Source of the DNA: an uncultured Ignavibacteria bacterium
Lineage (GTDB): Bacteria; Bacteroidota; Ignavibacteria; Kapaibacteriales; UBA2268
DNA: 44,217 nt
Reading direction: 5' to 3'
NCBI GenBank assembly: GCA_903862655.1
Contig: CAIOZA010000025.1
Location: 1-44,217 of the forward strand
The notes under the pieces were generated by a model that saw only the letters and a list, made by a program, of their open reading frames with translations, searched no databases and was not told the origin of the DNA. Made by a program: the position numbers and the translations under genes. Below, in pieces: positions 1 to 44,217 of this stretch. The first letter of the stretch is position 1; every line of letters begins with the position of its first letter.

Positions 1-1299
1 AATATATTAAATAATAAAATTCAATTATTAAAGCAAATATTAAACGGGTTAAAATATGTTCATCATAATTCCATTATTCATAGAGATATCACACCTTCAA
101 ACATTTTGATTTTTAAAGATACTTTAAATGAACCATATTTCAGAGCAAAAATTTCTGATTTTGGTATTGCACTAGAAGAGGAAAGAAATGTGGAGGATTA
201 TTTTGATAATTCTAATAAGCCCGGTATAGTTGGATTTCAACCACCTGAGTTCTTCTATAATAATAACTTTCACCTATTCGACACTGTGACTTATGAAAAT
301 CTTCATATCAACAATATAAAGAAACTTCATTCTAGTATATCTGATATCTGGTCATTCGGAATCTTAGTTTACCTATTATTTAAACCCCACCAATTACCTT
401 ACAGCTCATCTGTAGATACAAATGAAATTCAGAAAGGTATTGAAAGCTTTATTAAGAATGGGATTCTCATTAATGATACAACAAAAGATGGTTTAACTAA
501 ATACACAGAGGAGTATTTTAAAATTAAGGATTTAGACGATCCCATTATTGAATCATTATTAAAAAGCTGTCTAGTTTTTGACCCCAAGAAAAGGGAAAAT
601 TCGGTTGACAATTTACTTAAAATCATTGAGGAAAAGTCACCTAGCAAAGAGAAACATAAATTTATATCAAAGGCTGCTTCTGATTTAGGAGGGTTAAATA
701 AACCTGTTCATAATCAAGAAGAAGGTGAAAGAAATAGAATTATTAAAAAAGTTCCTCCAATAAAAAAAATATTAAAGAAACCGATAATACAAACAAATAC
801 AATTAATGCAAAGACATTTTACGATCAATCATTTAATGATATTGATGAAGATAATAAATTTATCTTTGATGATGGAGACCAGACTTTTGTTAATTGTACA
901 TTTAATTTGTCTGATTCTAATATTTACATAATAAATAAGAAAAATGGGACTTTAACAATACAGGGTTGCCGATTCATTAGTGGAGGTGAACATAATAGGG
1001 GAATATTTATTGAATCTGAGGGAAGATTAATTATCGATTCTTGTGAGATGGTTGGTTTTGAATTTGGTATATTTTGTGGTGGAAAATCATTTTTAGAATG
1101 TAAAAAAACAGTATTTAGAAATAACAAAACTTCAATTTATGCAAGTGTAAGTATAATTGAGGATAATACCTTCATTAAAGAAAATAATTCAATTTCAGCT
1201 ATTGTCTTAGAACAAGATATTGGGAAAGAAAATATTTTATTGAATAATATTTTTTCAGGATATAGTGAAGCAAATAAAATTCATTTGTATAAATTTTAG
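1..1299 (+). CDS. Ser/Thr protein kinase with C-terminal beta-helix (5' partial)
   Basis: The frame is open from base 1 and the kinase domain begins before the window. The TTG at 106 lies inside the domain and is not the real start. The catalytic loop HRDITPSNIL is encoded from base 79, the DFG motif is at 157-165 and a PPE motif stands in for APE near 244, so the kinase looks active. A lysine-rich linker (about 640-840) leads to a C-terminal region of about 140 residues. There, short strands rich in N, G, C, I and F recur (VNCTF, IQGCRF, IDSCEM, ECKKTVFRNN, IIEDNTF), the pattern of a right-handed parallel beta-helix. The role is inferred: it would phosphorylate partners in the vWA/kinase/PP2C cassette just downstream (38-bp gap), with the beta-helix as a binding or scaffolding part. 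No membrane segment is seen in the visible portion. Confidence 0.85.
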   Translation, partial: NILNNKIQLLKQILNGLKYVHHNSIIHRDITPSNILIFKDTLNEPYFRAKISDFGIALEEERNVEDYFDNSNKPGIVGFQPPEFFYNNNFHLFDTVTYENLHINNIKKLHSSISDIWSFGILVYLLFKPHQLPYSSSVDTNEIQKGIESFIKNGILINDTTKDGLTKYTEEYFKIKDLDDPIIESLLKSCLVFDPKKRENSVDNLLKIIEEKSPSKEKHKFISKAASDLGGLNKPVHNQEEGERNRIIKKVPPIKKILKKPIIQTNTINAKTFYDQSFNDIDEDNKFIFDDGDQTFVNCTFNLSDSNIYIINKKNGTLTIQGCRFISGGEHNRGIFIESEGRLIIDSCEMVGFEFGIFCGGKSFLECKKTVFRNNKTSIYASVSIIEDNTFIKENNSISAIVLEQDIGKENILLNNIFSGYSEANKIHLYKF

Positions 1300-1337
1300 T
1301 GATTTTAATTTTGGAATAAATTTCAGATGGAGACAAA

Positions 1338-2231
1338 ATGGATGAAATAATGGATATTAAAGACTTTAAAAATTTACCAGATTTAGATTTAAATGTAGGG
1401 AGCTTTGTTCCAGAATATTTAGCCTTATGGAATAAACTGAATATTGAAAAGGTCGATCAATTTTCGCAATTAGATTTCTTCATTTTATTAATTGATTCTT
1501 CAGCTTCAATGATGTATCCAAGTATTGCAAAATTTAATCAACCTTTATTAAAAAGAATACAGGAAAAGCCAAAGGATCAAACATTAAATTTAACTAGAGA
1601 AGAAAATGATATTATAAGGAAAGCTCAAACTGATATTCTGAATATCATTAGTAAAGAACACAAAAACATCTTAAAATCCATTAGAGATTCAGAACAGTGT
1701 TCTTGCAGGAGATTGTTGATCACTCAAGCATCTTTTAATAAAGAAATAAGATTGTATAATGCATTTGATGTTTTGGATTGTGAAAGTAATGATCATATCA
1801 ATATTATTAAACAAGATAATTTTGTATGTACGAGTTCAACTGCATTGTATAGGACTATTTATGAGATGTTAAGACCAGTTTATAATTTTGCAATTTGGTG
1901 TTTTAATCATCCTCAAAATAAGATTAGTCACAGAATTAGGTTAGGTATTATTACTGACGGGAAAGATAATCTTAGCACTAACTTGGATAAAGAAAAATTA
2001 ATTCAATTAATTGATAATATTACTTTAGGGAAAAAAATTGATTTCTATTCCATTCTGGTTGGTTTAACTAGTAATTTGTTTCCAGATATCGAAGCTGAGA
2101 AAATTCGGAAAGAGTTAAAAATTAATTCATATATTAATGTAGAACATAACGATCAAAGGGCGATAAGGAAAGCCTTTAACTATGCTTCAAGAAATCCTGT
2201 GGACTTTGATGAAATCTTTAATGATTTCTAA
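1338..2231 (+). CDS. von Willebrand factor A domain protein, TerY-like
   Basis: A 297-residue cytosolic protein. The vWA metal site (MIDAS) is seen as DSSAS at residues 53-57 after a hydrophobic strand (FFILLI), and a later strand GIITDGKDN supplies the conserved aspartate. A charged helical insert follows the MIDAS, rich in K and E. A GGAGA ribosome site lies 4 bases before the ATG. In TerY-P systems a TerY-type vWA protein is encoded with a kinase and a PP2C phosphatase, and is thought to be the metal-dependent adaptor whose state the kinase and phosphatase set. The same trio surrounds this gene. It differs from classical TerY in its insert and is called by domain and context only. Confidence 0.8.
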   Translation: MDEIMDIKDFKNLPDLDLNVGSFVPEYLALWNKLNIEKVDQFSQLDFFILLIDSSASMMYPSIAKFNQPLLKRIQEKPKDQTLNLTREENDIIRKAQTDILNIISKEHKNILKSIRDSEQCSCRRLLITQASFNKEIRLYNAFDVLDCESNDHINIIKQDNFVCTSSTALYRTIYEMLRPVYNFAIWCFNHPQNKISHRIRLGIITDGKDNLSTNLDKEKLIQLIDNITLGKKIDFYSILVGLTSNLFPDIEAEKIRKELKINSYINVEHNDQRAIRKAFNYASRNPVDFDEIFNDF

Positions 2232-2320
2232 ATAATTTTAAAATGAATTGTACCCTTGAATTCGATTTCTTTCGGTAATTAAATAATTAATTATGTAATG
2301 TTATTGCTAAATGGTGGTAA

Positions 2321-3445
2321 ATGAAAATATTTTATAAAATGAAAGAATTTCAGATAAATGATGAAGAACCCATTGGAGCTGGGAATGAGGGGTTTGTCTA
2401 TCTTCTAAAAGATGATAATTCAACTTTTGCTATTAAAATATTTAACAGTAAAGAAATTGCTTCAAAAAAACAGTCTAAAATATTTACCCTAATCAGTAAA
2501 TTTTCAAGTCATAATAATCAAATCAAAAATCAAATAGCATATCCAATCGAACCAATTTTTGACTCAAATAAGATGTTTATCGGTTACAGTATGAATTATT
2601 TTCTAGATTATCAACCAATCTTTAAATTTTTTTATAATAACAACATCAAATCTTATAATCATAAAAATATGACCGATAATCTATCTATTGAAATAATATC
2701 ATATTTGTTTAAACTTGTCAATTATCTTCACAAATTAAAAATTATTTTGGGAGATATAAGACCTGCAAATATATTATGTAAGTTGGATGGTGATAAATTT
2801 CATATTGTTCTAATTGATATCGATTCTGTTCAAACAGATAATTTTTATTCTGAAACTTCTGATTTAGATTATCGTGATACACATTCAATTACTGTTGGTT
2901 ATAACAAAAGAATTGATAACCCTTATTTTATTTATTCAAGACATAGTGATATTTTTGCTTTAAGTATCTTATGTTATAAGTTAATCATTGGTAGTGACCC
3001 TTATGATTTTATAACCGAACCTCCCACCAATACTATAGAACGTAAAATAGCTAATATTTCAATATTGCAATTTTACCTAAATAATTACGAGAATATAAGC
3101 AATGAGTTACTAAGAAGATTATTAAAAATAAGGAAGTTACAGAATCATAATGAATCAATTGAATTTCTTGAATATTATTATCATCCAGAAAATTCGACAA
3201 ATGAAACTCTAAAAAATAGAATTCGTTTTATTGCAGAAAAGTACAATTATTTAATTGCCTTTTTTGTTAATGTATTTGTTAATAATAAAAGAAATTATTG
3301 TAATTCTTACAATGAGGATATTGATACGAATCAAAGTAAATTATTAACTAAGCCTAGTATTAATCTAGTTTCACACATGAACCCTAATCATGATTGCATA
3401 GAATTTTTAGATTTTTTGAAGACATATAAATTAGAAATAAGGTAA
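2321..3445 (+). CDS. TerY-P-type protein kinase
   Basis: A 374-residue kinase-fold protein. The glycine loop is GAGNEGFV (residues 19-26) and the ATP lysine is in AIKIF (K39). The catalytic loop reads GDIRPANIL, with glycine where most kinases have histidine and the catalytic D at 145. The metal-binding motif reads DIDS (166-169) instead of DFG. These GD...N / DxDS variants are characteristic of the kinases of TerY-P triads. A C-terminal helical segment of about 130 residues is unassigned. The start follows GGTGG and is 89 bases after the vWA gene. The stop is only 3 bases before the PP2C gene, so kinase and phosphatase are probably co-translated. It probably acts on the vWA protein; the substrate is not shown by the sequence. 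Confidence 0.8.
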   Translation: MKIFYKMKEFQINDEEPIGAGNEGFVYLLKDDNSTFAIKIFNSKEIASKKQSKIFTLISKFSSHNNQIKNQIAYPIEPIFDSNKMFIGYSMNYFLDYQPIFKFFYNNNIKSYNHKNMTDNLSIEIISYLFKLVNYLHKLKIILGDIRPANILCKLDGDKFHIVLIDIDSVQTDNFYSETSDLDYRDTHSITVGYNKRIDNPYFIYSRHSDIFALSILCYKLIIGSDPYDFITEPPTNTIERKIANISILQFYLNNYENISNELLRRLLKIRKLQNHNESIEFLEYYYHPENSTNETLKNRIRFIAEKYNYLIAFFVNVFVNNKRNYCNSYNEDIDTNQSKLLTKPSINLVSHMNPNHDCIEFLDFLKTYKLEIR

Positions 3446-3448
3446 TAT

Positions 3449-4309
3449 ATGTGGTGGTTAACTCCCTTTGATTATCAAATTAATAATCTTCGAAGAAGCT
3501 TACTGAATACAGATTTGCCTTTTTCTGTATTTTCAGCCACACAACAAGGATACCCCAAAAATAAATCTGTTTCAATAAATCAGGATTCTATAAGTTTACA
3601 TATAGATAAAGAGTTTATCATAGGAGTTGTATGTGATGGTTGTACTTCATCCTCTGGTGAGTCTGTAAAAAAAATTTCTTCAAACCAAGTAGGTTCTAAT
3701 TTTACTAGCTTTGTTACAACTAATATTTTAGTGAGTTTAATCAAGAAGACAAACGAAATACCCGATAATTTAATCCAAAAATTCGAGGAAAAACTTTTAT
3801 ATTCTTATCATCAGTTTATTTCAAGCTGTAATATTAATTCTCGAGGTAAAGAAAATAAGAAATATATCATTTTAGAATTTCTTTCAACAACTATAATATT
3901 TTTCGTTGTTACTAAACATCATTATAAAGTTTTCCATTGTGGTGATGGTTTGGTTATTGTTAATAGTAAGTGTCATTCTTTGGATAATTTTTCCGAGAAA
4001 TATTTTGCTAATAACTTACTTGTTAAATCAGGTAATGACTTCTATTCATCTTTTGTTGAATTGATTAATGATAAAACGGAGAATTTACATTCATTGTTTA
4101 TTGCAACAGATGGGTTTGATTCGCAGGAAGTATTGAATAACAATGACTTTAATAATTTTTTTTCATCGAACGATAATTCTTTAAAAAGAGGATTCTCTAA
4201 CTTACTCCCTAATTTTAAAACAAATTTTCTTGAGCCTTATAAAGATAAACATCCTGAATGGCCATACGATGATGCTTCATTCATTTCCATAAAAAGAGTA
4301 AATCAATAA
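3449..4309 (+). CDS. PP2C-type protein phosphatase
   Basis: A 286-residue protein with the ordered PP2C metal-site motifs: NQDS (residues 44-47), VCDGC (61-65), a central HCGDG, ATDGF, and a C-terminal DDASF (274-278). The aspartates that hold the two Mn/Mg ions are all present, so it is likely an active serine/threonine phosphatase. It begins 3 bases after the kinase stop and ends 17 bases before the MYG1-like gene. By analogy with TerY-P triads it would reverse phosphorylation of the vWA protein or of the kinases. There is no transmembrane or sensor domain, so it is a soluble stand-alone catalytic domain. Confidence 0.85.
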   Translation: MWWLTPFDYQINNLRRSLLNTDLPFSVFSATQQGYPKNKSVSINQDSISLHIDKEFIIGVVCDGCTSSSGESVKKISSNQVGSNFTSFVTTNILVSLIKKTNEIPDNLIQKFEEKLLYSYHQFISSCNINSRGKENKKYIILEFLSTTIIFFVVTKHHYKVFHCGDGLVIVNSKCHSLDNFSEKYFANNLLVKSGNDFYSSFVELINDKTENLHSLFIATDGFDSQEVLNNNDFNNFFSSNDNSLKRGFSNLLPNFKTNFLEPYKDKHPEWPYDDASFISIKRVNQ

Positions 4310-4326
4310 TTAAATAAGGATAATTC

Positions 4327-5856
4327 ATGGCAACTATTTCAATTAATTCTATTTATCTTGATGAAGATTATTATATTCAGGCGGGAGGTATATTAAATGG
4401 TCTAGCTAAAGCCAGTGCTGACTATTTACATCAAGTAATTAGAAACTATAACTACAAAAATATGCCTTTTTGGGAACTTCAAAAAGTTAATATATTAAGC
4501 CGGAATGTTCTACATCAAGACCCACATCTTGATGAATATTTTGCAGAATTATTATTTCGTTCAATTTTGCCTGAAAATAAAAGAAATTTAGAACTAATAG
4601 AAAGAGCTATAGTTTCTAAGGAATATGATTTAAATGCTCAATATGTTTTAGACAATTCAGCAGCTTTTGGTTTTCCAGCAGATGAAGTTTTAGGTGCTAA
4701 TCCATTATTTTGTTTTGACGAACATGAACCTAATGGAACAAGGATTAGTGCTTCATGCAGTCAGATGGTTGTTGAGGAATGTAAACTTAATAAGATTCCA
4801 TATTCCATTCAAAATGTTCTTCAAGAAGTTAATTCTATCGATTCAGGAGGTGGTTCACATCCATTTAATATAGCTAGAATTATTAAGGATATGAATAATA
4901 TTTTGATTAAAATATCCTCAAATGAATTTAGTTATCAAACAAAGTACGATACTGCATGGAAAAGAGCAATTATTGACACTTGTTTAATCGCAGTAATTTA
5001 TTGTTTTGAAAATAAAATTAGGTTAACAGATTATAATTTATTGCATGAACAAAATTTAATTTATTTTAATGATTATGTTTCGACTTCAAATCTAAAAAAT
5101 GATACTTTATTTAACGAAACATCAAATTACTGGAGGAATGAGATAAAATTAAATGAAAAATCATTTTATTTTTTTAAAGAAAAATTATTAGAAGCACAAA
5201 TATCTATTGATAATGTTAATATCAACCAATTATTATTAATTCAGAAAATTACTTACGCACTTAATAAGTGTTGGGGTGAAAATATCGCCCAAATGATTAT
5301 TACATCGATATATCAATCTTTATTTCAAAGACAAATAAATTATTTAAAGATGAAAAGGGAAATAAAGGGATTTAATAAAGATGGTGATTTTTATAGGTAT
5401 TGTTCATTTGGCATAGTTTCCAAAAATGAATTAGTTTTAAATAATATCAAACCATCAATAATACCAAATAAGGAGAACCCCAAATTATGGATAGGACATG
5501 TTGAATTAGTTAATCCATTTTTCTTCAATATATCCAAAGTTTTAGAGTCTAATATGGATGATCCTTCTGGAGGAGCAAAATTTGGATTAATTATAATTAA
5601 TGATGTTACTTCTTTTACGAAATATTTAGGTAGAAGAAAAGGCTTCCCGTATCTTGCATGGGAAAGACTAATAAAAAAAATTGAAAGAACTGAAAATGAT
5701 AACAGATGGCATTTAATGAAAAGAGCAGACAACACTTTTCCTGATTTTATCTTAAATGGAAATGCAACACACAGGTATTTACCGGAAAGTAATCTTGATG
5801 TTGATTTATTAATCCAGTATCTAAAAGATATTGATGAGAGCTACATAGATGGGTAA
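4327..5856 (+). CDS. MYG1-like metal-dependent phosphoesterase (DHH-like)
   Basis: A 509-residue protein. The N-terminal half shows the spaced signature of the MYG1/UPF0160 family: a metal motif HxDE (PHLDEYFAELLFR, residues 66-78) like the family's HADE block, then GTRISAS (138-144) like TRLSSAG, then EVNSIDSGGG (168-177) like EIDAIDNG. MYG1 proteins are DHH-superfamily-like phosphoesterases and the eukaryotic member is a 3'-5' RNA exonuclease. The C-terminal 200 residues are not recognised. An AAGGA ribosome site lies 6 bases before the ATG. As last gene of the kinase/vWA/PP2C cassette it is the most likely effector, perhaps a nuclease held in check by phosphorylation; that role is inference. 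The family call rests on motif order only. Confidence 0.55.
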   Translation: MATISINSIYLDEDYYIQAGGILNGLAKASADYLHQVIRNYNYKNMPFWELQKVNILSRNVLHQDPHLDEYFAELLFRSILPENKRNLELIERAIVSKEYDLNAQYVLDNSAAFGFPADEVLGANPLFCFDEHEPNGTRISASCSQMVVEECKLNKIPYSIQNVLQEVNSIDSGGGSHPFNIARIIKDMNNILIKISSNEFSYQTKYDTAWKRAIIDTCLIAVIYCFENKIRLTDYNLLHEQNLIYFNDYVSTSNLKNDTLFNETSNYWRNEIKLNEKSFYFFKEKLLEAQISIDNVNINQLLLIQKITYALNKCWGENIAQMIITSIYQSLFQRQINYLKMKREIKGFNKDGDFYRYCSFGIVSKNELVLNNIKPSIIPNKENPKLWIGHVELVNPFFFNISKVLESNMDDPSGGAKFGLIIINDVTSFTKYLGRRKGFPYLAWERLIKKIERTENDNRWHLMKRADNTFPDFILNGNATHRYLPESNLDVDLLIQYLKDIDESYIDG

Positions 5857-5966
5857 ACTTTAGTTAATAAATCTAATTATACTTAATAAAGTTTCTAAAA
5901 TATATTTTTAAATAAAGCGAAAATGAAATTTTTTTTCCCATTTCTCTTACTTTTATAATTGAATTT

Positions 5967-5999
5967 AAAGAATACTAAAGAATACTAAAGAATACTAAA
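5967..5999. repeat. Three tandem 10-bp direct repeats
   Basis: The unit AAAGAATACT occurs three times in a row followed by AAAT, 36 bases before the next gene. It lies in an AT-rich spacer and may simply be replication slippage. No promoter elements are obvious in it. Confidence 0.8.
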
Positions 6000-6034
6000 T
6001 AATCCATCCAATCTTACTTATTGAGGAGTTTTGT

Positions 6035-6421
6035 ATGAAAGTGATAATATTTATTTTTTTTTATATCATTTTACAAGTTAATTTTCTCCAAGCCCAAAAT
6101 TGGGAAGGAAAATTCTATCATGGGGATTGTACTCTTAAATTAAAACAAATTAATCAAACTGAAATCTCATTTTCATTTCTTTGTATATTGGAAACATCAA
6201 ATGTAGGAACAGCAGAAGGGGTTGCAAAGATAAATGGTAAAAGTGCTGTTTATAAAGATAAGAACGGCTATTTCTGTGATATTGTTTTCAAAATCACCAA
6301 GAAAGGGGTTAAAGTTATTGTAAATTATGAATCTCATAACGGTGGTTGTATGGTGGATGCAGGAATGGGAGTTACTTATGATGGATTTTATAAAATATTA
6401 GACAAGAAGAAAAGGAAATGA
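6035..6421 (+). CDS. Small secreted protein of unknown function
   Basis: A 128-residue protein with a clear signal peptide: MK followed by about 15 hydrophobic residues (VIIFIFFYIILQVNF) and a likely cleavage after LQAQ around residue 20. The mature part is about 108 residues, beta-rich, with three cysteines besides those near the N terminus and a lysine-rich end (KKKRK). A strong GAGGAG ribosome site lies before the ATG. It is not a lipoprotein, because there is no lipobox cysteine. I recognise no family. It is separated from the kinase cassette by 178 bases and from the recombinase by about 500, so it is probably transcribed alone. Confidence 0.7.
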   Translation: MKVIIFIFFYIILQVNFLQAQNWEGKFYHGDCTLKLKQINQTEISFSFLCILETSNVGTAEGVAKINGKSAVYKDKNGYFCDIVFKITKKGVKVIVNYESHNGGCMVDAGMGVTYDGFYKILDKKKRK

Positions 6422-6919
6422 AATATTCTCGAGCAATTAATAAAATCATCTTAAGGAATGTGATGTCACTTAATCAAAAATAAGTTTTTAAAAATAATTT
6501 GTACTTTGATTAGTTTAGTTTTGAACTAATTGGATAATCTAGTATATGAACTAATTAGAGCCATATTCCATCTTTTTCTATACTTTACCTATTTCCCTAC
6601 CACATAACTTATTTGATTTCAATTCAAATGTCTTTTAATTAATGTCTTTTAAATAAAGTATAAATCATTTAATAGACTAGAAGTGAGCATAAACAAAAAT
6701 CTGAGATTTGAACTATTAGCTTATCATTTCTACTTCTTCCTATTCTTTTCCCATTCCTCTAACTCCGTTCAACTTCTTATTTCAACTATCTTAATCTAAC
6801 CTCTATCGAATAAACGAAGAATTAACCTATAGCAAGCTAAGTAAAGTTTTAGTATATTAGTATTACTTAGACCTACTCTTGTTTAGCAGGTTTTTTACGT
6901 ATTTAGTATAGAGGTTAAA
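6422..6919. other. Intergenic spacer before the recombinase gene
   Basis: About 500 AT-rich bases with stop codons in all frames. No repeat, hairpin with T-run or consensus promoter stands out. It must hold the recombinase promoter, probably in the last 80 bases, but I cannot place it. Confidence 0.5.
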
Positions 6920-7531
6920 ATGAAGACGATTTCGTATCTTAGAGTTTCTACAATCCAACAGGATTTAGAAAAGAACAAAGCAGAGATTCTCAAACTTGCC
7001 AACGAGAAAAGACTTGGCAACGTTGATTTCGTGGAAGACAGAGTTTCAGGGAAAATCTCTTGGAAAAAGAGAAAAATAGCAGAAGTACTCGACGGCTTGG
7101 AAAAAGATGATAATCTGATAGTATCAGAACTTTCGAGATTAGGAAGGTCGATGCTCGAAGTGATGGAGATACTGGCAATTGCTACAGAGAAGAAAGTAAA
7201 CATCTATTCTGTCAAAGGAAACTGGAATCTTGACAACACCATCCAGAGCAAGTTGATAGCAATGTGTTTCTCGATGGCTTCTGAAATAGAAAGAGAACTT
7301 ATCAGTTCCAGGACTAAAGAAGCATTGGCAGTTATAAAGGCAAGTGGTGTCAAACTTGGCAGACCAAGAGGAATTGGGAAAAGCAAACTCGATGTTTTCA
7401 GACCAGAGATTGAAGCACTCCTGAACAATGGAAGTCCAAAGCGATTCGTTGCAAAGAGGTACAAAGTTTCTGAAGCCACATTGTTCAAATGGCTCAGGAG
7501 ACATAGCATCAAAGCACAATTCAATAATTAA
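6920..7531 (+). CDS. Serine recombinase (resolvase/invertase family)
   Basis: A 203-residue protein of the small serine recombinase family. The nucleophile is S10 in SYLRVST, R8 sits beside it, and the ELSRLGRS block plus the ERELISSRTKEAL helix complete the catalytic domain (residues 1-140). The end of the protein is a Hin/resolvase-type helix-turn-helix (FVAKRYKVSEATLFKWLRR). Length matches the family. It cuts and religates DNA at paired sites, resolving or inverting segments. The base composition is visibly richer in G+C than its neighbours, a sign of recent transfer. No paired res or inversion sites were recognised nearby. Confidence 0.9.
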   Translation: MKTISYLRVSTIQQDLEKNKAEILKLANEKRLGNVDFVEDRVSGKISWKKRKIAEVLDGLEKDDNLIVSELSRLGRSMLEVMEILAIATEKKVNIYSVKGNWNLDNTIQSKLIAMCFSMASEIERELISSRTKEALAVIKASGVKLGRPRGIGKSKLDVFRPEIEALLNNGSPKRFVAKRYKVSEATLFKWLRRHSIKAQFNN

Positions 7532-7798
7532 TCCTGTACCAAAATTACTGAAAATGTAAAAATTCTCAGGAAACCTCACGTGTACTGTATGCGATACGAC
7601 ATTCCCTCTGTAATGATAAAATCCGATTTCTAGCATTCGATTTGAACCGGTCTCGAAAATTGTTTTAAATAAAAGTTCGTTCCATCCGAAAGAATTTATT
7701 TGATAAGTTCTAATTTAATCACTAAATTTCTATTCTGATAAATTTCTTACTGATTACACGGCTAATAATTCAATTATCAATATATCAAAGGCTGAAGC

Positions 7799-7969
7799 AT
7801 GTTCAGTAAAAAGATTCTTAAAGGTGTTATCAAGATTGCCAAAGCAATCAAACGTTTGAATTTCAGTGAGAGCTTGACAACAGAAGAACTTCAAACTTGG
7901 GATAATAAAATCCAACCAAGAATAGATGAATATAAAGTTCTCTATGGGAAAAAACACATCAGATATTGA
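7799..7969 (+). CDS. Small protein of unknown function, coupled to next gene
   Basis: A 56-residue frame (MFSKKILKGVIKIAKAIKRL...) with an amphipathic, lysine-rich N-terminal helix followed by an acidic helix. The stop TGA at 7967-7969 overlaps a TTG start of the next gene and lies 5 bases before its ATG, which argues for a real coupled pair. The ribosome site is weak (AAAGG). No family is recognised. It could be a toxin, antitoxin or immunity peptide, but nothing in the sequence decides this. Confidence 0.4.
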   Translation: MFSKKILKGVIKIAKAIKRLNFSESLTTEELQTWDNKIQPRIDEYKVLYGKKHIRY

Positions 7970-7974
7970 AAGAT

Positions 7975-8496
7975 ATGTTACTTGATTATTTGATATTCAA
8001 TAAACATAGATTGGGTGATAATTTAGGACTTTATTCCTCACATTTTATAACCTATCCTCATAGTCATCCTAAAATTAAAAATTACTCTTGGGCTGTAATC
8101 TATCTGAAACAATATAATAATAAAGAATTAACTTTTCGTCAAAGTCCACAACTTGTGATTTCAATAAGTGAAGTAGGGATTTCTTGTGGGTTTTCTTATG
8201 GAGTGGAAGTTGAAGATAATTCTGATTTCGTAAACAATGTAAAGAAAATTCTTGCTACTGAGATATTGAATAAAAATCTATCGAGTACTTATTTTCGTGT
8301 GAGAAAAGCAAGTCCTAAATACGAAGTGATGATTTATGAAATTACTGAATTCGAATTATTTGAAAAGTGGAATCATGATGCTCAGATAACTACAATGGTT
8401 ACAACAGATTTTGTAAAGAATGGAGATTTAACTGAAGCTATAGTTCTGGCACTTGACAGTTATGCTCCATTATTTCTTGAATCTATAAAAGTGTAG
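7975..8496 (+). CDS. Hypothetical protein
   Basis: About 173 residues from ATG 7975; a TTG at 7966 in the same frame would add three residues. It is soluble with no signal peptide. The core (SWAVIYLKQYNN, LVISISEVGISCGFSYG) looks like alternating beta-strands and the C-terminal part is alpha/beta. I do not recognise it. It is followed by a 164-base AT-rich spacer before hsdM, so it is probably not part of the restriction operon. Confidence 0.55.
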   Translation: MLLDYLIFNKHRLGDNLGLYSSHFITYPHSHPKIKNYSWAVIYLKQYNNKELTFRQSPQLVISISEVGISCGFSYGVEVEDNSDFVNNVKKILATEILNKNLSSTYFRVRKASPKYEVMIYEITEFELFEKWNHDAQITTMVTTDFVKNGDLTEAIVLALDSYAPLFLESIKV

Positions 8497-8660
8497 GTAC
8501 GAAAAATTATTTTTTTTTATTGACCGTATAATCTATATTAATGATTTATATCTTACTTGAATAGTTTAAGAGTAGCGTGATATATAAGTTTTTTTTGTAA
8601 TTTAGGAACAAATGTTTGTGATTAATTTATATATCTGAACTGAGATGAAAGATTCATATA

Positions 8661-10412
8661 ATGGCAACTAAAAATTTTGCAGAAAAAGCAAATTTGATTT
8701 CTTCAATCGCTGACTTGTTACGTGGTCCATATAAGCAAGCAGACTATGGCAAGGTTATATTACCATTCACTGTATTAAGGCGATTGGATTCTGTGTTAGA
8801 ACCTACGAAACAAGCAGTATTAGATGCTTTCGAAAAACATAGAAATAAAGAACCTGAAATTCTCGAACCCATTCTTAACAATGTTGCAAAGCTAAAATTT
8901 CATAATAATAGTAAATTTGATTTTAACAAGTTGACTCAGGATTCTAATAATATAGCAGCTAACTTAAGAAACTATATTAACGGTTTTTCAATTGGAGCCA
9001 AAGAGATTATTGAATATTTCAAGTTTGAAGAACAAATAAAAAAACTTGAAGAACATGATTTGTTATATTTAATTATTAAAGAATTTTCTGTAGCTGGAGA
9101 AGTTTTCAAAGATGTAGATACTATTGAAATGGGTTATATTTTTGAAGAGCTTATACGTAAATTTTCTGAACTTAGCAATGAAACTGCCGGGCATCATTTT
9201 ACGCCCAGAGAAGTAATCAGGTTAATGGTAAATTTACTGTTTTTAAATGACAAGGATATTCTGACTAGAAAAGGAATTGTAAAAACTTTATATGATCCTG
9301 CTTGCGGAACTGGTGGTATGCTTTCTGTTGCTGATGAGTATCTTCATGAATTGAATCCAGATGCTAAACTTGAAGTCTTTGGGCAGGAGCTAAATCCCGA
9401 ATCTTATGCTATTTGCAAATCTGACATGTTAATCAAAGGACAGAATCCATCAAACATTAAATTCTTTGATACTTTCTGTAAAGATGGACTTGTAGGTGAA
9501 ACATTCGATTATTGTTTAAGCAACCCTCCATTTGGCGTTGAATGGAAACAGTCTGAGAAATGCATTAAAGATGAATATACCAATAAGGGTTTTGCAGGTA
9601 GATTTGGAGCTGGTTTACCTCCTATTAGTGATGGTTCATTTCTATTTCTCCAACACATGATTTCTAAAATGAAACGTAGTTCCGGTGGAAGTAGAATCGC
9701 TATTGTTTTTAATGGTTCTCCACTTTTTTCAGGTGGTGCTGGAAGTGGGACAAGTGAAATTCGGAAATGGATAATTGAAAACGATATGCTCGAAGCCATT
9801 ATAGCAATGCCAGACCAGCTTTTCTATAATACTGGAATATCTACTTACATTTGGATTGTGACAGATCGAAAAATAAATATCCGAAAGGGCAAGATACAAC
9901 TAATTAATGCTACTGGTTCTGATAGTGATGATAAAGACAATCCATTCTATTCCAAAATGTTAAGAAGCCTTGGCAGTAAACGAAAAGAAATACATAAACA
10001 GGCGATAGAGTTTATAACTGAAATATATGGAGAGTTCAAGGAAAATGAGTACTGTAAGATATTTGATAATAATGATTTCGGTTATTCAAGAATAACAGTT
10101 GAAAGACCTCAACAAGATGAAGAAGGCAATCTTCTTTTTGATAAAAAAGGTAATTCAATAGCCAATTCTGAGCTAAGAGATTACGAGAATATTCCATTGA
10201 AAGAGGATATTGAAGAATATTTCAAAAGGGAAGTGCTTCCGCATTTACCGGATGCCTGGATTGACCACAGCAAAACAAAAATAGGCTATGAGATTAACTT
10301 TACAAAATATTTCTATAAATATAAACCATTACGAAGCCTTGAAGAAATCAGATCTGATATTTTAGCCCTTGAAAAAGAAACAGATGGTATGATTAAAGAG
10401 ATTTTGAAGTAA
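8661..10412 (+). CDS. hsdM: Type I restriction-modification DNA methyltransferase subunit
   Basis: A 583-residue HsdM. The N-terminal helical HsdM_N domain (residues 1-150) is followed by an N6-adenine methyltransferase domain with the SAM motif DPACGTGG (212-219) and the catalytic NPPF (288-291). HHFTPREVIRLM, typical of HsdM, precedes it. With HsdS it methylates adenines at a bipartite site, and with HsdR it forms the restriction complex. It is the first gene of the defence island: hsdS lies 6 kb and hsdR 9 kb downstream, with other defence genes inserted between. The spacer of 26 bases to the DUF262 gene suggests shared transcription. Confidence 0.95.
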   Translation: MATKNFAEKANLISSIADLLRGPYKQADYGKVILPFTVLRRLDSVLEPTKQAVLDAFEKHRNKEPEILEPILNNVAKLKFHNNSKFDFNKLTQDSNNIAANLRNYINGFSIGAKEIIEYFKFEEQIKKLEEHDLLYLIIKEFSVAGEVFKDVDTIEMGYIFEELIRKFSELSNETAGHHFTPREVIRLMVNLLFLNDKDILTRKGIVKTLYDPACGTGGMLSVADEYLHELNPDAKLEVFGQELNPESYAICKSDMLIKGQNPSNIKFFDTFCKDGLVGETFDYCLSNPPFGVEWKQSEKCIKDEYTNKGFAGRFGAGLPPISDGSFLFLQHMISKMKRSSGGSRIAIVFNGSPLFSGGAGSGTSEIRKWIIENDMLEAIIAMPDQLFYNTGISTYIWIVTDRKINIRKGKIQLINATGSDSDDKDNPFYSKMLRSLGSKRKEIHKQAIEFITEIYGEFKENEYCKIFDNNDFGYSRITVERPQQDEEGNLLFDKKGNSIANSELRDYENIPLKEDIEEYFKREVLPHLPDAWIDHSKTKIGYEINFTKYFYKYKPLRSLEEIRSDILALEKETDGMIKEILK

Positions 10413-10438
10413 ATTTGTTAAATAATAATAGATAAAAT

Positions 10439-12190
10439 ATGAGCTTTCTTCCTCCTATAACTATTGCGAATGCTATTCAAAAAATTGAATTTAAGGCTTT
10501 TTTATTGCCATCTATTCAGAGAGAATTTGTTTGGAAATGCGATAAGATTGAATTACTCTTTGATTCATTAATGAGAGATTATCCTATTGGTTCATTTTTA
10601 ACATGGAAAGTTAATGGTAATAATAAGTCAAATCATAGGTACTATGCTTTCTTGGATCATTTTAGAGAGAAATATAACATACATAGTAAAGAAGTAAATG
10701 TTAATAATCTTCATGAATTTGAAGCTGTGTTAGATGGACAGCAAAGGTTAACGGCATTATACATTGGATTAAAAGGGTCATACGGATATAAAAAACCAAT
10801 GGTTGTGATGAAAGACAATGAACAAGTTATTCCAACAAGAAAATTATATATCAAGTTATCTGGTCTAGCACTACAAGATGACTCAAAAGGAGATGTTGCA
10901 GATGATGGCAGGTATTATGATTTTAAATTTCTAACTCCTGATGATATATTCAAAGATAAGGACAACATTTGGTTCGAAGTTGGTGACATAATGAACCATA
11001 AAGGTACTTTTAAATTGAATAGTTTAATAAAAGATAATGATTGGACTCGAAATGAGTTCATTAATGAAACTTTATCTCGTTTGCATGATATAGTTCATGT
11101 AAATTCACTGCTTCACTTTTATCAAGAGGATGGAAATGACTATGACAAAGCTCTTAATATTTTCATAAGAGTAAATAATCAGGGTGAACCACTTGATTAT
11201 TCAGATCTTGTCATGTCAACGACAATAGCTGGATGGAAAAATAAAAAAGCTAGGGAAGAAATTATTAGTCTCGTTGATGAAATTTCAAATGTTTTTAAAA
11301 TCACAATTAATAAAGACATTATACTAAGAGCATATTTAATGCTTTTTAGAGATGATATTAAATTTAGAGCTACGAATTTTACTTTAAAAAATGCCAGGGA
11401 GTTTGAAGATAATTGGAATAATATAAAAGGAGCTATTTATTCTGCATACGAATTGATCCATAGTTTTGGATATGTTGATAAAACGCTAACCTCAAAAAAT
11501 TCAGCTTTACCAATCATTTATTATTTATTTAAAACTAATAAATTCAAAAGTTTTAGTAGTAAAGTGATTTATAAATACGATAGAGAGATTATTAAAAGGT
11601 GGCTTCATGCAGTGCTATTACATAAAATCTTTGGGACTCAAGCTGATAGTATCTTGAAAATCATTAGAGATGCTATTGCTAAAGAAATTCAAAAAGGATG
11701 CAAATCTTTCCCGGCTGGTAGTATAGCAAACAAACTCTCTAAGACTAGAAAGAGTATTACAGTTGATGATGAATTTATTGAGAATCTTCTATTGACTAAA
11801 TATGATGATCGTTATTCATTCCCGATTTTAGCTATACTTTATCCACACTTAGATTACAAGAACAATGATTTTCATAAAGATCATATACACCCTAAGAGTT
11901 GCTTTAACCAATCTTATTTGAAAAAAATGAAGATTAGTACAGATAAAAGCAAAGATTACACCGATAAAAAAATATATGATGGGATATTGAACTTACAATT
12001 ATTAGATTTAAACCAAAATACTTCAAAACAAGACAAAACTCTAGCACAATGGGTAAAAACTGAAAAAGTAGATTTGGTGAAGCAACTAATCCCAAATATC
12101 TTGGATTTCAATTTGTTCCCCAAATTCATTAAAGAACGAAGAAAAATATTGACGAAAAAATTAGTAACAGAGCTAACATTTATTGATTAG
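10439..12190 (+). CDS. DUF262/HNH (GmrSD-like) protein
   Basis: A 583-residue protein. The N-terminal DUF262 domain has IQREFVW (residues 26-32) and the ParB/sulfiredoxin-like nucleotide motif DGQQR (99-103). The C-terminal DUF1524-type HNH nuclease has KDHIHP (480-485), holding the catalytic histidine. DUF262-DUF1524 proteins include the type IV enzyme GmrSD, which cuts glucosylated hydroxymethylcytosine DNA using NTP, and RloF-type proteins found in type I restriction loci. Its place just after hsdM fits the second setting. All key residues seen are intact, so it is probably an active defence nuclease; its specificity cannot be read. Confidence 0.85.
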   Translation: MSFLPPITIANAIQKIEFKAFLLPSIQREFVWKCDKIELLFDSLMRDYPIGSFLTWKVNGNNKSNHRYYAFLDHFREKYNIHSKEVNVNNLHEFEAVLDGQQRLTALYIGLKGSYGYKKPMVVMKDNEQVIPTRKLYIKLSGLALQDDSKGDVADDGRYYDFKFLTPDDIFKDKDNIWFEVGDIMNHKGTFKLNSLIKDNDWTRNEFINETLSRLHDIVHVNSLLHFYQEDGNDYDKALNIFIRVNNQGEPLDYSDLVMSTTIAGWKNKKAREEIISLVDEISNVFKITINKDIILRAYLMLFRDDIKFRATNFTLKNAREFEDNWNNIKGAIYSAYELIHSFGYVDKTLTSKNSALPIIYYLFKTNKFKSFSSKVIYKYDREIIKRWLHAVLLHKIFGTQADSILKIIRDAIAKEIQKGCKSFPAGSIANKLSKTRKSITVDDEFIENLLLTKYDDRYSFPILAILYPHLDYKNNDFHKDHIHPKSCFNQSYLKKMKISTDKSKDYTDKKIYDGILNLQLLDLNQNTSKQDKTLAQWVKTEKVDLVKQLIPNILDFNLFPKFIKERRKILTKKLVTELTFID

Positions 12191-12275
12191 TTTTTTGTGA
12201 TCTTGATAGAAATAATTGCATTAAATAACTTGAAAGTAGTATTTTTTATATGTTAAAAGAACAAAAGAGGAAAAT

Positions 12276-13733
12276 ATGTCAATGAATTGGATAAACTTCG
12301 TTGCTTATGGTGTAATAGTATTATGGACGATAACAGCAATTATTTTTGTAATAAAAGCCAATAAAAAATATACCTCTGTTAATCCTTATATTTTTGATTC
12401 AGTTCCCGGTATCTTTACAACTCTTGGTATTTTTGGAACATTTCTTGGTATTACCTATTCTCTATATGCTTTTGATGTTAAAAATATTGAAGGAAGTATG
12501 CCTGGTCTGCTTACAGGTATGAAGACTGCCTTTTTAACATCCATATTCGGTATTGTACTCTCTTTTATATTTGCAAAATATGTATCTATTGCTCAAAAAA
12601 AAGGTGACTCTGAATTAAAACTTGAAAGTGAAGAAGTTATAAAACTTGGAGAATTGATAAAAGTCCTGAAAGATAGCATTGATATAAACCGGAACAGTTT
12701 TGATGAATTAAGAAAAGCTATTAGTAGCAATTCAGATGACAGTCTTAGTACACATTTTGTAAAACTAAGAACAATGTTTAAGGATGAGAGTCAGGATACT
12801 AGAACTGAAATAACCAAAATTGTAAATTCTCTTGGTGGTGATAGTGATACAAGTATATTAACCCAAATACAAAGACTCAGATCTGACATGGATTCAAATA
12901 AGAATATTTATACCGATATTAAAAATTCTTTAAATAAATTCTCAGAAAATAGCAATACTCATCTTTTAAATATAGATAATAACATTAAGGGAAGCAGCGA
13001 CCTAATAGCAACTAAATTCGATGAATTTACCAAGCTTCTTGAAAAGAGTAATACTGAAGCACTTGTTAAAGCTATAGAAAATGTCATTGGTGGCTTTAAT
13101 GAACGCTTGAATGAACTTTTGGAACGTCTAGTTAAAGAAAATTTTGAAGAATTGAACAATAGTGTTAAACAATTGAATAGTTGGCAAATTGAAAATAAGG
13201 AAATGATAATACGCCTTACTTCTCAATTTAAAGATGTGAGCGACAACTTGCAAGTGTCCGGTAAAACTTTGACTAGCATTTCAAATTCAACAAAACAACT
13301 TGTGAGTGATGATAGTGTGCTGATTAAATTAGTAAAGGAACTTGAAAGAGTTATGATTGAAAATACTACTTTCAGAGAAAGCATTGTCATGCTCAATACC
13401 ACAACTTTGGAACTTCAGGATTCTAGCAAGTTGCTAAACAATTGGATGAAGAGAGAAGAAAAGTTTGCCGAGGCTGTAAAGAATCTCATTGTTAGCTTAA
13501 ATGCTATTGAAGATCTGAAAAATCAATCTGGTCAAATGTGGAATGATATAAAAACTAACCTCAATCAAGGCTCTCAAGTGTTGAAGGATGGTTCGAAAGA
13601 ATTGTTGAGCCATGTCCAACAGCTTGATAGTGAGTTTCATAATCGAATGAATCAGAGCTTTATGAGCCTTGATAAGATTCTTCAAGCAATGGTAACAGAA
13701 TATCATAACAGAGCCAATATTCTTAAAGGCTAA
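12276..13733 (+). CDS. zorA: Zorya anti-phage system motor protein ZorA
   Basis: A 485-residue MotA/TolQ/ExbB-like protein. Transmembrane helices lie near residues 7-26, 43-65 and 81-105. The second and third carry the motor signature PGIFTTLGIFGTFLGI and GLLTGMKTAFLTSIFGIVLS. The remaining 375 residues form a long cytoplasmic coiled-coil tail with S/T/N-rich heptads. In Zorya, ZorA and ZorB form a proton-driven inner-membrane rotor with a long tail, thought to sense phage entry and relay it to effectors. The tail is shorter than in type I Zorya, fitting type II. A clear GAGG ribosome site precedes the ATG. zorB follows 2 bases after the stop. Confidence 0.88.
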   Translation: MSMNWINFVAYGVIVLWTITAIIFVIKANKKYTSVNPYIFDSVPGIFTTLGIFGTFLGITYSLYAFDVKNIEGSMPGLLTGMKTAFLTSIFGIVLSFIFAKYVSIAQKKGDSELKLESEEVIKLGELIKVLKDSIDINRNSFDELRKAISSNSDDSLSTHFVKLRTMFKDESQDTRTEITKIVNSLGGDSDTSILTQIQRLRSDMDSNKNIYTDIKNSLNKFSENSNTHLLNIDNNIKGSSDLIATKFDEFTKLLEKSNTEALVKAIENVIGGFNERLNELLERLVKENFEELNNSVKQLNSWQIENKEMIIRLTSQFKDVSDNLQVSGKTLTSISNSTKQLVSDDSVLIKLVKELERVMIENTTFRESIVMLNTTTLELQDSSKLLNNWMKREEKFAEAVKNLIVSLNAIEDLKNQSGQMWNDIKTNLNQGSQVLKDGSKELLSHVQQLDSEFHNRMNQSFMSLDKILQAMVTEYHNRANILKG

Positions 13734-13735
13734 TT

Positions 13736-14452
13736 ATGAAATTTAAAAGTAAAGAGAATTATTGGACATCGTTATCGGATATAATGACCGGACTAATGAT
13801 AATTTTTCTGTTCATTTCAATTTCCTATATGATTCAGGTTAAGAACCGTGAAAAAGCTAAGGATGACTTAGTTAGAGATTTCCAGAATGTAAAAGTAGAT
13901 TTATTCAATGATCTGAAGAAAGAATTTGAGAACGACTTCAAAGAGGATAAATGGCACGCTGAATTAGATAAAGATTTATCTATCAGATTTTTAAATGAAA
14001 AAGTGCTATTTGATTATAATAAGTTTGTTCTTAAAAATGAATTTAAGTACATATTGGATGATTTTTTTCCAAGATATATGAATATTATAATGAATGATAA
14101 GTATAGAGACAAAATTTTGGAAGTTAGAATTGAAGGTCACACCGATTCCGATGGTGATTATATGTATAATTTAAATCTATCACAAAGTAGAACCAGAAGT
14201 GTTTTAGATTATGTATTATTCAATGGAAATGAATATTTCAAAAATTTAGATAATGACCGTAAGCAATTAATTAAATTTTGGCTAATCTCTAATGGTTTTT
14301 CTAGTGGTAGAATTTTGGACAATAATGCTAAATACTGCATTGAGACAGGGATGACTGAAAACAAAGAAAAATCAAGAAGAGTCGAGTTTAGAATTGTAAC
14401 AAAATCTGATCAGTTGTTAGATGAGATTTTAAAGAAAATTAAGGAACGTTGA
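13736..14452 (+). CDS. zorB: Zorya stator-like protein ZorB (MotB/OmpA domain)
   Basis: A 238-residue protein. A single N-terminal membrane helix (residues 14-35) carries the MotB-type ion-binding aspartate D15 in SLSDIMTGLMIIF. A periplasmic linker leads to an OmpA/MotB peptidoglycan-binding domain with EGHTDSDG and the NLSQSRTRSV helix, ending in RRVEFRI. It pairs with ZorA in the membrane motor, anchoring it to the cell wall. The gaps of 2 bases before and 3 bases after show a tight zorA-zorB-zorE unit. Confidence 0.9.
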   Translation: MKFKSKENYWTSLSDIMTGLMIIFLFISISYMIQVKNREKAKDDLVRDFQNVKVDLFNDLKKEFENDFKEDKWHAELDKDLSIRFLNEKVLFDYNKFVLKNEFKYILDDFFPRYMNIIMNDKYRDKILEVRIEGHTDSDGDYMYNLNLSQSRTRSVLDYVLFNGNEYFKNLDNDRKQLIKFWLISNGFSSGRILDNNAKYCIETGMTENKEKSRRVEFRIVTKSDQLLDEILKKIKER

Positions 14453-14455
14453 AAA

Positions 14456-15313
14456 ATGTACGATTTCTCGGAATTAAAGAAATATGTAGAACAAGAACTA
14501 GGCATTAATACTGAAAATGCTAAATCCAGCTTTACTATCATTCGAGAAAGACTAACATTTAAGGGTCTTCAGGAGAATATTCACATTGATAATGAAGGAA
14601 TATTCTACATTGATGATGATGGGAAAAAGCATAAAGGTTTTTTATACATTGAAATATTTGATCCAGTTGAGTGGAAAAAAAGAGGCTGGAATGAAGTACC
14701 AACGTTTCATATCACAAATTGTAATGTAATTGAAAGACAAAAGAATAGAAAGAATTTTGATGGACATTATGTGTTTTCTAATCAGCCAGTAACTGATGTC
14801 AAGGATGCCAATGGCATCGAACATGATTTACCGGTTTGTTCAAACTGTATGAAATTGACCCCTGAATTTAATTCTGTCATTAATTCAACTACTTATATCA
14901 AGGACTATCTCAAACCAAATTTTACAGATTCTGATTTACCGAAGACTGGTGAAAAATCTGTCATCGATGTAGATATGTTTGGCTATACCCCTGATTGGGA
15001 AGAAAAAAGTAAAAATTATAGAATTAATCATCATTTCACTTGTGAAAGTTGTGGCTTGAAATTGAATGAAATTTATACTCATGGATACTTTTTGGAAACT
15101 CACCATGTGAATGGTGATAAAGAGGACAACAGAGATTCTAATCTCCAGTGTCTCTGTTCTCTATGCCATGCATTTAGTAACTCAAGACATATTCAAAACT
15201 ATCAAAGACAAATTAATAAAATCAAACTGAATGAGTTTCTCACTCTTTTTATGGGTAAATTGTATGAATTAAATAACCCATATATTAATCGAGTCTCAGA
15301 ATTAAATTTATGA
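14456..15313 (+). CDS. zorE: Zorya type II effector ZorE (HNH endonuclease)
   Basis: A 285-residue protein with a C-terminal HNH nuclease. Two zinc-binding pairs (CESC and CSLC) frame the catalytic ETHHVNG (E214-H217) and DNRDSNLQCLC. A further CSNC lies mid-protein. The N-terminal 140 residues are unassigned. In type II Zorya the ZorA/ZorB motor is paired with one HNH protein, ZorE, which is thought to damage phage DNA. Position right after zorB and domain content both fit. It is the last gene before a promoter, so the zor set ends here. Confidence 0.85.
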   Translation: MYDFSELKKYVEQELGINTENAKSSFTIIRERLTFKGLQENIHIDNEGIFYIDDDGKKHKGFLYIEIFDPVEWKKRGWNEVPTFHITNCNVIERQKNRKNFDGHYVFSNQPVTDVKDANGIEHDLPVCSNCMKLTPEFNSVINSTTYIKDYLKPNFTDSDLPKTGEKSVIDVDMFGYTPDWEEKSKNYRINHHFTCESCGLKLNEIYTHGYFLETHHVNGDKEDNRDSNLQCLCSLCHAFSNSRHIQNYQRQINKIKLNEFLTLFMGKLYELNNPYINRVSELNL

Positions 15314-15387
15314 ACATTCCGTCAATATATAAATATTCAGTACTCGAACACATAATTTCTATTTATGAGTTTTTTTCAACAATTTGC

Positions 15388-15418
15388 TTTGAAATATTAA
15401 AAAACAATTGTAGTTTTG
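15388..15418 (+). promoter_or_regulatory. Bacteroidota-type promoter upstream of AbiF RNA
   Basis: TTTG at 15388-15391 is followed by exactly 19 bases and TAGTTTTG at 15411-15418. This matches the Bacteroidota consensus TTTG-N19-TAnnTTTG without mismatch. Transcription should start near 15423-15426, just before the hairpin, and not at the abiF start codon. Confidence 0.75.
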
Positions 15419-15423
15419 TATCA

Positions 15424-15470
15424 ACATACCTGGCAAGCCTCTCGAAGAAGCTCAAATTGCCGGGTTTTTT
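15424..15470 (+). ncRNA. Candidate AbiF-associated small RNA / terminator hairpin
   Basis: From the predicted start the transcript holds an 8-bp stem, CCTGGCAA (15429-15436) with TTGCCGGG (15457-15464), around a 20-base loop. Six T residues (15465-15470) follow directly, the form of an intrinsic terminator. A conserved RNA called the AbiF motif is known upstream of genes for Abi_2/AbiF proteins, and this one sits 11 bases before such a gene. A short RNA of about 45 bases would be made, with abiF expressed by read-through. Whether it belongs to the described AbiF RNA class cannot be tested here. Confidence 0.6.
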
Positions 15471-15481
15471 CATTTTATAAC

Positions 15482-16381
15482 ATGAAATACGAAAAGCCCG
15501 CACTAACGATTGAAGAGCAAATTGCCCTTCTTAAAAGTAGAAATTTAGTAATCGAAAATGATGCTGAAACTCATATTTCTCTTTCTAATATTAGCTATTA
15601 CCGACTTAGCTCTTATCTTTATCCATATCGAAATCATGAAGATGTTGCGCAATCCTTTATTTTTGGAACCAATTTTGAAGATATTATAAAAATCTATTCT
15701 TTCGACAGAAAATTAAGATTGCTAATTTTTGATTCGATTGAGAGAATTGAAATTGCTTTTAGAACACAACTTACACTAAAATGCTCATTCAGTTTAGGTG
15801 TGAACTGGTATATGGATAGGAATCTATTCATCGATAAAGAAAAATTTGACAAAATTTCTTCCGGTTTGATGAAAGAATATTCAAATTCTAAAGAAGTATT
15901 TATTGAGCATTTCAAAAAGAAATATGATGATACTGAATACCCTCCATCTTGGATTGGTCTCGAAATCTTTACTTTCGGACAGCTCTCTGCACATTTTACA
16001 AATCTGAATAGTAAATCTGAAAAGCAAAAAGTCGCTGAGTATTTCAATCTACCGCTTCCGGTTTTTGAATCATGGTTTCATAGTATCGTTTATGTTCGGA
16101 ATATCTGTGCTCACCATAGCAGACTTTGGAACAGAAGCCTTGGTGTGAGACCTAATTTCCCGCATCCAAAGAACTTCAATTGGCTTCAATTTCAAGATAT
16201 TCATAATAATAGAATTTATTATTTCTTGTGTACGTTGCAATTCCTATTAGATACAGTTCATCCCAAAAATACTTTCAGAGAAAAGTTGAAGGCTCTATTG
16301 GAGCATTATTTATTAATTGATATTACTAAGATGGGTTTCCCTAAGAATTGGTTAGAAGAAAAATTTTGGGTGAAGAAATGA
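15482..16381 (+). CDS. AbiF/Abi_2 family HEPN abortive-infection protein
   Basis: A 299-residue protein from ATG 15482. The frame is open upstream to 15416, but that stretch overlaps the promoter and hairpin. The N-terminal pattern (ALTIEEQIALLKSRNL, SYYRLSSYLYPYR) and FDRKLRLLIFDSIERIEIAFR are typical of Abi_2. The HEPN ribonuclease motif R-x4-H is RNICAH (R206-H211). Abi_2/AbiF proteins are RNA-cleaving abortive infection effectors and are considered relatives of the Cas13 ancestor. The stop overlaps the hsdS start (ATGA), so it is translated together with the type I specificity subunit. No good ribosome site precedes the ATG. Confidence 0.85.
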   Translation: MKYEKPALTIEEQIALLKSRNLVIENDAETHISLSNISYYRLSSYLYPYRNHEDVAQSFIFGTNFEDIIKIYSFDRKLRLLIFDSIERIEIAFRTQLTLKCSFSLGVNWYMDRNLFIDKEKFDKISSGLMKEYSNSKEVFIEHFKKKYDDTEYPPSWIGLEIFTFGQLSAHFTNLNSKSEKQKVAEYFNLPLPVFESWFHSIVYVRNICAHHSRLWNRSLGVRPNFPHPKNFNWLQFQDIHNNRIYYFLCTLQFLLDTVHPKNTFREKLKALLEHYLLIDITKMGFPKNWLEEKFWVKK

Positions 16382-17697
16382 CAAAATACGAAAAATACAG
16401 ACCCACCACTATTGAATGGATTGGGGATATCCCTGAAAATTGGGAAATGAAAAATCTTGGATATATCGCAAAAATGGTTGTACCAATGAGAGACAAACCA
16501 AAAGACTTAAATGGTACAATCCCTTGGTTGAGAATTGAAGATTTTGATGGAAAATTTGTTAGTGATTCTAAAAGTGGTCAAGGTGTAACGAAGGAAATAG
16601 TTGATGAAATGAATTTGAGAGTATTTCCTATTGGAACTGTCCTCTGTTCATGTAGTTGTGCAATGGGTAAAACAGCAATAGTAAAAAAGCCATTAATAAC
16701 AAATCAAACTTTCATTGGGATTATACCTGATCAAGGGGTTTGTTCTGATTTTCTTTACTTTTTGATGAAATCATCTGAACAATATTTAAATTCAATTTCA
16801 ACTGGAGCCATTCAAACATATCTATCAAGGGAAGATTTTGAGAAATTAAAAATACCACTTCCTACAAAAGATGAGCAAACATCTATTGCCAACTTTCTCG
16901 ACAATAAGACTGCTCTGATTGATTCATTTATAGAAAAGAAAAAGAAGCTGATTGAGCTGCTGAAAGAAGAAAGAACAGGAATAATTAATCAGGCTGTAAC
17001 AAAAGGTATAAATCCAAATACAAAAATGAAACCAAGTGGAATTGATTGGCTGGGAGATATACCGGATCATTGGGAAGTAAAGAAATTGAAGTATATATTA
17101 AAACCGGTAAAAGGAGCGTTAAAACCTGGACCATTTGGAAGTGATTTGAAGAACTCAGATGTTTCTACTGACGGTGTATTTAAAGTATATACTCAAAGAA
17201 ATGTTATCGACAATGACTTTGACTCTGGTGAGGATTTTATATCAGAAGAAAAATATTCGCATCTTAAGGTTTTTGAAATTTTTGAAAGTGATATTCTTGT
17301 TACAACAAGAGGTACAATTGGAAGGGCAGCTATCTTCCCAAATGGAAAAATTAGAGGAATTTTACATCCCTGCTTAATAAGAATCCAAATTGAGAAACAA
17401 AAGGTCTTAGGTCAGTTTTTAATTATGTACTTCAATGAGTCAACATTTTTTCAAGAAAATGTCCTGCTCAATAGTAACTCTACAATCATTGATGTTATAT
17501 ATGGTTATACTCTACGTGAAGTAATTATTCCTATACCTCCCCAAAAGGAACAATATTCAATACTGTTATCAATTTCAACTGGAATACAAATAATTGAGAA
17601 TACAATTAGCAAAATAGAAAAAGAAATTGAACTTATTCAGGAATACCGGACAGCTTTAATCAGCGAAGTTGTAACAGGGAAAGTGAAGGTTGAATAA
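16378..17697 (+). CDS. hsdS: Type I restriction-modification specificity subunit
   Basis: A 439-residue HsdS starting at ATG 16378, inside the abiF stop. Two target-recognition halves are visible. The first begins PTTIEWIGDIPENWE and the second PSGIDWLGDIPDHWE (about residue 220). Each ends in a conserved helix region introduced by IPLPTKDEQ and IPIPPQKEQ. The last residues EYRTALISEVVTGKVKV are the usual family end. HsdS recognises the two halves of the target and holds HsdM and HsdR. It overlaps the next gene by one base (TAATG). A remnant of another hsdS end is found at 19093-19251. Confidence 0.93.
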   Translation: MTKYEKYRPTTIEWIGDIPENWEMKNLGYIAKMVVPMRDKPKDLNGTIPWLRIEDFDGKFVSDSKSGQGVTKEIVDEMNLRVFPIGTVLCSCSCAMGKTAIVKKPLITNQTFIGIIPDQGVCSDFLYFLMKSSEQYLNSISTGAIQTYLSREDFEKLKIPLPTKDEQTSIANFLDNKTALIDSFIEKKKKLIELLKEERTGIINQAVTKGINPNTKMKPSGIDWLGDIPDHWEVKKLKYILKPVKGALKPGPFGSDLKNSDVSTDGVFKVYTQRNVIDNDFDSGEDFISEEKYSHLKVFEIFESDILVTTRGTIGRAAIFPNGKIRGILHPCLIRIQIEKQKVLGQFLIMYFNESTFFQENVLLNSNSTIIDVIYGYTLREVIIPIPPQKEQYSILLSISTGIQIIENTISKIEKEIELIQEYRTALISEVVTGKVKVE

Positions 17698-19100
17698 TGA
17701 AAAATAACCTTCAAGCAAAGGTCTTATCTGAATTTAATAAGATTAATATCTTTGATAATAACTTAGAAGTTGTGACTAATTATGAAATTGGAAAAGGTAC
17801 ATTCAACTATAAAGCTGATATTGCGTTTATTTTAAATGGAATTTTAATAGCGGTTATTGATCTAAAAATAAACCGGTTTAACAAAAATATTAATTATCCA
17901 TCTTTAGATCCATTTTTAATAAATGATTGGTTAAAAAATACAGCAATTTCGAATATTAGATTTCTAGTATTATCTGATGGTGAAACTTATGAAGTATATG
18001 ACAACCTAAGAGTAATAAATGTTGCCAAGTATAAAATAAATGGATTAATTGATTTATTCCTTGAAAATTTAAATGACCAAGTTGAAAGAGTCAAATCTGA
18101 TATAACCAATATCATTTTGAAAGTTGTTAAGAATAGTAAAATTAAAAGAATAAATGATTTTTTTAAGTTAAAAATGGATATTGTTATTAATTCAATTTAT
18201 TATGATCCGAAACATAAGGTATTTTCTCTTGATTCAATACAGAAAAATAGTTTAGAAGATGATTTCTTTAAAGCTTTATTAGATAATGGTAAACCAATCA
18301 CTAGAATTTATAAATATACAACACTTGACACTGCCTTTAAAATACTTCAAAGTGATTCATTCAGAATGAACTGTATAATAGGAATGAATGATATATCAGA
18401 GATTAATTATGTTGAAAATTTCTTTGAAGAAAAAAGCAACTTAGGAAAAGTAAAAGTTAATAGCACTGAAGAGCATTGGCAAAAGGTTGATGCGAATAAT
18501 CGAAGATTCATTTCATCTTTTTCCCTCAAAAATGATGAATTAACTCAATGGCGATTATATGCTGAAGATTCGAAGGGTGTTTGTTTAGGATTCGATGTTA
18601 ATAATTTAGTTAGTGATGAAAATTTAATATTGCAAACCGTAAATTATGGAAAATCAGAAAATCATCATCCTGAACTAGAATTAATTATAAATATTATACA
18701 AGAGTTAGAAAACAAATTGTCAATCAGATTTTCTTTTAAAAGGTTTTACATCTGGAAACACTTTTTTAAACCATATAACTTTTCGATTGAAAAAGAAGTA
18801 AGATTAATTTATATTTCAAAGAAGAATGAGCCAAATGAAATCAAATGGGATATAGTTCCAAGCTACGGTATTGTTTCACCATATATCGAAATAAAGAGTA
18901 GTTTGATAAGACTACCTATCATATTGAATACTTTGATTCTAGGTTCTAATTGTCACAACAAAAATTTAAATGTAAGTCAGTTAAAATCTTATCTTAGAAA
19001 TTTAAAGAATAAACAGAACAATTTAATTATTGAGGATTATAAAAACATAGTAGTTGATTCAAGTAAAATTTACAATTATAGAACAAAAAATAATGAGTAA
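17697..19100 (+). CDS. HsdR_N-like nuclease / DUF2971 fusion protein
   Basis: A 467-residue protein. The N-terminal 120 residues resemble the HsdR N-terminal PD-(D/E)xK fold: KADIAFILNG, then IAVIDLKI, with D...DxK in place of D...ExK. The C-terminal half (from about residue 200, TRIYKYTTLDTAFKIL) is DUF2971: NDISE for the usual NDPFE, then FISSFSLKNDELTQWRLYAEDSKGVCLGFD, then KEVRLIY. DUF2971 proteins have no settled function and are common in defence loci. It lies between hsdS and hsdR and overlaps the scar frame by 8 bases, so it is part of the operon. The pairing of nuclease-like and DUF2971 parts is unusual. Confidence 0.65.
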   Translation: MKNNLQAKVLSEFNKINIFDNNLEVVTNYEIGKGTFNYKADIAFILNGILIAVIDLKINRFNKNINYPSLDPFLINDWLKNTAISNIRFLVLSDGETYEVYDNLRVINVAKYKINGLIDLFLENLNDQVERVKSDITNIILKVVKNSKIKRINDFFKLKMDIVINSIYYDPKHKVFSLDSIQKNSLEDDFFKALLDNGKPITRIYKYTTLDTAFKILQSDSFRMNCIIGMNDISEINYVENFFEEKSNLGKVKVNSTEEHWQKVDANNRRFISSFSLKNDELTQWRLYAEDSKGVCLGFDVNNLVSDENLILQTVNYGKSENHHPELELIINIIQELENKLSIRFSFKRFYIWKHFFKPYNFSIEKEVRLIYISKKNEPNEIKWDIVPSYGIVSPYIEIKSSLIRLPIILNTLILGSNCHNKNLNVSQLKSYLRNLKNKQNNLIIEDYKNIVVDSSKIYNYRTKNNE

Positions 19101-19251
19101 TGATTCATTCCACACCGAAGAAACTTTTGAATTACCCAGTGTCAGCAACCTGTTAATTTTTTCTTACGATAAAAAAAGCAATCAGATGCAGGAGTACTGG
19201 ACAGCTATAATAAGTGAAGTAATAATTATTAAAGTGAGTGGAGAAAATTAA
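19093..19251 (+). pseudogene. Remnant fusing hsdR start to hsdS end
   Basis: A 52-codon frame. Its first 20 residues (MSNDSFHTEETFELPSVSNL) match the beginning of the full HsdR downstream (INSSIHTEATFETAIVSHL) at about 12 positions. Its last 20 (MQEYWTAIISEVIIIKVSG) match the C terminus of HsdS (IQEYRTALISEVVTGKVKV) at about 11. The stop overlaps the next start (TAATG). It looks like the scar left when a second hsdR/hsdS copy was deleted. It may still be translated and serve only to carry ribosomes onward. Confidence 0.65.
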
Positions 19252-19772
19252 TGAAGAATTTTTTGTTTATGCTCTTTAATCCCTTTATATTTTTTATTAG
19301 AGGCACAATAGGGCTATTAAATATAAAAAGAGCTAATATCAATCCGTTGCTAATTTACCAAAACGAGATGCTAAGAAAAGAAATTGATTTGTTGGATTAT
19401 TATGGTTCTGGAAACGATATAGAATTTACGAAAAAAAATCTCCAAGCACTGAGATTAAAATATTTTCAAGTTTTCTGTTTCATATTATCTGCCTTACTTA
19501 TATCCTTTTTATTTAAAATCGTTTACTTATTATTAAACGGTCATTATTGCTTGGTGATTTTCCACTTGGATTCAGTATTTACATTATCCATCACAATAAA
19601 ATTAAGATTAATTTCTGTTTGTATATTTGCTTTCGCGACTTTAGGTCAGTTAGGTTGGCGACATCGTTCATGGGATGGTGTCAAAGTACACGAAATACTC
19701 GAACAAATGTTCTTTAAGATTTGTTATTTTATAGCAACTATATTTGGACTATTATCACTAATACTTCCATGA
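19251..19772 (+). CDS. Small multi-pass membrane protein of unknown function
   Basis: A 173-residue protein with hydrophobic segments near residues 3-24, 71-95, 118-137 and 153-172. A charged stretch (25-70) lies between the first two and a WRHRSWDGVKVHE loop between the last two. No family is recognised. It is coupled to the scar frame by a one-base overlap and is followed 28 bases later by hsdR. A membrane protein inside a type I operon suggests a separate defence effector, for instance a membrane-damaging one, but this is only inferred from place. Confidence 0.65.
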   Translation: MKNFLFMLFNPFIFFIRGTIGLLNIKRANINPLLIYQNEMLRKEIDLLDYYGSGNDIEFTKKNLQALRLKYFQVFCFILSALLISFLFKIVYLLLNGHYCLVIFHLDSVFTLSITIKLRLISVCIFAFATLGQLGWRHRSWDGVKVHEILEQMFFKICYFIATIFGLLSLILP

Positions 19773-19800
19773 GAATTTTTTAACAAATTTATTTAATTTA

Positions 19801-22800
19801 ATGATGATTAATTCTTCAATACACACCGAAGCAACATTTGAAACAGCTATTGTAAGCCACTTGACAGAAAATGGCTGGTTTTTAGGTAATGACAGCGATT
19901 TCAGTAAAGATCTGGCTTTTGATAAAAAGGCTGTGATAGAGTTTATTCAATCCACTCAACCTAAAGAATGGGATAAACTAAAATCTCTTTATAATAAAGA
20001 TATTGAAAATAGATTTGTTCAGAGGTTGTATAAAGAACTCGATTTACGTGGTCTGCTCGATGTAGTCAGGCATGGTATAGTGGATAGTGGAGTTAAATTC
20101 AAACTCGCATATTTCAAACCTGATAGTGGTTTGAATCAGGAAATAATTGATCTTTACGAAAAGAATAAATTTTACGTGACCAGACAGGTTCATTTCTCAT
20201 CTAAAAACAACAAAAGTATTGACCTGTTGCTTTCTTTGAATGGATTACCCATTGCAACAATAGAACTGAAGAACCATTTTACAGGACAAACTGTTCGGGA
20301 AGCCGTCGAACAATACAAAACAAGCCGTGACCCAAAAGAATTATTGTTCCAATTTAAAAAGAGAGCATTTGTTCATTTTACTGTTGACCCTGATGAAATC
20401 TACTTAACTACAAAACTTGAAGGTACGAATACCAAATTTTTACCATTCAATAAAGGTTATAAAAACGGTGCTGGTAATCCACCTGCTAAAGATTATCTTT
20501 CATACAAATCATCTTACTTTTGGGAAGAAGTTTTAGCTGTTGATAGTTTATTGGAAATCATCGGCAGATTTATTCATATCGAAAAGAAGAAAGTCAAAGT
20601 TGACAGTAAAGAATATTTCAAGGAATCATTACTTTTCCCGAGATACCATCAATTAGATGTTGTCAGGAAATTAACCGCAGACGCAAAGGTGATGGGAACA
20701 GGTCAAAACTATTTAATCGAACATTCTGCCGGTAGCGGTAAAAGCAATTCAATAGCTTGGCTTGCATATAGACTTAACAGCTTATTTAATAATCAGGACA
20801 AGAAGATTTTCGATTCAGTTATAGTAATCACTGATCGAACTGTTCTCGACCAGCAACTTCAGAATACTATCTATCAATTTGACCATAAACATGGTGTTGT
20901 TAAGTGTATAGAAAACAATTCTGAGGAATTAGCAACAGCAATCAAATCCGCTACAAATATAATTATTACTACTCTACAGAAGTTTCCTTTTGCTTTGCAA
21001 TATTTAAGTGAGAAACAAAATAGAAATTATGCATTAATTATTGACGAAGCACATAGCAGTCAAGGCGGTGAAGCAAGTAGAAAAATGACTGAAGCACTTG
21101 CCGGAAAAAATGAAACACTTGATGAAGCTGAGAAAAAAGAGAATGATATTTCTAATCAAGAATTAGACTATGAAGATTTCATAAGAGAAGCCATAATTAA
21201 AAAAGGTCACCAGAAGAACATTAGTATTTTTGCCTTTACAGCAACACCCAAAGCAAAAACTTTGGAGGTTTTCGGAACTAAGAATTTAGAAGGAAAACCA
21301 ATTCCATTCCATCTATATTCAATGAGGCAAGCTATCGAAGAAGGTTTTATTCTCGATGTATTGAAGAACTACACATCTTATAAAGAGTATTATCAATTTT
21401 CTAAAACAATTGAAGATGACCCTGAGTTAAATAAGAAGAAGGCATCAAGAGCGATAGGAAGGTTTGCTTCTTTACATCCTCACAATCTGGCTCAAAAAAC
21501 TGAAATCATGGTTGAGCATTTCAAACAAATAACAATGAAGAAAATTGGTGGTAAAGCTAAAGCAATGGTTGTTACTTCATCGAGAAAGCACGCTCTAAGA
21601 TACTATTTAGAATTTAAAGATTACATTCAAGAAAAAGGTTATTCTCAAATCAAACCACTTGTAGCCTTTTCTGGTACTGTCTTTGACGACTTTTACCCTG
21701 AAGGAATTACTGAAGGTCAGCTAAATCATTTTGGCGAAAAAGAACTTCCAGAGAAATTTGCTACAGATGAGTATCAGGTATTACTTGTAGCAGATAAATA
21801 TCAAACAGGGTATGACCAGCCTTTGCTACATACTATGTATATTGACAAGAAATTGTCTGGTGTTAAAGCTGTCCAGACGTTATCACGATTAAACAGAACC
21901 TATCCCGGTAAAGAAGATACATTTATTTTGGATTTTCAGAATGATAGAGATACAATCATAGACTCGTTCCAGCCATATTACGAACTTACTACATTAACAG
22001 AAACGACAGACCCTAATCATTTATACGATTTGAAAAGCAAGTCCGATGCTTCTGATATTTATTATCAATCCGAAATAGATAGTTTTGCTAAAATTTTCTA
22101 TAATCCCGGTAGTTCAAACTATAAAGATCAAGGTAAGTTATATGCCTTTATTGATCCGGCAGTTGATAGATTCAAAGATAAGAGTGAGGAAATACAGGAT
22201 GACTTTAAAAACATATTGACAAGTTTTGTAAGACTATATTCATTCTTATCTCAAATTCTTCCATTTCAGGATGTAGATCTGGAAAAATTATACTCTTACG
22301 GAAGATTCTTATTAACAAAACTTCCAAAAGTTGATTATACAGAACGATTGAAATTAGATAATGAGGTAGCCTTAGAATATTATCGGTTACAGAAAATTGG
22401 CGAAGGTGATTTGGTTTTACAAATACAAGGTGAATTTGGTTTAAATCCGGTCACTGAAGCTGGAATTGGTAGAGATAAAGAAGAAAAAGAAAGATTATCA
22501 AATATAATTAATGTTCTAAATGACAAGTATGGTACTGAATTTAATGATGCCGATAGACTTTATTTTGAACAATTAGAACAAGCTCTAATTGATAATGAAG
22601 AATTGAAAGTGAGAGCTCACAACAACCCAATCGAAAACTTCAAATATGCCTTCGATGAAGTTTTCATTCAGACTCTAATAGATAGGATGGATTCAAATCA
22701 GGAGATATTCGATAAAATCATGGTTAGCCATGAATTTAAAGAAGATGTACGCAGTTGGCTGACTCAAAAAGTGTACAATAGATTTAATGAGATAAAACTG

Positions 22801-22803
22801 TAA
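19801..22803 (+). CDS. hsdR: Type I restriction enzyme R subunit (translocase/nuclease)
   Basis: A 1000-residue HsdR; ATG at 19801 or 19804. The N-terminal nuclease carries the PD-(D/E)xK core in IDLLLSLNGLPIATIELKNH. The SF2 motor has Walker A SAGSGKS (residues 309-315), DEAH (415-418), FAFTATPKA and QTLSRLNRTYPGK. A C-terminal helical part binds the methylase core. It pulls DNA past the bound complex with ATP and cuts at distance. Length and motifs are complete, so the type I system is likely functional. It is the last core gene of the island, 21 bases before the Clp_N-like gene. Confidence 0.95.
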   Translation: MMINSSIHTEATFETAIVSHLTENGWFLGNDSDFSKDLAFDKKAVIEFIQSTQPKEWDKLKSLYNKDIENRFVQRLYKELDLRGLLDVVRHGIVDSGVKFKLAYFKPDSGLNQEIIDLYEKNKFYVTRQVHFSSKNNKSIDLLLSLNGLPIATIELKNHFTGQTVREAVEQYKTSRDPKELLFQFKKRAFVHFTVDPDEIYLTTKLEGTNTKFLPFNKGYKNGAGNPPAKDYLSYKSSYFWEEVLAVDSLLEIIGRFIHIEKKKVKVDSKEYFKESLLFPRYHQLDVVRKLTADAKVMGTGQNYLIEHSAGSGKSNSIAWLAYRLNSLFNNQDKKIFDSVIVITDRTVLDQQLQNTIYQFDHKHGVVKCIENNSEELATAIKSATNIIITTLQKFPFALQYLSEKQNRNYALIIDEAHSSQGGEASRKMTEALAGKNETLDEAEKKENDISNQELDYEDFIREAIIKKGHQKNISIFAFTATPKAKTLEVFGTKNLEGKPIPFHLYSMRQAIEEGFILDVLKNYTSYKEYYQFSKTIEDDPELNKKKASRAIGRFASLHPHNLAQKTEIMVEHFKQITMKKIGGKAKAMVVTSSRKHALRYYLEFKDYIQEKGYSQIKPLVAFSGTVFDDFYPEGITEGQLNHFGEKELPEKFATDEYQVLLVADKYQTGYDQPLLHTMYIDKKLSGVKAVQTLSRLNRTYPGKEDTFILDFQNDRDTIIDSFQPYYELTTLTETTDPNHLYDLKSKSDASDIYYQSEIDSFAKIFYNPGSSNYKDQGKLYAFIDPAVDRFKDKSEEIQDDFKNILTSFVRLYSFLSQILPFQDVDLEKLYSYGRFLLTKLPKVDYTERLKLDNEVALEYYRLQKIGEGDLVLQIQGEFGLNPVTEAGIGRDKEEKERLSNIINVLNDKYGTEFNDADRLYFEQLEQALIDNEELKVRAHNNPIENFKYAFDEVFIQTLIDRMDSNQEIFDKIMVSHEFKEDVRSWLTQKVYNRFNEIKL

Positions 22804-22824
22804 AATTTATTAAAAGGGACTCAA

Positions 22825-23559
22825 TTGGATACTGATAAATTTTCTGATCATTACCTGAAAATAATTAATGCCTCAGTAGTATTTTGTAAAGAAAATAATC
22901 ATAAGTTTTTAAGATCTCATCATATTTTATACGGAATAACGCTAGTATCCGATTCATTAGCTTATAAAATTTTATCAGTGCTTGGGGTTGATTTTGAAAA
23001 AATTCAAAATACAGTAATTAATCAAGCTTCTACAAATCCGAATACTAATAATCAGGTCAATATTTCAAATACTGCTGATGATGTATTATCTGGTGCTTAT
23101 TGTGAATCACAATTATTAAAGCATCCAGTAATAGATTCTGTTCATTTGCTATTAGCCTTATTGCATCAAAACATATTCACATCTGCTCAATTATTAAGAT
23201 ATTACGATATAACTTATTCAAAGGTCAGGATGGAATTTAACAAAATTGCGAATACTTCTGTTAATATTTTCTTGCCTCCTAATAAAGGAAAATTTGTAGA
23301 ATATTTTTATAAATTTTACCCGGATAATTTAATTTGGGTTTTTGAAGCACTAATCGAAGACGAACTGATCCGATACACTCAAAAAGACGCTCTAAATGAT
23401 AAATTCGATTTACAAATACAGATTGATAAGTTCTTTGGTTTACATAGATTCATTGATAAAGTAGATTACGAAAGCAATGAGTTCTATGAGAATGCCTTAA
23501 AGTATATACCTGATGAATCCAAAATTCTCTTTGGCTCTAAAAGTTGGCAGAAGCTATGA
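22825..23559 (+). CDS. Clp_N domain protein with start of DUF2971
   Basis: A 244-residue frame beginning at TTG 22825, with AAAAGGGA as ribosome site. Residues about 1-145 resemble the double Clp_N repeat of ClpA/ClpC (SHHILYGITLVSDSLAYKILSVLGVD and HPVIDSVHLLLALLHQN). No AAA+ ATPase follows. From about residue 155 the sequence reads FYKFYPDNLIWVFEALIEDELIRYTQKDALNDKFDL, the opening of a DUF2971 domain. The rest of that domain is in the overlapping next frame. It seems to be the first half of a Clp_N-DUF2971 protein, divided by a -1 shift or joined by coupled re-initiation at ATGA. Confidence 0.6.
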   Translation: MDTDKFSDHYLKIINASVVFCKENNHKFLRSHHILYGITLVSDSLAYKILSVLGVDFEKIQNTVINQASTNPNTNNQVNISNTADDVLSGAYCESQLLKHPVIDSVHLLLALLHQNIFTSAQLLRYYDITYSKVRMEFNKIANTSVNIFLPPNKGKFVEYFYKFYPDNLIWVFEALIEDELIRYTQKDALNDKFDLQIQIDKFFGLHRFIDKVDYESNEFYENALKYIPDESKILFGSKSWQKL

Positions 23560-24191
23560 AAAAAGTTATGCCAATGGTAAAATCTCTTTTAGAACAAAAT
23601 ATAGGAAAACTAGAAACCGATTTTACACAAGCAATGTTACCAGCTATGGAAACTGGTGTAAATTCTGCATTAGGTGTTCTTTGCTTGACAGAAGATATAT
23701 CGAATAATCCAATGTGGTCTCATTATGGAAGCATCTACAAAGGATTTGCAGTTCAATTTAAGGCACAACACGAATATTTTTATGCATCTGACAAAGACAA
23801 GACAATAACACCAATAATCTATGATGAAAAACCTCCAAAGATAGACAATTTATTGGATATAGCTAATTCAGATTTTGATGTTATTATGGAAATCTTGTTC
23901 CTCAATAAATCTAAAGAATGGGAATATGAAAAAGAGTGGCGTTTGATAAAAATTGTAGCAAACTCAATCAAGGCACCTAAGAATGACAGCAATAACAATG
24001 AAGTACATTTATTATCCATTCCAAGAGATACCATTACCGGAATAGTTTTTGGATTAGATTTCGATTTAGACGAGAAATCAAGAATTATCAATCGAATATT
24101 ATCTGAAGAAAATTTCAGCAAGGTTATACCTTATGATTCGGTGATCAATAGAAATGATAGAAGGATAGAGATAAAGCCAATAATTTATTAA
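23556..24191 (+). CDS. DUF2971 protein, C-terminal part
   Basis: A 211-residue frame from ATG 23556, which overlaps the preceding stop (ATGA). The core VLCLTEDISNNPMWSHYGSIYKGFAVQF and WEYEKEWRLIK are clear DUF2971 blocks. The usual N-terminal block (yKY...NDPF) is missing here but present at the end of the preceding frame. Either the two are one protein broken by a frameshift, or two chains translated by termination-reinitiation. It is the second DUF2971 in the island. Function unknown. Confidence 0.65.
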   Translation: MKKVMPMVKSLLEQNIGKLETDFTQAMLPAMETGVNSALGVLCLTEDISNNPMWSHYGSIYKGFAVQFKAQHEYFYASDKDKTITPIIYDEKPPKIDNLLDIANSDFDVIMEILFLNKSKEWEYEKEWRLIKIVANSIKAPKNDSNNNEVHLLSIPRDTITGIVFGLDFDLDEKSRIINRILSEENFSKVIPYDSVINRNDRRIEIKPIIY

Positions 24192-24300
24192 TTTGAAATA
24201 ATTTAATTGTTTCATCTCTCTTTTTAATCAGGATTTTTGAAAGACTATATTAAATCAATTGAATAGAAAAGAAATTGTCAGGTATGAAAGAATTGATTTG

Positions 24301-24333
24301 AAGTTATTACTAACTTATTTAATGTAATAACTT
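24301..24333. terminator. Possible bidirectional terminator between convergent genes
   Basis: A perfect 10-bp inverted repeat, AAGTTATTAC (24301-24310) and GTAATAACTT (24324-24333), lies between the convergent DUF2971 and helicase genes. The stem is AT-rich and only short T-runs follow, so it is a weak terminator candidate. Confidence 0.4.
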
Positions 24334-24337
24334 TATT

Positions 24338-26460
24338 CTATTCAATCCATTCTACAATATCTGGTAATTCTTTTGTGATTTCTTTTAACTTTTGATATAA
24401 ATAACTGTTTTTATTTGAAATTGTAATTATAATTGTATCAATTGCCCTTGTCAGTGGTATTAGTGACCATAAGAAAATAAATTCATTCTTTTTTTCTTCA
24501 ATGCTTTGCAATGCCAAAGTTCCAGTTTCGAAATCTTCAAAAGTTTCTGATTTGTACCTGACAAACTCATCTAATTCAAGACAAACAATCGTCCACGCTT
24601 CTAATCCTCGGCAGGATTCATATTGAAGTAATCTATGTTGATTAGGGTCAATGCTATAATCACATCTAAGTTCAGTATTTGCACCATCCCAAATATTAAT
24701 TCCAATTTCTTCAAATTCTTTTGTCAATTTAAAACTTTTGAACTCTTGTTCTTCATTATATTTATTTAATTTTTTTTCTCTTTTAACCAAGCTTGGTGGG
24801 ACTACAAACATATAGTCATAAGCAATATTCCCATTTTCTTTGCAACGGTTATATTCTTTCTCGTGCAGATTTATACCATAGGGTTTAGACGAAATAATAA
24901 TTTTACCACCACTTAGTTCTTGAGTTGGAATTAATTCCCAGCTGAGATTCAGTTTTTCAGCAAATAGATTAACAAAATCTACTAAATTCTTTTTTTGTCT
25001 TAAACATTTTTTTTCAGTCTTTTTATGATATTCGGTTCCTGCCTTTAAACCTTGGATCCAATTACATTTATTCTGACTTCTTACTAATTGGTCAATCCCA
25101 TCACCTATAATTAATTTGGTTGTACCGAAAATCAAAAAAATCAACTTCTTTTCCATTTCGTCCCAATCTTGTGCTTCATCTATTAAAACATAATCCCAAG
25201 CAACTTGGTCGTGACTTTTCTCATTAATTTTTAAATATCATCAACATTGATAAGCCCATCGATAATGTAATCATATAATTCAGCCAAGTAATCCTTATAT
25301 TTACTGATGAAACTTGGTATAAACTTACCCTCCTCAATACCAAAACCTAAAATCAATTCGTAAAAAAACTTATGTAAGGTAGATATATGTATAGTATATG
25401 AATCTATGCCGTCTGGAACACCTTCTATTGCAAGTAATCGTCTTATATCTCCTACAAGTGCTTGATTGTATGTTAATATTAAGGAACGTGCATTCTTTTG
25501 TAAAGTTAAGTCAAAAGCAATTCTTAAAATTTTAATGGTTTTACCTGTTCCGGCCTTACCTGAAATAACAACTAACTTCTCACCAATTGCCTGAGCCCAT
25601 AGTTTGTCTTCGTCTAAAATTGAATTAGTGATCATTTTTAATTTTTTTCTTGTTATTTCGCCAGAGAATTTTTTAATGTTTTCAAATAATTTGAAAATAT
25701 CCTGCATTTCTAATAAATCATCATTAAACTTCTGATGTGAAGAAAAAGCTAAGAAATTACCTATTTGGAAAGGGTTTATTTGAACACAAGCAAGTTGAAA
25801 AAGCCATTTCAATGAAAATTCTCGAGGTAAATAATTATGTTGGGTTTTTACATCATCATTTTTACTTATTAATTCGTTTAGTGAACCTTGTTCTACATTT
25901 CTTAACCAAATAAAATTACAGATATAGGGTGAAAAACCAAGCCTATCCTCGAAAAATCTTTTTAGTGAATATTTTTGTTTTTCACTTTGTGTGGTCACGT
26001 CTGATAGTTTGTTATTGTATTTGACTTTTAAAGTAATTCCATCTATTATTATATCAGATGGGTCGTGAGTTTTTGTTTCAATCACAAAGCAAAAATTATT
26101 AAAATAAACATTGCTAAATTCAAATTTATCCTTTAAAACTCTCACCTTTGATGTCTTTGGATTCTCATTTAAAATCTTATAATCTTCATTCTCCTGATAT
26201 TTCGATTTATTGCTAAGAAAATCTTCAAAACAATATTTAGTCTTAATATTTAATTTAAGATTATTTTTCCGTTCAAAATTTCCTATTACAATCAAATCAA
26301 TGTCTTTAACTTCTTGACCGAATAAAGTTGCATTGTTGATAATCAATATTTGCCCATTAATATCTTTAGGGATATGAGAATCAAATTTTTTTTTTAATTC
26401 CAAAGCATCCTTATACTCTGGTGTATCAAATGAACCTTTTATTTTTATTTCTACAGACAT
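24338..26460 (-). pseudogene. NERD-like/SF1 (UvrD-like) helicase, frameshifted
   Basis: Two minus-strand frames make one protein. The first (26460-25231) has an N-terminal NERD-like nuclease core (GQEVKDIDLIVIG, then VIETK at residues 127-130) and Walker A GKAGTGKT (300-307). It stops after INVDDI. The second frame continues without a gap. It encodes the Walker B DEAQD (25166-25180) well before its first ATG (25156), then the SF1 C-terminal motifs (ESCRGLEAW and LTRAID). The switch is a -1 shift near 25215-25235 in the run GATATTTAAAAATTAA, with A/T homopolymers where an indel or a sequencing error is likely. Intact, it would be a DNA helicase-nuclease of about 700 residues, a type often found in defence islands. 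Confidence 0.75.
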
Positions 26461-26602
26461 AATCTCATTCTAAATTAATTGATGCCAAATTAGTATAACA
26501 ATTATAATACCAAATTACAATTTAATTTGAAAAGTTTGAATTTATATCGTTATCGCTTCGATTCTGAGCCGGTTCAAATTTGAGAGATATAGATTATTAC
26601 GT

Positions 26603-26640
26603 CTTTTAAATTTACACGACTGACAATCGATTGTCAGTCG
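26603..26640. repeat. Half copy of the 110-bp repeat with 24-bp perfect palindrome
   Basis: Bases 26603-26634 match the right half of the repeats at 30151-32597 (CTTTTAA-TTTA-CACGA-TGACAATCGATT). At 26617-26640 two arms, CGACTGACAATC and GATTGTCAGTCG, meet back to back in a perfect palindrome. It could be a protein-binding site or a recombination junction between a right and a left repeat arm. The surrounding gene-free stretch (26461-26810) also holds the terminator at 26689-26722 and nothing else I recognise. Confidence 0.75.
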
Positions 26641-26688
26641 AAATTGATAGATTCTCACGAGTTATCGTAATAATAAAACAATAGACAT

Positions 26689-26722
26689 AAAAAAAGGAGA
26701 GTGAATATTATACCTCTCCTTT
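26689..26722 (-). terminator. Intrinsic terminator of the PrimPol/DUF6876 operon
   Basis: AAAGGAGAG (26693-26701) and CTCTCCTTT (26714-26722) form a perfect 9-bp stem with a 12-base loop. Read on the minus strand it is followed by seven T residues. It lies 89 bases after the DUF6876 stop. Confidence 0.75.
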
Positions 26723-26810
26723 CTCCGTCTCTTTCAACAATATGGGGGAGAATGAACAGCTACAGTCAAAGGGCGGAATCGAAATCTCTCACTGTTCTTC
26801 TTATGTTATT

Positions 26811-27170
26811 CTAATACTCTGTAGGGAGGATCAGAATTTTATCTATATTCCAGAGTACAATTTTGTCTAAAGGAAAATCAGTATATTCAATCTCCTGATA
26901 ATAAACTATGTTGCCGTTTCCATCATCTACTTTAACAAGAGCTGACTGATCTGGATTAACTGTTAGAGTATAAACTTGGAACTGTTCTTTTCTGACTTTT
27001 TCTTCAAATTGTAAAGAAGCTACTATATCAGCTAGCCACCAACAACCAGCTGTTTCGCAAAGAAACTTAACTCCATCGGTTAAAACTATACCGAGATATT
27101 TATAATAGTGGGTTGTACAATGATGCTGTCCCAAATCTTCAAGAAATTTTCTTTTTTCAATGTCTGTCAT
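26811..27170 (-). CDS. DUF6876 family protein
   Basis: A 119-residue protein with the family pattern: Y-x-H/Y near the N terminus (HHCTTHYYKY), LTDGVKFLCETAGCWWLADIVASLQ, EFQVYTLTV, a DGNG loop, YTDFPLDKIVLW and the end ILPTEY. DUF6876 proteins are common on mobile elements of Bacteroidota and have no known role. An intrinsic terminator lies between it and the preceding coiled-coil gene, so it is expressed by read-through or from its own start. Confidence 0.75.
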   Translation of the reverse strand: MTDIEKRKFLEDLGQHHCTTHYYKYLGIVLTDGVKFLCETAGCWWLADIVASLQFEEKVRKEQFQVYTLTVNPDQSALVKVDDGNGNIVYYQEIEYTDFPLDKIVLWNIDKILILPTEY

Positions 27171-27186
27171 TTTATTCTTCCTTTCA

Positions 27187-27215
27187 ATAAAAATCCCCGG
27201 TGGTGTTCCGGGGAT
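27187..27215 (-). terminator. Intrinsic terminator after the coiled-coil gene
   Basis: ATCCCCGG (27193-27200) and CCGGGGAT (27208-27215) form a perfect GC-rich 8-bp stem with a 7-base loop. On the minus strand a run of T follows. It sits 12 bases after the coiled-coil gene and 17 bases before the DUF6876 start. Confidence 0.8.
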
Positions 27216-27227
27216 ACTGTTGATTAA

Positions 27228-28016
27228 TTATTTCTTTTTGATAACTGCTGGTTTTGCTTTAGCAACTGGTTTAGCTGGTTTTTTAGGCTTTACTGCTAAA
27301 GTTGGTTTTGCTACGGGTTTCTTTGGTTCTTCTACTTTCTTAGTTTCTACTACTGGTTCAATTGGTTCTTCGATAACTTCTTCAATAACTTCTTCAATAA
27401 CTTCTTCTATTTCATCTTCCTCGATTTCAATTTCCGGTTCTGGTTCGACTTTGATTAATTTAATAGTAGGTTTTGGTTTCATTAAATCTGCTTTGATTTT
27501 CTCGATTAAACTCTGTTTCTCGATTATAAGTTCATCTGCCTGTTCGTTTCTTTTTGCTAATAGTGACAGATAAAGTTCTTTCTGGTCGATGTATTCCAAA
27601 ATTCCTTCTGTTGAGATATTCTTAAGTGCCTGAGCTCTTTTTTCTGCTCGGACTCTGTTCGATTCTAACTTTGTTGTTGTCCATTCTTGGATTGCTAAAC
27701 GATATGATTCTAAACGTGATGTTAGACTTTCTAATCGCTTTTCTAATCTGGTTAGTCTTAAATTTCTGCGAGAAATTCCTTTCTCAAATGATTCAATGTC
27801 TCTTTGATTTTTTGCTTCGAATTTCTTGGCTACTGAACTTGAAGAATCATCTGATGAATTGATTAATTCTCTTTTGTTGTTTAGTCTGCCATTAATGTTC
27901 TCTATTCGGACTAAACGTCTTTCTTTTTTGGATTTGATCCTCTCAATCTGATTCTGTAGTTTTTGTATTAGATAATTTGTTTCTAATGCTTCTGATTCTG
28001 ATACTTTGTTACTCAT
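27228..28016 (-). CDS. Coiled-coil protein with acidic repeat and histone-like basic tail
   Basis: A 262-residue protein in three parts. Residues 1-185 are almost wholly helical coiled coil, rich in R, K, E and L (IERIKSKKERRLVRIENI, LTRLEKRLESLTSRLESYR). Next comes an acidic segment with three EEVI units (about 205-225). The C-terminal 45 residues are made of K, P, A and V (PKKPVAKPTLAVKPKKPAK), like the tail of histone H1 or bacterial nucleoid proteins. DNA or nucleoid binding by the tail is inferred. It is in the PrimPol operon, 33 bases after the preceding gene, and ends at a strong terminator. Confidence 0.65.
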   Translation of the reverse strand: MSNKVSESEALETNYLIQKLQNQIERIKSKKERRLVRIENINGRLNNKRELINSSDDSSSSVAKKFEAKNQRDIESFEKGISRRNLRLTRLEKRLESLTSRLESYRLAIQEWTTTKLESNRVRAEKRAQALKNISTEGILEYIDQKELYLSLLAKRNEQADELIIEKQSLIEKIKADLMKPKPTIKLIKVEPEPEIEIEEDEIEEVIEEVIEEVIEEPIEPVVETKKVEEPKKPVAKPTLAVKPKKPAKPVAKAKPAVIKKK

Positions 28017-28049
28017 AATAAAACTCCTTTAAAAAAATGATTGGAAAAA

Positions 28050-28481
28050 CTATTTATCAATTCTATCGTAAAGCTTGACTGCTCTTTCAAATATCTCGAA
28101 ACAATCTGAGTAAGCTTCGTTCCTCCAGATGTTGATTGCGTTGCTAATCAGACTTGTACTGTTGTGTCTGAAATCTTTATTTTTATAATGCTGTAGATAA
28201 AAAGAGATTTTATCTTTTAGAAGACTACACATTGAGACTGTGGGATGAGCCATAAGTTTATCATTGAGATTGTTCAATTCTTGTAGTACTATTGATGCAA
28301 TGATAACATCTTCTGAATAATACTCTACTGCGTGGGCTGGGCTGTTTGAGGCTACATCTAAAAATTTCTGTATTGAATTTTCTGCAGTTTTGATTTTCAC
28401 CTCGATTTCTCCAAAAATACTGTTCTGCCATTCAAAATAGGTGTATGGTCTTTTTAATTCTCTTTTAGAATTTTCCTCCAT
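28050..28481 (-). CDS. Hypothetical helical protein
   Basis: A 143-residue protein from ATG 28481, which has GGAG 6 bases upstream. A TTG at 28493 in frame overlaps that ribosome site and is unlikely. It is predicted all-helical (IKTAENSIQKFLDVAS, IIASIVLQELNNLNDKL, SNAINIWRNEAYSDCFEIFERAVKLYDRI), soluble, with no known family. It lies between PrimPol and the coiled-coil gene. Confidence 0.6.
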   Translation of the reverse strand: MEENSKRELKRPYTYFEWQNSIFGEIEVKIKTAENSIQKFLDVASNSPAHAVEYYSEDVIIASIVLQELNNLNDKLMAHPTVSMCSLLKDKISFYLQHYKNKDFRHNSTSLISNAINIWRNEAYSDCFEIFERAVKLYDRIDK

Positions 28482-28647
28482 TTGAAACTCCAAATATGTT
28501 AAAATAAGAATGTATTTACGTGTCTAAACTACGAAATGAAATGCTGGCATGCAAAGGAAACATGCAGATTTAGATATGTTTTTAAATCAGTTGAGGGTAG
28601 AAAAGATTGGTATAAATTAATTTTTCCGGTTCAGATATTTATCGGGT

Positions 28648-29874
28648 CTAATTTGGTTTATAATTTGGGTCAAGATAGAATTTTGTATATCTCAATTGTT
28701 CTCTGTTAAAATTCATTCTGCCTGTTTGGACTCTTATACCAAGACCTCCATTGTAAGCATTTCTTAAAAGTGTAGTGAACTCTTTGCTTGTCATTTGAGT
28801 CTCTATCAGGTTTGATTGACAAAATTCTATGTATAAGTTATACAAAGCTCTGTTAGGGTAAACAACATCTAAGATTTCAGTATTAATTTGACCATTTTTA
28901 AAGAAGAATTGTTGTTTAAATCTTACGAATCCGTTTCGATGTAATTTATTATGATCAGATTTGAATACCTTTGCTTTACCAAATCCCATTTCCAATAACT
29001 TCTTTCGAGCTAGTTTAAAATCTTGATTACATTCTAAAAATGCAAAGATTGCAGTTGGCTTGTAAAAGTGATTAATTTGGAATGGTATTGCATTGTTCGT
29101 GAATACATATAGAGTCCTTTTGTTAACGTTGAAAGATGCTGAAACACCTTTTTTCTTCTTATTGGGTTTTGCAAAATACAATTGTGAACCTGAATAATTA
29201 AGTTTTTTCCACCCATGATTGACAAGAACATTTATCCAGTCATCTGACTGGTCATAAGCATAGAAAGGATTACCCATTGATTCTTTGTTTTCTGTCTCAG
29301 TTCTTCTAATAACTTTTTTGGTTCCCACTATTGGTCTTTGATCAAATGATTTTGCAATTGTAATCAATAAATCAAACTCATCTCTGGTTAACATGGGTGC
29401 TTTTATGATAGAATTTTGAACCACTTTGTAGTTTGGCGATGGTGCTGATACAATTTGTTGATTAATAAATAATTCAATTATTCCTTTATTTTCAAAACTT
29501 CTGGCTAAATCTTTTGTTTCATTTGATTCAAAATTGATTTTAAAACCAATATGTAACCCGTTATTCGGTGTTGTTTCAATATAAAGTTTATTTAATAACT
29601 CTACATTTTGCTCCTTCAATTTGAGAAGAAATTCGTCATTTAAATCACCAGTTGAATAATTTTTATTATCAATATCAATGACTGTGTAACCACCCGACTT
29701 TTCCCCGGTATTAATGGCGAATGTATCAAAATTGAATTTCGATAATCTCTCGATAGTTTGTTCAGCTCTGACAAAATTATTTAATTTACCAATTTGTTTC
29801 AATGGTCTTTTTTGTAGTGATTCTAATGGAATAATATAAAATCCATTTTCAATTAATTCTTTCAAGATGTTCAT
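28648..29874 (-). CDS. PrimPol-type DNA primase/polymerase
   Basis: A 408-residue protein from ATG 29874 with GGAAGG upstream. The N-terminal domain is of the bifunctional primase-polymerase (PrimPol) type: TVIDIDNKN gives the metal-binding DxD (D67, D69) and ETTPNNGLHIGF gives the conserved histidine (H108). A second region (about 205-290: WINVLVNHGWKKL, KKKKGVSASFN, LYVFTNN, AIFAFLECNQDF) resembles the domain that follows PrimPol in plasmid and phage primases. No helicase domain is attached, so it must borrow one. Such proteins start replication of plasmids, phages and satellites. It is the first gene of a minus-strand operon facing a repeat array that could be its origin. Confidence 0.8.
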   Translation of the reverse strand: MNILKELIENGFYIIPLESLQKRPLKQIGKLNNFVRAEQTIERLSKFNFDTFAINTGEKSGGYTVIDIDNKNYSTGDLNDEFLLKLKEQNVELLNKLYIETTPNNGLHIGFKINFESNETKDLARSFENKGIIELFINQQIVSAPSPNYKVVQNSIIKAPMLTRDEFDLLITIAKSFDQRPIVGTKKVIRRTETENKESMGNPFYAYDQSDDWINVLVNHGWKKLNYSGSQLYFAKPNKKKKGVSASFNVNKRTLYVFTNNAIPFQINHFYKPTAIFAFLECNQDFKLARKKLLEMGFGKAKVFKSDHNKLHRNGFVRFKQQFFFKNGQINTEILDVVYPNRALYNLYIEFCQSNLIETQMTSKEFTTLLRNAYNGGLGIRVQTGRMNFNREQLRYTKFYLDPNYKPN

Positions 29875-29910
29875 TCTTTTTAAACCTTCCAATAAATTAT
29901 TACTTTAAGT

Positions 29911-29939
29911 ATTATATTCATGAGAAAAAAAAAGTTTAA
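29911..29939 (-). promoter_or_regulatory. Promoter of the PrimPol operon
   Basis: Read on the minus strand: TTAAAC (29939-29934), 17 bases, TATAAT (29916-29911). The spacer has a T-run then TCATGAA. The same design, with the same spacing, precedes the three small genes of the repeat array, so all four are probably controlled together. Confidence 0.65.
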
Positions 29940-30150
29940 AAAGACTACCTACTATAGTGAAAGAAATCATATTTAATCAAGGATATCAAAGGGGCTGTTC
30001 AAACACTGTTTTTACAAGAAAGTGGTGAATCAACTAATCAGCGAAGCCGAAACGCACTCAATAGTAATATTTTATCTGAAGTAGGTTGATGGTTGACAGA
30101 TGATAAGTTTGATCAGATTTAAAAATATAATCTTTCTATACTGACTGAGG

Positions 30151-30261
30151 TAGTCAAATTTCTTCTTGTCATCGCATATCAGTCGTGTTTTGATCCAATT
30201 CGATACTTTATACTACTTTTAATTTAGCACTTCTGACAATCGATTCACTGAACTGATTTCA
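30151..30261. repeat. 110-bp inverted-arm repeat, copy 1
   Basis: Starts TAGTCAAATTTCTTC, then left arm CGCATATCAGTCGTG, a centre with TTTTGATCC-ATTCGATACTTTATACTAC, and a right arm TGACAATCGATTCACTGA ending GATTTCAG. The arms are roughly inverted copies of each other. No gene follows this copy before copy 2. Confidence 0.85.
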
Positions 30262-30436
30262 GTTGAAACTTCAGATTATGCAACTTTTTGTATAACCTCG
30301 ATTCAGGTTCAGTTGTTCCTCTCTTATCCATTTAATCATCATCTGTCAAATAATTGAGTACATCATTACTTGCCAAACGATTTCAAATTCAAAGAAAATC
30401 TGTTCTGAAATTTAAGTTTAGTTACTAAACCAGAGA

Positions 30437-30547
30437 TAGTCAAATTTCTCTCTGTCATCGCATATCAGTCGAGTTTTGATCCGTTTCGATACTTAATACT
30501 ACCTCTATTTTAGCATTACTGACAATCGATTCACTGAGCTGATTTCA
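30437..30547. repeat. 110-bp inverted-arm repeat, copy 2
   Basis: Left arm CGCATATCAGTCGAG at 30460-30474 and right arm TGACAATCGATTCACTGAG near 30520-30538. It begins 286 bases after copy 1 and 677 before copy 3. It is followed by a conserved leader and the first small gene. Confidence 0.85.
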
Positions 30548-30682
30548 AAATATTTATTATTTCATATTTGGCATACAGAAATATTTGTTCAGGTGATTTT
30601 TTGATAGGAATAAATATAATTATCATTGACAAGAGTAAGACTATTATTAACAAATGATAGCAGATGAATCAATGACTAAATT

Positions 30683-30711
30683 TTAAACTTTTTTTAGTTC
30701 ATGAATATAAT
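30683..30711 (+). promoter_or_regulatory. Cassette promoter 1
   Basis: TTAAAC (30683-30688), 17-base spacer containing T-run and TTCATGAA, TATAAT (30706-30711). Nearly the same sequence stands before the PrimPol operon and the second small gene. Confidence 0.65.
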
Positions 30712-30756
30712 CTTTATAACTATTTTACAAATACTATTTTTATTTTGGAGGTCTTT

Positions 30757-31077
30757 ATGGCAAATGAAATTTTATTAAAAATTATGAAAATATTTCAAAC
30801 TGGTGATTCTGATTTTAATAAGTATATAAGAATTGAAGACAATGTGTTTTGGTTTGGTAATTTGTTTTGCGTTCATAATAATGGGGGAATATTGAAAATC
30901 TATGTAAGCGAGGAATTGACGGATCAATCATGTCAGACAATAATGAAAAGGCTTTTGTTAAATGATATTGATTTAGAAAGATTTCTAATACTAAAATTTG
31001 ATAAAAGATGTTCCATCATACGTGCATATATTGATGTTGAAGAAATAAGGAAAAAAATTAATGATTTAGGAGATTAA
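30757..31077 (+). CDS. Small cassette protein A
   Basis: A 106-residue protein from ATG 30757, with GGAGG 5 bases upstream; an earlier TTG in frame overlaps the ribosome site. It aligns along its length with the next small gene: MANEILLKIMKIF / MTNEVLFKIKKLF, DFNKYIRI / EFNKHVRL, ILKIYVSEEL / RLKIYFSEDL, IMKRLLLNDI / IMKKLIMNDI. No known family. It is an alpha/beta soluble protein of moderate charge. It sits in a repeated unit of repeat, leader, promoter and gene. Confidence 0.7.
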   Translation: MANEILLKIMKIFQTGDSDFNKYIRIEDNVFWFGNLFCVHNNGGILKIYVSEELTDQSCQTIMKRLLLNDIDLERFLILKFDKRCSIIRAYIDVEEIRKKINDLGD

Positions 31078-31113
31078 ATCAACTATTACTATTTTTCTTT
31101 ATTTACACATCAA

Positions 31114-31223
31114 TAGTTAAATTTCTTCTTGCCAACGCATATCAGTCGTGTTTTGATCCGTTTCGATACTTTATAATACTTATAATTTAATACTACTGAC
31201 AATCGATTCACTGAGCTGATTTC
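31114..31223. repeat. 110-bp inverted-arm repeat, copy 3
   Basis: Left arm CGCATATCAGTCGTG and right arm CTGACAATCGATTCACTGAG. It starts 677 bases after copy 2 and 677 before copy 4. Confidence 0.85.
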
Positions 31224-31358
31224 AAAATATCCCTATTTCATATTGGGATTACAGAAATATTTGTTCAGTAGTTTTCAGAATTGGAATTAATGGGTTTATC
31301 ATTGACAAGAGTAAGACAATTTCAAACAAATGATAGCAGATGAATCAATGACTAAATT

Positions 31359-31387
31359 TTAAACTTTTTTTAGTTCATGAATATAAT
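31359..31387 (+). promoter_or_regulatory. Cassette promoter 2
   Basis: TTAAAC (31359-31364), 17-base spacer with TTCATGAA, TATAAT (31382-31387), the same as cassette promoter 1. The ribosome site GGAGG precedes ATG 31434. Confidence 0.65.
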
Positions 31388-31433
31388 CTTTATAACTTTT
31401 TTTACTTTATTAATTTTTATTTAGGAGGTCTTT

Positions 31434-31742
31434 ATGACAAATGAAGTTTTATTTAAAATCAAGAAATTATTTCTAACGAGTGATGCAGAGTTTAACAAAC
31501 ATGTTAGACTTTATGAGAACGTAATATGGATTAATGATCACGTTTGTATTTACATTAAAAATAATAGATTGAAAATATACTTTAGTGAAGATTTAGTTGC
31601 ACAATCTGCAGCATCAATTATGAAAAAACTGATCATGAATGATATTATTCCATTCATTTTTAAAACATTTTATTATGACGAAAAGGGTTCAATACATTTC
31701 GCGGATATTGACGATGAAGTTTTATTTAGCAGTAAAGGATAA
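31434..31742 (+). CDS. Small cassette protein B
   Basis: A 102-residue paralogue of protein A, with AGGAGG 5 bases before the ATG. It shares the N-terminal helix, the EFNK block, the RLKIYFSEDL strand and the IMKKLIMNDI helix. The C-terminal part (YYDEKGSIHFADIDDE) matches protein A weakly and the frameshifted third copy (LNKDGSVSWEHDLKSK) well. Divergent coding sequences under nearly constant leaders suggest diversifying cassettes. Function unknown. Confidence 0.7.
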   Translation: MTNEVLFKIKKLFLTSDAEFNKHVRLYENVIWINDHVCIYIKNNRLKIYFSEDLVAQSAASIMKKLIMNDIIPFIFKTFYYDEKGSIHFADIDDEVLFSSKG

Positions 31743-31790
31743 ATGAAGGAATAAATACAATAATTAACCTTTTCGTTCTCTTCACGGAGA

Positions 31791-31902
31791 TACTTAAATT
31801 TCTTTTTGCCAACGATTGTCAGTCGTATTTTGATACTATTCGATATTTTATACTACTTTTAATTTAGCACGATTGACAATCGATTCACTGAGTTGATTTC
31901 AG
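31791..31902. repeat. 110-bp inverted-arm repeat, copy 4
   Basis: Left arm CGATTGTCAGTCGTA and right arm CACGATTGACAATCG are inverted copies with one mismatch in the core. This variant uses GATTGTCAG where other left arms have GCATATCAG. Confidence 0.85.
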
Positions 31903-32063
31903 ATGGAACATTATTTCAAATTTGGCATATAGAAATAATTGTTCAGTTGTTTTAGGTTTTCAAGTTTTACATTTTGTATCAATGATTTAAATGTTAGTCA
32001 TAACTGAAACAAGATTCAAAGTAATTAGCAGGTGTTAATCAATTTTATGAATCATAGATAATT

Positions 32064-32092
32064 ATAAACTTTTTAAAATTCATGAGTATATC
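32064..32092 (+). promoter_or_regulatory. Cassette promoter 3 (diverged)
   Basis: ATAAAC (32064-32069), 17-base spacer with TTCATGAG, TATATC (32087-32092). It is the same layout as the other cassette promoters with a few changes. GGAGG precedes ATG 32138. Confidence 0.5.
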
Positions 32093-32137
32093 TTTATTAC
32101 TATTTTACAATTATTTTTTTTTATTTAGGAGGTCTTT

Positions 32138-32477
32138 ATGAACGAAGAAAATTATGAACGAATCCAAGAATTGTTTTCAGATGGAACTGAAAAACAAAAA
32201 GCACAATTTTTGATTCATCCTGGCTTTTTTGGGTATTTCCCATTCTTCTTTGCTTTCATGTGCGAAGATACATTATGGATATCATTTAATAAAGACTTTA
32301 AATCCAGAATGGGTATCTATCTTTATGACAACATTCATCAATAATGGTTATCTACCACAATTCCAGTCTCCCCATACTTTAAATAAAGATGGCTCAGTAA
32401 GTTGGGAGCATGATTTGAAGTCTAAATCAAAGAAAGGATTTTTTAAAAAACTTAAAATTGATTTAAATCTTAAGTAG
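32138..32477 (+). pseudogene. Small cassette protein C, interrupted by a +1 shift
   Basis: The frame from ATG 32138 stops after 68 residues (DNIHQ, TAA at 32342-32344). Skipping one T at that stop continues as NGYLPQFQSPHTLNKDGSV... to 32477. The first part resembles proteins A and B distantly (TLWISFNKDF against RLKIYFSEDL). The second part resembles the end of B (NKDGSVSWEHDLKSK against DEKGSIHFADIDDE). Homology on both sides of the break shows one gene. It is either decayed by a one-base insertion or read with a +1 shift. Confidence 0.6.
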
Positions 32478-32488
32478 GATATCAGAGA

Positions 32489-32597
32489 TAAATAAATTTC
32501 TTCTAATCAACGCATATCAGACGTGTTTTGATACTATTCGAACTTTATATTAACTAATATCTGACACGACTGATATGCGATTCACTGATCAATTTTA
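32489..32597. repeat. 110-bp inverted-arm repeat, copy 5
   Basis: Left arm CGCATATCAGACGTG (32511-32525) and right arm CACGACTGATATGCG (32565-32579) are perfect inverted copies except one base. It lies directly after the radical SAM gene stop on the other strand and ends the array. Confidence 0.85.
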
Positions 32598-32607
32598 AAA
32601 GATTAGA

Positions 32608-33972
32608 TTATGCAACTTTTGGCATTACATCATCTGAGATAATATTAAAGAAAATTTGTTCTTTGGGTGATTTTCCAACAGATAATTTAACATCAAATTT
32701 CTTTTCTACTAAGTATCTCAAAGCTCTGATGAATGCTGATGACCCATACTTAACTATAGTTGTACTGGAGATAATGATTTGATTGCTTTTCTGTTCAATT
32801 CTAAAATCGTAATAGCTTTTTAGCTTGTCAAATGCTGATACATCAAATATGTTGATTTTTGTGTTATCCATTAGACTTGTTGCTGCATAAGCAAGACTCT
32901 TCAATTCTGTCAATTCCTTATCAGAAAGATATTTCCGCTTGGATTTCTCAAAATACACTGATTTTTCATACTCACGAATGATATTTACTCTAAGCCCAAT
33001 TTTATTATCAATTGCAAACTTGATATTTTCAATGACTTCATCATAAGTTTGTTCCGGACAGATCAGTAAAAATGCTTTAACATCCAGTTTGTACTTCTTT
33101 ATATTGCTAATTGCAGTTTCAATATGCTGAGAGGTAAAGAAAGTCTTATTTATGGATTTTCTAAATGATTCATTAATATTCTCTATGCCAATCTTGATAT
33201 CAACAAAATGATTATCAATAATTAACTGACAAAATTCTTCATTTAAAAATGCCGACACTTCAAATCCTTCCTGCACTTGAAATAATGCTTTCTTCAGATT
33301 CTCGTTTTTCAGTAATTTTAGAAATTCAACAAATTTCGGACTTGCAGCAATGTTATCATCAATAAAGTTAAAGAATCTCACTCCACTGTTATAATAGTAC
33401 TTGATTAGTTCAATGCTCTTGCTAATGTCAAAGAATCTATATTTGCCTTGATGGATCAAACTAACAGGACACATTGAACATGTTCTGGGACATCCCTGTG
33501 TCAATTTCATATTGACTTTCTTATCTCCATCGACTCTTGGATAGTCATTTATCATTTCATCATTAAGAATTACATCATGAACATCTAAGTCGAAATCTAA
33601 AATTGTTACTTTTTCTTTAAATTTGGATTTGATTCGTTCCTTAAATACTGCCGGATAACTTCCAATAATACTCACCGGAACATTTACATTCTTTAGTAAC
33701 TTATCAAAGTATTTATAGAAAGCTCCATCGGGTGCATACTCGCCACAATTAATGATAACTTCCTGATATTTTGAAGCATTTGTATTGATATATTCAGCTC
33801 CGAATTTGACTATTTTTTCTTTAGCATCTGCATTACTACCAAAAGCCATACGATTCAAATCAATAAGAAAGTCTTTATCATTTGCTATTTTCAATAAATT
33901 CATCGGATATGGAAAATATCTTCTATATTTATTTGTTGAGCTGTCGTACAAAGCCTGAACTAACAATTTCAT
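32608..33972 (-). CDS. Radical SAM protein
   Basis: A 454-residue protein with the radical SAM cluster motif CPRTCSMC (C161, C165, C168), preceded by KLTQG. Radical SAM strands follow (FFNFIDDNIAAS, VQEGFEVS, DIKIGIENINE). The N-terminal 150 residues could be a Rossmann-like (B12-binding-type) domain with GEYAPDG, but no DxHxxG motif is seen. The enzyme would use a 4Fe-4S cluster and SAM to make a radical on its substrate. It is last in the operon and starts inside the stop of the PP-loop gene (TAATG), so the two products probably act together, perhaps on a modified nucleotide or base (inferred). Confidence 0.85.
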   Translation of the reverse strand: MKLLVQALYDSSTNKYRRYFPYPMNLLKIANDKDFLIDLNRMAFGSNADAKEKIVKFGAEYINTNASKYQEVIINCGEYAPDGAFYKYFDKLLKNVNVPVSIIGSYPAVFKERIKSKFKEKVTILDFDLDVHDVILNDEMINDYPRVDGDKKVNMKLTQGCPRTCSMCPVSLIHQGKYRFFDISKSIELIKYYYNSGVRFFNFIDDNIAASPKFVEFLKLLKNENLKKALFQVQEGFEVSAFLNEEFCQLIIDNHFVDIKIGIENINESFRKSINKTFFTSQHIETAISNIKKYKLDVKAFLLICPEQTYDEVIENIKFAIDNKIGLRVNIIREYEKSVYFEKSKRKYLSDKELTELKSLAYAATSLMDNTKINIFDVSAFDKLKSYYDFRIEQKSNQIIISSTTIVKYGSSAFIRALRYLVEKKFDVKLSVGKSPKEQIFFNIISDDVMPKVA

Positions 33973-34826
33973 TATAAATCTCCTCTATAAATCTGATTAT
34001 AAATTGATACAGTTCTTTTGTGATTCGTTCCTGCTAAAAGAACTTTTTCGTGATATTCTTTCAGTTTTGAAACTACGTGCATATTGTTCTTGTTTCTATC
34101 ATTGCCAACTTTGTCAAAGAATGGTTGCCATAATTGATATAGAAAGTATTTAATTCTCAAATTGCCATCCTCTGTACAATGATAATCCTGAAATCCATAA
34201 TTCATGGAAAAGTCAAATAGTTCCTTATTAAACAATGGAGCATGTGACTTAAATCCATTATTATTTATAAATTCCATAAGAACATGATGATTTCCTGTTG
34301 TATCATAAAAATGCTTCTTTCTAATTGCATTGTATAAATTCCGTTCCTCATTTTCTGTAATGATACCTTTTTTTCGGTTGTAATAGTTTACAGAAACTTT
34401 CTTTCCAGTCTTGTACAATGCATTATCAAAGAATCCTAACACAAAATCCTGTGTTTGTATTTTCGGGAACATAGAATTAAATACTGTGGCACATTGAACA
34501 TCAATCTGTCTTGAGTTCCGTAACTGGAAAATAACATTCCTGCAATCATCAATTAAATCATTTCGATTCTTAATCGGTATTTTTACTATTTGTAATGGTA
34601 TGTCAAAGAGTGTACAGGCTTTCTTTGTAAATAACAAATCCTGGGATTCAAAATCTCCTACCTGAAATGTTATACAATTTTCAGGTTTTCTATCCATTTC
34701 AATCAATGAATAAAGGGTAATGCTGCTATCAAAGCCTCCTGAGTATGATAATGTTAAATTGCTTGGTAATCGTTCAACTGATTTTAAGAACAATTCTTTC
34801 CATTTTAATTTCCATGAATCAATCAT
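33972..34826 (-). CDS. PP-loop ATPase, asparagine-synthase-like
   Basis: A 284-residue protein with the PP-loop SGGFDSS (residues 29-35), as in asparagine synthase and other ATP pyrophosphatases that adenylate a substrate. C-terminal blocks (APLFNKELFDFSMNY and GNLRIKYFLYQL) follow the asparagine synthase synthetase domain. The glutaminase domain is absent, so ammonia or another amine donor would be used. PP-loop enzymes occur in nucleic-acid modification pathways. It overlaps the radical SAM start by one base and lies 48 bases after the TS-like gene. Confidence 0.8.
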   Translation of the reverse strand: MIDSWKLKWKELFLKSVERLPSNLTLSYSGGFDSSITLYSLIEMDRKPENCITFQVGDFESQDLLFTKKACTLFDIPLQIVKIPIKNRNDLIDDCRNVIFQLRNSRQIDVQCATVFNSMFPKIQTQDFVLGFFDNALYKTGKKVSVNYYNRKKGIITENEERNLYNAIRKKHFYDTTGNHHVLMEFINNNGFKSHAPLFNKELFDFSMNYGFQDYHCTEDGNLRIKYFLYQLWQPFFDKVGNDRNKNNMHVVSKLKEYHEKVLLAGTNHKRTVSIYNQIYRGDL

Positions 34827-34874
34827 TTTCTATTCCTTTCTGAATTAATAAATTTTTATTTCTCTGTAAGATTC

Positions 34875-35582
34875 TCATTGAATATTTCCCAAAATTTCTG
34901 TTTGTTCAGAATAACTCTCTAACATATATTCAATAAAATCAAGTTCATCTCCAGTCGCCAAATGCATTGAATGTGCAATATTGGTTACTTTCTTCAAAGT
35001 TAGTCCGCATTCTTTTGCTATGAATTGCCCCATTTCAATAAGTGCTGTATAATCTGCATATCCGCTCTTTGAAACTCTCTGTGAACGGAAAGTAGCAGTC
35101 ATATATAATTCTTTATTTCTGGGTTTAAAATCAATCGATAATAAACAGGGTTGGTCGTACATTTTGTTGGCATCATAGATGGGATGCCAAATCTGCATAT
35201 TACATCGTTTTGTGTTCTTGCCTTTTTTAAGGATTTTGATCACATTTTCAAATTGATTGTATTTCCCTTCATAATTTATCATCCTGCCCCAGTAAGAATT
35301 TTTCCATCCTTTCTTTACAGTTTCGTATTGATATTCATTATTCTCACTTTTTGTTGGTTCAATGAATGTGACTTGAGAAGCGTAATCTATACGTTTATCT
35401 CCCAAAAATTCTCTGAAATCTTCATCAAATCCTAATTCGAACTCTCCTTCCACGAAATCAGTAAACTCAATTACTCCATTAAGAATTTCAATAATTCCAC
35501 TTGTTTTGTTCCCATTCTTGATTAGCCAATCTGAAACTAACAAGAATGCTCTGGCTGGTGATTTTGCTTTAAATACTATCAT
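34875..35582 (-). CDS. Thymidylate-synthase-like protein
   Basis: A 235-residue protein. The second half follows the thymidylate synthase core: QPC with C146 (catalytic cysteine position), LSIDFKPRNKELYMTATFRSQ with R166-S167 (phosphate-binding RS), then DYTALIEMGQFIAKECGL and AHSMHLA for the final helix and strand. The asparagine that selects uracil over cytosine in ThyA (PFNIASY) is not present; the stretch reads SGYADYT. The N-terminal 100 residues differ from ThyA. Family members methylate or hydroxymethylate C5 of dUMP or dCMP, and phage versions feed DNA hypermodification. It overlaps the methyltransferase end by 14 bases. Confidence 0.75.
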   Translation of the reverse strand: MIVFKAKSPARAFLLVSDWLIKNGNKTSGIIEILNGVIEFTDFVEGEFELGFDEDFREFLGDKRIDYASQVTFIEPTKSENNEYQYETVKKGWKNSYWGRMINYEGKYNQFENVIKILKKGKNTKRCNMQIWHPIYDANKMYDQPCLLSIDFKPRNKELYMTATFRSQRVSKSGYADYTALIEMGQFIAKECGLTLKKVTNIAHSMHLATGDELDFIEYMLESYSEQTEILGNIQ

Positions 35583-36993
35583 TTTTTTTCTCCTTTATAA
35601 ATATAAAAATAGGTTCAAACTTATATCTTTTGTTGTTTATAAAAATCTCATTTATTACATCGTTGCTTCTATCTTTTCGAGCTGCTCCCTGCGTTACACC
35701 CATTAACATTTTTATGGTTTGTACATGCCGGAAACCAGCTCTTTCAGCAATTTCAATTGAAGCAGTTTCCAAATCATAGATTTTGCCCTGATTCTTAATC
35801 TTTGCTATGTTCAGATAGAAATGTCCATTTTCTCTTAATAGTTCATAAATATTCTGTATCATGGGTGACAAAAAGTTATCTATCCAATCCTCATATTCAG
35901 GATATTTAATAAAACTTTGCTCTGAATCATTCAGATAGTGTTCCTTATTGAAATAAGGTGGGCTCGTAAATACAATGTGTAGCTTACCCTTGTGTTTTGC
36001 ATATTCGATATCCTCCAAAACATTTTCTGCGCCTACTGTTTTTATCTTTAATTTAAGATTGACATAAGGATTGATATTCCTTTTCCAGTAAAGAAACAGT
36101 TTTACATATTTTTCAGTAAGATAGAAGTTGGGGTCTGTTCCTAACAGCACTACTTTTCTTTTGAAGTGATCAGATTTTTTGCTGAGTGATGATAACAATC
36201 CTGCGAGTCTTCCGCCCCAGCCCATAGAGGTATCACCTACATACAGGATGCCATCATCGGGGAACTGTTTCAATGCTGTTGTATAAATCCATTTAGCAAC
36301 TGTAACAGGAAAATTCCAAGCAATTTGATTTCCATTGGTTCTGGCAAAGTATTGCAAAAACCATTTTGAAATTGGTTTATGTGGTGATTTTTCCAGAATG
36401 TGGTAAACATTTTTTGCTACAATTCTAAATACTGCGTCATAGAATACATCAGACAGGTAAATCTGCTCATAGATAGAATATTTACGCCCCTGTATTTTCA
36501 CGTGATAAATTTCAGGGAAAAAGTTGTTTATTGCTGATGTTAATCTATTCTTTGATTGTAATCTGATTTCAGTGTTTGTTATCGTTTCTATATCTTTAAT
36601 ATCAAAATCATTCAATTCCATTAATTTGTCAAGTAATAATGGTTCATCAAAATGAAGCAGAAATATCGATTGTTCTCCATTATTGATAGATTTTAGTAAA
36701 GAATCTCTTAGCTCATTTGAATAAGCTCTTAGTTTGCCTTTGTAGGCTTTGAGTTTTCGATAATTTCTTTCTCCTAAGGCTCTTTTGGGATCAGATAATA
36801 CTTGATTATAGAAATCTCTACTACAGTTCAGTTTACTTATTTGTAAAAAGTCTGCAACATCTTCCAGATATAAATCATATATCAGTTTAAAACTCAGGTT
36901 CAGATGGTCGGGAATTACTTCCCGACCAATAAGATTCAGTTCAGTTAAGGCAAAGGAATCCCTATTGCCATAATTCTCTGATTTGGCATTCAT
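35569..36993 (-). CDS. DNA amino-methyltransferase (SPPY type)
   Basis: A 474-residue protein. The C-terminal half is a methyltransferase with the SAM motif DTSMGWGGR (residues 254-262) and the catalytic TSPPY (343-347), typical of N4-cytosine or N6-adenine enzymes. The N-terminal 220 residues are helical and unassigned. No restriction partner lies beside it, so it is an orphan methylase. It is 27 bases after the ParB-like gene and overlaps the TS-like gene, placing it in the modification operon. Whether it makes a plain methylation or is part of the larger pathway is not clear. Confidence 0.82.
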   Translation of the reverse strand: MNAKSENYGNRDSFALTELNLIGREVIPDHLNLSFKLIYDLYLEDVADFLQISKLNCSRDFYNQVLSDPKRALGERNYRKLKAYKGKLRAYSNELRDSLLKSINNGEQSIFLLHFDEPLLLDKLMELNDFDIKDIETITNTEIRLQSKNRLTSAINNFFPEIYHVKIQGRKYSIYEQIYLSDVFYDAVFRIVAKNVYHILEKSPHKPISKWFLQYFARTNGNQIAWNFPVTVAKWIYTTALKQFPDDGILYVGDTSMGWGGRLAGLLSSLSKKSDHFKRKVVLLGTDPNFYLTEKYVKLFLYWKRNINPYVNLKLKIKTVGAENVLEDIEYAKHKGKLHIVFTSPPYFNKEHYLNDSEQSFIKYPEYEDWIDNFLSPMIQNIYELLRENGHFYLNIAKIKNQGKIYDLETASIEIAERAGFRHVQTIKMLMGVTQGAARKDRSNDVINEIFINNKRYKFEPIFIFIKEKKNDSI

Positions 36994-37020
36994 ATTCTTT
37001 CCTTTATTTAATGTTTTAGT

Positions 37021-38211
37021 TTATGCTGCTGCTTTGTTGATTAATTGTAATAGATAATCACTTGGTGAACATAATACTTCATGTGCAAGTTTAACGATTC
37101 GGATTTTAACATCCTTATCAACGGTATCAAATTCATTAATCAATTCATCTTCATTTTCTTCTGGTTCATACGTGTCGCTAGAGTTTGGATGTTCAATAAA
37201 ATTATAAACGTTACTGATTTCATCTGACTCGTCATCTTCAGTTTCTGAATCAGTATCTTCAACGTCCCCATAGCCAGAATGGGTTTGTTTCTGTACAGTT
37301 TTTCCAATAATCGAATATTTTACTTTAGTCGAATCTAATTTATTATCAATCAATTCTCCTATAAATGAAATTAGATTATGTCCTTTTTGTTTTTCTGCTT
37401 CAATCAGTTCAAAATCACTATCAGTTAATTCCAACTTACTTTTCTTTAAGATTTTATACTTATCTTTCAATATTACATTCAGTATGTAATCAACATTTCT
37501 TTTTAAAATTTCTTCAGCTTGAGTTAGATTCTTATTCCCTGCTTTTACTTCATTGAAAACTTCCGGTTCATATTGCCTCAGATTTTTAGCAATATCGCAG
37601 TAGGTAGAATTTACTCTGAAAAGTTTTCCGATAATATTTCTTGTACATGTTTTTTTGAGTTCTTCCTCTGTTAATGGAATCCCTTTTCTCCTTTTACTGA
37701 TTTTTACTGATTTGCCAATTTTGATTAATTCAGCATAGTACCCCTGTACTTCAGTTGATAAACAAGCTTTTTGTGATGAAGAAAGATGATTTCTTTGATA
37801 ATTTTTGGAAATCCAGTAAAAGTGAATGTTTTCTTCTGAATCATCATAGAAATCAAAATGCGGAATAACGTCTGCTATCCTACATGCTTCAAATCGGATT
37901 CTTCCATCTATTATCTCATTATTTCTTGTGATAATGATAGGATCAATAAGTCCGTGTAGCCTTACATCTTCAGTGAATGCTAAAAACTCATCATCACTCA
38001 TCTTCGGATAATTTGTAATTAAAGGATGTTCAACATACTTTGAATAATCAAATGGTATATCAAATTCTACTTCTTCCTGTGTCTCAGGTTGTGCAACTTT
38101 TTGCAACACCTCATTTTGAGGTTGTTGTGTCTTGATTTCTTCCTGAAGTGTTTCTAGTTGCTCAGGATTGTCAACTGTTTTGTTGACTTTAGTTTTAGAT
38201 GCTTTTTTCAT
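37021..38211 (-). CDS. ParB-like nuclease-domain protein
   Basis: A 396-residue protein from ATG 38211, with AGGAG upstream; a longer frame from 38238 lacks a ribosome site. The ParB/Srx domain spans about residues 50-150: GLIDPIIITRNNEIIDG, DGRIRFEAC (102-110) and NYQRNHLSSSQ (137-147). A long helical part follows, then a strongly acidic tail (DTDSETEDDESDE). True partition ParB needs a ParA, and none is present. ParB-domain proteins of this kind are common on phages near methylases and base-modifying enzymes, where they bind or act on DNA with NTP. It follows the HTH gene by 40 bases. Confidence 0.75.
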   Translation of the reverse strand: MKKASKTKVNKTVDNPEQLETLQEEIKTQQPQNEVLQKVAQPETQEEVEFDIPFDYSKYVEHPLITNYPKMSDDEFLAFTEDVRLHGLIDPIIITRNNEIIDGRIRFEACRIADVIPHFDFYDDSEENIHFYWISKNYQRNHLSSSQKACLSTEVQGYYAELIKIGKSVKISKRRKGIPLTEEELKKTCTRNIIGKLFRVNSTYCDIAKNLRQYEPEVFNEVKAGNKNLTQAEEILKRNVDYILNVILKDKYKILKKSKLELTDSDFELIEAEKQKGHNLISFIGELIDNKLDSTKVKYSIIGKTVQKQTHSGYGDVEDTDSETEDDESDEISNVYNFIEHPNSSDTYEPEENEDELINEFDTVDKDVKIRIVKLAHEVLCSPSDYLLQLINKAAA

Positions 38212-38251
38212 AATAACTCCTATTAATAAATTGGACAATAATTAAAACTAA

Positions 38252-38605
38252 CTATCTGAAGCGCTTCAAACTCTTTTGGGTATTTGCTGTGTCAAAGGCA
38301 GTTTTGATTTCTGCTTTGGATTTAATGTGTTTAGAATCTCTGAGTACATAAGCATCCAGGTCTTCTAATTTATAGTAGATACTTTTTCCAGTTTTTCTGA
38401 ATGGAATAGTACGTCTGTTGTTGTAAGCATATAATGTATTTTTGGATAAATTAAGATATGTTGCCGCTTCGTCCAAAGACATAAAGGGTTTTTGGCTTGT
38501 TCCTTTTGAATTGAGATTATTTAGTTTCTCTTCAATAATTTCCTCAATTAAAGCTTGTAGAATCTCTAAGATGTTACTGATTAATTTTTGCTTATCGGTA
38601 TTCAT
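38252..38605 (-). CDS. Excisionase-type helix-turn-helix DNA-binding protein
   Basis: A 117-residue protein. Residues about 42-92 form an HTH_17/MerR-like domain (MSLDEAATYLNLSKNTLYAYNNRRTIPFRKTGKSIYYKLEDLDAYV). A helical, charged N-terminal segment may dimerise. Such proteins act as excisionases or regulators on mobile elements. It is first in the minus-strand operon and may control it. A match to the -7 box TAnnTTTG (TATTTTTG, 38642-38649 on the minus strand) lies 37 bases upstream, without a clear -33 partner. Confidence 0.8.
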   Translation of the reverse strand: MNTDKQKLISNILEILQALIEEIIEEKLNNLNSKGTSQKPFMSLDEAATYLNLSKNTLYAYNNRRTIPFRKTGKSIYYKLEDLDAYVLRDSKHIKSKAEIKTAFDTANTQKSLKRFR

Positions 38606-38869
38606 ATCTTTTATCTCTGTAGTTGTTTTTCTTTAACAGTACAAAAATATGAAGATAAAAATGGGTGTAGCTCCGCTTTAAATCAGATTAGTTCGTTATG
38701 AATAGCTATGTTAAAGTAGAATAGATGCTGGTTTTAAAATTAAGTTCGGTAAGGTTTAATTCAATGCGTTTTGTAATGAAAAAATAAAGTGAAATAGAAT
38801 TTGAATATTATCTAAGTATAATTATACAAAGTACTTAAGAGATAAATAAATTAAATCGTTTATTCGCTT

Positions 38870-40036
38870 TTAAAGATATTTTTTAAAAACTTCTTGTGCT
38901 TCATTTGTTAAGTGATAATAATGTGTATGTTTTTCATAGGTCTTTTCGGTAATGTAATCAAACTCACCAGTATTAAGTACAGTCCTTGTATTTGAAGTTC
39001 TTATCTTTTTGATTATTTTTTGAATTTCTCTTATATCGACTGAAGTAAAATTTAAGAACCATTCCTTAGATACAATCAGCGGTTTTTTGATTGCTTCATG
39101 TTCAATAATGATAGATAAAATCATGTGTTCCAAGAGTGACATGTTTCTGTCAACAATATTTTCATGGATATATGGGATATAAAATACTTCATTTCCATTA
39201 TAAAGATTGATTCCCGGTAGTTCATCAATATTACATAAAAGATATTCTTTCACAATACATTTTTCTTTTTCATTATATTTTCGTCGAACAATTATATTTC
39301 TATCTTTTTCTATTTCACTAAGTATCTTTTCAACAATCTTTACATTGGACACATTGATAATATATTTGATCCTTTCCGGTGCTAAATCAAACATTAATCC
39401 GTGATGATTAAATGCAAAAATCAATGAATATATATGATACTTTTTACTCTCATGATATTTTAATGAAGGTAGTAGTGGTAGTCTGGTTATCATGCCATCC
39501 TTGATTAGTTGTTCAGGAGTTTGCTGGCTATTTCTGTAATAAGTCTTTAAAATTCTATAGTGTTCATCTTTCAATTCCCAGTTTTTTAAAATAATCTCAA
39601 TACCTTTATTTATTTCCTCTGCATTAATTGGAAAACCCATTCCAAAATTTTCATAAATAAACAACCCTAATTTTGATGATTCTACCTCATATTTAAGAGA
39701 ATAGTTATTTAAAACATATTCAATGATTGATTCTTCTAATTTAGGAATTATAAAATCTGGATCAAGAATATCAATATCATCTCTTGAATATCTTTCTTCA
39801 TATACTTTTGGCAAATGTTTGTAATAATCACAATCTTCAAATGCCTCATTAATACATAATGTATTAAAGTCTAATTGATCAGGTGAAAAGGTGTATCTAT
39901 CTTTAGTTATTAGTTCTCTATAAAAATTTAAGTCCCTTATAAAACCTTTTGTTTGTCTGATATTATCATGGATCAAAGTTTCCAATTCTTCAATTTGCTT
40001 AATAATTTTTGATGGATTAAATTTCTTTAAAGCCAT
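38870..40036 (-). CDS. Hypothetical protein with C-terminal winged-helix-like part
   Basis: A 388-residue protein from ATG 40036, with AAGGA 10 bases upstream; an in-frame start at 40069 is less likely. It is soluble and mostly helical. The C-terminal 80 residues (SKEWFLNFTSVDIREIQKII, then HYYHLTNEAQEVFKKYL) look like a winged helix, which suggests DNA binding or a replication/regulatory role. It lies between the mobile operon and the core genes and is separate from both (264 and 235 bases). No family is recognised. Confidence 0.6.
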   Translation of the reverse strand: MALKKFNPSKIIKQIEELETLIHDNIRQTKGFIRDLNFYRELITKDRYTFSPDQLDFNTLCINEAFEDCDYYKHLPKVYEERYSRDDIDILDPDFIIPKLEESIIEYVLNNYSLKYEVESSKLGLFIYENFGMGFPINAEEINKGIEIILKNWELKDEHYRILKTYYRNSQQTPEQLIKDGMITRLPLLPSLKYHESKKYHIYSLIFAFNHHGLMFDLAPERIKYIINVSNVKIVEKILSEIEKDRNIIVRRKYNEKEKCIVKEYLLCNIDELPGINLYNGNEVFYIPYIHENIVDRNMSLLEHMILSIIIEHEAIKKPLIVSKEWFLNFTSVDIREIQKIIKKIRTSNTRTVLNTGEFDYITEKTYEKHTHYYHLTNEAQEVFKKYL

Positions 40037-40271
40037 TTGACAATTTCCTTCTATTGTTAAAATATTCAAATAATCATTTATTGAATAGTAAAAATAAGTA
40101 TTTATAAGTTCAATTTTATTTAGATTTTACTATACTTGTTTTCTATGAAGTTTATATTTCATTAGATTTTTTTGGACTTGAAATGAGACTAAATTGAGAC
40201 TATAGTAATTTTAGTAATTTATAAAAATAAGTACCAGACTCTCTTTTGATAGTTGTTTAGTGTTTTTTGAT

Positions 40272-41501
40272 TTATTCATTACGTATAGAATCGATAATAT
40301 TTTGGTTCGATGCTCTTTTTGCCGGATAAAGTGCCGCAAGGAATGACAAACTGAGCGAAACGACAACTACTAACAAAACATCGAATGTTCGGACTTCAAC
40401 CGGTAGTGATGTGATCAGATACTGAGCTGAGTTGAGCTCGAACCAGTTAAAATGAATCTGACCATAACACAATGCTAACCCTATGACTGTGCCAAGGAAT
40501 GTGCTCGTTGATCCGATTAACATTCCAAGATAAAGGTAAGTCTTTAAAATAGATTTATCGGTCGATCCAAGTGATTTCATTACAGCGATGTCTGATTTTT
40601 TTTCAAAAACTGTCATTGCAAGTGAAGCGAGTACATTGAAAACAGCTATGACGATTATCAGACTTAGAACGATAAACACTGATATTCTCTCGAACTGAAG
40701 TATGTTGTATAACTCTTTGTGTAGATCATACCAAGTGAGAATTTCACAATTTTTAAAAACATTCTTAAGTAAGTTTTTATTTTTTTCTGAATCATCTACT
40801 CTCTTTAGTCGTATATCAATTCCTGATGCTGAGTTTAATGGAGTGCTGAGCAGTACAGAGGCAAGCTCTATTGATGTCAATCCTAGTGTGTTGTCGTACT
40901 CAGGGTTATTTGTTTGGAAGATGGATGAAACCGTAAATTCTACACCCTGCTGACGAGACATAGATTTGATAGAGTATTCAACTGAGTTTAATGACATCAG
41001 ATAGATATTATCACCAGGAACTGCTTTGAGTGAATATGCGAGATTTGCTCCAAGAGCAATGTATCTTTTTCCAGCATGTTCACCTATGAAAAACTTACCG
41101 GAAACACTACTATTGCCAATCCCGGAAACATTTGGAAATTGTTTGGCGTTATATCCACTAATCTGAACAACCTTCATATTGTCACTTTTGACAGCTATGA
41201 CTCTTCCCTGTACAACCGGAGAATATCCACCGATGTCTTTGTAGTTAGCTATTTTTTTTTCATAAGAAGCATAATTCTCAAGCCAGGCACCATTCGATGG
41301 TACAATTCGTATATGTGGATCAAGACCTATTAGCTGCTTTTCAGTGAATTCACCGAAACCGTTAAAGATAGACATGACTATGATTAGAGCCGCAACACCG
41401 ATAACAATACCGATTATTGAGATTATTGTTATGAAAGTAATGAAGTGAAAACTTCTAATAGTAAAGATATATCTGACAGCAATCTTAAATGGCAAATTCA
41501 T
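40272..41501 (-). CDS. LolC/LolE-type lipoprotein-release ABC permease
   Basis: A 409-residue protein from ATG 41501. The first membrane helix carries GIVIGVAALIIVMSIFNGF, the signature of LolC/LolE. A periplasmic domain of about 200 residues follows, then three C-terminal membrane helices (VFIVLSLIIVIAVFNVLASLAM, then YLGMLIGSTSTFLGTVIGLAL, then LLVVVVSLSLSFLAALYPA) with the FtsX-like end YPAKRASNQNIIDSIR. With the ATPase LolD it passes lipoproteins to LolA for transport to the outer membrane, so the organism is diderm. It starts 12 bases after ppk1. Confidence 0.88.
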   Translation of the reverse strand: MNLPFKIAVRYIFTIRSFHFITFITIISIIGIVIGVAALIIVMSIFNGFGEFTEKQLIGLDPHIRIVPSNGAWLENYASYEKKIANYKDIGGYSPVVQGRVIAVKSDNMKVVQISGYNAKQFPNVSGIGNSSVSGKFFIGEHAGKRYIALGANLAYSLKAVPGDNIYLMSLNSVEYSIKSMSRQQGVEFTVSSIFQTNNPEYDNTLGLTSIELASVLLSTPLNSASGIDIRLKRVDDSEKNKNLLKNVFKNCEILTWYDLHKELYNILQFERISVFIVLSLIIVIAVFNVLASLAMTVFEKKSDIAVMKSLGSTDKSILKTYLYLGMLIGSTSTFLGTVIGLALCYGQIHFNWFELNSAQYLITSLPVEVRTFDVLLVVVVSLSLSFLAALYPAKRASNQNIIDSIRNE

Positions 41502-41513
41502 TAACAAATAACC

Positions 41514-43652
41514 TTAACTAAAATTTTTAATGTAAGGACTAATTTTCTGCTTCTTCTTTTTATATTTTTTAACAACATTTATCAAATGATCCTGAATGGA
41601 GAATGGAACTTCTTCATTTTGTGGTTCAATTTTTTCGTAATTACCACTGCTCAGAAGTCTCCAGGATTTCTTATTATCCTGCCAATAGAGGTGAAGCAAA
41701 TCAAATAGATTCTTCTTCAAATGACCATCAAGAATCGGGAACATGAGTTCAACACGTCTGTGAAGATTTCGTGTCATCCAGTCGGCACTTGAAAGATATA
41801 TCTCACTTTCGCCTGCATTCTGAAAATAAAAGATTCTGCTATGTTCGAGGAATCTCCCCAGAATGCTTCTTACTTCTATGTTATCACTTATACCTGGAAT
41901 GCCCGGTTTGAGGCAACAAATACCTCTTACTACCAGTTGAATTTTAACACCCTTTTGTGATGCGCGATAGAGTGCTTGAGTAACTTCATCGTGAGCAATA
42001 GCATTCATTTTTGCAAAAATAAACCCGGGATTTTCCGCTGTATGCATAGCTGCTTCGCGATCAATCAACTCGACGATCTTCTTTCTGAGGTGATTGGGAG
42101 CTACTATCAGATGATTCCAATCTTTATGATAGGAATAACCAGTAAGAAAATTAAACAAATGTATTGCATCGATTCCGAACTCTTCGTTAGAAGTAAAGAA
42201 GCCAATATCGGTATAAAGTCTGGCAGTTGATCTGTTATAATTACCTGTGCCAAGGTGCACATAGGTTCTGAGTGTCTTTCCTTCCCGACGGACTACCATA
42301 GCAATTTTGCAATGAGTTTTGAGGCCGAGAACACCGTAAACGACGTAAACACCTGCCTCTTCAAGCTCCTTTGCCCAGATAATATTATTCTCTTCATCAA
42401 ATCTGGCTTTTAATTCAACAAAAGCAGTTACCTGCTTGCCATTTTCAGCGGCTTGTTTCAAAGCGGCAACAATTGGTGAATTCATGCCTGCACGATAAAG
42501 AGTTATCTTTATAGCAACTACATCCGGACAAGTTGCGGACGTTGTCAAGAATTTTAGAACACTATTTGTGAATGAATCGTAAGGATGATGAACAAGGATA
42601 TCCTTCTTACGTAGTAGATCGAATAATTCTGGTCCATCTTTCAGAAGGGCATTTTGTGTTCTGGTCTGGAATGGTGTATCCTTCAGGTGGCGGATGTCCA
42701 GTTTCATTAACTGCATTAAATCAGGCAGATGAAGAGGTCTGTTGTGTGAATAAACATCATCCGGCTTGAGATCAAGAGATTTCATGAGGCTGTTAACCAT
42801 ATATGCCGGCATATCGTCAGAAACTTCAAGTCGAACGGCAGCTGTTTCCCATTTGCGGTGTTTGACCTGTTCAGAAATTTCCAAAAGTAAATCTTCAGCT
42901 TCGTCTTCTGCTATTTCGATGTCGGCATCTCGGGTAACACGGAATGTATTTGCGAATTCAACTTCCAGACCCGGGAAAAGAATGCTTGCATAAGCCTTAA
43001 CGACTTGTTCGAGCCTGACGAAGTGATATTGTCCATCTACGCGGGGTATTTCTATAAATCTAGCCAATTGAGAAGAAAGCTGAAGAATTGCAATTCTTTT
43101 CTCTATAGTTTTCTTTTGCTTATCGATAAGAGAAAAAGCAACATTTAGTGAGCGGTTGATAATCCGTGGGAACGGATGAGCCGGATCAAGACTCAAGGGA
43201 GTAAGTACAGGAAGAAGGAAATTACAGAAATAATCTTTTAAAAAATCTTTCTCTGTCTTATTTAGATCTCTTAGGCTATGGAAGTAAATTCCTTCATTCT
43301 CAAGTGCAGGAAATATATCATCCATTAATATCTTTTCCTGTCGGGAATATTCTGATACTAATCGTTTCCTGATTTCCTTCAACTGCTGGCTAGGAGTCAT
43401 TCCGTCAGTTGACAGATCTATTACTCCGGCTTGTATCTGGTCTCTGAGACCGGCAACTCTTATCATGAAGAATTCGTCAAGATTTGAACTATAGATAGAA
43501 ATAAATTTCAATCTTTCCAATAGTGGATGCTCAGGAGATTCTGCTTCTGACAAAACTCTTTTGTTAAATTCAAGAAAGCTCAATTCCCTGTTAAAATAGT
43601 ATTCCGCAGACTTTAGATTTAACTTTACTTCTGTTTGATTTTCAGTTGTCAT
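41514..43652 (-). CDS. ppk1: Polyphosphate kinase 1
   Basis: A 712-residue Ppk1 of normal length. The N domain opens with NRELSFLEFNKRVL. The catalytic half has AIKITLYRAG, GLKTHCK with the phosphorylated histidine (H447), VHLGTGNYN and the second histidine in FLEHSRIFYF (H604). It makes inorganic polyphosphate reversibly from ATP. It lies 18 bases after pgi and 12 before the LolC/E gene, so these core genes may be one operon. Confidence 0.97.
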   Translation of the reverse strand: MTTENQTEVKLNLKSAEYYFNRELSFLEFNKRVLSEAESPEHPLLERLKFISIYSSNLDEFFMIRVAGLRDQIQAGVIDLSTDGMTPSQQLKEIRKRLVSEYSRQEKILMDDIFPALENEGIYFHSLRDLNKTEKDFLKDYFCNFLLPVLTPLSLDPAHPFPRIINRSLNVAFSLIDKQKKTIEKRIAILQLSSQLARFIEIPRVDGQYHFVRLEQVVKAYASILFPGLEVEFANTFRVTRDADIEIAEDEAEDLLLEISEQVKHRKWETAAVRLEVSDDMPAYMVNSLMKSLDLKPDDVYSHNRPLHLPDLMQLMKLDIRHLKDTPFQTRTQNALLKDGPELFDLLRKKDILVHHPYDSFTNSVLKFLTTSATCPDVVAIKITLYRAGMNSPIVAALKQAAENGKQVTAFVELKARFDEENNIIWAKELEEAGVYVVYGVLGLKTHCKIAMVVRREGKTLRTYVHLGTGNYNRSTARLYTDIGFFTSNEEFGIDAIHLFNFLTGYSYHKDWNHLIVAPNHLRKKIVELIDREAAMHTAENPGFIFAKMNAIAHDEVTQALYRASQKGVKIQLVVRGICCLKPGIPGISDNIEVRSILGRFLEHSRIFYFQNAGESEIYLSSADWMTRNLHRRVELMFPILDGHLKKNLFDLLHLYWQDNKKSWRLLSSGNYEKIEPQNEEVPFSIQDHLINVVKKYKKKKQKISPYIKNFS

Positions 43653-43670
43653 AATAATTACTTTTTTGTT

Positions 43671-44217
<547 letters not shown>

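Follow-up and report, generated by a model that had tools for sequence, protein, structure and literature searches.

A six-gene operon in DNA from an uncultured Ignavibacteria bacterium is best read, with a probability of roughly two in three, as a DNA cytosine-C5 hypermodification pathway that ends in an amide and in which a thymidylate synthase (TS)-like enzyme and a radical SAM (rSAM) enzyme replace CmoA and CmoX. The operon lies in the window (the whole 44,217-nucleotide stretch analysed, contig CAIOZA010000025.1 of assembly GCA_903862655.1) and is probably carried by a mobile element. Our reading builds on the gene identities, the conserved linkage of methyltransferase (MT), TS, ligase and rSAM genes, an aspartate at TS position 177 (Asp177), and the membership of the ligase in the CmoY family.

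Operon layout and the CmoY-type ligase

The ORF listing confirmed six ORFs on the minus strand between positions 32608 and 38605, given here from first gene to last:

38252..38605, minus strand: HTH_17/excisionase-type DNA-binding protein (HTH), the first gene; Pfam HTH_17 2.1e-12, TIGR01764 2.1e-8
37021..38238, minus strand: ParB-like protein, 405 aa as listed, TTG start; PHROG 12047 8.9e-8, PHROG 21315 3.1e-11
35569..36993, minus strand: N6/N4-type DNA methyltransferase (MT); Pfam PF01555 (N6_N4_Mtase) 1.7e-6, PHROG 12517 3.6e-9
34875..35582, minus strand: TS-like protein of the TS superfamily; Pfam Thymidylat_synt 3.1e-9
33972..34826, minus strand: PP-loop protein, a predicted stand-alone ATP-dependent amide ligase of the CmoY type; PHROG 26038 3.6e-12
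32608..33972, minus strand: radical SAM enzyme (rSAM); Pfam PF04055 (Radical_SAM) 1e-15

Gaps of 13 and 27 nt separate HTH from the ParB-like gene and the latter from MT, MT and TS overlap by 14 nt, 48 nt lie between TS and the PP-loop gene, and the PP-loop and rSAM genes overlap by 1 nt. Purine-rich stretches (GGAG/GGAA) stand just 5' of the starts of MT, TS, PP-loop, and rSAM. The coordinates, together with the domain and family matches, bear out the initial annotation, which had described six minus-strand genes with overlaps or short gaps. A phage-type primase is found near the operon.

The ParB-like protein, which has an in-frame ATG slightly downstream of its listed start, matches Pfam ParB_N weakly (0.069) compared with the ParB-like family PHROG 12047. 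The MT carries an N-terminal region of ~210 aa beside its methyltransferase domain, the catalytic motif TSPPYF and, by eye, a motif I-like stretch (GDTSMGWGGRLAG). PADLOC gives it a weak type II methyltransferase label and leaves the ParB-like, TS, ligase, and rSAM genes unlabelled. A Pfam search of the operon proteins returned no C5-methylase match.

The PP-loop protein has a weak Pfam match (ATP_bind_3, 0.069) and a clear one to PHROG 26038, a family it shares with the S-B05 ligase (2.2e-30). It was also recovered at E 1e-25 (Z set to 1000) by a profile built from six phage ligases of the CmoY type, hhalign against the phage CmoY-type profile gave 98.7% over 243 columns, and the SGGxDS PP-loop motif of CmoY-type sequences is present as LSYSGGFDSS. 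A profile of viral AsnB-type ligases did not detect this protein, which is stand-alone and without a glutaminase domain, and its direct alignment to viral AsnB-type ligases was weak (2e-5 and 1e-6). According to excerpts of PMC12783734, CmoY joins glycine to 5-carboxymethylcytosine in the DNA of phage S-B43; family membership thus lends sequence-based support to the earlier suggestion that the PP-loop protein activates or amidates.

The TS-like enzyme and its predicted substrate

The TS-like protein is predicted to be a cytosine-nucleotide C5 hydroxymethylase or hydroxylase. Its relatives were found in 20 distinct uncultured environmental viral contigs, at 43–52% identity where full length (contigs L065 and L120 are identical and counted once; the TS genes of L040 and L062 are truncated, with SKSGYAD present in both). 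Of the 18 viral sequences of full length, 13 were aligned with the window sequence, those of L119, L121, L122, L071, and L127 being left out as near-identical. C146, R166, S167, D177, and H207 are invariant in all 14 sequences, including the catalytic Cys146 and the Asp177 of dCMP/CMP-type TS superfamily enzymes. Position 169, an Asp in E. coli TS that we take to be a folate contact, is Arg or Ala throughout, so that the Asp169 of folate-dependent TS and hydroxymethylases is absent; structure 9iqu has an Asn aligned there. PMC8670742 associates Asp at position 177 with both cytosine substrates and modified contigs.

The nearest solved sequence relative is the CMP 5-hydroxymethylase MilA, with Asp aligned at 177 (PDB profile match 2e-7; 9iqu, 9.4e-6). 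The structure model (pLDDT 76.8) reached Z 19.0 to 9iqc, 18.9 to 9iqu, and 18.7 to 5b6e, a tie between MilA, a hydroxymethylase, and a dCMP hydroxylase from a phage. The latter's PDB titles name a riboflavin-dependent monooxygenase with dCMP and FAD and the dCMP hydroxylase AfhB, which by its name adds no carbon. The nearest solved relatives thus have CMP or dCMP as substrates, and cytosine is likely the base handled. These substrates and the invariant Asp177 support the earlier claim that the enzyme alters C5 of a nucleotide, whereas the more specific claim that it installs a C1 group is no more than a possibility, given the tie between hydroxymethylase and hydroxylase matches and the residues at position 169.

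It is extremely improbable that the cell or the element uses this gene simply as its thymidylate synthase. It is the sole PF00303 (ThyA-family) match in the host genome and matches TIGR03283 at 7.5e-22, but its 77.8 bits fall under the cut-off of 174.55, the host has ThyX (1.7e-58), and Asp177 occurs in 14 of 14 aligned sequences and Asp169 in none. With ThyX in the genome and different residues at 177 and 169, the reading as the host's own thymidylate synthase was dropped.

Related clusters in uncultured viruses

The gene directly 5' of TS is MT in 17 of the 18 viral contigs with the upstream gene in view, with a 4-nt overlap in 15 and a 3-nt gap in two; the single exception, L130, has an rSAM gene upstream instead. 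An asparagine-synthetase-type (AsnB-type) ligase lies 3' of TS in all 20 contigs (directly in 19 and one gene further on in L062); the ligase is in turn followed by a PALP-type PLP gene in 20/20, with rSAM in between in L118, whose order MT-TS-ligase-rSAM is that of the window. Only two viral relatives of the window rSAM were found, in L118 (39% identity over 437 positions) and L130 (37% over 434), both beside TS, ligase, and PALP; since the window-type rSAM is in view in only 2/20 TS contigs, it is optional in viral clusters. DNA-polymerase-like and sliding-clamp-like genes, named by eye, lie a few genes away from the L040 and L062 clusters. Alignments recovered the viral relatives of MT and TS; viral scans with a single PP-loop, rSAM, or MT protein and with a two-row ligase alignment gave no relative, and a scan with a single TS protein gave one distant contig, L002.

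At least 592 viral relatives of MT were confirmed. Among the best 80 of these loci, chosen by MT alone, five have TS and six have an AsnB-type ligase, which is present in all five TS loci (Fisher p 2.5e-7, nominal only because some MT loci are related). Conservation elsewhere shows that MT, TS, ligase, and rSAM were not brought together by chance. The window operon, lacking a PALP gene and having a GATase-less ligase, is therefore a variant rather than the same cassette as the viral clusters. The neighbourhood search that the initial annotation had proposed recovered the MT-TS-ligase core, with rSAM as well in L118; neither HTH nor ParB-like genes turned up as members of the viral clusters, and no ParB-like gene was detected in the viral loci, all other than L130, that were searched for one.

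We consider it quite unlikely that the operon joins two unrelated units, a ParB-like protein with an orphan MT giving m4C or m6A beside a metabolic unit of TS, ligase, and rSAM. ParB-MTase fusions are frequent in phages and ParB genes occur near CmoX (excerpts of PMC12704722 and PMC12783734, respectively), TS went undetected in the stretch in view at 75 of the best 80 of at least 592 MT loci, and MT is absent from the ORF list of the 8.9-kb L130; against this stands the position of MT directly 5' of TS in 17/18 viral contigs, an arrangement that the window repeats.

A further candidate product of TS, ligase, and rSAM is a modified nucleotide or nucleoside in free form, antibiotic-like or signalling, rather than modified DNA. 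MilA, among the nearest solved relatives of the TS, acts on CMP for the antibiotic mildiomycin, whose biosynthesis involves further enzymes that include rSAM and PLP enzymes. The window TS is shorter than MilA and sits with a DNA methyltransferase gene. Such a gene also overlaps or abuts TS in 17/18 viral contigs; the ligase family has a DNA-acting member (excerpts of PMC12783734), and DNA-polymerase-like and sliding-clamp-like genes lie near two of the clusters, making such a product unlikely.

The motif CxxxCxxC (as CPRTCSMC) and a barrel fold match place the rSAM in the radical SAM superfamily. Its model (pLDDT 72.4), with an N-terminal alpha/beta domain, reached Z 20.0 to AprD4 and 18.7 to RimO and MiaB, followed by B12 enzymes at Z 17.7 and below. 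The earlier proposal was that it completes the base; the analysis bears out its linkage to TS and ligase only. The likeness to MiaB/RimO (1.3 under AprD4) and a weak partial RaSEA match (3.4e-8, far under cut-off) might hint at modification of RNA, e.g. a tRNA wobble cytidine; the TSPPYF DNA-methyltransferase signature, the ParB-like partner, the viral setting, and the DNA-acting CmoY relative make this very unlikely.

Proposed pathway and known systems

In the hypermodification pathway that we favour, the TS-like enzyme would put a hydroxymethyl or hydroxyl on C5 of a cytosine nucleotide, the rSAM would build or rearrange the C5 side chain, and the CmoY-type ligase would adenylate a side-chain carboxylate and couple an amine, the latter two steps possibly in reverse order. 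For the stand-alone ligase of the window, the amine may be an amino acid, for instance glycine, and for the viral AsnB type it may be glutamine-derived ammonia. The ParB-like protein and the MT would act on DNA, giving a second mark or guiding the other enzymes, the HTH protein is a possible regulator of the operon, and the modification would likely shield the element's DNA from restriction. We infer the DNA target, step order, carboxylate source, product, and use; the initial call of a DNA-modification operon is supported by the viral co-occurrence and by the PP-loop relative CmoY, proven on DNA cytosine.

No carboxylate-making step was identified: no CmoA (TIGR00740) match passed the cut-off in the 98.35%-complete host genome and none fell among the operon genes, four sub-threshold host matches lying outside the operon, and the operon has no C5-type methylase. 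A CmoA-supplied carboxymethyl route was set aside because no CmoA exceeded the cut-off in the host. No T4-type dNMP kinase or dCMP deaminase was found in the eight viral records searched, all fragments, so that nucleotide-level supply is not supported. On a variant reading that we find unlikely, the TS would act on cytosine already in DNA, partnering the base-flipping MT whose gene overlaps or abuts the TS gene in 17/18 viral contigs and the window, and TS, ligase, and rSAM would build a new C5 amide side chain on the double helix itself.

Phage thymidine hypermodification employs 5hmdU kinase, aGPT-PPlase, a radical SAM isomerase, and PLP enzymes. It has a TS homologue and rSAM in common with the operon, and a PLP enzyme in common with the viral clusters, but the operon Asp177 points to cytosine and an ATP-dependent amide ligase is present. 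Phage 5-hmdCMP and 5-hodCMP synthases, which act with carbamoylation, glucosylation, or arabinosylation (excerpts of PMC8670742 and PMC13390438), resemble the operon in their TS superfamily enzyme, Asp177, and expected cytosine substrate, whereas their partners are glycosyl- or carbamoyltransferases rather than an amide ligase and rSAM. CmoA-CmoX-CmoY of Synechococcus phage S-B43 makes 5-carboxymethylcytosine and 5-glycylcarboxymethylcytosine, and excerpts of the same report (PMC12783734) describe frequent nearby ParB-domain proteins, as in the operon, and both stand-alone and glutaminase-bearing ligases, as in the window and the viral clusters, respectively. That system and the operon share the CmoY-type PP-loop amide ligase and a cytosine C5 side chain (predicted in the operon); the operon differs in having TS-like, rSAM, and N6/N4-type MT genes and no C5-type CmoX (SPPC plus Arg). 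No described pathway with exactly this gene set was found in the part of the literature searched.

Genome-collection pattern scans and searches of related genomes gave no second bacterial copy of the operon; within their limited reach, the pattern scans, run with the TS and rSAM alignments, yielded no relative of either. In class Ignavibacteria, 82 of 391 genomes, the window's own included, had a match to the ligase profile; all other matches below 1e-8 fell in frames of 437–644 aa, the size of asparagine synthetase, and were set aside, and a few weaker ones lay in frames of 230–377 aa, covering only 60–110 profile positions. The window TS matched only distant TS among deposited phages (23 records, 26.7–30.0% identity) and plasmids (two, 24.8 and 29.3%), and the neighbourhoods in Gordonia phage Sixama and a Pantoea plasmid have no ligase or rSAM by annotation. 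One deposited phage record was matched by the window ligase and one by the ParB-like protein, and none by the window rSAM, the L118 rSAM, or the L065 TS; the protein of 38870-40069 had no match in the plasmid search.

If correct, our reading would mean that amide-capped cytosines in DNA can arise by a second biosynthetic route, in which an rSAM enzyme links C5 functionalisation of the TS type to amide ligation of the CmoY type, with the kit present in a bacterial genome and in uncultured viruses. It yields defined gene sets for expression and new ligases to label DNA.

The operon and its surroundings

The initial annotation had described six minus-strand genes as a candidate DNA-modification operon; all six are present as stated, and we confirmed their order and gaps. 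Family searches place their products in HTH_17, ParB-like, N6/N4-type DNA methyltransferase (MT), thymidylate-synthase-like (TS), PP-loop and radical SAM (rSAM) families, the ParB and PP-loop names being weak in Pfam (0.069 each) and firm in PHROGs.

Operon and other features of the window
38605 down to 32608, minus strand: six-gene operon from HTH to rSAM (gaps +13, +27, -14, +48 and -1 nt)
40272-44217: flank of chromosomal appearance, with genes recognised by eye as ppk and an FtsX-type permease
30745-32344, just past the rSAM end: a pair of similar short ORFs on the plus strand (110 and 102 aa), with a third short ORF less like them (by eye)
12276-14452: ZorA/ZorB pair (best profiles ZorA2, 1.8e-103, and ZorB2, 4.1e-75)
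8661-10412 and 19801-22803: type I restriction genes, same stretch as ZorA/ZorB
10439-12190: GmrSD-type gene (5.2e-29), same stretch
106-4309: VWA-like gene (by eye) flanked by kinase-like and PP2C genes; the set may serve defence by phospho-signalling

GC content is 0.313 in the operon vs 0.375 across the genes of the 40272-44217 flank, and a defence-rich stretch adjoins the operon. Because a primase 2.7 kb past the rSAM end resembles those of Cellulophaga phages (27% identity, 1e-19), the operon may be housed in a mobile element.

Distribution in bacteria and viruses

A TS search of 100 genomes, insensitive to ordinary ThyA, matched only the genome of origin at 1e-3, and a PP-loop search across 395 genomes of the phylum returned that genome and a 477-aa protein that by eye looks like an asparagine synthetase. 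At 1e-5, a ligase profile matched 82 of 391 genomes of the class, the genome of origin included; apart from that genome, all matches below 1e-8 lay in open frames of 437-644 aa. Two pattern scans of limited reach, covering one genome per species for 84,980 species, found no relative.

Among uncultured environmental viral contigs, an MT-alignment scan confirmed at least 592 relatives, of which the best 80 loci were used. Five of these 80 carry a close TS relative; the same five and one more have an asparagine-synthetase-type ligase belonging to a single cluster (Fisher p 2.5e-7, a nominal value given the relatedness of some loci). A TS-alignment scan yielded 17 viral loci, which with L040, L062 and L130 make 20 distinct TS contigs (L065 and L120 being the same contig). 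Clustered at 99%, 95% and 80% identity, the 18 full-length TS sequences form 13, 9 and 3 groups, so the independence of these contigs is moderate.

MT adjoins TS upstream in 17 of the 18 contigs where that gene is visible, with a 4-nt overlap in 15 and a 3-nt separation in 2; the exception is L130, where rSAM stands upstream instead. The ligase lies downstream of TS in 20/20 contigs (one ORF intervenes in L062) and is followed in all 20 by a PLP enzyme of PALP type, preceded in L118 by rSAM. Pfam supports the PALP label weakly (0.0023); the match to PHROG 7093, named threonine dehydratase, is clearer (5.9e-25). The window operon differs from these clusters in having no PALP gene, and its ParB-like protein has no relative in the viral loci searched, L130 lying outside that search.

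The MT-TS-ligase-rSAM order of the window recurs in L118 (MT tail, TS, ligase, rSAM, PALP). A scan with the window and L118 rSAM sequences added one further relative only, in L130 (rSAM-TS-ligase-PALP); the L118 and L130 proteins share 39% and 37% identity with the window rSAM. Both viral relatives thus occur in the same TS/ligase/PALP setting (2/2), though an rSAM of window type is absent from the available sequence of 18 of 20 viral TS contigs. A different CxxxCxxC protein lies two genes upstream of MT in three contigs of one TS group (L065/L120, L121 and L122), and L040 has one ~15 kb away. At L118 2447-2500, the rSAM gene opens with residues similar to those that begin the PALP proteins (IQTPxExYTL), a likeness noted by eye that would fit insertion of rSAM at the start of PALP.

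Two contigs, L115 and L116, have a divergent, shorter MT (432 aa; matching the window MT at 1e-13 and 2e-14) upstream of TS and keep the 4-nt overlap. Among the best 80 of at least 592 MT relatives (L035-L114), partners vary: 32/80 loci have a PALP-type gene no more than three genes from MT, and genes resembling Asp/Arg hydroxylases (one representative tested) or glycosyltransferases (by eye) recur, hinting at several further modification cassettes. L053 (2539-10318) is a further cassette type: it lacks TS, and its asparagine-synthetase-type ligase is accompanied by a gene that looks dehydrogenase-like by eye, a member of the hydroxylase-like cluster, PALP and two copies of MT.

Predicted activities of the enzymes

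C146, R166, S167, D177 and H207 are invariant in 14/14 aligned TS sequences, whose residue numbers happen to match those of E. coli TS, and residue 169 is Arg or Ala. The predicted TS structure (pLDDT 76.8) is nearest to 9iqc (Z 19.0), 9iqu (18.9) and MilA (18.7), which are tied, vs 17.6 and below for canonical TS; PDB titles name 9iqc a riboflavin-dependent monooxygenase with dCMP and FAD, and 9iqu the phage HY126 dCMP hydroxylase AfhB. MilA (2e-7) and 9iqu (9e-6) likewise lead the profile search, with canonical TS at 0.06 or worse. According to PMC8670742, Asp at 177 can change the TS substrate from dUMP to dCMP, and modified contigs commonly carry it; PMC13390438 places both 5-hodCMP synthase and 5-hmdC synthase in the TS superfamily. 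Cytosine is accordingly well supported as the predicted base, and the group added may be either hydroxymethyl or hydroxyl. ThyX is encoded in the host genome, in which the window TS is the sole ThyA-family match.

PHROG 26038 is common to the window PP-loop protein and the ligases of six phages: Staphylococcus F1, Synechococcus S-B05, Pseudomonas PaBG, Erwinia Y3, Dickeya AD1 and Salmonella Sen-NF. Near the ligase, relatives of CmoA occur in five of the six (not Sen-NF) and of CmoX in three (F1, PaBG and S-B05, the last being the query itself). PMC12783734 reports that CmoY of phage S-B43, whose ligase has match values identical to those of S-B05, joins glycine to 5-carboxymethylcytosine in DNA, and divides the ligases into a group expected to use amino acids and a glutaminase-domain group expected to use ammonia. 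The window ligase is of the stand-alone type; TS-bearing viruses have the glutaminase-domain type (in L065, GATase_7 1.8e-33 and Asn_synthase 1.7e-42), and the two are only distantly alike. That two different amide ligases occupy the same slot beside TS suggests amide formation on the TS-derived base as a common step.

The rSAM model (pLDDT 72.4, from three sequences) best matches AprD4 (Z 20.0) and RimO/MiaB (18.7), with B12 enzymes somewhat lower; by sequence, no PDB chain matched at a meaningful level.

A candidate hypermodification pathway

In the pathway we propose, TS would functionalise a cytosine nucleotide at C5 with a hydroxymethyl or hydroxyl group, rSAM would carry out chemistry on the side chain, the ligase would join a carboxylate to an amine, and MT and the ParB-like protein would act on DNA. 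This mechanism is least complete at the origin of the carboxylate. Because this rSAM is optional and PALP constant in the viruses, the two enzymes may perform alternative or successive steps. No T4-type dNMP kinase or dCMP deaminase was found in eight viral records, which are fragments, so TS may act either on nucleotides or on DNA. A literature search, with subscription journals and bioRxiv mostly outside its coverage, found no paper describing this gene set. That these genes exist as a set and form a unit is well supported; with its chemistry predicted, the operon is a candidate new variant of phage-type DNA hypermodification.
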